NCBI GenBank assembly: GCA_021777555.1
Contig: JAJYDK010000039.1
Coordinates: forward strand, 1-36,801
Reading direction: 5' to 3'
Source of the DNA: Pseudomonadota bacterium
GTDB lineage: Bacteria > Pseudomonadota > Gammaproteobacteria > Steroidobacterales > Steroidobacteraceae
Length of the DNA stretch: 36,801 nt
The notes under the pieces were generated by a model that saw only the letters and a list, made by a program, of their open reading frames with translations, did not search any database and was not told the DNA's origin. Both the position numbers and the translations under genes were made by a program. Below are positions 1 through 36,801 of the stretch, in pieces; position 1 is the first letter of the stretch, and each line of letters opens with the position of its first letter.

Positions 1-35
1 CGCCAGGTGGTCCCGGCCGACGCGGTGGCGACGGT

Positions 36-112
36 GCGCCCGTAGCTCAGTTGGATAGAGCGCATGGCTACGAACCATGAGGTCGGGAGTTCGAATCTCT
101 CCGGGCGCGCCA
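36..112 (+). tRNA. tRNA-Arg (anticodon ACG)
   Basis: The segment folds as a complete cloverleaf of 77 nt. The acceptor stem GCGCCCG pairs with CGGGCGC, the D arm is GCTC..GAGC, and the anticodon stem CATGG/CCATG encloses the loop CTACGAA, giving anticodon ACG (arginine, wobble A34). The T arm contains GTTCGAAT, and discriminator G and CCA are encoded. The 3' end of a tRNA gene is a common attachment site for integrative elements, but no integrase lies beside it here, so that role is only a possibility. Confidence 0.96.
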
Positions 113-559
113 TAAAATCAAGCACTTATGAATCCGCCGTCCGACTCTGGCACCCTTGAGTGACCATTGAGTGACCAGCGGCAGGCGGACCGGTGCGCAC
201 CGAGTCTTCAGCTGGGCAAACAGAAAATCGCAGTAGTCTTCGTGCCTACCGGCCTCAGGCGTGCCGGACGGCTGCGAGCCCCGAACGGGCTTCCAGCGCG
301 CCCGGTAATCAGTTGCTTCGATCACGGATCGCATTCTGCGAATCACTGTGCGGCGCGAGTCCAACGCTAATCCTGCGCACCGAGCGCTTGCCCGACGGAC
401 GGCGGACTTTCAAGCACCCCGAAGGTGTGCCTTTGTCGAGCAGCTATGGCCCCCCCGCAATGCGAGGGCTATGGACCTCATGTCTATGCTCAGGTGTTCG
501 CAACGAGTGCATGAGGCGCAAGCCCCGCGCAGCGGGGCGCGGGTAGCGATGACTCTTCC
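113..559. other. gene-free stretch between tRNA-Arg and the Hyf-like operon
   Basis: No convincing coding region is present. A peptide readable on the minus strand through the tRNA is the usual spurious translation of a tRNA gene. The stretch holds a short tandem repeat of TTGAGTGACCA (155-165 and 167-177) and, near its right end, a GC-rich hairpin (522-538) downstream of the minus-strand operon. Nothing else was recognised. Confidence 0.6.
522..538 (-). terminator. possible hairpin terminator after the Hyf-like operon
   Basis: GCCCCGC and GCGGGGC form a perfect 7-bp stem with a GCA loop, 22 bp beyond the stop codon of the last minus-strand gene. There is no clear U-tract after it on the minus strand, so intrinsic termination is uncertain. 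Confidence 0.35.
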
Positions 560-2539
560 TCAGCGCAGGGTGAGAGCGAGAATCACGATGAGCAGCGCAC
601 CGATCAGTCCCAGGTAGAAATTCAGGTCCCCTGACTGCAGTGCGCGCAGCCTTCCAGCGAGCCGCCAGACGGCTTTACGGATGGGATCGAACAACGCCGG
701 GCCGAATACATCGGCCACGTCGTGCTCGAATTGCAGCTTGCTGATGAAGTAGGCGACGGCACGGTGCTCGCGTGCCGTATCAGCCGTCGGACGGTAAATG
801 AAGCTATAGAACGTGCGCATCGCGTTGGAGAACGTGAGGGATGTCGTCGCCGAGCGCTCAGGATCTTCCTGCAGCCCTCCATACCAGACCCGTGCGCGCC
901 TGACGGCGTGTCGGCGGCCATTGAGCAACAGTAACAGCGGCAGGAGGGCGATCAGCGGCATGACGATGACGAGCAACGTGGGGGAGATGAAGGCAAATGT
1001 GTCCGTGAGGGGCACGAGCAGCCAGCCAGTGGTCATGGCCCGTGCCGCGTTCGCCCCGAACTGCGTCACATTGGCGCCTTCCAGGCCATGCAGCCACAGC
1101 GGCATCCCGACAGCCGCGGCGAGCACCGCAAGGCCCAGGAGGAGCGCTGCGGAGGCGTAACCCGATCCGATACGCGCAGCTTGCGGCCTGTGCCCATCGC
1201 CGAGCAGTCCGATACCGAATGCCTTAATAAAGGTCGCGAAGGCGATCGCCGCTGTGAGCGCGAGGCCCGCGCCGGCGAGCGCCAGCGTCAACCGCCCGCC
1301 GAGCGTGGCCAGATGGAAGCCCTGGAAGAGCGTCTGAAACGTGAACCACTCGGTCACGAAGCCGATCTGGGGCGGCATGGCCGAGAGACTCATCGCCGCG
1401 AACAGTGTTCCGAGGCCGAAAACCCAGTTCGCTCTGCGCAGCCATCCGCGCTGGGCGAGCCGGTACGTGCCGCCCGCCGAATACACGCCGTCGGCACCGA
1501 CGAACATTCCACCTTTGGCGAGCGCATGTCCCGACAAATGGAGGACGGCCACCGTCCACGCGAGGCCCGCCAGGGCATTTTCCCCGCCGGCCCGGAACAG
1601 GATGCTGGCTCCGATGGCGGTGACCGCGATCGCGGCATTCTCGGCCGAAGAGAACGCAAGCAGGCGCCGCCAATCGTCCTGCTGGAAGGCATACAAGGCC
1701 GCGAGGATCGAGGTCAGCGTACCGATCGTCGTGACGATGATACCGAGGGTAGACAACCCGCTGCCGCTTCCGAGCCAATCCACGAGCGTGCGCGAAAGGG
1801 CGAAAAAGGCCGCGTTCAGCACCACACCGGAGAGGATCGCGCCCGTGGCGCCGCTGCCGTTGCCGTAGGCGCCGGGGAACCACTCGTAGAAGGGCAGCAG
1901 GCCGAGTTTGGCCCCGAAGCCGAAGAGCGCCAGCACCCCGATGACAATGCGTGCGCTTGTGGAGAGTGTGTGTGCGCCGAGCGCGAAGCCGTCAAACGCC
2001 ACGGCGCCGCCGTCGTGTTGCGCCAGCAGCAGCAGCGCGAGCAGGATGGACACGGCGCCGACCTCGAGGAGCGCCAGCATGTAGAGCGTCCGCCGCCCTG
2101 CCTCGAGCGAGGTACTCTCGGAGAGGATCATGACCGCGCCGCCCAAGCTCATCAGTTCCCAGGCGATGAGAAAGGAGTAGGCGTCCTGCACGCCGTATAT
2201 GCCGAGAGCGCCGAGGAGCGAAAGCGCTGCACCGACGAGCCATGCGGGCCGCGCACGCTGGATCGGAGTACAGAGCGCGGCGGCGAGCGCGGCGGGCACC
2301 AGGCCAAAGCCCATCAGCCACAGCGCCTCGGGCGAGTAGTGCAGCCGTACCACCTGATCCGCCAAGGCAACCGGCAAGTTCAGCCAGCCGCCGCCTGCTG
2401 GAAGCGCGCCAAAGGCGCTCCAGAGGCCCGAGGTCACCCCGAGCACGATCAGCCACCGAGCCACACCGGTCATACGCGCCAGCGCGAACAGCAGACCCGC
2501 CGCCCACAGCCAGAATGCCGCAATCAAGAGTTCAGGCAT
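560..2539 (-). CDS. hyfB: HyfB-like proton-antiporter membrane subunit of an Ehr/hydrogenase-4-like complex
   Basis: This 659-aa, highly hydrophobic protein belongs to the NuoL/NuoM/MrpA/HyfB antiporter family, whose members move ions in complex I and membrane-bound hydrogenases. Many membrane segments are visible. The core antiporter domain (about residues 110-420) has the conserved Glu in AWELMSLGG, the lysine of GFGAKLGLLPFYEWFPGA and the SGHALAKGGMF region. The C-terminal part (RTFYSFIYRPTADT onwards) has the amphipathic stretch and final helix typical of HyfB/HycC. The start overlaps the end of the upstream HyfH-HyfI gene by 8 bp, and it is the last gene of a tight six-gene operon. The assignment to the Hyf/Ehr group rests on the neighbours. 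The fold and membrane role are secure, but the ion and electron donor are unknown. Confidence 0.9.
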   Translation of the reverse strand: MPELLIAAFWLWAAGLLFALARMTGVARWLIVLGVTSGLWSAFGALPAGGGWLNLPVALADQVVRLHYSPEALWLMGFGLVPAALAAALCTPIQRARPAWLVGAALSLLGALGIYGVQDAYSFLIAWELMSLGGAVMILSESTSLEAGRRTLYMLALLEVGAVSILLALLLLAQHDGGAVAFDGFALGAHTLSTSARIVIGVLALFGFGAKLGLLPFYEWFPGAYGNGSGATGAILSGVVLNAAFFALSRTLVDWLGSGSGLSTLGIIVTTIGTLTSILAALYAFQQDDWRRLLAFSSAENAAIAVTAIGASILFRAGGENALAGLAWTVAVLHLSGHALAKGGMFVGADGVYSAGGTYRLAQRGWLRRANWVFGLGTLFAAMSLSAMPPQIGFVTEWFTFQTLFQGFHLATLGGRLTLALAGAGLALTAAIAFATFIKAFGIGLLGDGHRPQAARIGSGYASAALLLGLAVLAAAVGMPLWLHGLEGANVTQFGANAARAMTTGWLLVPLTDTFAFISPTLLVIVMPLIALLPLLLLLNGRRHAVRRARVWYGGLQEDPERSATTSLTFSNAMRTFYSFIYRPTADTAREHRAVAYFISKLQFEHDVADVFGPALFDPIRKAVWRLAGRLRALQSGDLNFYLGLIGALLIVILALTLR

Positions 2540-3383
2540 AATCGTCTTCCGGATGTTCGTCGGCCGGACCTATCTGGCCGCCTTGCACGCGCTGCGGCGA
2601 GCGCTGCAGCAGCATCAGTAGCGCATGGATGATGGCCGGTGGATTGGGCGGGCAGCCTGGCAGGAACACATCCACCGGCAGCAGCTCTTCCAGCCCATTG
2701 TCGCAGGCGTAGCCGCCTCCGTTGGTTCCGCCGGAGACCGCACAAGTGCCCGCGGCCATCACGAATCTCGGATCCGGCATCGCCTCATAGGCCTCGAGCA
2801 GGGGTCCGCGCATCGCATAGGTCACCGGTCCCGTGACGAGCAGCAGGTCGGCGAACCGTGGCGAGGGTGTGAAGAACACACCGAAGCGATGCAGGTTGTA
2901 GTACGGGTTGTTGAGCGCCTGTAGCTCCGATTCGCAACCGTTGCAGGAACCGGCATCGACATGCCGAATGTGCAGACTCCGTCCGAAAACGCGCCGGATC
3001 TCGCGCTTTAGCGTCATCCCATCCGTAGAAGCGGCGGCGCGCGTCCAGACCAGATCCTCGCGCCTGCGGCTACCGAATGCCCAGTCTGTAGACGAAGTGA
3101 GCGCGCCCGTCGGACACGCTTCGACACAGAGCTGACAGACGACGCAGCGCCCGTAGTCCACTGTCAGGCGTTGCTTGCTTGCGTCGGGGCAGAAAGTGAT
3201 GGCGCCGGGCAGACAAGTGTCCACACATTCCCGGCAACCCTGCTGGCATTTCGCCTGATCAAAGCGCGGCATGCCGAGATATCCGGCTTGCCCTGGCTCG
3301 GCGTCTTCCCCGCACCAGCGTGTCGTCGCCTTGCCGCGCGCAAGACCGTAGAGTGTCCAGAGCGGGATCACCTTCATAGCCAT
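2532..3383 (-). CDS. hyfI: fused ferredoxin (HyfH-like) and small subunit (HyfI/NuoB-like)
   Basis: This 283-aa electron-transfer subunit of the Hyf/Ehr-like complex has two parts. The N-terminal part carries two [4Fe-4S] motifs: Cys46-50-53-57 (with the unusual first spacing CxxxC) and Cys80-83-86-90 in CVVCQLCVEACPTGA. The C-terminal part is a NuoB/HyfI small-subunit domain with the proximal-cluster ligands Cys147, Cys150 (CNGCE), Cys214 (GTCAVSGG) and Cys244 (PGCPP). In E. coli these are two separate proteins, HyfH and HyfI, so this is a natural fusion. All iron-sulfur ligands are present, unlike the NiFe ligands of the partner large subunit. The gene starts 12 bp after the large-subunit gene and overlaps hyfB by 8 bp. 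Cytoplasmic side of the inner membrane inferred from the family. Confidence 0.92.
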   Translation of the reverse strand: MAMKVIPLWTLYGLARGKATTRWCGEDAEPGQAGYLGMPRFDQAKCQQGCRECVDTCLPGAITFCPDASKQRLTVDYGRCVVCQLCVEACPTGALTSSTDWAFGSRRREDLVWTRAAASTDGMTLKREIRRVFGRSLHIRHVDAGSCNGCESELQALNNPYYNLHRFGVFFTPSPRFADLLLVTGPVTYAMRGPLLEAYEAMPDPRFVMAAGTCAVSGGTNGGGYACDNGLEELLPVDVFLPGCPPNPPAIIHALLMLLQRSPQRVQGGQIGPADEHPEDDYA

Positions 3384-3395
3384 GGACGCTCTCCG

Positions 3396-4898
3396 TCAGC
3401 GATCACAGCCCGCCACCGTCAGACCGAAGCTGGCCTCGTTGATCGCGTAGTCCATCATATTCGTGCCATGCACGGTGTAGGGGAAGACGCGCCAGTTCGA
3501 GAAGCTGGGTGATTTGATCTTGACCCGGGCGAGCCGGCCCGCGGTATCGAGATGCACCGCGTAGTACGCGGTGCCGCGCGGAGTTTCAGCCCAACCGAGC
3601 CCTTCGCCGCCCGGCGGAGGGCGGCAGTCTGCCCGCAGCGAGCCCTCGGGCAGCCCGTCGAGAACGGCGCGGATCAGGGCGATGCTGTGGGTGATCTCCT
3701 CGACGCGCACCTGTTGGCGCGCGTGAGCATCGCAGCCGTCCCGCACCGCGACGCTCAAGGGCAACTCGTCGTAGGCCCCGTAGGGCTGGTCTCGCCGCGA
3801 ATCGCGATCGATTCCCGAAGCCCGCTCCACGGGGCCCGTGGCGCCTTGGTCGAAAGCGAGCTGCCGGTCGAGCACACCGGTGGTGATCAATCGGTCGAGA
3901 TGGCTGCTGGTCGCAGCCAGCTGGTCCGCGTAGCGTCGCAATTCGTGTTCGATTCGCACCAGGTCCTCGGCGAGCGTCAACAGCGTAGGCTCGCGCCGCA
4001 CACCGCCCGGGACAACGAGTCCCCGCAGCAGCCGGCTCCCGCTGATTTGGCAGTTCACCTGCTTGGCGAGCTCCTCGAGGTACTTCCCTTGTGCCTCACC
4101 GACCTTGAGCGTGGTCGTATGACACAGATATCCCAGGTAATGCAGGTGGTTGTAAAGCCGCTCCAGCTCGGCGAGCAACACGCGCAGCCAGGTGGCGCGA
4201 GACGGCACTTCGCACCGTGACGCAGCCTCCAAGGCGTGACAGTAGGCGAGAGCATGCGCCACGCTGCCGACCCCGGAGACGCGTTCGGCGAGAACAGTGC
4301 CGAGTGCCGGTGAGAGTCCTTCGAAGCGCTTCTCCATTCCCCTGTGCTTGAAAAAAAGCCGCGGCTGGTAGTGCAGGATCGCCTCGCCGATGTAATAGAA
4401 GGCGAGCTGAGTCGACTCCAGCACGTCGGCTCGGACCGGTCCGAAGGGCAGCAGCTGCACGTCCTCGCGCGTGGTGCCGGCGAGGTCTGGCATGGGGAGC
4501 GGCACGGGCGTATAGCTCAGGTGCGGCAGTGGTCCGGGCATTAAAGGGGGGCGCTCGGCCGCCGCGCCGGGCAGCAGCACCAGCGGGTCAGGAACGGGCT
4601 GGTCTCGGAAGGCGACGCCGCACAGGTCGGTCGTCTCCCGCTCGTACCAAGACAGGAGCGGTGCGGCCGGCGCGAGGCTCGGTGGTGACTCCGCTCCGGA
4701 GCGGCAGCGCCAGATGTGCGGGGTTTGGCCGCGGCCCGGATGTAGCACATAGCGCAGCTCGGGCGCATCGGAACCCGTAGGGAACCATGCATACATGAAC
4801 TGCATGCGTGCTCCTGCGCCGAGAGCCGCCGCGCAGCGCGCCGAAAGCTCCGCCGGTGCGATGTCTTGCATGGTGACCGCGAGGGGCGCCCCAGTCAT
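3396..4898 (-). CDS. hyfG: HyfG/NuoCD-like large subunit lacking [NiFe] ligands
   Basis: This 500-aa protein has a NuoC-like N-terminal domain (WYERETTDLCGVAF, residues 84-97) followed by a NiFe-hydrogenase large-subunit/NuoD-like domain. The ATG at 4898 overlaps the stop of the upstream HyfF gene (ATGA), which fixes the start. A longer upstream reading in this frame is a shadow of HyfF. In catalytic hydrogenases the L1 motif reads ERxCGxC. Here residues 205-211 are ERVSGVG, so both cysteines are replaced (Ser208, Gly211). The C-terminus ends FGLTVAGCDR, with no DPCxxC L2 motif and no maturation-protease tail. The protein therefore should not bind NiFe, as in complex I NuoD and the Ehr family. 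What it reduces, oxidises or couples to is unknown. Confidence 0.92.
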   Translation of the reverse strand: MTGAPLAVTMQDIAPAELSARCAAALGAGARMQFMYAWFPTGSDAPELRYVLHPGRGQTPHIWRCRSGAESPPSLAPAAPLLSWYERETTDLCGVAFRDQPVPDPLVLLPGAAAERPPLMPGPLPHLSYTPVPLPMPDLAGTTREDVQLLPFGPVRADVLESTQLAFYYIGEAILHYQPRLFFKHRGMEKRFEGLSPALGTVLAERVSGVGSVAHALAYCHALEAASRCEVPSRATWLRVLLAELERLYNHLHYLGYLCHTTTLKVGEAQGKYLEELAKQVNCQISGSRLLRGLVVPGGVRREPTLLTLAEDLVRIEHELRRYADQLAATSSHLDRLITTGVLDRQLAFDQGATGPVERASGIDRDSRRDQPYGAYDELPLSVAVRDGCDAHARQQVRVEEITHSIALIRAVLDGLPEGSLRADCRPPPGGEGLGWAETPRGTAYYAVHLDTAGRLARVKIKSPSFSNWRVFPYTVHGTNMMDYAINEASFGLTVAGCDR

Positions 4899-6379
4899 CG
4901 AGCGTCTCCGCTCAGCTGCGTAGCGATGACCGCAAAATAATGGCTGAGCGTGCTCGGCCACCACAGGCCCATGGCGAGCAGCGGTATGAGTGCCAGCCAC
5001 ATCGGCAGCACGCGCCAGAAGCGATCCGCCGCGTCCGGCTGCCCGCAAGAGGTGGCGGCTGCAACCTGCGGGTTCTCGCCGAAGTACATGGCGCGGAAGT
5101 GGTTGAGGAACCCGATGAAGATCACCACCAGCAGTGCCAGCATGACGAATACCGCCCAGGCGTTGGCACCGGCGAGGCCGGCGCGCAGAATCGTGAACTC
5201 GCTCAAAAACAGTCCGAAGGGCGGTGCGCCGGTGATGGCCACCGCGCCGGCCAACCACAGCACCCCGGCAATGGGCATGACCGAGAGCACGTGATGGATG
5301 CGCCCGAGGCGCTTGCTACGGAAGGCGTGCATGGCATTGCCGGAGCCAAAGAACATCAGCGATTTGTTCAACGAGTGATTGAGCATGTGATAGAGCGCGC
5401 CCGCGACCCCTAACGGTCCGCCGAAACCGAATCCGAGCGTCATGACGCCCATATGCTCGACGCTGGAGTAGGCCATCAGTCGCTTGATGTCCGTCTGTCG
5501 CGTGATGAAGAGTGCAGCGATTGCGAGCGAGAGCGCCCCGATCGCCACGACCACCGTTTGGGGCAGCGCGCCGAGGCGTACCGCGTCGATCACCTGGATG
5601 AAGCGCACGATGCCGATCATTGCGGTGTTGAGCAGCGCACCGGAGAGCATCGCCGAGACCGGCGCCGGACCTTCGCTGTGCGCATCCGGCAGCCAGGTGT
5701 GCATCGGGGCAAGTCCCACCTTGGTGCCAAAGCCGATGAAGACGAGCAAAAAGGCCGTCAGCGCGATCGTCGGGTTCAGATGCGGCGCGACCGAGCGCAG
5801 CGTGCCCCACGTCAGCGCGTAAGTGGGCCCCAGGATGAGGCTGCCGCCCCAGTAGTACAGGATGATCCCGAGTAGCGCGAGGCTGATGCCCGCCGAAACC
5901 ACCACGATATATTTCCAGGCCGCCTCGATGCTCTCGCGCGTTTTCTCGAACCCTACGAGGAAGGTGCTCACCAGCGTGGTGAGCTCGATCGCGATCCAGT
6001 AGACCCCAATGTTGTTCATCAGCGGTCCAAGCAGCATCGTCAGCGCGAATCCGGCGAACAGGGCGTAGAAACGGTGCAGGCGCGCCGGCGTATGGAGCGT
6101 GCGCATGTATCCGATCGAATACAGCGAGGCGAGAAGATACACGGCTGCGACCGACAGGAGCACCCACGCTCCCAGCGGATCGACGATGAGGTAGCCATGC
6201 AGCAGCGTGTAGGGTCCGTGGAGAGCGATCGGCAGAAGCCGCAGTATCGCTACGAAGACGATAACGGAGGCGGCGAGGTTCAGGTATTCGGCGACGCGCG
6301 GCGAGCGGATAAGCTGGCAGCCCACGGCCCCTGCGAGCGGCGAGAGCAGAGCGACGGCCACCACAATCGCTGGACTCAT
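4895..6379 (-). CDS. hyfF: HyfF-like (NuoM/NuoN-type) antiporter membrane subunit
   Basis: This 494-aa multi-pass membrane protein of the proton-antiporter family is the second antiporter-like subunit of the operon. Family hallmarks are YWIAIELTTLVS (conserved Glu), the GTKVGLAPMHTWLPDAHSEG segment with its conserved lysine, PVSAMLSGALLNTA, RLMAYSSVEHMG and the HSLNKSLMFFGSGN segment with another buried lysine. The length matches HyfF. Its ATG overlaps the hyfE stop by 4 bp, and its stop overlaps the HyfG start by 4 bp, so the operon is translationally coupled. No HyfD-like gene is present, so the complex has two large antiporter subunits where E. coli hydrogenase-4 has three. Confidence 0.93.
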   Translation of the reverse strand: MSPAIVVAVALLSPLAGAVGCQLIRSPRVAEYLNLAASVIVFVAILRLLPIALHGPYTLLHGYLIVDPLGAWVLLSVAAVYLLASLYSIGYMRTLHTPARLHRFYALFAGFALTMLLGPLMNNIGVYWIAIELTTLVSTFLVGFEKTRESIEAAWKYIVVVSAGISLALLGIILYYWGGSLILGPTYALTWGTLRSVAPHLNPTIALTAFLLVFIGFGTKVGLAPMHTWLPDAHSEGPAPVSAMLSGALLNTAMIGIVRFIQVIDAVRLGALPQTVVVAIGALSLAIAALFITRQTDIKRLMAYSSVEHMGVMTLGFGFGGPLGVAGALYHMLNHSLNKSLMFFGSGNAMHAFRSKRLGRIHHVLSVMPIAGVLWLAGAVAITGAPPFGLFLSEFTILRAGLAGANAWAVFVMLALLVVIFIGFLNHFRAMYFGENPQVAAATSCGQPDAADRFWRVLPMWLALIPLLAMGLWWPSTLSHYFAVIATQLSGDAR

Positions 6380-7062
6380 CCGACCAGCCTCGTCAGATCC
6401 CGGGTGCTCGTGGTGCCGGCATGCACGGTGAGGTAGCGCACGAGCACACCGAGGCAGGCCACCACCACCAGCAGGTCAAAGAGGATCACCAGCTCGATCA
6501 GCAGTGGCATGCCCGGTACCAGGATCTGAGAGCCGAGGAAGATACCGTTCTCGATCACTAGGAGTCCTAAGATCTGACTCACCACTTCGCTGCGCACCAT
6601 CAGCATGAGAAAACCGATGAGCTTCATTGAAAGCATGGTGGTGAGGGCGAGCACCGCGATGGTACCGGTGAGCCCGAGCGTGGCACCGAGGTGGGCCGAG
6701 ACGACGAATGCGAACACGACCAGCAGCCCGCCCACCACCAGGCTCGAGCTCGGTGCGAGCCGCTCGTGCAGTTCGCGGTCGACCTTGAGACGTCGCGTGA
6801 TGCGAAGCAGCAGGTAGGGCAGCAGCAGACCCCGAAACAGCGCGGTCAGCACTGCGATCCCGTACAGCTCGGGATAACCACCGTAATAGGCGACGGCGGC
6901 CGAGAGGACCGCGATCAGCCAGGATTGCAGTGCGAACGCGCCTAGGTAGGCGTTGAGCCAACGCGAGCCGAGCATCACGAAGGCGAGCAGCAGGCTCGTG
7001 ATGGTGAGCAGGCTGAAGAGCGATCGCGCAAGGGGTGGCAGATGGGCGGCGAACATCATCAT
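6376..7062 (-). CDS. hyfE: HyfE-like membrane subunit
   Basis: This 228-aa hydrophobic protein has about six or seven predicted membrane helices and matches HyfE, the hydrogenase-4 subunit that resembles NuoK in its C-terminal part (MKLIGFLMLMVRSEVVSQILGLLVIENGIFL). I took the first of three consecutive ATG codons, at 7062, which overlaps the stop of HyfC (ATGA). The gene ends in a 4-bp overlap with hyfF. It is expected to form part of the proton path between the quinone-module-like subunit HyfC and the antiporter subunits. Confidence 0.88.
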   Translation of the reverse strand: MMMFAAHLPPLARSLFSLLTITSLLLAFVMLGSRWLNAYLGAFALQSWLIAVLSAAVAYYGGYPELYGIAVLTALFRGLLLPYLLLRITRRLKVDRELHERLAPSSSLVVGGLLVVFAFVVSAHLGATLGLTGTIAVLALTTMLSMKLIGFLMLMVRSEVVSQILGLLVIENGIFLGSQILVPGMPLLIELVILFDLLVVVACLGVLVRYLTVHAGTTSTRDLTRLVG

Positions 7063-8003
7063 CTCAGTTGATTGGCCACGATCGCGAGGATTGCGAGTAC
7101 GAACGAGGCGGCGAGCGGTTCCTGATACCGGTAGTAGCGCAGGCGCGATTGGGCCGTCTCGACCGCCACCACTACCGCGCCGACGACCGAAAACTTCAGA
7201 AACAGCCCGCCGGCCGCGCCGAGCGCCCCGAGGGCCGTTCCCTGCAGCGACAGTCCCCAAGGCAACAGCAGCACATTGCAGAAAATGGTGTAGAGAATGA
7301 ACTGTTTCATCGCCGACGCCCAGCGCAGAAGCGCCAGCAAGGGCCCCGAGTACTCGAGGATGCGTCCCTCCTCGATCATGTACACCTCGATGTGGGTGCT
7401 CGAGTGGATGGGCAACCGATCGGTCTCGACGAGCAGCAGGATGAAAAAGGCCCCGACCAGGAAAAGGTGTGCCGGACCCCAATACACGGCGGACTGGCCG
7501 GCGAGCAGGTGATTGACCACGAAGGGCAACATCGATTTGGCGAGCAGCGTGATGCCGACGAACACGAGGATCAGTGTCGGCTCGGCGAGAATGCCGAGCA
7601 TCACGGAGCGCGCCGCGCCGATGCCGCCGTAGGCGCTGCCGGAGTCGAGTCCCCCGAGCGTGATGAAGAACGAGCCCAGGGTCAAAATGAGACCGCCACC
7701 GAGGATGTCGCCCATGTCCGAAAGCGGGAGCGGGAAGTTCGTCAGGACTGGGATCAGGATCGGCACCGTCAGCATGCAGGTGAAGGCGACGATGGGTGCA
7801 GCCCAGTAGATGAAACTCGCGGTCTCGGGCACCACGAGCTGCTTGTGGAACAGCTTCCACAGGTCGCGGTAGGGCTGGAAGATGCCCGGTCCCTGCGCTC
7901 GCTGCACGCGCTCTTCCCATTGCAGGATGATGCCCTGCAGAAGTGGGGCGATCGCCAGCACGGCGCAAACTTGAGCGATCTGCAGGAAGATCGGACGGGT
8001 CAC
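7059..8003 (-). CDS. hyfC: HyfC-like (NuoH-type) membrane anchor subunit, first gene of the operon
   Basis: This 314-aa membrane protein of the NuoH/HyfC/HycD family links the peripheral arm to the membrane arm. Typical segments are GIILQWEERVQRAQGPGIFQPYRDLWKLF near the N-terminus, ETDRLPIHSSTHIEVYMIEEGRILEYSGP (the acidic loop) and SAMKQFILYTIF. The start is GTG at 8003. An in-frame stop lies five codons upstream and no other start is available, although the ribosome binding site is weak. About 160 nt of leader separates it from a fluoride aptamer on the same strand, so the whole operon is probably induced by fluoride. The operon lacks HyfA, HyfD, HyfJ and any formate dehydrogenase. Confidence 0.92.
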   Translation of the reverse strand: MTRPIFLQIAQVCAVLAIAPLLQGIILQWEERVQRAQGPGIFQPYRDLWKLFHKQLVVPETASFIYWAAPIVAFTCMLTVPILIPVLTNFPLPLSDMGDILGGGLILTLGSFFITLGGLDSGSAYGGIGAARSVMLGILAEPTLILVFVGITLLAKSMLPFVVNHLLAGQSAVYWGPAHLFLVGAFFILLLVETDRLPIHSSTHIEVYMIEEGRILEYSGPLLALLRWASAMKQFILYTIFCNVLLLPWGLSLQGTALGALGAAGGLFLKFSVVGAVVVAVETAQSRLRYYRYQEPLAASFVLAILAIVANQLR

Positions 8004-8160
8004 CTGGCTGCCTTTTCAGGCATGTGCCGCAGGTGGCTTGCCTGGAAGCGGGTTCGCGACCTAAGACACAGCAGGAACTGCGTGCGCAGTCTAGGCGCCG
8101 GACTCGGGACTCGCTCAGGTCTCATGCGCTACCACTCCACCGCTCCTACAACGGTTCGGG
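8004..8160 (-). promoter_or_regulatory. leader between fluoride aptamer and hyfC-like gene
   Basis: This untranslated stretch is the expected expression platform of the minus-strand fluoride riboswitch. I see no convincing ORF. No clear terminator with a U-tract is evident, so control may act on translation or through a structure I cannot fold by eye. Confidence 0.45.
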
Positions 8161-8215
8161 TAGGCATCATCAGCCGTAGGCGGCAGTTCTTGTTACGGGA
8201 GGCATGCCATCTCCC
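8161..8215 (-). promoter_or_regulatory. fluoride riboswitch (crcB RNA) of the Hyf/Ehr-like operon
   Basis: Read on the minus strand, the element has the full fluoride-aptamer signature. The 5' hairpin is GGGAGATGGCATGCCTCCC, followed by a linker, the stem GCCG..CGGC, then CTGATGATGCCTA. GGCAT of the first loop can form the pseudoknot with ATGCC of the 3' strand. It is nearly identical in its conserved positions to the Pseudomonas syringae aptamer as I recall it. It lies just downstream of a good promoter and about 160 nt before the hyfC-like start. Confidence 0.93.
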
Positions 8216-8223
8216 TGCGATTC

Positions 8224-8252
8224 AATATACACAGGGGCGGATAGGCCAGCAA
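8224..8252 (-). promoter_or_regulatory. sigma70-type promoter for the Hyf/Ehr-like operon
   Basis: On the minus strand, TTGCTG (8252-8247) is separated by exactly 17 nt from TATATT (8229-8224). Transcription would begin around 8217, immediately before the fluoride aptamer, as expected for a riboswitch leader. Confidence 0.65.
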
Positions 8253-8274
8253 GCTCGGCCTCTTCGTCCAGCGC

Positions 8275-8304
8275 TTGCCGAGAGAGCCTCGGCAGTCCTA
8301 GACT
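8275..8304 (+). promoter_or_regulatory. tentative promoter for the P-loop ATPase transcript
   Basis: TTGCCG (8275-8280) and TAGACT (8299-8304) are separated by 18 nt, and transcription would start just before the plus-strand aptamer at 8318. The -10 box is a moderate match. Confidence 0.45.
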
Positions 8305-8317
8305 CTCTATCTTGGAT

Positions 8318-8370
8318 GGGAGATGGCATGCCTCCCCTAAATGTCGCGACAGCGGCTGATGATGCCTGCA
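8318..8370 (+). promoter_or_regulatory. fluoride riboswitch (crcB RNA) upstream of the P-loop ATPase
   Basis: The plus strand shows GGGAGATGGCATGCCTCCC, a linker with the hairpin TGTC-GC-GACA, and CTGATGATGCCTG, the same conserved framework and GGCAT/ATGCC pseudoknot as the other two aptamers. It faces the minus-strand copy head to head, 102 bp apart. A short hairpin CGGGA-GTGT-TCCCG (8372-8385) follows and may be part of the expression platform before the ribosome binding site AGGTGG. Confidence 0.92.
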
Positions 8371-8408
8371 GCGGGAGTGTTCCCGGGCGAAAGCGAGCAG
8401 GTGGACTC

Positions 8409-9245
8409 ATGCACCCCCATTTATCGGAATGGACCACGCAACTGACGCGGCGGCTGTTGCAGGGCGAGCACTTGACGCTGTGCGGTCCGCGTGGCAGCGG
8501 CAAGTCCACGGTGCTCTTGCAGGTGCAATCGCGGTTAGGAGCCGCCGCTATCCCCTGCGCATACTCGATTTCCACGGCGACTCTCGATGACATCACTCAG
8601 ACCTTGGAGCGTGCCTACCCAGGGGTGGATACGCGTGAGGTCGGCCGTCGCACCGCCCGCTTTCGGCTGTGGAATGCCGCGGATCGCCGGGCGGGTGTAC
8701 TGCTGCTCGATCACTTCCACTGCAACGGCAGCGCAATGGTGTCCTTCCTGCGGAGACTTCACGGCAAGATCGCGGGAGTGTTGACGGCAGTTGACGTCGA
8801 CGATGAGAGAGAGCGCAACCGGATGCGACCGTGGCGCTATGGCGCGATGTCCGTGCGCATGCCACTGGCAACGGCGATGCAGCTTCGTCGTCTGCTGGAC
8901 GAGCGGTGCAGGTGTCTCCGGTTGCCGCCATTCGAGGCGCAGGCCGCGCACAAGCTGGTCGAAGCGGCACGCGGCCGGCCAGGTTGGATCGTGATGTGCA
9001 CTGACCTTGCGCGGGATTCCCGCTATTGGTGCAAGCACGGGCCCTTGGTGAGCGTGATGTGCGTTGATGCCGAAGCCGCCGTGCGCTACGAGGCGCTCGG
9101 CATGCTTCGCCCGATTTCGGCGGCCCACGTGGAAGAGTTCCAGCGCGGCAATGTTGCAGGGGCGCCCGCACCGTCGGACCGGGCACGCCGGTTCAGCGGC
9201 ATCAGCAGTCGCCCGCGGTCGGTGGATCCGACGCATCGGGGTTGA
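8409..9245 (+). CDS. fluoride-riboswitch-linked P-loop ATPase, unknown function
   Basis: This 278-aa protein has a clear Walker A motif, GPRGSGKS (residues 26-33), and a likely Walker B in GVLLLDHF (about residue 95). No signal peptide or membrane helix is apparent. The C-terminal half has a WIVMCTDLARDSRYW region and I do not recognise a named family. It resembles small AAA/STAND-type ATPases in general layout. The start is ATG 8409, preceded by AGGTGG at 4 nt. In-frame upstream codons run into the riboswitch and are unlikely to be used. The fluoride aptamer 40 nt upstream indicates a role in fluoride stress. The 3' end overlaps the convergent DUF190 gene by 44 bp. Confidence 0.75.
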   Translation: MHPHLSEWTTQLTRRLLQGEHLTLCGPRGSGKSTVLLQVQSRLGAAAIPCAYSISTATLDDITQTLERAYPGVDTREVGRRTARFRLWNAADRRAGVLLLDHFHCNGSAMVSFLRRLHGKIAGVLTAVDVDDERERNRMRPWRYGAMSVRMPLATAMQLRRLLDERCRCLRLPPFEAQAAHKLVEAARGRPGWIVMCTDLARDSRYWCKHGPLVSVMCVDAEAAVRYEALGMLRPISAAHVEEFQRGNVAGAPAPSDRARRFSGISSRPRSVDPTHRG

Positions 9246-9552
9246 TCACTCCGAAGGACGCCGGTGTGTAGGCATAAAACAGGCGGATCTTCTCCTGATT
9301 CAGCAGGTCGAGAAGTTTCTGAGCTTCCTCCTGTGTCGCAATGAACTCCACTTCCACCGTGAGGTTGCCGGCGAGCTCGAAGAATCGCGCTTCGCGTAAT
9401 ACGTGGTGCCGGCCGAAGCCCGCCATCGCCGTGAACGCAGAGCCGCCGCGCATACCGAGCTTGTTGCCGTGTTCGAGCAGCCATTCCCACACGAGCCGGC
9501 CGTGATGGCGATGATTTTCGTGAACGTAGAAGCGAAAGAATGACCCTTGCAT
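9202..9552 (-). CDS. single-domain DUF190 protein
   Basis: This 116-aa protein spans one complete DUF190 domain: FFRFYVHENHRHHGRLVWEWLLEHGNKLGMRGGSAF aligns with the family pattern of a first strand, a helix and GxxGgTa. AGFGRHHVLREARFFEL and LTVEVEFIATQEEAQKLLDLL follow. DUF190 proteins are PII-like, ferredoxin-fold small proteins often encoded next to crcB, but their molecular role is not established. A three-domain DUF190 protein is encoded 3 kb away in the crcB operon. This copy is on the opposite strand, with no obvious aptamer of its own, and overlaps the 3' end of the P-loop ATPase gene. Confidence 0.8.
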   Translation of the reverse strand: MQGSFFRFYVHENHRHHGRLVWEWLLEHGNKLGMRGGSAFTAMAGFGRHHVLREARFFELAGNLTVEVEFIATQEEAQKLLDLLNQEKIRLFYAYTPASFGVINPDASDPPTAGDC

Positions 9553-10505
9553 TGCGGGGCGGCCTCTCGGTCGTTGGGCATCGCGGCTTCTTCAGCGTGA
9601 GTCACGCCGCAGAAGGTATCTGCTGTTGCCAGTCGCTCTGCCTGGCCCTCGAATTGTACCCTGGCTGCGAAGTCAAGAGCACCTGGATTGCAGTTACATC
9701 TCGAGGCCGGCCGGCGATATCTGTGCCGCAGGGGATTTATGAGTTCCCGTGACGGCAACCGGCAGCCTCGGCGGCGGTGCATCGGATCAATCCTCCATTG
9801 GCAGCGGGCGCGACTTGTGAGCGGGATCCGCGGCAACATTGGTGAAGGCGACCCGCGTGACCTTGCAATATTCCTCGCCCTCGCGAGGGCGACGCCACGC
9901 GCCAATGACGATGCGCATCGAACGAGCAAGCTCCCGCTCTGACCGGCGAAGAGATTGACCTTGTCATCGGCCAATACTCGCTGCAGAACGCTCGCGCGGT
10001 CGGCGATCGTAGCCGCTCGTCCCTTCGCGCGGCGCGACACGTGTACCGCCTTTTGCCTCATCCCGCGACTCCTCGTTTGCGATTGAAGCTGCGCGATCAC
10101 TCGTTCGTGCAAGTAATAGGCGGCGCTCGGAACGAGAGCTAAGCCGGAGAAGGCACGCTCGATCAGGTCCAAGTGCACGCGTGCAGAATCCGTCGGCGTT
10201 TCGAGTGATGCACCGCTCAGAGAGTCGAAGACGTGTGCGTCGACGCGACGGGGTGGGTCGCCGCGACGACCAGAGGGTTGCAGCGTGCCTTCAAGTGCCC
10301 AGCCGAGCTACGTCAAGCGCCGGGGTGCGCAGCTGCACGCAGAGCCGAACTGCCCCATGAAATAGCGTCTCTGCGTCACCGCGAAGAGCGAGTGAGCGCG
10401 ATCTCCGCCGCGCGCAGGGGCCGCATCTCCGCAGTGAACGGCGAGCCGAACCGCGCCGATGCGCCCCCGTCTCATTGATGCCGAACGGAATTCACACGCA
10501 GGCGC
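9553..10505. other. decayed intergenic region
   Basis: About 950 bp without an intact gene. Open frames are present in several phases, but none has a ribosome binding site and recognisable composition together. The only recognisable trace is a short minus-strand thioesterase-like tail (9787-9945). The region looks like eroded coding DNA between two fluoride-regulated units. Confidence 0.5.
9787..9945 (-). pseudogene. possible remnant of an acyl-CoA thioesterase (YciA-like) C-terminus
   Basis: A minus-strand frame reads WRRPREGEEYCKVTR and then VAFTNVAADPAHKSRPLP before a stop. This resembles the end of hot-dog acyl-CoA thioesterases (T.a.FtfVAvD..gkpRplP). No matching N-terminal NHxGTLFGG motif is found in any frame upstream, so only a fragment remains. 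The similarity is short and judged by eye. Confidence 0.35.
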
Positions 10506-10534
10506 TTGCCGTTCGTGCGGCATATCCGTATATT
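10506..10534 (+). promoter_or_regulatory. sigma70-type promoter of the crcB operon
   Basis: TTGCCG (10506-10511) and TATATT (10529-10534) are separated by 17 nt. Transcription would start near 10541, just before the aptamer at 10543. The -10 box and spacing equal those of the Hyf/Ehr promoter. Confidence 0.65.
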
Positions 10535-10542
10535 TCACACGA

Positions 10543-10600
10543 GGGAGATGGCATTCCTCCCGCCAAAAAAACCGCCGGCAACCGGCTGATGATGCCTATC
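10543..10600 (+). promoter_or_regulatory. fluoride riboswitch (crcB RNA) of the crcB operon
   Basis: The aptamer reads GGGAGATGGCATTCCTCC, a linker with AAACC, the stem GCCGG-CAA-CCGGC and CTGATGATGCCTA. The GGCAT/ATGCC pseudoknot can form. This copy is the closest of the three to the Pseudomonas syringae aptamer as I recall it. Downstream, GTCTCCCA/TGGGAGAC (10608-10633) forms a perfect 8-bp hairpin. Its 5' arm TCTCCC could alternatively pair with GGGAGA at the start of the aptamer, giving a plausible two-state switch. Confidence 0.95.
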
Positions 10601-10607
10601 AGATGTC

Positions 10608-10633
10608 GTCTCCCATAGAGTTACGTGGGAGAC
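10608..10633 (+). promoter_or_regulatory. riboswitch expression-platform hairpin
   Basis: GTCTCCCA, a 10-nt loop and TGGGAGAC form a perfect hairpin eight bases after the aptamer. There is no U-tract after it; instead the ribosome binding site GGAGG (10639-10643) follows six bases later. Translational control is more likely than termination. Confidence 0.55.
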
Positions 10634-10650
10634 ACTTTGGAGGTATGCCG

Positions 10651-10782
10651 ATGCCGGAACTGTCTCAAATCCGATGTCACCCTTGTGTCGTCCTCCCGGG
10701 CGATGGGATTGACGCAAAGGCTGCGAGGCTTCGTACTGCTCGGATGAAGGCGTCCCGCCTTCCGCGGGAGCGAAGCGCATGA
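10651..10782 (+). CDS. 43-aa ORF directly after the fluoride riboswitch
   Basis: The ORF has GGAGG (10639-10643) at 7 nt from ATG 10651. An earlier ATG at 10645 is too close to it. It encodes a basic peptide of 43 aa with no recognised domain. Its stop overlaps the ATG of the ilvD remnant (ATGA), so it would couple translation from the riboswitch to the next gene. It may be a leader peptide, a small protein of its own, or the eroded start of another gene. The good ribosome binding site and overlap are the only support. Confidence 0.4.
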   Translation: MPELSQIRCHPCVVLPGDGIDAKAARLRTARMKASRLPRERSA

Positions 10783-11151
10783 CCCCTTACCGGTCCCGCA
10801 CGACGATTTGCAGCCGCAATATGGCGGGCGCCCATTGGTTGTCGTACGCCACGGGTATGAACGATGAGGATTTCGGCAAGCCGGTCATTGGGATTTCGAA
10901 TTCATGCAATCAATTCGTGGCCGATCACGTGCATTCGCGAGACGTCGGCGGACGGTTCATCGCACAGGAAATCACTGAGGCGGACGGTGTGGCGTGGGAG
11001 TTCAACACCATAGCAGTGCACGATGGAATTACTATGGGGCAAGACAGTGCTTTACAGCCTGCCCTCGCGAGACCTGATCGCCGATTCGGTCGAATACATG
11101 GTCAACGCCCACTGCGCGGATGCGCTGGTGTGCGTTTCCAATTGCGATTAG
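10779..11151 (+). pseudogene. ilvD: truncated and frameshifted dihydroxy-acid dehydratase (ilvD) remnant
   Basis: The first 90 codons read as the N-terminus of Ilv[44 protein letters not shown]. Near 11050 the frame shifts. The continuation [33 protein letters not shown] is read in another phase and then hits a stop at 11149-11151. The normal protein is over 550 aa, so fewer than a quarter of the residues remain, and several conserved positions in the THGRNMAGAR region are altered. IlvD is a Fe-S enzyme of branched-chain amino-acid synthesis. I recall ilvD as one of the gene classes found under fluoride riboswitches, which fits its place in this operon. Confidence 0.88.
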
Positions 11152-11268
11152 ATGTGTGTGCCGAGATGAAGTTCTGGTGGCGACGGGACCGGCGGCTCGC
11201 GAATCGCTGTGATAACGGATGATGGCTTCCGCTTTTGCCCGGCTTTTCATGTGGAGGACACCGTCGCT

Positions 11269-11748
11269 GTGTCAAATTCGGCCATCAGTTTAGATGCCCG
11301 CGGTGACACTGTTCCTGACGGCACCGCGCCGCCGTCCCGCGCCCGGCTGCTGCCTCGCCTGGATATCCGGGAGGTTACCGCAATCTTCGCCGGTGGCGCG
11401 ATCGGGACGCTGCTTCGAGCCTGGTTGGCGGTGGCTTTCCCGCACTCGCCGACCAGCTGGCCGTGGCCCACGTTCGTGGTCAACATCGTAGCTGCGTTCC
11501 TGCTAGGCTATTTTGTGACTCGGCTGCAAGAGCGGTTGCCTTTGTCGAGCTATCGACGGCCCCTGCTCGGTACCGGCCTTTGCGGCGGGTTGTCGACTTT
11601 CTCGACGATGCAGGTCGAGTTGTTGAAAATGATCGATGCACGCGCGTATGTTCTGGCGGATCTCTACGCGGCGGCGAGCATCGTCTGCGGGTTCGCTGCC
11701 ATTTATGTCGCGACGGCGGTGTCGCGAAGGGTTTGGGTGGGCGCGTGA
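11269..11748 (+). CDS. crcB: CrcB/Fluc fluoride channel subunit 1
   Basis: This 159-aa membrane protein of the CrcB/Fluc family exports fluoride passively across the inner membrane as a dual-topology dimer. Family motifs are [26 protein letters not shown] with its pore Asn, and [15 protein letters not shown] with the phenylalanine-box region. Four membrane helices fit. The start is uncertain: GTG 11269 has GGAGGA ten bases upstream and leaves an N-terminal extension of about 35 residues before the first helix, longer than usual. Its stop overlaps the next crcB gene by 4 bp. Two adjacent non-identical crcB genes usually encode a heterodimer. Confidence 0.93.
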
Positions 11749-12110
11749 CGGTGCTGGTCTGGGTGGGCGTGGTGCTCATCGGCGGTGCGGGATCAGTGCT
11801 GCGCTTTGTGGTCGACGGTGTGGTGGCGTCGCGTCGGAAGCGAGACTTCCCCTACGGAACGATGGTCATCAACATCAGCGGCGCGCTCGTCCTTGGCCTC
11901 TTGACGGGCTTGGCGCTCAGTGGACGGGCGTCGCTCCTCGCTGGCACCGCTGCGGTCGGGTCCTATACGACTTTCTCGACATGGATGTTTGAATCAGAGC
12001 GGCTCGCCGAAGAGCGCCGGTCCTGGACCGCTGCGGTGAACGTAGTACTCAGTCTCGTTCTCGGCGTCGCGGCAGCGGCCGTCGGGAGGGTGATCGGAGC
12101 TGATTTGTGA
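11745..12110 (+). CDS. crcB: CrcB/Fluc fluoride channel subunit 2
   Basis: This 121-aa second Fluc subunit starts at a GTG that overlaps the stop of the first crcB gene (GTGA). Motifs are [29 protein letters not shown] and [16 protein letters not shown]. The two subunits differ enough that they probably pair as a heterodimer with each in one fixed orientation. Coupled translation would give equal amounts. The stop in turn overlaps the DUF190 gene by 4 bp. Confidence 0.93.
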
Positions 12111-13183
12111 ACGAGGACTGCCTCAAACTGACGTGCTATTTTGGCGAACGCCACCGCAGCGCCGGCCGGTTTGTCGCGGATCGCCTATTGGACATCTACG
12201 GTCGCAACGAGATTGCCTCGAGCATCATGCTGCGCGGTGTGGAGGGGTTCGGGCTGAAGCATCATTTGCGCAGCGATAGTTCGCTGACGCTGTCGGAGGA
12301 TCTGCCCGCGGTCGCGATTGCCGTGGATTCGCGAGCGCGCATCGAATCAATCCTCGACGAAGTCGCCGGCATCGAGAACGTCGGCCTGGTGACGCTAGAG
12401 CGGGCGCGACTGATACAAGGTGACATCGGGCCGATTTCACTGCCAGAGAGTCTGCACGAAGCAACCAAGCTGACCGTTTACCTCGGGCGTCAAGAACGCA
12501 CCTACCGGGTACCGGCCTACGTTGGCGTGTGCGAGCTGCTGCACCGTCGAGGCATCGCCGGAGCCACGGTGCTGCTCGGGGTCGATGGCACGCGCCACGG
12601 CCAGCGTGAACGCGCCCAGTTTTTCGGCCGCAACGCCGAGGTGCCGATGATGGTCATGGCGATTGGCTCAGGCCCCAGCATCACCCGAGTCTTGCCCGAA
12701 TTGGGTGCGCTGCTGCGCACTCCACTGATCAGCCTGGAGCGGGTGCGTATCTGCAAGCGCGACGGGGAGCTGCTGGAGCGGCCGCACGAGCTGCCCGGAA
12801 CCGACCAACACGGAATGGCGTTGTGGCAGAAGCTGAGCATCATCACCTCGGCGGCGGCCCAGCACGGAGGACAGCCGGTCTACCGTGCGATCACCCGGCA
12901 GCTTCGTGCGACCGGATCAAGCGGGACGACAAGCCTTCGCGGGATTTGGGGCTTTCACGGCGATCACGCTCCACATGGGGATCGGCCGCTGCAGGTGGCA
13001 CGGCACGTGCCCACGCTTACAATCGTGATCGACACACCGGAGCGCACGGCCGCGGCGTTCCCGATTATCGATGCGCTGACTGCCGAACGTGGCTTGATCA
13101 TCAGCGAGATGGTGCCCGCCGTGCACGCGCGCTCCAGCGATCGTCGCCGTGGCGGACTGCGATTGGCCAGCCACCACTACTAG
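12107..13183 (+). CDS. three-domain DUF190 protein
   Basis: This 358-aa protein is made of three DUF190 domains, at about residues 5-105 (LKLTCYFGERHR...VGLVTLERARLI), 118-220 (TKLTVYLGRQER...PLISLERVRICKRDG) and 240-345 (KLSIITSAAAQH...GLIISEMVPAV). Each has the GxxG-turn and GFG/GxHG pattern of the family. The GTG start overlaps the upstream crcB stop (GTGA), so it is translationally tied to the fluoride channel. DUF190 proteins resemble PII signalling proteins in fold; a regulatory or ligand-sensing role in fluoride export is an inference. Confidence 0.9.
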   Translation: MNEDCLKLTCYFGERHRSAGRFVADRLLDIYGRNEIASSIMLRGVEGFGLKHHLRSDSSLTLSEDLPAVAIAVDSRARIESILDEVAGIENVGLVTLERARLIQGDIGPISLPESLHEATKLTVYLGRQERTYRVPAYVGVCELLHRRGIAGATVLLGVDGTRHGQRERAQFFGRNAEVPMMVMAIGSGPSITRVLPELGALLRTPLISLERVRICKRDGELLERPHELPGTDQHGMALWQKLSIITSAAAQHGGQPVYRAITRQLRATGSSGTTSLRGIWGFHGDHAPHGDRPLQVARHVPTLTIVIDTPERTAAAFPIIDALTAERGLIISEMVPAVHARSSDRRRGGLRLASHHY

Positions 13184-13703
13184 GAAGCGGTCCTGATCGT
13201 TGACACGGGCGATGACCTTCCCTTCAAGCGGCCTGCGAGAGAAGTTGATTCTCGCAGCCAACGTTGAGCCGCTCTCCGTGACCAGCAGCCGCGAGTCGTT
13301 AACCAGCGTTCGCGCAGAATCGTAGATCGTCGTCGGTTTCGGCCATCGTCCAATTGACTCGACTGAGCTGCTGCAAGTCTGGTTCTTGATTTTGCTGAGC
13401 GAGAATCACACTAACTGTGAAGGTTCCGTGATCTTCTTGCCGTTTCGGCAACGACCCGAATTGCCCGCTCGGTACGCATGCGTTCGAGAGAGTAAGACGT
13501 TGAGACTCGAGAGAAGATGATGCAGAGGGGCAGGCTTGCCTATGTTTTGTCAGTTTACCACGCCGGTCGCACCCGTCCAGGCCTTCGCATGGCCGCGGAC
13601 GGCCGTGCTCGCACGCGCGCAGAGCCGCGGCCTGGACCGGTGCGCTGCGGCGTGGGGCTTCGTCCTCGGGCAATCCCGCCCGAGATCAAGACGGAGCTCG
13701 CTC
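13184..13703. other. gene-free stretch at the junction of the fluoride locus and the conjugative element
   Basis: About 520 bp with no convincing gene. It holds a hairpin CTGCGAGA/TCTCGCAG (13233-13257) soon after the crcB operon, possibly a transcription end but without a U-tract. This is one candidate for the left boundary of the mobile element, because a RadC-like gene typical of such elements follows. Confidence 0.5.
13233..13257 (+). terminator. possible hairpin terminator after the crcB operon
   Basis: A perfect 8-bp stem CTGCGAGA/TCTCGCAG with a 9-nt loop lies about 50 bp after the DUF190 stop. No poly-U follows, so the call is tentative. Confidence 0.35.
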
Positions 13704-14198
13704 ATGAGCATGCTCAATTCGCTTCTCATCCATGATCACGACCTCGGTACCGTGCGCAAGGCGACGGCCGATGAAATCATCTCAGCCGCCCGCGTCTGCG
13801 TAGCGCACAGAATGCGCCGGGGCGCATCGCTCTCGTCGCCCACCGCGGCTCGGGACTATCTCGTCCTGCACTTCGCTGCGTTGCCGCACGAAGTCTTTTG
13901 CGTGATCTACCTCGACAGCCGACATCGCGTGATCGAGTGCCAGGATCTCTTCCGCGGCACGATCGACAGCGCGAGCGTCCATCCGCGGGAAGTGGTGAAG
14001 GAAGCTCTGAGGCGAAATGCCGCCGCCTGCCTCCTGGCGCACAATCATCCCAGCGGCGTTGCCGAGCCCAGCCCGGCTGACGAGCTGATCACCCGGCAGC
14101 TGAAGGCCGCCTTGCAGCTTGTCGATATCCGGGTGCTCGATCACCTCGTTGTCGCGGGTGCTGGATGTATCAGCTTTGCCGACCGTGGCCTGCTCTGA
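13704..14198 (+). CDS. RadC-like JAMM/MPN domain protein
   Basis: This 164-aa protein of the RadC (DUF2466) family has the JAMM metal-binding motif AHNHPSG..PSPAD (His-x-His and the downstream Asp), and VFCVIYLDSRHRVIE upstream. It lacks the N-terminal helix-hairpin-helix of chromosomal RadC. Short RadC-like proteins of this kind are common cargo of conjugative and integrative elements. I chose ATG 13704 (MSMLNSLL) because the family similarity begins there; an open frame continues to 13536 without recognisable content. Function in vivo is not settled; a zinc metalloprotease or deubiquitinase-like activity follows from the fold only. Confidence 0.88.
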   Translation: MSMLNSLLIHDHDLGTVRKATADEIISAARVCVAHRMRRGASLSSPTAARDYLVLHFAALPHEVFCVIYLDSRHRVIECQDLFRGTIDSASVHPREVVKEALRRNAAACLLAHNHPSGVAEPSPADELITRQLKAALQLVDIRVLDHLVVAGAGCISFADRGLL

Positions 14199-14331
14199 CG
14201 CAACATAATTCCCGGCTCCGGTCTAGGTCGGAGTCGGGATCGTCGGCTTTCATTTGAATCCGTCGGCATGGTCGCGTTTTAACCTCTCGCTCGCGGGGGT
14301 TCTCCGGACATCGGAGGGGCTCTGTCGCCGG

Positions 14332-15165
14332 TCAGCGGGCAGCTGGGCCCGCTACTTCGCTGCCCCAGCCAGCGCCTTCGGTCGCTGCAAGAGGATTGTT
14401 GCCATCCCAATGGTTGGCGATCATGCGGTGTCCGGAGATCGCGTTCGCCTGGTCGGAAAGGAGCCAGAGCAGCGGCGGCACCATGATTGCCGGGTCGAGG
14501 AGCTGGCCTCGGGCACTCTCGGGGAAACCAGCGGGAACCATCCCAGTCAGCGTCGCGCCACCCGGAAGCAGGGCATTGACTGTCACCCCGGTGCCGCGCA
14601 GATCCTCAGCCCAGATTATGGTTTCGGACTCCAGAGCGGCCTTCGACGGGCCATAGGGCGAGAACCCGGTCCGGCGCATGGTCGAGTGACTGATCGAGAC
14701 ATTCACGATGCGGCCCCATCCCGCGCGCAGCATGTGCGGTGTCGCCGCGCGTGCCATCAGGAACGGGCCGTTGACGTTGGTGTCGATCACCATCCGCCAG
14801 GTCTCGGGCTCGACCTCCCAGAATCGGGTCGGTTGGGTCATGAAGGATTCGCTGACGTACCTCATGCCCCGGCCGGCATTGTTCACCAAGATGTCCAGTT
14901 GGCCGAACCGTTCCAGCGCGGCAGTGACGACGCGTTGTGCGTCGACTTCGCGGGTGACGTCGGCGAGAACGGGGATGACCCGGTCGGTGCCTGCTTCGGC
15001 AGCCACGGCGTCAATCTCCGAGCGCTCGCGGGCCGAGGTCGCCACGACTCGGATCCCGGCTCGCGCCAGGCCTAGCGTCATCGCCCGGCCGATGCCGCGT
15101 CCTGCACCGGTGACAATCGCCACGCGACCGGGGTTCGGGGTCTGCGGACCCGCATTCTTCATCAT
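14332..15165 (-). CDS. SDR-family NAD(P)-dependent oxidoreductase
   Basis: This 277-aa classical short-chain dehydrogenase has the nucleotide-binding motif VTGAGRGIGRA (about residues 18-28), NNAG in DILVNNAGRG, the catalytic Ser in SISHS and the YxxxK motif in YGPSK. The substrate cannot be told. The ATG at 15165 has GGAGA upstream, and an in-frame ATG at 15189 is less likely. It lies on the opposite strand to the flanking transfer genes and looks like a passenger gene. Confidence 0.92.
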   Translation of the reverse strand: MMKNAGPQTPNPGRVAIVTGAGRGIGRAMTLGLARAGIRVVATSARERSEIDAVAAEAGTDRVIPVLADVTREVDAQRVVTAALERFGQLDILVNNAGRGMRYVSESFMTQPTRFWEVEPETWRMVIDTNVNGPFLMARAATPHMLRAGWGRIVNVSISHSTMRRTGFSPYGPSKAALESETIIWAEDLRGTGVTVNALLPGGATLTGMVPAGFPESARGQLLDPAIMVPPLLWLLSDQANAISGHRMIANHWDGNNPLAATEGAGWGSEVAGPAAR

Positions 15166-15264
15166 GGTCTCAGCTTCTCCGCCGCCCATAGACTTGGAGA
15201 CAGGGCGCTCTGAGTGCACATACGATCTGCGTACGCCGTGTCCGCCAGCGAAGGCTGGGCTCGC

Positions 15265-15450
15265 CTACTTCCGACCCTTGGTGGGCTTCGGCTCCCGAAG
15301 CACATCGGCGTATTTCGCGAAGAGCAGCTCTAGGGCTTGCCGCAGCAGCCGCGTCTGGGGGATATCCGTCTGCTCCGAGAGCTCCTTGAGCCGGTCGGCC
15401 ATCTCCACAGAGACACCCAGTCCCAATTTTCGGCTGGCGGATCGCACCAC
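15265..15450 (-). CDS. ribbon-helix-helix DNA-binding protein
   Basis: This 61-aa protein has the pattern of a CopG/Arc-type ribbon-helix-helix: the strand LGVSVEMAD, then helices RLKELSEQT and QTRLLRQALELLFAKYADVL. It ends in a basic tail. An 18-bp perfect palindrome lies 14 bp upstream of its start, so it probably represses its own promoter. It may also regulate the divergent genes from 15591. Confidence 0.78.
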   Translation of the reverse strand: MVRSASRKLGLGVSVEMADRLKELSEQTDIPQTRLLRQALELLFAKYADVLREPKPTKGRK

Positions 15451-15463
15451 GGTATTCCCAAAT

Positions 15464-15481
15464 GTCTAGCAATTGCTAGAC
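15464..15481. promoter_or_regulatory. 18-bp palindromic operator
   Basis: GTCTAGCAATTGCTAGAC is a perfect palindrome. A further half site, TCTAGCAA, lies at about 15515, and a second inverted repeat GAGTA-GTG-TACTC lies at 15497-15509. The location between the RHH gene and a divergent gene pair is typical of an autoregulatory operator. Confidence 0.65.
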
Positions 15482-15525
15482 GTTGCCTGATTAAGGGAGT
15501 AGTGTACTCGCTTTTCTAGCAAGCG

Positions 15526-15558
15526 GCCCTCGGAGCGGTTGGTACCCGCCCCGAGGGC
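15526..15558 (+). promoter_or_regulatory. long GC-rich leader hairpin
   Basis: GCCCTCGG and CCGAGGGC form a perfect 8-bp stem, extended inside by GCGG/CCGC with a small bulge. It lies 32 bp upstream of the start of the 15591 gene. It could act as an attenuator, a terminator or a structured 5' end. No U-tract follows. Confidence 0.45.
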
Positions 15559-15590
15559 CTGCCACAACCACGTATCAGAGGTACGCAGTC

Positions 15591-15863
15591 ATGGGTTCAC
15601 GACCCGCGCATTCTAGCCGGCGCAAGCGGCAGCGGTCCCGGCTCAGGCCGACCGGTCCCGATGTCCACGCGATCATGGCGCGGCTCGGACGCGCCCAGGC
15701 GCTCATCACGGTCGCACAGCGCAGCCTCGAGGCCGATGACCGGACGGACGCTTACCCCGAGGCCGTGGTGCTCAAGACCGGTCTCGCCGCGCTCGATGCC
15801 GTCTATGACGAGCTCGACGCGGCCGATCGCCAGCTCCATGGGGTGCAGGGCGAGGCGCGGTGA
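15591..15863 (+). CDS. small hypothetical protein
   Basis: This 90-aa protein has a strongly basic N-terminus (SSRRKRQRSRLRP) followed by an apparently all-helical, acidic part (VHAIMARLGRAQALITVAQ; LDAVYDELDAADRQLHG). No family recognised. It is preceded by a palindromic operator and hairpin, and its stop overlaps the GTG of the next gene, so the two form a coupled pair. Confidence 0.6.
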   Translation: MGSRPAHSSRRKRQRSRLRPTGPDVHAIMARLGRAQALITVAQRSLEADDRTDAYPEAVVLKTGLAALDAVYDELDAADRQLHGVQGEAR

Positions 15864-16144
15864 GTCTTCTGGGCATCCGCGCCACCATCTCCCACACCGG
15901 TCATCTCACGCGCGTCTCTCAGGCGATCGCTTGCCCTGATCGGGCCGGCCCGAAGGATGCCTGGCACCATCTGATCGTCAGGCCCGCGGCCCGGGAAGAC
16001 CGCTGCCCGGCCGACGCGCTGGTCGGGATGCTCTGGTGGAACGAACTCACCCGAGCGGAGCGTGCCTACTGGCTGGATGTGGTCGGGACCGCGGTCCCGG
16101 CCGATGGGTGGCGAGCCTTCCAGGCCGGGAGGCGACCGCCGTAA
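15860..16144 (+). CDS. small hypothetical protein
   Basis: This 94-aa protein starts at a GTG that overlaps the stop of the preceding gene (GTGA). It contains the segment WWNELTRAERAYWLDVVGTAVPADGW, which looks like a conserved helical motif of accessory proteins in conjugative elements. No function assigned. Support comes from the coupled start and proteobacterial codon use. Confidence 0.6.
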   Translation: MSLLGIRATISHTGHLTRVSQAIACPDRAGPKDAWHHLIVRPAAREDRCPADALVGMLWWNELTRAERAYWLDVVGTAVPADGWRAFQAGRRPP

Positions 16145-16289
16145 TCGTCACGCGACCGCGCACGAGATGGGGTCTCCATGGGCGGACGTGTCGTCTCCAT
16201 CGATCCTTGCAAGCCTGCGGGCGCCTGGACCGCCGCGGCTCTGCCCGGCAGGCGGGCCGCACGGTCTCGCTCTCAGCCGCAGCCTTCCC

Positions 16290-16667
16290 TCATTCCTGCT
16301 CGGAGAACCCACCTCGGGTGGTGCGCTGATCGGCCGTGATCAGCCCCATGCGCTGCAGCCGAGCCTCGATCGCACGCAGGGTGCGCCCGTGCCGGGCCGC
16401 AATGGCCTCCGGGGGCTCTTTCGCCGCGAACTCCGTGCGCAACTGCTCCTCTTCCTTGATCGTCCAGTCCCGGCCGACATTCTCGGGGAGTAGCGCCCGG
16501 CGCCTCGTACGCGCATCTACGGCGTCGATCGCACCGACGCCCGCGAGTAAGGCGCGCAGGACATCGGAGCTATGGACGACACAGTCGGACGGGAGCTGCT
16601 CTCCGGAGCATGGATTGCGCCCTTCGATCAGGGACATGAGAATCGTCCTGGCCTCAGTGTGTTGCAT
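16290..16667 (-). CDS. HTH/SANT-like accessory protein of the conjugative element
   Basis: This 125-aa protein's C-terminal half has the pattern WTIKEEEQLRTEFAAKEPPEAIAARHGRTLRAIEARLQRMGLI, typical of a Myb/SANT-like or helix-turn-helix DNA-binding module. The N-terminal half (ARTILMSLIEGRNPCSGEQLP, VLRALLAGV) resembles accessory proteins I associate with this class of element. The start is ATG 16667. DNA binding is inferred; target unknown. Confidence 0.72.
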   Translation of the reverse strand: MQHTEARTILMSLIEGRNPCSGEQLPSDCVVHSSDVLRALLAGVGAIDAVDARTRRRALLPENVGRDWTIKEEEQLRTEFAAKEPPEAIAARHGRTLRAIEARLQRMGLITADQRTTRGGFSEQE

Positions 16668-16709
16668 GACAGGTCACCGAACAGTTGATTGACGCGTGGA
16701 ATGCGGTCA

Positions 16710-17012
16710 TCAGGACAGACGAAGAAAAGCCAAATCGAATGCGCTGTATGCCGTCTGAAGCAGGGTTAGCGCATATCGAAGAGCCACTTCCTCATCGCCC
16801 AGTCCCGCGTGTTCCTTGGCTGCCAGTGCGTGGTGAACGACCGTCACCACCGAGATGGCATCCGAAAGGTCGCCGAGTAGGACCATGATATCCGGAGCCG
16901 CGGAGTCCGACGGCGATCGCGCCGTCGCATTCTTCGTCGGCTTGCGACGCCGGGTCCCATGCCCGGGACTTGCCCGAGCGAGACTCCTGCGAGCCGGCAT
17001 TTGAGCAGCCAT
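16710..17012 (-). CDS. small hypothetical protein divergent from the XRE regulator
   Basis: This 100-aa protein has a basic, low-complexity N-terminal 40 residues followed by an apparently helical domain (MVLLGDLSDAISVVTVVHHALAAKEHAG; ALRYALTLLQTAYSAFDLAFLRLS). ATG 17012 has GGGAAG six bases upstream. It reads away from the XRE gene, across an operator region with four TGATAC/GTATCA half sites, so the two are probably co-regulated. Function unknown. Confidence 0.55.
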   Translation of the reverse strand: MAAQMPARRSLARASPGHGTRRRKPTKNATARSPSDSAAPDIMVLLGDLSDAISVVTVVHHALAAKEHAGLGDEEVALRYALTLLQTAYSAFDLAFLRLS

Positions 17013-17048
17013 AGGCACTTCCCGATGGTTTCGTGCGCTACGAAATAT

Positions 17049-17101
17049 GTATCACTGAGCATGTTATACTGATACTGTTTTCGTATCAATAGGGGTGATA
17101 C
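17049..17101. promoter_or_regulatory. operator region with four GTATCA/TGATAC half sites
   Basis: Two inverted pairs are visible: GTATCA (17049) with TGATAC (17070), and GTATCA (17083) with TGATAC (17096). TATACT (17065-17070) is a candidate -10 box inside the array. The position between divergent genes, one encoding an XRE repressor, suggests autoregulation. Confidence 0.6.
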
Positions 17102-17138
17102 GGTATTAGGAGCACCTCCATCACTGACCGGGGGTGCC

Positions 17139-17366
17139 ATGAAGTATCCGACTCGCCAGAGGGCCATCGTCGCTGCGCTGCGCAAAGCTCGGGAAGCGGC
17201 GGGGCTTTCCCAGAGGCAGCTGTCCGAGAAGCTGCGCGAGCCGCCGAACTGGATCCAGCGCATTGAGGCCCTTGAGCGGCGGTTGGATGTCGCGGAGTTC
17301 ATCGCCATCGCGAAGGCGGTTGACGCGGATGCTCTGGAGCTTTTTCGGGAGACACTCCAGGGTTGA
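17139..17366 (+). CDS. XRE-family helix-turn-helix regulator
   Basis: This 75-aa protein is essentially a single Cro/CI-type HTH domain: AALRKAREAAGLSQRQLSEKLREPPNWIQRIEALERRLDVAEFIAIAKAVDAD. The recognition helix includes PPNWIQRIE. It is probably a repressor binding the GTATCA/TGATAC array immediately upstream. A GGGGG stretch lies before ATG 17139 as ribosome binding site. Confidence 0.88.
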   Translation: MKYPTRQRAIVAALRKAREAAGLSQRQLSEKLREPPNWIQRIEALERRLDVAEFIAIAKAVDADALELFRETLQG

Positions 17367-17488
17367 GCGCATGGTGACTGGCAGTTCGTCGCCGTTGCCG
17401 ACATTGACTGACGTGGGGATCCGGCGGTAGCGTGTTTGGGTCATTCGGCACCCTGAACGCGCTGCCCTAACGATTCGAGGAATTCGCC

Positions 17489-17632
17489 GTGACTTGGCAT
17501 CATCTCTTCCTGGCGGCTGCCGTACTGGCGCTCATGTTCCCGGCCTATCGCCGCTTCGTCATCGAAACCGTGCGAAGCGTTCTCACCCCGATCGTCGCGG
17601 TGCTGTTCTTCTTCGCAATGCGCCTGCCCTGA
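17489..17632 (+). CDS. 47-aa small membrane protein
   Basis: A GTG-started ORF encodes a 47-aa hydrophobic peptide with two likely membrane helices: HHLFLAAAVLALMFPAY and VLTPIVAVLFFFAMRLP, joined by a short charged loop (RRFVIETVR). A GAGGAA stretch lies upstream. No family known. The amphipathic design suggests a real small membrane protein and not chance, but evidence is limited. Confidence 0.5.
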   Translation: MTWHHLFLAAAVLALMFPAYRRFVIETVRSVLTPIVAVLFFFAMRLP

Positions 17633-17904
17633 ACCTATCGGCTGAGCGGGTAAAGAGGGGAGATCGCGAGGCCTGTCTCCTGTTGGCTCGTCTTTTCTTG
17701 TGCAGCGCCACCGATCCCAGGGAGTGCGGAAACTCCCGATGAGATCACGATCCGCGCCAGCAAGCTGTCACGCACCGTGAAGATCTAGAGACCGGAGACC
17801 TCTCTCTGCGGTCGGTGACTGCGGTGCTTCGGATCATTGTTTCATGCCCCTTTCGGTTGCGGTCCGGGTCGCGGGCGAGAACCGCAACCGAAAGGAGCTT
17901 TCCG

Positions 17905-18254
17905 ATGAAACTCTTGACCGAAGCACAGCGCCGCGAGCTGCTCGCAAACGGCCAGCGATCCGCGGCCGGCAATCCGATCGATCCTCTCCCGGTTGTCAAG
18001 CTCTTCACGCCCGACGCCGGCGCCACCTGGCTCCTCACGGAGCTCGATCCGGAGGACCCGGAACGAGCCTTCGGCCTCTGCGATCTCGGACTCGGCGACC
18101 CCGAGATCGGGTCCGTGAGCCTCACCTCACCGAGCTCGCGAGCGTCCGCGGACGGCTCGGGCTTCCCGTCGAGCGCGACCTTCACTTTACGGCTGACCGC
18201 CCGCTTTCGGCCTATGCGGCCGAAGCCGCACTTCGCCGGCGCATCGTCACGTAG
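17905..18254 (+). pseudogene. DUF2958 protein broken by a 5-bp tandem duplication
   Basis: The ORF starts at ATG 17905 after AAGGAG and reads a typical DUF2958 N-terminus (MKLLTEAQRRELLANG; VVKLFTPDAGATWLLTELDPEDPERAFGLCDLGLGDPEIGSVSLT). At about 18122-18134 the bases read CCTCACCTCACCGAG. Removing one CTCAC restores TELASVRGRLGLPVERDLHF, TADRPLSAYA and a stop at 18254, the normal end of the family (about 115 aa). So one 5-bp duplication shifts the frame. DUF2958 genes are usual companions of repA and the relaxase in this element type; function unknown. Confidence 0.85.
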
Positions 18255-18285
18255 CCGACGCGCCTTGAGCCGGCGCGGCCAGTCA

Positions 18286-18702
18286 TCATGGGTCGCGCCG
18301 GTCCTCTTTCGTACGGCAACCGCGCCATTTCGGCGTGTCGATTGGCGCACGGGCGATGCAGGGTTCCGCCTGGGGAGCCCTGCGATCATCGACCGTAGGG
18401 CGCTCTTGGCTCAGGCGCCTCACGGCTTCGACGAATGAAACGCCGAGCAGGTGCATTGCGAGGTCGATCGCGTTGCCACCGCCGCGTCGCTCTCGCGTGT
18501 CGAACCACAAGCGTCCCGTCGTCAGGATCTCGAAATCTCCCAGACCCGTGAGGCGCTGCCAGTGGCGGCGTTGTCAACTCTTGCGCGGCACGAACGTCAA
18601 GTTCGACCTCACTTGGATGGAAAGCCGTAGCAAGACCTGTTCGCTCGACATCCGCCTGAGCTCGGCGAGCCTGGATTCATCGAACGACTTGCGGATCGCC
18701 AT
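18286..18702 (-). pseudogene. truncated DUF3991/toprim primase-like gene with internal stop
   Basis: On the minus strand two parts share one frame. The first ends RLSIQVRSNLTFVPRKS at a TGA (18574-18576). Directly after it comes LTGLGDFEILTTGRLWFD and ERRGGGNAIDLAMHLLGVSFVEAVRRLS. The GGGNAIDLAMHL..F.EAV segment is characteristic of the N-terminal zinc-ribbon part of DUF3991/toprim proteins in mobile elements. The rest of that protein, including the toprim domain, is missing. The gene is therefore both interrupted and shortened. Confidence 0.65.
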
Positions 18703-18855
18703 GCTTGAGACGCTCGGACTTGGAGGCGTCGTGGGGGAGGGAGAAATCGCGCAGCGCTCACTTTCTCCCTGCTCAACGCCTTCTGCTGCGCCGAGACTGC
18801 TCGCGACGGGCAACACCGCGCCCGCGAGCGACCCAAAACCTTGGAGGACGATGCA

Positions 18856-19086
18856 ATGGAAAACTCAAGCCCGCCGGCTGGCGACCGCTACCTCACGAAT
18901 TCCGAGGCCGCCGCGGTTTTGAAGCTCTCGCCCCGCACGCTCGAGAAGCTCCGCGTGAACGGCGGCGGACCACGGTTTCGCAAGTTCGGCAGCCGCGTCA
19001 TTTATGCGAGGGAGGACCTCGAGACTTGGGCGAACGCACGGGTATGCGAGAGCACCTCGGACCCTGGGTACGTCGCCCTGCGGTGA
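18856..19086 (+). CDS. AlpA/excisionase-like helix-turn-helix protein
   Basis: This 76-aa protein has a MerR-like winged-helix excisionase (helix_turn_helix_17/AlpA) pattern: YLTNSEAAAVLKLSPRTLEKLRVNGGGPRFRKFGSRVIYAREDLETWANAR. ATG 18856 has GGAGGA seven bases upstream. Such proteins sit directly upstream of repA in Tn4371-like elements and control replication or excision genes. Here the repA gene follows 28 bp downstream. Confidence 0.88.
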   Translation: MENSSPPAGDRYLTNSEAAAVLKLSPRTLEKLRVNGGGPRFRKFGSRVIYAREDLETWANARVCESTSDPGYVALR

Positions 19087-19113
19087 CGAGCGGCCCTCGA
19101 CGGGGCCTTCGCT

Positions 19114-20001
19114 GTGCTCACCGGATCGAATTCGGAATCCCCTCGAGATCGGCTCGAGGCGTTCCGGGCGCTCGCAGCCGATCTCGCTCCTCGGGACCTG
19201 CAGGACCTCATGTCCTATCCGTTCTTTTCCCTCACGAAGACCAAGCGCATCCGGCCGATCGACTATCACGCGGGCGATGTCACGATCCGGGTCGAGGGGA
19301 CCACGGAACATGGTCTTGCGACCATCTGGGACGCGGACGTGCTCATCTGGGCCGCCTCGCAGATCATCGAGGCACGGGATGCCGGGATCGAGACCTCACG
19401 GCTGCTGGTCGCGACTCCCTACGAAATCCTGAACTTCGCCGGCCGGGGAACGAGCGGACGGGATTATCTGAGACTCAAGGCGGCCCTCGACCGGCTTCAG
19501 TCGACGTCCGTCGCCACGTCGATCCGCATGCCGTCGAGCCGCCGTCTGCACCGCTTCTCCTGGCTCAACGAGTGGAAGGAGCGTTCGAGCGGGGAGGGCC
19601 GGCCGGTGGGGCTCGAGCTCGTCGTCCCGGACTGGTTCTACGCGACGGTACTCGACTCGAGCCGTGTCCTCACGCTCGATCGGGCGTACTTCCGGCTCAC
19701 GGGCGGCATTGCGCGCTGGCTCTATCGCCTCGCCCGCAAGCATGCCGGCAAACAGCCGGACGGCTGGCGGTTCGACTTTCGTCATCTTCACGCCCGGTCC
19801 GGGAGCCTCGCGCGGTACGCCGACTTCGCCGTCGACCTTCGGCGGATCGCCCGCTCGGAATCACTGCTCGGCTACCGAGTCGACATCGAGCGCTCGCGCC
19901 GCGGGGCCGAGATCCTGCACGTTCGGGCGGCGCCCACGCATCGGATCGACCGCACCGTGTCTGAGCTCGCCGCGAGATTCCGGGTTGGGGATAAGCTGTG
20001 A
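19114..20001 (+). CDS. repA: replication initiator protein RepA (RPA family)
   Basis: This 295-aa protein of the plasmid replication initiator RepA family has the recognisable opening LMSYPFFSLTKTKRIRPIDY, then ATIWDADVLIWAASQI, GRDYLRLKAALDRLQSTSVAT, RFSWLNEW, PDWFYATVL and RAYFRLTGGIARWLYRLARKHAG. It is expected to bind iterons and open an origin, allowing autonomous replication of the excised element. GTG 19114 was taken as the start since similarity begins soon after; the ribosome binding site is weak. Three iteron-like repeats begin 8 bp after its stop. The ParA gene that usually follows is absent. Confidence 0.92.
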   Translation: MLTGSNSESPRDRLEAFRALAADLAPRDLQDLMSYPFFSLTKTKRIRPIDYHAGDVTIRVEGTTEHGLATIWDADVLIWAASQIIEARDAGIETSRLLVATPYEILNFAGRGTSGRDYLRLKAALDRLQSTSVATSIRMPSSRRLHRFSWLNEWKERSSGEGRPVGLELVVPDWFYATVLDSSRVLTLDRAYFRLTGGIARWLYRLARKHAGKQPDGWRFDFRHLHARSGSLARYADFAVDLRRIARSESLLGYRVDIERSRRGAEILHVRAAPTHRIDRTVSELAARFRVGDKL

Positions 20002-20008
20002 ATAGACA

Positions 20009-20072
20009 CGTGCTATCAGGCGCACGGGGTATCGTGCTATCAGGCGCACGACTATCGTGCTATCAGGCGCAA
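20009..20072 (+). repeat. three iterons (putative oriV)
   Basis: CGTGCTATCAGGCGCA occurs three times as direct repeats starting at 20009, 20033 and 20056, a period of 23-24 bp or about two helix turns. Copies 2 and 3 are preceded by TAT. They lie immediately after repA, the classic arrangement of a RepA-dependent origin. Confidence 0.85.
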
Positions 20073-20130
20073 GAACGCGCGCAAGTCCTTGGTCTGCCTA
20101 GCGGATTCCGGACCTTAACTCTCATAACTT

Positions 20131-20149
20131 ACAGATCCTTCGGATCTGT
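20131..20149. promoter_or_regulatory. perfect UUCG-capped hairpin near the origin
   Basis: ACAGATCC and GGATCTGT form a perfect 8-bp stem, closing as C(TTCG)G at the tip. It lies between the iterons and traF, flanked by direct repeats of CATAAC. It may be a terminator for repA or part of the origin. Confidence 0.5.
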
Positions 20150-20227
20150 CATAACGGAAGAGGGCCGGTCGAATAACTCCGAGCGGCTGGATTCTGAGCG
20201 ACGGGATCGCGTCCCGGACGGCACGCG

Positions 20228-20875
20228 ATGAATCCGGTGCGCATCCGTCGTGGGCAACCGGACGAGGAAGAGAGCGGCGATCGAAACGCTGGCTGCGCGG
20301 CGACGGATTGCCCGACTTTCATCTCGGCGAGAGCCTCTCGAGCGGCATCTCGAGGAGGGGGCGGCGCATTCCGACACTTTCTCGTGCTGGCTGTGACGCT
20401 GCTTGGCGCATCGATGTGCATCGCCGTGTCGTGGCTTCATCCCCCTGTCCGATTGGTGTACAACGCGAGCCCGAGCGTCGCCCTGGGCTGGTATCTGATG
20501 GTCCCACCGAGTCGCCTGACGGTCGGGATGTTCGTGGTCGCGCATCTTCCGCCAGCGGCTGCCACGCTCGCCGCTGAGCGGGGCTACCTTCCGATCGCCG
20601 TTCCGATCGTCAAACGCATCGCGGCGGATCACGGGGAGCGCATCTGCGAGCATTCTCGGGTCCTCTCCATCGACGGTCTGCCAGTCGCCCGCGCACTCAT
20701 TCAGGACTCGCAGGGGCGTCCCCTTCCCGTATGGTCCGGGTGTCGAACTCTCTCGCGCAGTGAGTATCTGCTGCTGGGAGACGGCGCACCGGATTCGTAC
20801 GACAGCCGCTATTTCGGGCCGGTGACGGCACGTGCCATCCTCGGGCGCGCCATCCCGCTGTGGACATGGCGATGA
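20228..20875 (+). CDS. traF: TraF-type conjugative signal peptidase (S26)
   Basis: This 215-aa protein of the TraF/S26 family processes the conjugative pilin (cyclising the TrbC pilin in RP4). One N-terminal membrane helix (FLVLAVTLLGASMCIAVSWL, about residues 50-69) anchors it with the active site in the periplasm. YNASPSVALGWY contains the catalytic serine, PIVKRIAA the general-base lysine, and the C-terminal YLLLGDGAPDSYDSRYFGPV box is conserved. The N-terminal 45 residues are unusually long and charged; a later start is possible. Its stop overlaps the transglycosylase start. Substrate: the TrbC-like pilin encoded at 31835. Confidence 0.92.
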   Translation: MNPVRIRRGQPDEEESGDRNAGCAATDCPTFISARASRAASRGGGGAFRHFLVLAVTLLGASMCIAVSWLHPPVRLVYNASPSVALGWYLMVPPSRLTVGMFVVAHLPPAAATLAAERGYLPIAVPIVKRIAADHGERICEHSRVLSIDGLPVARALIQDSQGRPLPVWSGCRTLSRSEYLLLGDGAPDSYDSRYFGPVTARAILGRAIPLWTWR

Positions 20876-21552
20876 ATCGAGGGTGGATATTCGCTGGGTG
20901 CATGGTGGCCCTTTTCACCGGCCTCGCGGGTCGCAACGCCTTCGCTGCCGACCGGCCACAGTTGTGCGGGACCGATCCGTGGCAACCGATCGTTCGTGAA
21001 GCCGCGCATCGCTTCGATCTTCCGCGTGCCTGGTTGGACGCGGTAATCCTCGCGGAGAGCGCCGGCTGTCCTACGCTCAACGGCAAGCCCACGGTCTCTG
21101 CGGTGGGCGCGATGGGATTGATGCAGCTGATGCCGGCGACATGGCGAGAGTACCGGGCACGACTCGGACTCGCTGAGGATCCTTACCAGTCCCGCGACAA
21201 CATCCTCGCCGGCGCCGCGTACCTGCATGCGCTCTATCGGCGATATGGATGGAACGGATTTCTCGCGGCATATCAGGCGGGCCCCGGGCGGTATGAGGAA
21301 TTCATGCGCGGCGCACGACCACTCCCGCGGGTGACGATCGAGTACGTCGCGCGCGTCCGGCGGATGATTGAGCGAATTGACGCGGAATCCTCTCCGGACC
21401 GATTACCTACAGCGTCTGCCGCGAGTCCGCTCTTCGTCGTGGTCTCGTCCGACCCGGAGAATGTGGATCGTGCGACACATGGGCATCTCGATGCTCAACT
21501 CTTTGTGCCGCTCTCGCCTGTTCAACGGCCAGCCACGGAGCGGCAGAAATGA
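20872..21552 (+). CDS. VirB1-like lytic transglycosylase
   Basis: This 226-aa secreted protein has a Sec signal peptide (WIFAGCMVALFTGLAGRNAFA) and an SLT domain. The catalytic Glu lies in AVILAESAG, followed by GAMGLMQLMPATW, NILAGAAYLHALYRRYG and FLAAYQAGPGRYE. It cuts peptidoglycan to let the transfer channel assemble. I chose the ATG at 20872, which overlaps the traF stop (ATGA) and puts the signal peptide at the very N-terminus; an in-frame ATG at 20860 is possible. The C-terminal 50 residues are variable. Confidence 0.92.
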   Translation: MNRGWIFAGCMVALFTGLAGRNAFAADRPQLCGTDPWQPIVREAAHRFDLPRAWLDAVILAESAGCPTLNGKPTVSAVGAMGLMQLMPATWREYRARLGLAEDPYQSRDNILAGAAYLHALYRRYGWNGFLAAYQAGPGRYEEFMRGARPLPRVTIEYVARVRRMIERIDAESSPDRLPTASAASPLFVVVSSDPENVDRATHGHLDAQLFVPLSPVQRPATERQK

Positions 21553-21808
21553 CCGTCGGAATGCGTGTTGCCATGCATTCAATGGGCATGACAGGGAGCG
21601 TAGAGGCCGGAAGTGGCACGAGGAAGACGCGGAAGCAAGATAGAAGGTCGCGGCACCGCCGCGCCGCCAAGCCTTTGTCTGCACATCGGTTTGCGCGGCA
21701 CCACGGCGCAGGAGGGGAGTGCCGCGGCTTGCGGCAACCGCCTATGATTCAAGCAGTTCCCGGGTGCCGCCTACGCTGCGGCGCGCTCGGATGCTCCTGG
21801 GGTTCGCC

Positions 21809-23770
21809 ATGAGCCGGGATCGCGAGGGGCGGTTCCGGCCTCGCGTCGGACCGCCGCGAGACCGGGGTAAGGCAACCCGCCCACGACTCATTGCCCGGGT
21901 GATTCGCGCCGCGTCGCGTTCAGGGAAGTCACTGGGGTACCGTGCGGCACGAGCCCGCCCCGGCACTCGGCTCGGGCGAGGGCACGCGGCCGCACAACTC
22001 ACGGGCCGGGCGCTCGGACCTCGGTCGCGGCGGGCAATCGTCAAGTTCCGCATCGTCAGACACGCCGGCATCCACCCTTCGGCTCTCAGGGAGAATCTCG
22101 GCTACATCGAGCGGGAAGTTGTCCAGCCGGATGGTCGTCGCGCTCACCTCGAGGCGGAGGATCGCGAACGGATCGATGCCGAATCCTTCGCCCGCCGGAT
22201 CGAGAATGACCGCCATCACTTCAAGATCATCGTATCGCCCGAGGATGCCACGCAGATCGGGGACCTCAAGGCCTATACGCGTGAGCTGATGGCGCAGGTG
22301 GAACGGGATCTCGGGACGCGGCTCGAGTGGGTGGCGACAGATCACTGGGACACCGACAATCCCCACATCCACATCCTGCTGCGCGGCAAGGACGAGGCCG
22401 GCGAGGATCTCGTTATCGCCGGCAACTACATCGCCCACGGTATGCGCCATCGCGCCGCAGAGCTCGCCACGCGCTGGCTCGGGCCGCGGACGGAACGGGA
22501 GATCCGGGAGAGTTTGACACGGGAGGTCGAACAGGAACGGTGGACGAGTCTGGATCAGGCTCTGCAGCGGAGCGCACAGGACAGTCGCTTGGACTTGGCG
22601 GTTCTTTCCGACGCTGTCCGGGACCGAGAGCATCGGGCGCTCCTGATCGGGCGCTTGCAGCGTCTCGGGGAACTTGGCCTCGCCGAGCGCCTCGCGCCGG
22701 ACCGCTGGCAACTCTCACCCGATTTTGAGCGGCTGCTGCGGGCCATGGGTGAGCGGGGCGACATCATCCGCCGCATGCAGCGCGCGCTCGGGGACAAGCG
22801 CCGCGAACTCGGTGCCTTCGGCAATACGGAGGCTCCCGAGTCCATCACCGGCCGCCTGGCCGCGAAGGGCATCATCGAGCCCGTATACGACCGCGAATAC
22901 CTCATCGTCGACGGTATCGACGGCCGGGCCTACCACATCGCGGCGCACTCTCGAGTCGACCTCCGCGAACTGCCGGTCGGAGCGATCGTCACCGTGACGA
23001 ACGGGCCAAAGCCGCGTCCAGCCGATCGGACGATCGCGGAGCACGCGCGCGATGGTATCTACCGAACCTCCGAGCACCTCGCGGTAGCGCGAGACGATGT
23101 TCGGCCAGGGCACGATCCCGAGGCATTTGTCGAGGCGCATGTGCGGCGACTGGAAGCGTTGCGTCGTGCTTGCATCGTCGAGCGACTGGAGGAGGGCGTC
23201 TGGCGCGTGCCCAAGGACCTGGTCGAACGCGGGCGAGCGTATGACGCCCGGCGCTCCGGAGGCATCCAGGTTGAGGTCAAGTCCTACTTTCCGATCGAGC
23301 GGCAAGCACGGGCAGTCGGGGCGACCTGGTTGGATCGTCTTCTGGTGGATCAACGCGATGACCTGTCGGCGACGGGATTCGGCGCCGAGGTGCGCGCGGC
23401 GCTCGCCGAGCGGGAGGGTTTCCTTGTCCGAGAAGGCTTGGCCCAGCGTCGCAGGCAGCGGATTACTCTCGCACCAAACCTTCTCGCGACGCTGACGGCG
23501 CGCGAACTCGCGAGTGCCGCTGAAAAGATTCAGACCGAGACCGGGCTCGTCTATCACCCGGTCGTCGACGGTGAACCCGTCTCGGGTGTCCTCCGGCGAT
23601 CCGTGGTTCTGGCAGGCGGGCGATCCGCAATGCTGGACGACGGTGTGGGGTTCAGCCTGGTTCCGTGGCGGCCTGTGATCGAAGGACGCGTTGGCCAGGT
23701 CTTAACGGCGGTCACGCGAGGCGACCACATCTCATGGACTCTCTCGCGCCAGCGCGGCATGTCGCGTTAG
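21809..23770 (+). CDS. DUF3363 relaxase/mobilisation nuclease (VirD2-like)
   Basis: This 653-aa relaxase would nick oriT and pilot the strand into the recipient. The N-terminal nuclease part (about residues 70-230) has FKIIVSPEDA and WVATDHWDTDNPHIHILLRG, the metal-binding HxDxxxPHxH motif. YIEREVVQP lies upstream and may carry the nucleophilic tyrosine. The large C-terminal DUF3363 part includes LAAKGIIEPVYDREYLIVDGIDGRAYH and YHPVVDGEPVSGVLRRSV. ATG 21809 (MSRDREGRFRPRVG) matches the usual family start, since such proteins begin with a basic, glycine/arginine-rich stretch. The frame stays open back to 21719. This relaxase type defines the element class. Confidence 0.93.
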   Translation: MSRDREGRFRPRVGPPRDRGKATRPRLIARVIRAASRSGKSLGYRAARARPGTRLGRGHAAAQLTGRALGPRSRRAIVKFRIVRHAGIHPSALRENLGYIEREVVQPDGRRAHLEAEDRERIDAESFARRIENDRHHFKIIVSPEDATQIGDLKAYTRELMAQVERDLGTRLEWVATDHWDTDNPHIHILLRGKDEAGEDLVIAGNYIAHGMRHRAAELATRWLGPRTEREIRESLTREVEQERWTSLDQALQRSAQDSRLDLAVLSDAVRDREHRALLIGRLQRLGELGLAERLAPDRWQLSPDFERLLRAMGERGDIIRRMQRALGDKRRELGAFGNTEAPESITGRLAAKGIIEPVYDREYLIVDGIDGRAYHIAAHSRVDLRELPVGAIVTVTNGPKPRPADRTIAEHARDGIYRTSEHLAVARDDVRPGHDPEAFVEAHVRRLEALRRACIVERLEEGVWRVPKDLVERGRAYDARRSGGIQVEVKSYFPIERQARAVGATWLDRLLVDQRDDLSATGFGAEVRAALAEREGFLVREGLAQRRRQRITLAPNLLATLTARELASAAEKIQTETGLVYHPVVDGEPVSGVLRRSVVLAGGRSAMLDDGVGFSLVPWRPVIEGRVGQVLTAVTRGDHISWTLSRQRGMSR

Positions 23771-23958
23771 CGTTGTGCATTCTCGTCAGCCCACACGGCG
23801 GCAAGGCGCGAACTTCTGTGCCGAAGGACGACCTGCCGGAGAAGCTCGCACAGGATATGGCATAGGCCGCAAACGACACTATTGCGGACCTCCGAGCGCG
23901 GCTCGCAAGCAGAGTTGTCCATCGGTAAAGGCACTGGTCTTCCTGCGGAGGTGTCTCC

Positions 23959-24340
23959 GTGAAGCCGCTTTACGATTCGATGCTCGACACGAATCTGCTG
24001 GGGCGTACCTTCGCCGGCCCGACCTTTGCGGCGTGGCGAAAGGTGGCGAAAATCCTCGATGCCGCGCCCCTCAATCAGGACGCGCACGCGCTCCATCGGG
24101 AACTCACGGGACGCGATAGCGCGCCGCGTGAGGCCTTCCGCGAGGCGTATCTCATCAAGCCCCAGCCGAGCAGGCGGGACGCAGTCTCGCGCTCGCTCGG
24201 CGCCTCCTCGACGACTCGGAGGCGAAGTTGTGAGTTGTTCCGCGCCCGCCCATCGCGCGGTCACCCCCTCAGCCCCGGCGACCGTCAGCAGTTCGAGCGG
24301 GTACTCATCGACTGCAGCCCGCGGGGTGGTTCCGCACCGC
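23959..24340 (+). pseudogene. decayed terminase-like gene
   Basis: A GTG at 23959, with GGAGG upstream, opens a frame whose first 65 residues (KPLYDSMLDTNLLGRTFAGPTFAAWRKVAKILDAAPLN; REAYLIKP) resemble the start of phage terminase-like proteins found in conjugative elements. Beyond REAYLIKP the expected GG(R/T) Walker-type segment is scrambled among frames (SRAGGTQSRARS in frame +2). A later LSPGDRQQFERVLI may match the conserved D-R-Q-Q-A-R-V segment. The ATPase core is lost. The family call is by eye and moderately uncertain. Confidence 0.5.
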
Positions 24341-24352
24341 CGCGGCGGCGCG

Positions 24353-24516
24353 ATGTCTATCGAAGATTTACCGGTGACCTTCGCCGTGATCGCGAGCGCT
24401 TGGCGGGAAGCGGATCGCCTCAAGGCCGAACACGACGAGAACTGCTCCCCCGGGTGACGGTCTACGTCGTCGACGCCGACGGGGTGTCGATCTACAGGGC
24501 GCTGACAACTCGGTGA
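24353..24516 (+). pseudogene. small frameshifted accessory gene
   Basis: One frame reads MSIEDLPVTFAVIASAWREADRLKAEHDENC then stops. The continuing frame reads RVTVYVVDADGVSIYRALTTR to a stop at 24516. Insertion of one base in the run of five C at about 24446-24450 would join them into a 54-aa protein. This may be a recent loss or a sequencing error. Function unknown. Confidence 0.45.
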
Positions 24517-24520
24517 CTGC

Positions 24521-24538
24521 CGTTGCGCATGCGCAACG
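24521..24538. promoter_or_regulatory. 18-bp perfect palindrome upstream of the Ntn-hydrolase gene
   Basis: CGTTGCGCATGCGCAACG is a perfect inverted repeat, 83 bp before the start of the proteasome-like gene. It marks the left edge of the cargo genes and could be an operator or the hairpin of a terminator for the genes before it. Confidence 0.5.
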
Positions 24539-24620
24539 CACCGTCTGCTCGGGCTTTTGCCTCGCGGTGCAACGCGCTACACTGCCGGCCAATAACAACG
24601 ACGAACTCTGCGGGGAACCA

Positions 24621-25430
24621 ATGACTGTCTGCGTAGGAGCCATCTGCGAGGGTGGCAAGGCGGTGGTCGTCTCCGCCGATCGCATGATGACCTACGGGCC
24701 GCCGATGAACCTCCAGGCGGAAGGAGCGGTCCGGAAGATTTTTCAACTTACGCCGCAGTGCGTGATGCTGTTCTCGGGGTCCGTACCGGACGGCGAAGAG
24801 GTTTTCAGCCGCACCAAGGCCGGCGTGATTGCCACCCTGCACCCAGATGTCAAGACGATCGCCACGACCGCCGGCGGGGTGTACATAGCGCACAAGAAGC
24901 GGCGCGCCGAGGAGGCGATCCTGAGGCCGTTCCTTGGCATAGACTTTGCAGGGTTCCAGGCGCTCGCCGCTCAATCGGCGTCGTCTCAGGTGATGGCCCA
25001 GGTGCTCGGGTTGCTCAGTCAGCACAACCTCGGACTTGACATAATGATCGCCGGCGTGGACGCCGACGGTGCGCATCTGCACGTCGTTTCACATCCCGGG
25101 ACCGTCATGTCGATGGATACTGTCGGCACGGTCAGTATCGGGTCAGGTGGGATGCACGCGTCCATCCGTATGTCGCTCGCGCGGCACAAGAGCACCAGCA
25201 GTCTCGCGCAGGCGTTGCATAACGTCTACGAGGCGAAGCTCGCCTCCGAGGTCGCCCCCGGTGTGGGGAAGGTGACGGACGTCGCCGTGATTAACGGCGG
25301 GGGCATCAAGTTCGTCGAGGACGGTATAATCCAGGTGTTACAGGAAATTCACAAGGACCGACCATCATTGGACACGGCCGAGGTCGAGAAGCTCGCAGAG
25401 AAGTGCAAGGGGTATCAACATGCCTCGTGA
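24621..25430 (+). CDS. proteasome-like Ntn-hydrolase
   Basis: This 269-aa protein resembles proteasome beta/HslV Ntn-hydrolases. The N-terminus is Met-Thr, so removal of Met would expose Thr2 as nucleophile. TVCVGAICEGGKAVVVSADR matches the T...VG....G.V.AAD.R signature, with Asp20, and VRKI (Lys39) fits the catalytic lysine. GTVSIGSGGMHASI resembles the GSG segment of the family. There is no propeptide. ATG 24621 has GGGGA six bases upstream. Neighbours are a small ORF, a DUF5678 protein, a retropepsin-like protease and an OLD-type nuclease. Peptidase activity and a defence role are inferences; no AAA unfoldase of the ClpX/HslU type is encoded here. Confidence 0.82.
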   Translation: MTVCVGAICEGGKAVVVSADRMMTYGPPMNLQAEGAVRKIFQLTPQCVMLFSGSVPDGEEVFSRTKAGVIATLHPDVKTIATTAGGVYIAHKKRRAEEAILRPFLGIDFAGFQALAAQSASSQVMAQVLGLLSQHNLGLDIMIAGVDADGAHLHVVSHPGTVMSMDTVGTVSIGSGGMHASIRMSLARHKSTSSLAQALHNVYEAKLASEVAPGVGKVTDVAVINGGGIKFVEDGIIQVLQEIHKDRPSLDTAEVEKLAEKCKGYQHAS

Positions 25431-25608
25431 CCCGATTGACCTGTGGAACCCCGGTCCGTGGTTGGGAGACGCGTCGTCCGCGCAGGTAACGCTATGGCAG
25501 GCCGAGAACCACTGGGCCGCGCTGTGCCCGCCGCCCGTAGCGTTCCCGGTCGGCTGCGTTGCGCCGGCCGAGCATGATGAGCAGCCGAACCGGCCAGACC
25601 CACTCTGA
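25420..25608 (+). CDS. 62-aa small protein coupled to the Ntn-hydrolase
   Basis: The ORF starts 11 bp before the end of the Ntn-hydrolase gene and encodes a tryptophan- and proline-rich peptide (LWNPGPW; LWQAENHWAALCPPP). No domain recognised. The overlap suggests co-translation with the putative peptidase, and it could be a partner or substrate. Support is positional only. Confidence 0.5.
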   Translation: MPRDPIDLWNPGPWLGDASSAQVTLWQAENHWAALCPPPVAFPVGCVAPAEHDEQPNRPDPL

Positions 25609-25648
25609 ACCGAAGCCCCGCGCGAAGCGCGGAGATGGAGCCGCCGCG

Positions 25649-25927
25649 ATGGCCTCCCCGTTACAAAAAGAGTTCGAATATTACCTAGCCCATCAGGCTG
25701 AGATGGTCTCCCGGTACAATGGAAAGTTCGTCGTGCTTAAGGACGGCGACGTCGTTGGCGTCTACGACTCCGAGTTGGCCGCGGTCACCGAGACTCAGAA
25801 GACACACCGCCTCGGTACCTTCCTAGTACAGAAGGTGGAGCCGGGCGAAGGGGCTTATACACAGACTTTCCATTCTCGTGTAGCATTCCTGGCCGAGAAT
25901 GCAGAAGTCCAGCAGCTTCACCGTTAG
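25649..25927 (+). CDS. DUF5678-like protein
   Basis: This 92-aa protein contains YNGKFVVLKDGDVVGVYDSELAAVTETQKTHRLGTFLVQKVEPGE, which fits the short DUF5678 fold (W/F-V-v-l-d-g-x-V-v-g-x-d...). The start is ATG 25649. The end overlaps the following aspartic-protease gene by 29 bp. I recall DUF5678 genes beside retropepsin-like genes in other bacteria, so the two probably form a functional pair; the role is unknown. Confidence 0.7.
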   Translation: MASPLQKEFEYYLAHQAEMVSRYNGKFVVLKDGDVVGVYDSELAAVTETQKTHRLGTFLVQKVEPGEGAYTQTFHSRVAFLAENAEVQQLHR

Positions 25928-26453
25928 AGCTAACGGGGGGACGCTCCGCGTCCTTCAAACTGCTTGCCGCGTCGCTGAAGCGTTTGACCCGAATACCGCT
26001 CCGCAGTCATATCCGCAATTTCACGAGTTCCAGGCAATCTGGGATACGGGGGCTACGAACTCCGTTATCACCCAGCGGGTGGTGGATACGCTACACCTCC
26101 AGCCCATCGGCATGACGCGAGTTCAGAGCTTCGATTCGGCCAAGATGTCGGAGACCCACCTCGTTAATGTCGGCCTGCTCAACCAGGTTGCGATTCCGAA
26201 CATCAAAGCCACCAAAGGGAGTATCACCGACGGGATTGACGTATTGATCGGGATGGACATCATCACGATCGGTGACTTTGCGATCACCAATCGGGGCGGC
26301 GTTACCGTGTTCTCGTTCTGCGCGCCGTCGCAACGGTGCCTCGACTTCGTGCAGGAGCACAACGACGCGCTAAAGCAGAATCGCCCGGGATTCCGCGGTT
26401 TCACCCCGCCGCCGCCGTTCCACGTCGGCAGGAAGCGTAAAAATCGAGGCTAG
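25899..26453 (+). CDS. retropepsin-like aspartic protease
   Basis: This 184-aa protein is a single-domain retroviral-type aspartic protease. FQAIWDTGATNSVIT holds the catalytic D-T-G-A motif (about residue 50), and DGIDVLIGMDIITIGDFAITN matches the conserved I-I/L-G-x-D strand of the second half. It is expected to act as a homodimer. There is no signal peptide or membrane helix, so it is likely cytoplasmic. The gene overlaps the DUF5678 gene by 29 bp. A second protease fold (the Ntn-hydrolase) lies 1.3 kb upstream. The proline-rich and basic tail (PPPPFHVGRKRKNRG) is unusual. Confidence 0.85.
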   Translation: MQKSSSFTVRANGGTLRVLQTACRVAEAFDPNTAPQSYPQFHEFQAIWDTGATNSVITQRVVDTLHLQPIGMTRVQSFDSAKMSETHLVNVGLLNQVAIPNIKATKGSITDGIDVLIGMDIITIGDFAITNRGGVTVFSFCAPSQRCLDFVQEHNDALKQNRPGFRGFTPPPPFHVGRKRKNRG

Positions 26454-26504
26454 GCCTCAGGCGTGTACAATGTTGCTTATGAAAAGATCTGAACAATAAA
26501 GACG

Positions 26505-27974
26505 ATGTCGTACAGCGAAATCCGAGAATCCACCAAGGTGCAACTTCTGGATAAGGTTCGCCGACACGACTATGGTCGATACCTTTTCAAGGCAAGCCTC
26601 TTGCGTCTGCGTGGATTTTCAGGCGAGGACATTATCTTCGACTTCCCAGTCACGGCGTTGATCGGTCCAAATGGCAGTGGAAAGTCAGCCGTTTTGGGCG
26701 CCGCCGGCTGCGCCTACAAGCCGGTCAAACCTGGCACGTTCTTTCCGAAAAGTGCGGTCGGTGATGAATCGATGGCGGGATGGCGCATCGAGTACGAACT
26801 AATTGACAAGAAGTCAAGCCCCCGCCAGCTGATCAAGCGTACATCGAATTTCAGGCAGGCGAAGTGGGTTCGTGGTGACGTCGCAGATCGTGACGTTCTG
26901 TATTTCGGAATAGAGCGCACCGTCCCTGCCGGGGAAAAGACCCGATATAGGGCGCTGAAGCGCTCAACCTATCATCACAAACCCCCATTAAAGCCGATGG
27001 ATAAGGATGTTGCTGACCAGGTCGAACACATTCTCGGGAAGTCTGTCGCCGATTATCGGGTTACCCAATACGGATCCGATGACACGTTCCTCGTGGGCCG
27101 AACTGGGAAAAATAACTATTCAGAGTTTCACTTCGGTGCTGGCGAATCATCGATAATTCGCATGATTGCGCGAATTGAGAAGGCTCCGGAAAACAGTTTG
27201 ATTCTGATCGAAGAAATTGAGAACGGACTTCACCCAGTCGCGACTCGTCGTATGGTCGAGTATCTGATTGATGTGGCAGAGAGAAGATCGATACAAACCA
27301 TATTCACGACACATAGTGATTACGCTCTCTCGCCATTGCCGAACGAAGCCATCTGGGCGTCTGTTGATGGTCGTCTCCGCCAGGGCAAACTGTCCGTGGA
27401 AGCTCTGCGAGCAGTTTCGGGTCGGGTCGACAAGAAACTTGCCATATTCGTAGAAGACGAGTTTGCGAAGGCCTGGGTTGACGCAATCCTTCGGGAGACG
27501 CTTGGCCACGACTATGATCAAGTTGAAGTTCATGCGGTGCATGGCGACGGAAATGCGGTTGCCACGCACCACGGTCACGTTTCGAATCCCGCCGTCACTT
27601 TTCGGTCCTTATGCGTGATCGACGGTGATTCGCGTCAGCAAGAAGATCGCGATGCGGGGGTGATCCGACTTCCTGGCGCACAGCCCGAACTCTCCGTCTT
27701 CAAGAGTGTATGTGACCGCCTTGGTGAAGATTTGGCGGTTCTAACGGTTTCCTGCCAGCGTGCGCCTGAAGCACAGGAGATGGTGCGTCAATCCATTGAA
27801 GTGGTTTCAAGAACGAATCGTGATCCACATCTTATCTTCAATCAAGTTGGAATCAAGATAGGCTTTGTTTCAGAAACCATCGTTCGCGGGGCTTTCCTCG
27901 CACTGTGGATTCGGTCGAACCAAGCTTATTGCCAGGATCTGGCAGCGCGCGCGCGGCGATTCATTGAGAGTTAG
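26505..27974 (+). CDS. OLD-type AAA ATPase with TOPRIM nuclease domain
   Basis: This 489-aa protein has an N-terminal ABC-type ATPase with Walker A GPNGSGKS (residues 54-61), a signature-like FGAGESSIIRMI, Walker B LILIEEIENGLHP and the H-loop TIFTTHSDYA. A C-terminal TOPRIM-like domain carries the acidic residues of LAIFVEDEFAKAW and CVIDGDSR. OLD-family proteins are nucleases of phage defence (for example GajA of Gabija, although no GajB helicase is here). The base composition is visibly AT-richer than the transfer genes around it, indicating separate acquisition. ATG 26505 was taken as the start. TACAAT at about 26466 is a possible -10 box. Confidence 0.88.
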   Translation: MSYSEIRESTKVQLLDKVRRHDYGRYLFKASLLRLRGFSGEDIIFDFPVTALIGPNGSGKSAVLGAAGCAYKPVKPGTFFPKSAVGDESMAGWRIEYELIDKKSSPRQLIKRTSNFRQAKWVRGDVADRDVLYFGIERTVPAGEKTRYRALKRSTYHHKPPLKPMDKDVADQVEHILGKSVADYRVTQYGSDDTFLVGRTGKNNYSEFHFGAGESSIIRMIARIEKAPENSLILIEEIENGLHPVATRRMVEYLIDVAERRSIQTIFTTHSDYALSPLPNEAIWASVDGRLRQGKLSVEALRAVSGRVDKKLAIFVEDEFAKAWVDAILRETLGHDYDQVEVHAVHGDGNAVATHHGHVSNPAVTFRSLCVIDGDSRQQEDRDAGVIRLPGAQPELSVFKSVCDRLGEDLAVLTVSCQRAPEAQEMVRQSIEVVSRTNRDPHLIFNQVGIKIGFVSETIVRGAFLALWIRSNQAYCQDLAARARRFIES

Positions 27975-28006
27975 CCTGCGTACCCTGAGCCCGAGGGGCT
28001 AACGAA

Positions 28007-28292
28007 CTAAAGGTTGCCTGCTCGCGGGCGGCAGATTTGCTGCCATTGTGCTCCTCGCGTCGACGAGGCACTGTCCCGACATATCGGATCAGATCCAATT
28101 CGGCATTTGGAAGGAGTTCCGGGATGGGCGGAGCGGCTGTAATTGCGGGTGCAGCCGGGCGCGACCGGATCGATTGCGCGGTTGCGACGCGCTCTGCGGT
28201 TCTCTTCGATTCTCGGTGGTTCGCAGAGGCTTCCATTGATTTCATCTTGAGCACATTTGTTGCAAAGATCGACTTTGACCTGACCTGAACCA
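28007..28292 (-). pseudogene. small CxxC (zinc-ribbon-like) gene broken by a 5-bp duplication
   Basis: On the minus strand, GGGAGAGGA precedes ATG 28292 at a good distance. The frame from that ATG reads MVQVRSKS, but removal of one AGGTC from the tandem AGGTCAGGTC (about 28274-28284) gives MVQVKVDLCNKCAQDEING and continues open to 28007. The restored protein would have a CNKC motif and a basic middle part. Family not known. This is the second 5-bp tandem duplication that breaks a gene in this element. Confidence 0.5.
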
Positions 28293-28357
28293 TACGAAAT
28301 CCTCTCCCCCCGCGCTGGCAAGCACTTTGCCGGCACTCGCAGCGGAGGTATTTCGGC

Positions 28358-30340
28358 GTGACCCCCACCAAGATCCTCATCGGGCAGATCCTGATCGTCC
28401 TCGGGATCGTGCTGGCTGGGGTGTGGTCCGCGACCGAGTGGACCGCCGGAGCGCTGGGATTCCAGATGCGTCTCAGTGCACCGTGGTTCGTCCTCCGCGG
28501 CGTACCCGTGTACTACCCCTGGCGGCTTTTCGAGTGGTGGTACGCCTACGAGCCCTATGCTCCGGACGTCTTCGATACCGGCGGAGCGATTGCAGCCGGG
28601 AGCGGAATCTTGGCGGCACTGGCTGCGATCGTGGGCTCGGTCTGGCGCGCTCGCCAGTCACGGCTCGTGACCACTTACGGATCGGCGCGCTGGGCGACGT
28701 CTCGAGATCTCAAACTCGCCGGACTTATTCGGCCCGCAGGCGTGTTCCTCGGCCGGATCGGTCAACGATATCTCCGGCACGATGGTCCCGAGCACGTCAT
28801 GGTGTTTGCACCGACCCGCTCGGGGAAGGGCGTCGGGCTCGTGATCCCGACGCTTCTCACCTGGCCGGATTCGGCGGTTATCCACGACATCAAAGGAGAG
28901 AACTTCCAACTCTCGGCCGGCTGGCGCTCGCGCTTCTCTCATTGCCTGCTCTTCAATCCCGTCGATGCGCGCTCCGCGGCGTACAACCCGCTTCTCGAGG
29001 TGCGTCGCGGAGCGCAGGAGGTGCGCGATGTGCAAAACATCGCCGACATCCTGGTCGATCCCGAGGGCGCGCTCGAGCGACGCAATCACTGGGAGAAGAC
29101 GAGTCACTCGCTCCTCGTCGGCACGATTCTGCATGTTCTCTACGCCTGTGAAGACAAGACGCTGAGCGGCGTCGCCAATTTCCTCTCCGACCCCGCTCAG
29201 CCCATCGAACGCACGCTCCGAGCGATGATGACGACGAACCATCTCGGGGATCGTCCGCATCCCGTCGTCGCGAGTGCCGCCCGGGAGGTGCTGAACAAGG
29301 CGGATAACGAGCGCTCGGGCGTGCTCTCGACGGCGATGAGCTTTTTGGGACTGTACCGAGATCCCACGGTCGCCGAGGTGACTCGCCGGTGCGACTGGCG
29401 GATCGCGGACCTCACCGATGCCGAGCACCCGGTCTCCCTTTACCTCGTCGTGCCGCCCGCCGACATCGTGCGCACGAAGCCGCTCATCCGGCTGCTTCTG
29501 AACCAGATCGGGCGGCGGCTGACCGAGACCCTCGAACTGCAGCACGGGCGGCCGAAGCGCCGGCGCGTGCTCTTCATGCTCGATGAGTTCCCCGCACTCG
29601 GGCGACTCGACTTCTTCGAGTCGGCGCTGTCCTTCATGGCGGGCTACGGGCTTCGCGCCTTTCTCATCGCGCAGTCGTTGAACCAGATCGAGAAGGCCTA
29701 CGGCCCGAACCACTCGATCCTCGACAACTGCCACGTGCGGGTGGCGTTTGCGACCAATGACGAGCGTACCGCGAAGCGCATCTCCGATGCCCTCGGTACG
29801 ACGACGGAACTGCGCGCGCAGCGTAACTATGCCGGACACCGGCTCTCGCCCTGGCTCGGGCACCTGATGGTGTCGCGCCAGGAGACGGCCCGCGCGCTCC
29901 TGACCCCGGGGGAGATCATGCAGCTGCCGCCCGATGAGGAGATCCTCATGATCTCCGGTCACCCGCCGGTGCGGGCGAAGAAGCTGCGCTACTTCGAGGA
30001 TCGCAACTTCACCGAACGCCTTTTGCCGCCGCCTTCGCCCTCGGCTGCCGGCACCTGTGATCGTCCCTCCCCACATCCCCACGACTGGCTGGCCGCTCTC
30101 CCGTCCCGCAACCGCCAGCAGTTCCCGGGAGCGGTGATCGCAGGCGTCGAGGACGAGGGCGGCGGCCTTTCCCGGGAGGGGGGCGTCGACGCCTCGGACC
30201 TCGGGGAGCGGCCGGTGAAGGACATCGGAGAGCTCGGGTTCGATCCGGACTTCGCCGGAGAGTCGTTCGGTGCGGAGCCCGCCCTCGCGCGGGCGGCGCG
30301 TCTGGCGCCGCTCGATCCGGATGACGGACTGCCGCTGTGA
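28358..30340 (+). CDS. traG: TraG/VirD4-type IV coupling protein
   Basis: This 660-aa hexameric ATPase brings the relaxase-DNA complex to the type IV secretion channel. Two N-terminal membrane segments lie at about residues 7-30 and 75-95. Walker A lies in FAPTRSGKGVGLVIPTLL, Walker B in RVLFMLDEFPALGRLDFFESAL, with SVIH/AVIHDIKGENF nearby. The start is GTG 28358 with GGAGG upstream. The last 90 residues form a low-complexity, acidic tail. Its stop overlaps the CopG-like gene (GTGA). In this element class traG usually follows the relaxase directly; here 4.6 kb of cargo and debris intervene. Confidence 0.95.
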   Translation: MTPTKILIGQILIVLGIVLAGVWSATEWTAGALGFQMRLSAPWFVLRGVPVYYPWRLFEWWYAYEPYAPDVFDTGGAIAAGSGILAALAAIVGSVWRARQSRLVTTYGSARWATSRDLKLAGLIRPAGVFLGRIGQRYLRHDGPEHVMVFAPTRSGKGVGLVIPTLLTWPDSAVIHDIKGENFQLSAGWRSRFSHCLLFNPVDARSAAYNPLLEVRRGAQEVRDVQNIADILVDPEGALERRNHWEKTSHSLLVGTILHVLYACEDKTLSGVANFLSDPAQPIERTLRAMMTTNHLGDRPHPVVASAAREVLNKADNERSGVLSTAMSFLGLYRDPTVAEVTRRCDWRIADLTDAEHPVSLYLVVPPADIVRTKPLIRLLLNQIGRRLTETLELQHGRPKRRRVLFMLDEFPALGRLDFFESALSFMAGYGLRAFLIAQSLNQIEKAYGPNHSILDNCHVRVAFATNDERTAKRISDALGTTTELRAQRNYAGHRLSPWLGHLMVSRQETARALLTPGEIMQLPPDEEILMISGHPPVRAKKLRYFEDRNFTERLLPPPSPSAAGTCDRPSPHPHDWLAALPSRNRQQFPGAVIAGVEDEGGGLSREGGVDASDLGERPVKDIGELGFDPDFAGESFGAEPALARAARLAPLDPDDGLPL

Positions 30341-30807
30341 GTCGCGCGCGCCTCAACCTGTATCTGCAGCCCGCGCACGCGCAGCGTCTCACTGAGCTTG
30401 CGACCATGCGGGGGCTCTCGAAATCCGCCATCGTCGCCGCAGCGCTCGCCTCGTTCCTCTCGCCGGATGGAGCCGATCAGCGGGAAGCCATGATCGCGCG
30501 CCGCCTCGATCGGCTCACGCACCAGTTCGATCTCCTCGATCGGGACCAGACGATCCTCATCGAGACCGTTGCGCTCTTCATCCGCCACTACCTCACCGTC
30601 TCGACGCCTGTGCCAGCGGCCCATCAGGACGCGGTGCGCGCGCAGGGGCGGGCGCGCTTCGAGCAGTTCGTCGAGCAGCTGGGCCGTCACCTGCATCGCG
30701 GTCACAGCCTCGCGCGGCGGGTGACGGAGGAGCTCGGCGCCGAGGGGCGCGAGTACACGAAGGCGGCCGACGATGCCGCACAGGCGATTGGGGAGGGCAC
30801 ACCATGA
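30337..30807 (+). CDS. CopG/RHH-like protein between traG and trbB
   Basis: This 156-aa protein starts with a ribbon-helix-helix-like segment (RARLNLYLQPAHAQRLTELATMRGLSKSAIVAAALASFL). A long helical part follows (RLDRLTHQFDLLDRDQTILIETVALFIRHYLTV), predicted coiled coil. A protein of this type occurs at this position in trb operons of Tn4371-like elements. It may regulate the operon or assist the relaxosome. GTG start and ATGA end overlaps couple it to both neighbours. Confidence 0.88.
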   Translation: MSRARLNLYLQPAHAQRLTELATMRGLSKSAIVAAALASFLSPDGADQREAMIARRLDRLTHQFDLLDRDQTILIETVALFIRHYLTVSTPVPAAHQDAVRAQGRARFEQFVEQLGRHLHRGHSLARRVTEELGAEGREYTKAADDAAQAIGEGTP

Positions 30808-31838
30808 CGGATGTCGCCCAGCCGAAGGCCGGCCAGCCGCGGCGCGCCGAGCACCGCTCGCCGCTGGCCGTGATGACGAGCCGGCAGACCCGGATGCTGC
30901 GCACGGCGATGGGGGAGGCGATCGCTGGTGCGCTCGAGGACCCGGAGGTCGTCGAGATTCTCCTCAATCCGGACGGGACGCTCTGGTTCGATCGGCTCGA
31001 CACGGGGCGGTGCCGCTCCGGCATCTGTCTCTCGGGCGAGGACGGCGATCGCATAATTCGCTTGGTCGCCGCGCACCTGCGCCTCGAGGTGCATCCCGGG
31101 GCACCGATTCTCTCCGCCGTGTTGCCCGAGACCGGTGAGCGCTTCGAGGGGGTGCTCCCGCCCATCGTGCGCGGTCCCACCTTCTCAATCCGAAAGCGCA
31201 CCGCGGGCGTCATCCCGCTCACCCATTACGTGACGGACGGGATTCTCACGGAAGGCGAGGCGCAGGTTCTGGTGGAGGCCGTTCGGGCGCGACAAAACAT
31301 TTTGATTGCCGGCGGAACCTCCACGGGCAAAACGACACTGGCCAATGCGCTGCTCCTTGAGATCGCCGCGACCGGCGATCGGGTCCTGATGCTGGAGGAC
31401 ACCGTGGAGCTGCAGTGCCGGGCGGACGATCACGTCTCGCTGCAGACCCGGCGGGGACTCGCCTCCATGGCCGATCTCGTGCGCTCGGCGCTGCGCTTGA
31501 GGCCCGATCGGATCGTGGTGGGGGAAGTGCGCGGCGGGGAGGCGCTCGATTTGCTCAAAGCCTGGGGGACCGGGCATCCGGGAGGCATCGCGACGCTTCA
31601 TGCGGGCTCCGCGCGCGGTGCGCTCACCCGCCTCGAGCAGTTGATCCAGGAGGTCGTCGTCACCGTGCCGCGTGCGCTCATCGCCGAGGCGGCCGATCTC
31701 ATCGTCTTTCTCGCCGGGCGCGGGCGCGCCCGGCGTGTCGAGGAGCTCGTGCGCGTCACCGGATTCGACGCGCAGGGCTATCACCTCGAGCCGGTCCTTC
31801 CTGATCCCACCTCTCACCGCCACGGACACCGATCATGA
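30804..31838 (+). CDS. trbB: TrbB conjugal transfer ATPase (VirB11-like)
   Basis: This 344-aa secretion ATPase of the VirB11/TrbB family energises pilus assembly and switching to DNA transfer. Motifs: Walker A GGTSTGKTT, Asp-box region VLMLEDTVELQC, Walker B-like PDRIVVGEVRGGEALDLLKAWGTGHPGGIATLHAGS, and FSIRKRT upstream. Length agrees with TrbB. ATG 30804 overlaps the preceding stop, and the end overlaps trbC by 4 bp. Confidence 0.96.
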   Translation: MTDVAQPKAGQPRRAEHRSPLAVMTSRQTRMLRTAMGEAIAGALEDPEVVEILLNPDGTLWFDRLDTGRCRSGICLSGEDGDRIIRLVAAHLRLEVHPGAPILSAVLPETGERFEGVLPPIVRGPTFSIRKRTAGVIPLTHYVTDGILTEGEAQVLVEAVRARQNILIAGGTSTGKTTLANALLLEIAATGDRVLMLEDTVELQCRADDHVSLQTRRGLASMADLVRSALRLRPDRIVVGEVRGGEALDLLKAWGTGHPGGIATLHAGSARGALTRLEQLIQEVVVTVPRALIAEAADLIVFLAGRGRARRVEELVRVTGFDAQGYHLEPVLPDPTSHRHGHRS

Positions 31839-32173
31839 CCTCCACGCCTCGCTCTTCTCGACTGCATCGGGCACTCGCTTATCTCACCGCGATGCTCGGC
31901 TCACTGCTCTACGGCGCACCCGCCTTCGCCGCCGGCTCCAACATGCCCTGGGAGGCGCCGCTCGAGTCCATCCTGCAGTCCATCCAGGGTCCCGTGGCGC
32001 GCATCGTCGCGGTGATCATCATCATCGTGACCGGACTCACGCTCGCCTTCGGCGACAGCTCCGGCGGCTTTCGGCGGCTCATCCAGATCGTCTTCGGACT
32101 CTCGATCGCGTTTGCCGCGAGCTCCTTCTTCCTCACCTTCTTCAACTTCGCCGGCGGCGCCATCGTCTCCTGA
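31835..32173 (+). CDS. trbC: TrbC pilin precursor (VirB2-like)
   Basis: This 112-aa precursor of the conjugative pilus subunit has a signal peptide (LTAMLGSLLYGAPAFAAG) with a likely cut after AFA. Two hydrophobic helices follow: ARIVAVIIIIVTGLTLAFG and LIQIVFGLSIAFAASSFFLTFF. It would be processed by the TraF peptidase encoded at 20228. ATGA overlap with trbB. Confidence 0.93.
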   Translation: MTSTPRSSRLHRALAYLTAMLGSLLYGAPAFAAGSNMPWEAPLESILQSIQGPVARIVAVIIIIVTGLTLAFGDSSGGFRRLIQIVFGLSIAFAASSFFLTFFNFAGGAIVS

Positions 32174-32192
32174 GCGGTGCGAGGACGTCTGC

Positions 32193-32450
32193 ATGCTCAC
32201 CGATGACTTTGAAGTGCCGCTGCATCGCGCGCTCACCGAGCCGATCTTTCTCGCCGGTGTCCCGCGCACCGTCGCAATCGTGAACGGCACGCTCGCCGCC
32301 GCGGTGGGGATCGGGCTGCAGCTCTGGCTCCCCGGTCTCGTGCTCTTCGCGATCAGTCACACGCTTGCCGTGTGGGCGGCGCGCACCGATGCGCAGTTCG
32401 TCGAGGTCTTCGCCCGGCACGTCAAGTACCCGAGTCATCTCGCGCCGTAG
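32193..32450 (+). CDS. trbD: TrbD (VirB3-like) inner-membrane protein
   Basis: This 85-aa TrbD/VirB3 protein has the usual N-terminal motif VPLHRALTEPIFLAGVPR and hydrophobic segments GTLAAAVGIGLQLWLPGLVLFAISH. It assists pilus subunit assembly with TrbE. ATG 32193 fits the family start; the frame is open upstream without recognisable sequence. Confidence 0.92.
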   Translation: MLTDDFEVPLHRALTEPIFLAGVPRTVAIVNGTLAAAVGIGLQLWLPGLVLFAISHTLAVWAARTDAQFVEVFARHVKYPSHLAP

Positions 32451-32463
32451 CGACGTACGCGAC

Positions 32464-34887
32464 ATGATCAACCTCGCCGAATACCGCAAACGTCCCGAGT
32501 GTCTCGCCGACTTCCTACCCTGGGCGGCACTCGTCGCACCGGGCGTGGTGCTGAACAAGGACGGCTCGTTCTTGCGTTGTGCGCGCTTTCGGGGGCCGGA
32601 TCTCGACAGCTCGACCGAGTCGGAGCTCACCCTCGCGACGTCTCGCATCAACAATGCGCTGAAGCGGTTAGGAAGTGGCTGGGCGCTCTTCGTCGAGGCC
32701 GATCGGCGCGAGGCCGAGGGTTATCCGGTCTCAGCTTTCCCCGATCCGCTCTCCTGGCTCGTGGATCAGGAGCGTCGCGGGGGCTTCGAGGAAGCGGGCT
32801 CGCATTTCGAGAGCGCCTACACCCTGACGCTTCTCTACCTGCCCCCGGCGGAGGTCAAGGCCCGTGCCGGGCGTCTTCTCTACGAATCTCCTGAGCGCTC
32901 AACGGTCGACTGGCGCGATCAGCTCGCCGGCTTTCTCACGGAGACGGATCGCTTCCTGGGGCTCCTCGATGCGGTCATGCCCGAGGGCCGGTGGCTCGAC
33001 GATGCCGAGACACTGACCTATCTGCACGCCACGGTCTCGACGTGCCGGCATCCGGTGAGTGTTCCCGAGGTGCCCTTCGCGCTCGATGCGCTGCTCACGG
33101 ATGAGCCGTTCACGGGGGGCCTCGCCCCAATGCTCGGCGACACCCACCTGCGCGCGGTCACCGTGCGGGGTCTGCCGGCCTCGACCTGGCCCGGGATGCT
33201 GGATGAGTTGAACCGCCTCGGCTTTGGCTACCGCTGGATGACGCGGTTTCTCTTTCTCGACAAGGCGGCCGCACTCAAGGAACTCACCCGGATCCGCCGG
33301 CAGTGGTTCGCCAAGCGCAAGGGGATCGTGACACTCCTGCGCGAGACGATCTTCCAGCAGGAAAGTCCGCTCGTCGATTCGGATGCGGCCAACAAGGCGG
33401 TGGATGCGGATGGCGCGCTGCAGGCGCTCGGCAGCGATGCGGTGGGCTTTGGGTACGTCACGACCTGCGTCGTGGTCGCGGACCGCGATCTGGCGGCGGT
33501 CGAGGAGCAGCGCAAGTCCGTCGAGCGGGTCGTTCAGGGGCGAGGGTTCGTCGCGCTCGCCGAGACGCTGAATGCCGTCGAGGCCTGGCTCGGCTCGATT
33601 CCGGGGCAGGTGTACGCGAACGTGCGCCAGGGACTCGTTTCCACGGCAAACCTCGCGCATCTTATGCCGCTCTCTGCCGTCTGGGCGGGGCCTGAGCGCA
33701 ATGCGCATTTGGTAGGTCCCCCGCTCATCGTGACGCGCACCGAAGGCTCGACACCGTTTCGGCTCGTGACCCATGTCGGGGATGTCGGTCACACCCTCAT
33801 CGTGGGACCGACCGGCGCCGGCAAATCGGTGTTGCTCGCGACGCTCATCCTGCAGTTTCGTCGCTACCCCGGCGCGCAGATCGTCGTCTTCGATAAGGGC
33901 GCATCGGTGCGCGCGACGGTGCTGGGGCTCAGTGGCGTGCACTACGATCTCGGCGCGGACGGGGCGATCGCGTTCCAGCCGCTCGCGGCGATCGATGAGG
34001 CCTCCGAGCGCGCCTGGGCGGCGGACTGGGTTGCGGGACTCCTGCAGCACGAGGGCGTCGGGCTCGCACCCGAGGTGAAGGATGCGGTGTGGTCCGCGCT
34101 CGGGAGTCTGGCGTCGGCGCCCCGATGCGAGCGCACGCTGACGGGACTTTCGGTGCTGCTGCAGTCGAACACGCTGCGTCAGGCGCTCGCGCCCTACACG
34201 CTGAATGGTCCCTTCGGGCGGCTGCTCGATGCGGAGGAGGAGCACCTGGGCGGGGCGTCCGTGCAGGCCTTCGAGATGGAGGAGCTCATGCAGACCCGCA
34301 GCGCGGTGCTCCCTGCGCTCACCTATCTTTTCCATCGCCTGGAGGATCGGTTCACCGGTGCCCCGACGCTGCTGGTCCTCGATGAGGCGTGGGTGTTTCT
34401 CGATGATCCGCTCTTTGCCGGGCGGATCCGGGAGTGGTTGAAGACGCTGCGCAAGAAGAACGTCTCGGTGCTCTTTGCCACCCAGTCGCTCGCCGACATC
34501 CAGCGCTCCGCTATCGCACCGGCGCTGATCGAGAGCTGCCCGACGCGCATCTTCCTGCCCTCACCCCAGGCGGGCGAGCCGCAGCTGCGCACGGTGTACG
34601 AGGGCTTTGGACTCAACGAGCGGCAGATCGACATCCTCGCCCACGCGCGGCCGAAGCGCGAGTACTACTACCAGTCGCGTCTCGGCTGCCGGCTGTTTGA
34701 TCTTGGATTGGGTCCTGTGGCGCTCGCCTTCGTCGCGGCTTCGACGCCCGAGGACCAGCGCGCGATCGAGGAGGTCGCAGCGAGCGCGCCCGGCGAGCGC
34801 TTCGCCGCCGCGTGGCTCGAGCGACGCGGACTCACCTGGGCGGCGCAGCTCATTGCAAACGAGTGTGATCGGCGGAGCGTGTCATGA
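32464..34887 (+). CDS. trbE: TrbE conjugal transfer ATPase (VirB4-like)
   Basis: This 807-aa VirB4/TrbE ATPase is the largest energising subunit of the type IV secretion system. The N-terminal CagE_TrbE_VirB domain begins MINLAEYRKRPECLADFLPWA. The C-terminal RecA-like domain has Walker A IVGPTGAGKSVLLATL and Walker B TLLVLDEAWVFL, followed by KNVSVLFATQSLADI. The start is ATG 32464, where family similarity begins. The stop overlaps an ATG (34884) of the next frame. Confidence 0.95.
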   Translation: MINLAEYRKRPECLADFLPWAALVAPGVVLNKDGSFLRCARFRGPDLDSSTESELTLATSRINNALKRLGSGWALFVEADRREAEGYPVSAFPDPLSWLVDQERRGGFEEAGSHFESAYTLTLLYLPPAEVKARAGRLLYESPERSTVDWRDQLAGFLTETDRFLGLLDAVMPEGRWLDDAETLTYLHATVSTCRHPVSVPEVPFALDALLTDEPFTGGLAPMLGDTHLRAVTVRGLPASTWPGMLDELNRLGFGYRWMTRFLFLDKAAALKELTRIRRQWFAKRKGIVTLLRETIFQQESPLVDSDAANKAVDADGALQALGSDAVGFGYVTTCVVVADRDLAAVEEQRKSVERVVQGRGFVALAETLNAVEAWLGSIPGQVYANVRQGLVSTANLAHLMPLSAVWAGPERNAHLVGPPLIVTRTEGSTPFRLVTHVGDVGHTLIVGPTGAGKSVLLATLILQFRRYPGAQIVVFDKGASVRATVLGLSGVHYDLGADGAIAFQPLAAIDEASERAWAADWVAGLLQHEGVGLAPEVKDAVWSALGSLASAPRCERTLTGLSVLLQSNTLRQALAPYTLNGPFGRLLDAEEEHLGGASVQAFEMEELMQTRSAVLPALTYLFHRLEDRFTGAPTLLVLDEAWVFLDDPLFAGRIREWLKTLRKKNVSVLFATQSLADIQRSAIAPALIESCPTRIFLPSPQAGEPQLRTVYEGFGLNERQIDILAHARPKREYYYQSRLGCRLFDLGLGPVALAFVAASTPEDQRAIEEVAASAPGERFAAAWLERRGLTWAAQLIANECDRRSVS

Positions 34888-34931
34888 GTGACGTGAGACC
34901 GATTCGGCAGTCGTGTCGGAAGGAGCGTCCC

Positions 34932-35663
34932 ATGAAGAAGATCCTGGTCGCCCTGCTCGGCGTCCTCTCTCTCGGGGTGGTCTCGCCGCAGGCGCTCGCG
35001 CAGTGGGTGGTGTTCGATCCCTCGAACTTCATCGAGAACATGCTCACCGAGCTGCACACGCTGACGCAGGTCGAGAACCAGGTGATGGAGCTCGAGAACC
35101 AGGCGCAGATGCTCATGAACCAGGCGAAGAACCTGCAGGGCCTCAACTTCTCCGCGCTCACGCAGCTCGAGGCGACGTACGCGGCAACCGAGCAGTTGCT
35201 CACCAATGCGCAGGGTCTTTCGTTTGATCTCAATCTGATGCGCACGCAATTCGCCGAGCAGTATCCGGCCGCCTACGGCGCAGCGGTGAGCGCGAGTGCG
35301 CTCCATGCCGCATCGCTTGCGCGCTGGACCGGCTCGCTCGATGCGCTCGATACCGCGATCCAGGTGCAATCCCAGGCGAGTGAGACACTGCCGTCCGATG
35401 CCTCCGTGCTTGCCCAGGTGCTCACGCGCAGCAGCTCCGCGGTTGGGAGCCTGCAGGCGATCCAGGCGACCAATCAGCTTCTCGGCCTTCGCGTCCGGCA
35501 GGTCATGCAGAGCCAGCAGATCGCGATCGCCCAGGACCGGGCGGTCGCGCTCGAGGCGGCGCGAATCGTCGAGTCTGAAGCGCGTGCGCGGGCGGTGCGC
35601 AGTCAGTTCATGACGCCGAGCACGCCCTACACCCCTGAAACCATCGATCTCTCGGGGCCGTGA
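34932..35663 (+). CDS. trbJ: TrbJ (VirB5-like) secreted protein
   Basis: This 243-aa TrbJ protein has a signal peptide (KKILVALLGVLSLGVVSPQALAQ) and the family segment WVVFDPSNFIENMLTELHTLTQVENQVMELENQAQMLMNQAKNL, a coiled-coil region. It is a minor pilus-tip/periplasmic component. ATG 34932 has AAGGAG at proper distance; the overlapping ATG 34884 would put 16 charged residues before the signal peptide and is less likely. Confidence 0.92.
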   Translation: MKKILVALLGVLSLGVVSPQALAQWVVFDPSNFIENMLTELHTLTQVENQVMELENQAQMLMNQAKNLQGLNFSALTQLEATYAATEQLLTNAQGLSFDLNLMRTQFAEQYPAAYGAAVSASALHAASLARWTGSLDALDTAIQVQSQASETLPSDASVLAQVLTRSSSAVGSLQAIQATNQLLGLRVRQVMQSQQIAIAQDRAVALEAARIVESEARARAVRSQFMTPSTPYTPETIDLSGP

Positions 35664-35742
35664 TGCGCAGGAAGCTCCAACCGGTGTGCAGCGAAGGTGC
35701 CGATTCCGGGAGCGCAACCCACGTTGAGAGGAGCGCTGACGC

Positions 35743-36801
35743 GTGAACAACCTCGGTGTCATCGATCAGTTCACGAACGTCTTCTCGCAGTACATCGACA
35801 GCGGCTTTGGCCTGCTCTCGGGGGAGGTGCATTTCCTCACCGCGACGCTCGTTGGGATCGATCTCACCCTCGCCGGGCTCTTCTGGGCGATGGGCGGGAC
35901 GGACGACATCATCGCGCGACTCATCAAGAAGACGCTCTACATCGGGGCCTTCGTCTACATCCTCTCGAACTTCAGCGCACTCGCCGGCATCCTTCTGCGC
36001 TCGTTCGCGGGGCTCGGGCTCTTGGCGTCGGGCTCGACGCTCACCGCCGGCAATCTCCTGCGGCCGGGGGCCTTGGCGGCGGTCGGGGTGACGGCCGGCC
36101 AGCCGATCCTCACGCAGATCGGGGATCTCGTCGGGTTTCCGAGTCTCTTCACCAACTTCGACACCATCGCGGTGCTGGGATTGGCGTGGCTCGTCGTGAT
36201 CCTGAGCTTCTTCATCCTCGCCGTACAGCTCTTCGTGACGCTGATCGAGTTCAAGCTGACGACGCTTGCGGGCTTCGTGCTCGTGCCGTTTGCGCTCTGG
36301 GGCAAGACCGCATTTCTCGCCGAGCGCGTGCTCGGGAGTGTCGTCTCCGCCGGGATCAAGATCCTGGTGCTCGCGGTGATCGTCGGCATCGGCATGAATC
36401 TCTTTGGTCAGTTCACCGCGCCCGCGGGTCAGACACTCACGATCGACAACGCACTCGCGATCATGCTCGGTGCACTCTCGCTCCTCGGGCTCGGGATCTA
36501 TGGGCCGGGGATTGCCACGGGGCTCGTCTCCGGCGCCCCGCAGCTCGGCGCTGGAGCCGCCGCCGGTACCGCACTCGCCGCGGGCGGTACCGCGGTCGTC
36601 GCGGGTGCCGCGGCGATGGGTGCGGGAGGGGCTGCCTATCGTGCGGCCCGGAGCGTGGGATCCGCGGTGCGCGCGCAGTCCGGGAGAAGCGGTGGCGGCA
36701 GTGATGCGTCCCGGGGCGGCTCTCCAGGGGGCGGTGCGCCGGGTGGATCGCCCGCAGGCGGCGCGCCGTCGGGCGGGGCAGGCTCGGGAGCGGCGGGCCG
36801 C
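35743..36801 (+). CDS. trbL: TrbL (VirB6-like) membrane protein, 3' end cut by window
   Basis: GTG 35743, with GAGAGG upstream, opens a frame that runs to the window edge (353 residues). It reads as TrbL: FTNVFSQYIDSGFGLLSGEVHFLTATLVGIDLTLAGLFWAM, then several membrane helices and FVTLIEFKLTTLAGFVLVPFALWGKTAFLAERVLGSVVSAGIKILVLAVI. The last 90 residues are an Ala/Gly/Ser-rich low-complexity tail, as usual for TrbL, and the protein continues beyond the window. It forms the inner-membrane channel of the type IV system. No trbK-like gene fits between trbJ and trbL. Confidence 0.93.
   Translation, partial: MNNLGVIDQFTNVFSQYIDSGFGLLSGEVHFLTATLVGIDLTLAGLFWAMGGTDDIIARLIKKTLYIGAFVYILSNFSALAGILLRSFAGLGLLASGSTLTAGNLLRPGALAAVGVTAGQPILTQIGDLVGFPSLFTNFDTIAVLGLAWLVVILSFFILAVQLFVTLIEFKLTTLAGFVLVPFALWGKTAFLAERVLGSVVSAGIKILVLAVIVGIGMNLFGQFTAPAGQTLTIDNALAIMLGALSLLGLGIYGPGIATGLVSGAPQLGAGAAAGTALAAGGTAVVAGAAAMGAGGAAYRAARSVGSAVRAQSGRSGGGSDASRGGSPGGGAPGGSPAGGAPSGGAGSGAAGR

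Follow-up and report, generated by a model that had tools for sequence, protein, structure and literature searches.

A fluoride-riboswitch-linked relative of the Ehr and hydrogenase-4 complexes with a vacated [NiFe] site

The best-known members of the fluoride riboswitch regulon (RF01734) export F- or replace inhibited enzymes, and the published work names Na+/H+ antiporters as the next-commonest class after the exporters. Published physiology describes HF entry as acidifying the cytoplasm and fluoride export as relying on the proton-motive force. Formate hydrogen lyase is listed among the fluoride-riboswitch genes in Weinberg 2010 and in a 2024 review, and the review accounts for the link as fermentative formate oxidation. 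The association is already known, and the link mentioned in the initial annotation is confirmed in print by these two sources; our literature search found no paper stating that the fluoride-linked complex is not a hydrogenase.

Several described systems share parts of its architecture. FHL-1 and FHL-2 (Hyc/Hyf) have the same membrane and peripheral subunit folds and provide the best PDB matches for most subunits, and complex I is related through NuoCD, NuoB, NuoH, and NuoLMN homology. MBS and MBX of Pyrococcus are likewise group 4 derived, have lost NiFe catalysis, and carry an antiporter-type membrane arm. The nearest clade is that of the Ehr complexes, with six Hyf-like subunits, an RVSG-type motif replacing RVCG, and no NiFe ligands; the literature describes them as devoid of CxxC motifs and of unknown function.

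The window, meaning the whole stretch of 36,801 nucleotides that was analyzed, had been annotated as containing a six-gene hydrogenase-4-like operon at 560..8003, and Pfam/NCBIfam matches confirmed this. The six genes lie on the minus strand (8003-560), overlap or nearly so, and follow the order C-E-F-G-I-B, which was kept with 0 violations in 80 loci.

8154..8223, minus strand: fluoride riboswitch RF01734, before the operon (cmscan 48.1 bits, E 1.8e-10, gathering threshold 34)
7059..8003, minus strand: hyfC-like gene, NuoH family, 314 aa, first gene (PF00146, E 9.7e-35)
6376..7062, minus strand: hyfE-like gene, 228 aa (NCBIfam hydrogenase 4 membrane subunit, E 1.9e-14, under that model's cutoff; no match in the Pfam search)
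4895..6379, minus strand: hyfF-like antiporter-type subunit, 494 aa (PF00361, E 2.8e-53)
3396..4898, minus strand: hyfG-like large subunit of the fused NuoC/NuoD type, 500 aa, without NiFe ligands (PF00346, PF00374, PF00329)
2532..3383, minus strand: fused ferredoxin (two 4Fe-4S motifs, NuoI/HyfH type) and NuoB/HyfI small subunit, 283 aa (PF12838, PF01058)
560..2539, minus strand: hyfB-like antiporter-type subunit, 659 aa, last gene (PF00361, E 6.7e-28)

The initial annotation had noted ERVSGVG in the large subunit where [NiFe] enzymes have ERxCGxC. Alignment with E. coli HycE/HyfG bore this out, with ERVSGVG lying opposite DRVCGIC and GLTVAGCDR opposite DPCYSCTDR, both without gaps. At the four NiFe ligand columns, none of the 80 aligned large subunits (the window's and 79 others) shows a cysteine; 79 rows have letters at all four and one (L005) ends before the last two. 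A CxxC occurs in 4 of the 80, near residue 425 and away from the NiFe site, and the displacement of the four NiFe cysteines to elsewhere in the protein, which the annotation had named as a finding that would overturn its reading, is therefore not what the large subunits contain. A small amendment concerns C498, a nearly invariant residue which adjoins the lost second C-terminal ligand and is Cys in all 79 sequences reaching that position; the more distant L166 has Ala there. Glu is also kept in 80/80 large subunits at E161, the equivalent of MbhL E21, which has been termed the key proton-reduction residue of MBH. The AlphaFold model of the large subunit (pLDDT 83.4) had FHL subunit 5 as its top PDB match (TM 0.84).

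HypD is needed to build the [NiFe] site through assembly of Fe(CN)2CO. It was present in 11 of 28 carrier genomes, the window's own included, and was not found in the other 17, some of which are metagenome-assembled and possibly incomplete; many hosts thus seem unable to build the site. A tblastn search at E 1e-5 covering 80 loci of 3.1 to 21.6 kb (flanks) gave no match to FdhF, HycI, HycH, HyfJ, HypA, or HypB, while the identical queries do match E. coli. The claim that the complex cannot be a hydrogenase was strongly supported by the ligand columns and HypD, and also on the locus side by the unmatched protease, HypA/B, and FdhF. A genuine formate hydrogenlyase or hydrogenase-4, consuming protons as H2, would account for the overall subunit set, for the best solved-structure matches (FHL subunits for four of the five subunits searched, HyfF being closest to MBH), and for the naming of formate hydrogen lyase in Weinberg 2010 and the 2024 review; it is already contradicted by the absent ligands, the HypD distribution, the unmatched partners, and a tree position outside the hydrogenase branch, and we give it next to no credence. 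The complex further differs from FHL in lacking the C-terminal extension and in having HyfH and HyfI fused. Since NiFe ligands are missing, FdhF and the protease have no match at the 80 loci, and HypD was not found in 17 of the 28 carriers, we infer that the fluoride-riboswitch target called formate hydrogenlyase since 2010 is probably the present complex. On the sequence evidence, the hydrogenase-like complex found here behind fluoride riboswitches is then no hydrogenase, its metal site being gone and no formate dehydrogenase H adjoining.

In the tree, the fluoride clade F1 (100/100) grouped with its sister clade F2 (F1+F2, 98/91) apart from Ehr (100/100), as the sister of Ehr and outside the hydrogenase branch. 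Membership inside the Ehr clade was rejected on this placement. The proposal that the complex belongs with Ehr therefore held for the sister relationship and for the Hyf-like subunits without NiFe ligands, but the complex forms a clade of its own with distinct signatures. The Ehr gene order is B-C-E-F-G-I (complete in 29 of 32 loci) rather than C-E-F-G-I-B, the fused ferredoxin domain of F1 is absent from Ehr, and the C terminus reads EASFGLTxAGCDR in the fluoride clade versus a DFPxxNKSxNxSYSGxDL type in Ehr, the NKSxN signature having been derived here from all 32 nonfluoride alignment rows and from no paper.

The riboswitch of the window stops 150 nt ahead of the hyfC start. All 65 testable relatives carry one 90 to 538 nt upstream of the first gene, hyfC, and Rfam's own RF01734 model recovered the element in 7/7 loci. 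By contrast, none was found at the 34 control loci (Ehr or E. coli hydrogenase), including the 32 Ehr loci, 27 of which extend 600 bases or more ahead of the first gene. Within 30 kb of 72 group-4-like large subunits from a phylum sample there was again none, 21 of the 72 being shared with the control loci. The link to fluoride is thus much stronger than the initial annotation could have shown. As judged from its sequence features, the complex represents a new variant of the Ehr complexes, one tied strictly to fluoride, and we regard it as almost certain that it is not a hydrogenase and is dedicated to fluoride stress. The leader in the window has no recognizable terminator or promoter, so the direction of the switch was taken from the riboswitch class. 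A genome-wide search returned three RF01734 matches, all on the window's contig, two of them among the following neighbors.

8310..8375, plus strand: second, divergent fluoride riboswitch, before the small AAA ATPase gene (36.7 bits)
8412..9245, plus strand: small AAA ATPase gene, 277 aa in the present reading (PF13401, E 1.9e-6)
9202..9552, minus strand: DUF190 gene (PII-like, COG1993; PF02641)
10535..10605, plus strand: third fluoride riboswitch (51.4 bits)
11209..11748, plus strand: crcB, fluoride channel subunit, its real start probably within the frame (NCBIfam fluoride efflux transporter CrcB, 204 bits)
11463..12110, plus strand: frame with a second crcB, domain at residues 103-208 (PF02537, E 2.4e-22)
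12107..13183, plus strand: protein with three DUF190 stretches (PF02641)

Of the 50 loci that span 15 kb or more, 43 contain one or more of eno, crcB, mutS, DUF190, and clc (crcB in 23, clc in 8). With the riboswitch in front and such neighbors, the operon resembles the rest of the regulon and differs from its best-known members in encoding a predicted redox-driven membrane complex. MutS-like genes adjoin the complex, and in some loci dehydratase genes do too.

The fused ferredoxin/small subunit retains all 12 Fe-S cysteines in 77/77 sequences, as had been claimed for the window, and its solved matches are MbhJ/HycG and MbhN/NuoI. The ion-path residues are equally complete in HyfF (E132, K220, K299, and K339 in 72/72), in HyfB (E128, K211, and K342 in 70/70), and in HyfC (Glu in 65/65), those of HyfF and HyfB aligning with the Glu/Lys of MBH and MBX. 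The complex therefore has a continuous Fe-S wire and the Glu/Lys ion-path residues, two traits of redox-driven ion pumps in the complex I superfamily.

Because MBS is a precedent for a complex of this type that lost NiFe ligands and uses its proximal cluster, the complex could be envisaged as a sulfane-sulfur reductase acting from an open-coordinated proximal cluster. However, MBS is reported in PMC7684303 to keep two of the four NiFe cysteines, with a loop three residues shorter and a three-Cys proximal cluster, whereas the complex keeps no ligand cysteine, retains E161, and has a four-cysteine proximal motif whose CNGC spacing is that of hydrogenase (HycG), which makes this activity highly improbable. 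Membership in MBS/MBX was rejected on the spacing and the absent ligands. Membership in complex I was likewise rejected: NuoE/F of the NADH module gave no match in the 80 loci, the small subunit lacks the tandem CC, and the quinone headgroup residues H38 and Y87 of Nqo4 are absent from the large-subunit alignment, position 160 being mostly L/V and position 209 G/A. A quinone is therefore unreadable from the sequence.

We suggest, with a probability of about 0.6, that the complex is a non-hydrogenase relative of hydrogenase-4 and complex I serving as a fluoride-induced, redox-driven proton (or cation) pump that would offset the effects of HF. Fluoride binding to the riboswitch would turn the operon on, and a low-potential carrier such as ferredoxin or flavodoxin may reduce both clusters in the fused ferredoxin domain, from which electrons would reach the proximal cluster and a diffusible acceptor in the HyfC/HyfG/HyfI chamber, the former place of NiFe. 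Quinone is our first, tentative guess for the acceptor because many of the named hosts are aerobes. The reaction could drive proton export via HyfC/E, HyfF, and HyfB, counter the acid load and the loss of proton-motive force from HF entry, and sustain the voltage needed for CrcB fluoride export. That the complex is a redox-driven ion pump of some kind seems rather likely, and that its purpose is rescue of pH and proton-motive force appears an even chance; the role in proton balance proposed earlier is plausible. Counted in favor are the riboswitch, the lost NiFe ligands, the intact Fe-S wire, the ion-path residues, E161, HypD not found in 17 carriers, the fluoride-gene neighbors, and HF physiology; counted against are the lack of an identified donor gene, the unmatched NADH module, the missing Nqo4 residues, cluster losses in F2, HypD in 11 of the 28 carriers, and the leader without recognizable terminator or promoter. 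An odd metabolic link would become coherent, as a matter of balancing energy and pH when HF enters, and for the first time a member of the Ehr-type complexes has a likely inducer, which opens function to direct testing.

The same machinery might run in reverse, the proton gradient pushing electrons uphill and yielding reduced ferredoxin or cluster electrons with which enzymes damaged by fluoride or oxidants could be repaired. In F1 the ferredoxin domain is conserved throughout, and Ehr lacks it, which makes a low-potential carrier a peculiarity of the clade; the adjoining MutS-like and occasional dehydratase genes would fit. Yet this use would draw down the gradient already dissipated by fluoride, no partner gene depending on ferredoxin was identified, and we consider it unlikely. 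Within F2 a ferredoxin cluster has been lost, and a proximal-cluster cysteine is also missing from one of the three members, so redox need not be essential in every fluoride-linked member. The F2 loss, the two antiporter-type subunits with every path residue, and the rank of Na+/H+ antiporters among fluoride-riboswitch classes would suit an Mrp-like cation/proton antiporter, redox free or redox gated, with a structural peripheral arm. Invariance of the 12 Fe-S cysteines is hard to square with such an arm, and this too we judge improbable.

Among 54 diverged relatives, median identity was 80% for HyfC, the most conserved subunit, 72% for HyfE, and 60% for HyfG, the large subunit being among the least conserved, which also favors the antiporter; the contrast is less steep in Ehr (50%, 50%, and 44%). 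This steepness and the riboswitch at all 65 testable loci would likewise suit a complex that itself moves fluoride or HF, in which electron-transfer energy directly expels fluoride/HF or its proton through the conserved HyfC/HyfE heel as a primary fluoride defense. Against this, crcB or clc adjoins many copies, where export is already served, and we know of no fluoride-binding motif in a fold of this kind, leaving it quite improbable. Such a pump would be the first fluoride-export machine run by respiration and not a passive channel or antiporter, and the chemistry at the vacated NiFe site would fit no known acceptor (H+, quinone, or sulfane). The best solved match of the HyfC-like subunit is FHL subunit 4.

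The window is contig C26 of its genome (G000), a 4.02-Mb assembly of 117 contigs that is 97.4% complete. The subunits encoded by its six-gene operon were placed in the complex I/group 4 hydrogenase superfamily by Pfam and NCBIfam (HyfE by NCBIfam alone), and among the matches listed no subunit reached the curated NCBIfam cut-off of a hydrogenase-4, formate hydrogenlyase (FHL) or Nuo model. The operon and the fluoride riboswitches of the window are as follows.

8003 to 560, minus strand: six-gene operon (HyfC/NuoH-like, HyfE-like, HyfF-like, HyfG-like, ferredoxin+NuoB fusion, HyfB-like)
start 4898, minus strand: HyfG-like large subunit, 500 aa, NuoC and NuoD parts fused
8223-8154, minus strand: fluoride riboswitch, cmscan 48.1 bits, ending 150 nt before hyfC
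8310-8375, plus strand: divergent fluoride riboswitch, cmscan 36.7 bits
10535-10605, plus strand: fluoride riboswitch upstream of crcB, cmscan 51.4 bits

A genome-wide search found no fluoride riboswitch beyond these three. In the operon leader, scanning detected no promoter or terminator, and the predicted fold revealed no expression platform. The divergent riboswitch, back to back with that of the operon, belongs to a small AAA ATPase gene (the two together at 8310-9245, plus strand), and a divergent pair of this kind is present in several relatives (such as loci L006, L007, L010 and L014).

The initial annotation had read ERVSGVG in the large subunit in place of ERxCGxC and concluded that the complex cannot be a hydrogenase, and this was borne out. 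In an alignment with Escherichia coli HycE, HyfG and NuoCD, ERVSGVG replaces the first motif, DRVCGIC, and GLTVAGCDR replaces the second, DPCYSCTDR, ungapped up to the final Arg that ends the protein. Across 80 large subunits (79 relatives and that of the window), the four ligand columns are occupied by S/A/T/V, G/D/A, T/S and G, with cysteine at any of them in 0 of 80; one sequence (L005) ends before the last two columns. All 79 rows that reach position 498 have a cysteine there (C498), one residue away from the last of the lost ligands; the more distant L166 has Ala instead. An AlphaFold model of HyfG, with a mean pLDDT of 83.4, gave FHL subunit 5 as its best match (TM of 0.84), and its pLDDT fell below 50 at residues 147 to 163 and 492 to 500, the loops at the old NiFe site. 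It was also observed in the alignment that E. coli K-12 HyfG (L114, 9988-11655) is without a 16-residue stretch around the RASG motif that is present in the other 16 rows. A complex I-like quinone site was considered and rejected, as the headgroup residues H38 and Y87 of Nqo4 are absent (the equivalents being L, V or other at 160 and G or A at 209), and a quinone acceptor therefore remains a guess.

A true hydrogenase or FHL was ruled out by the absent NiFe ligands together with gaps in HypD occurrence and the lack of FHL partner genes at the loci. HypD is required for the Fe(CN)2CO unit of the [NiFe] site. The window's own genome has it, but the search of 28 carrier genomes did not detect it in 17, and 11 of these are not labelled as metagenome-assembled genomes. 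The E. coli FdhF, HycI, HycH, HyfJ, HypA, HypB, NuoE and NuoF queries, which recover their own E. coli genes, gave no match in the 80 loci at an E value of 1e-5. The HyfH, HyfD, HyfA and HycB queries matched within the operon's own genes, as expected; outside them, HyfD matched in three loci (two of these in operons of clade F2, described below) and HyfH in one, the incomplete small subunit of L058.

The link to fluoride was then assessed across relatives and controls. A genome scan using patterns from the window's own protein confirmed 204 loci, of which the best 80 were analysed; these are 58 to 100% identical (L004 being a 100% match to the window) and, judging from record titles and the genera they name, belong to the Gamma-, Beta- and Alphaproteobacteria and the Acidobacteriota. 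Non-pathogenic isolates with the operon include Paraburkholderia phenazinium, Mesorhizobium composti and Ancylobacter dichloromethanicus. No locus violated the gene order C-E-F-G-I-B, and all six genes were present, wholly or partly, in 67. In all 7 loci examined with it, Rfam's own model (RF01734) detected a riboswitch just upstream, and from these seven and the window a custom covariance model, R1, was built and run on all 80. A riboswitch was found 90 to 538 nt upstream of hyfC in 65 of the 65 loci with the hyfC start on the contig, including one weak match (L058, 22 bits) and one duplicate (L023, identical to L022), the remaining 15 not being assessable. Since the loci were picked by window-derived patterns as the best 80 of 204, this rule applies to relatives of at least about 58% identity.

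At E values up to 1, R1 matched none of 34 control loci (32 Ehr-type and two E. coli hydrogenase loci); in 27 of the Ehr-type controls the sequence extends 600 bases or more beyond the first gene on its upstream side, and the other five end too near the operon start to exclude a riboswitch. The Ehr label of the 32 denotes absent NiFe ligands and relatedness rather than a named reference. Likewise, none of 72 group-4-like large subunits in a 398-genome phylum sample (E value no higher than 2.1e-42, the window itself excluded) had a riboswitch within 30 kb in a search whose stricter filters lose weak matches; 14 of the 72 come from riboswitch-holding genomes, and 21 are also among the 34 controls.

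In a maximum-likelihood tree of 68 large subunits, the window's fluoride-linked clade, F1 (26 rows), and a second such clade, F2 (3 rows), were each supported at 100/100 and joined at 98/91. Their sister was the Ehr-type group (32 rows, 100/100), with the hydrogenases (6 rows) apart; a long-branch warning from the tree program covers the F1-F2 join and the hydrogenase-Nuo join. The earlier statement that the complex belongs with Ehr thus stands as to the shared loss of NiFe ligands and the sister position, but not as to its own clade and its riboswitch linkage. Designation as an ordinary Ehr complex was accordingly rejected as too broad, given the separate clade and a riboswitch match in 0 of 32 Ehr loci.

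In L012 (7779+), L015 (4914+) and L017 (14545+), F2 forms a second operon that follows F1 directly; in L037 (18852+) it lies about 4.6 kb downstream of F1. These four F2 operons bear their own riboswitch. In two further genomes, F2 has a riboswitch 3.2 to 3.4 kb ahead of its large-subunit gene; one of these two, in G537, scored 24.5 bits, under the cut-off of Rfam, and was missed by R1. F1 members in genomes G434, G508 and G593 have a riboswitch within the same range of distances. The F2 large subunits have ERFNG, ERLSG or ERFSG and a C-terminal FGLSxAE(N/C)DR. The F2 small subunits of L017 and two other genomes have lost cysteines I to III of ferredoxin motif one and cysteine IV of motif two, which, from the common ligand arrangement in ferredoxins of this type, we take to remove one cluster and leave the other whole; in L017 the proximal cluster is also short of one cysteine. 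For F2 on plasmids, nothing above about 35% identity was found among the 20 matches listed of 241 records.

The window's own genome also carries an Ehr-type operon on contig C109 (L117, 3712-10862) in the order B-C-E-F-G-I, with no ferredoxin domain and no riboswitch. Within the genus, the fluoride-operon HyfC (88 to 100% identity) was found in 4 of 13 genomes and an Ehr-like HyfC (34 to 39%) in 10 of 13, several of these genomes being incomplete; of the two operons, the fluoride-linked one seems to be accessory.

All 77 small subunits aligned retain the 12 cysteines for three [4Fe-4S] clusters. Their proximal motif, CNGC, is spaced as in hydrogenases, unlike the tandem CC of complex I or the shortened loop described for MBS. 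MBS-like catalysis was rejected, its signature being absent from the proximal-cluster motif. The ion path is also conserved: E132, K220, K299 and K339 of HyfF (n = 72), E128, K211 and K342 of HyfB (n = 70) and the glutamates of HyfC (n = 65) are invariant, and the HyfF and HyfB residues line up with those of MBH and MBX. The protein alignments omit rows shorter than 85% of the window protein's length (4 HyfC, 1 HyfE, 6 HyfF and 7 HyfB) and matches under 45% identity, including the incomplete small subunit of L058; the duplicate L023 is likewise omitted, yet counted in the 80 and the 65.

Taken together, the conserved Fe-S wire, the conserved ion path, the lost metal site and the strict tie to fluoride argue for a redox-driven ion pump that would be called up by fluoride. 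A 2024 review (PMC11139923) states that HF entry acidifies the cytoplasm, that fluoride export needs the proton-motive force, and that Na+/H+ antiporters rank second among the riboswitch classes, behind exporters. Spending ferredoxin-level electrons to export protons would fit the need created by HF entry.

Another and much less likely reading, direct expulsion of fluoride or HF through the membrane heel, is based on HyfC and HyfE being the most conserved subunits. Among 54 diverged relatives, median identity was 80% for HyfC, 72% for HyfE and 60% for HyfG. The corresponding medians of 24 Ehr loci (50%, 50% and 44%) lie closer together, although the overall divergence of the two groups differs. 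HyfC is also ahead of HyfG, by about 12 to 15 points, in those Ehr loci that are closest (such as L118, L126, L161, L174 and L175). The steeper contrast leaves room for a putative clade-specific job of the heel, and the fluoride-induced ion pump remains our preferred reading.

Weinberg 2010 (PMC2864571) reported that the crcB motif precedes "formate hydrogen lyase" genes, an association that PMC8004769 restates and PMC11139923 puts down to fermentative oxidation of formate. For Ehr complexes, published accounts note that the CxxC motifs are missing and that the function is unknown (PMC10284858, PMC6349859). We infer that the loci published under the name "formate hydrogen lyase" belong to this fluoride-linked family. 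In the open-licence literature combining fluoride or riboswitch with hydrogenase, FHL, hyf or Ehr, no title or abstract opening among the matches listed called the complex a non-hydrogenase. The association is therefore already known, and the correction of the hydrogenase label, the clade and the strictness of the fluoride link appear to be new.

Flanking frames were grouped by BLAST, and one or two representatives per cluster were checked with Pfam. The 50 loci of at least 15 kb contained genes for enolase (27), crcB (23), DUF190 (20), mutS (19), a dynamin-like protein (13) and CLC (8); at least one of eno, crcB, mutS, DUF190 and clc was present in 43, and none in 7. On a Burkholderia multivorans plasmid, MutS (twice), dynamin, inorganic diphosphatase, DUF190, crcB and the operon, annotated as NADH-quinone oxidoreductase parts, lie within 25 kb. 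In the window, the crcB pair is accompanied by two genes of the DUF190 (PII-like) family (9202-9552 and 12107-13183), one of which contains three DUF190 stretches. Between the third riboswitch and crcB is an ilvD fragment (10779-11222, plus strand) encoding only the N-terminal part of dihydroxy-acid dehydratase, and the start of a long frame near the operon in L017 (2312-4426) is similar to it by eye; ilvD may be a present or former fluoride-regulated gene. A tRNA-Arg lies at the contig edge (36-112), and a search for a second tRNA-Arg 3' end as a mobile-element boundary found just the tRNA itself. Frames resembling conjugation genes (relaxase and type IV secretion parts) were recognized by eye downstream, at about 21700 to 36800, and the fluoride island may be carried on an integrative or plasmid element.
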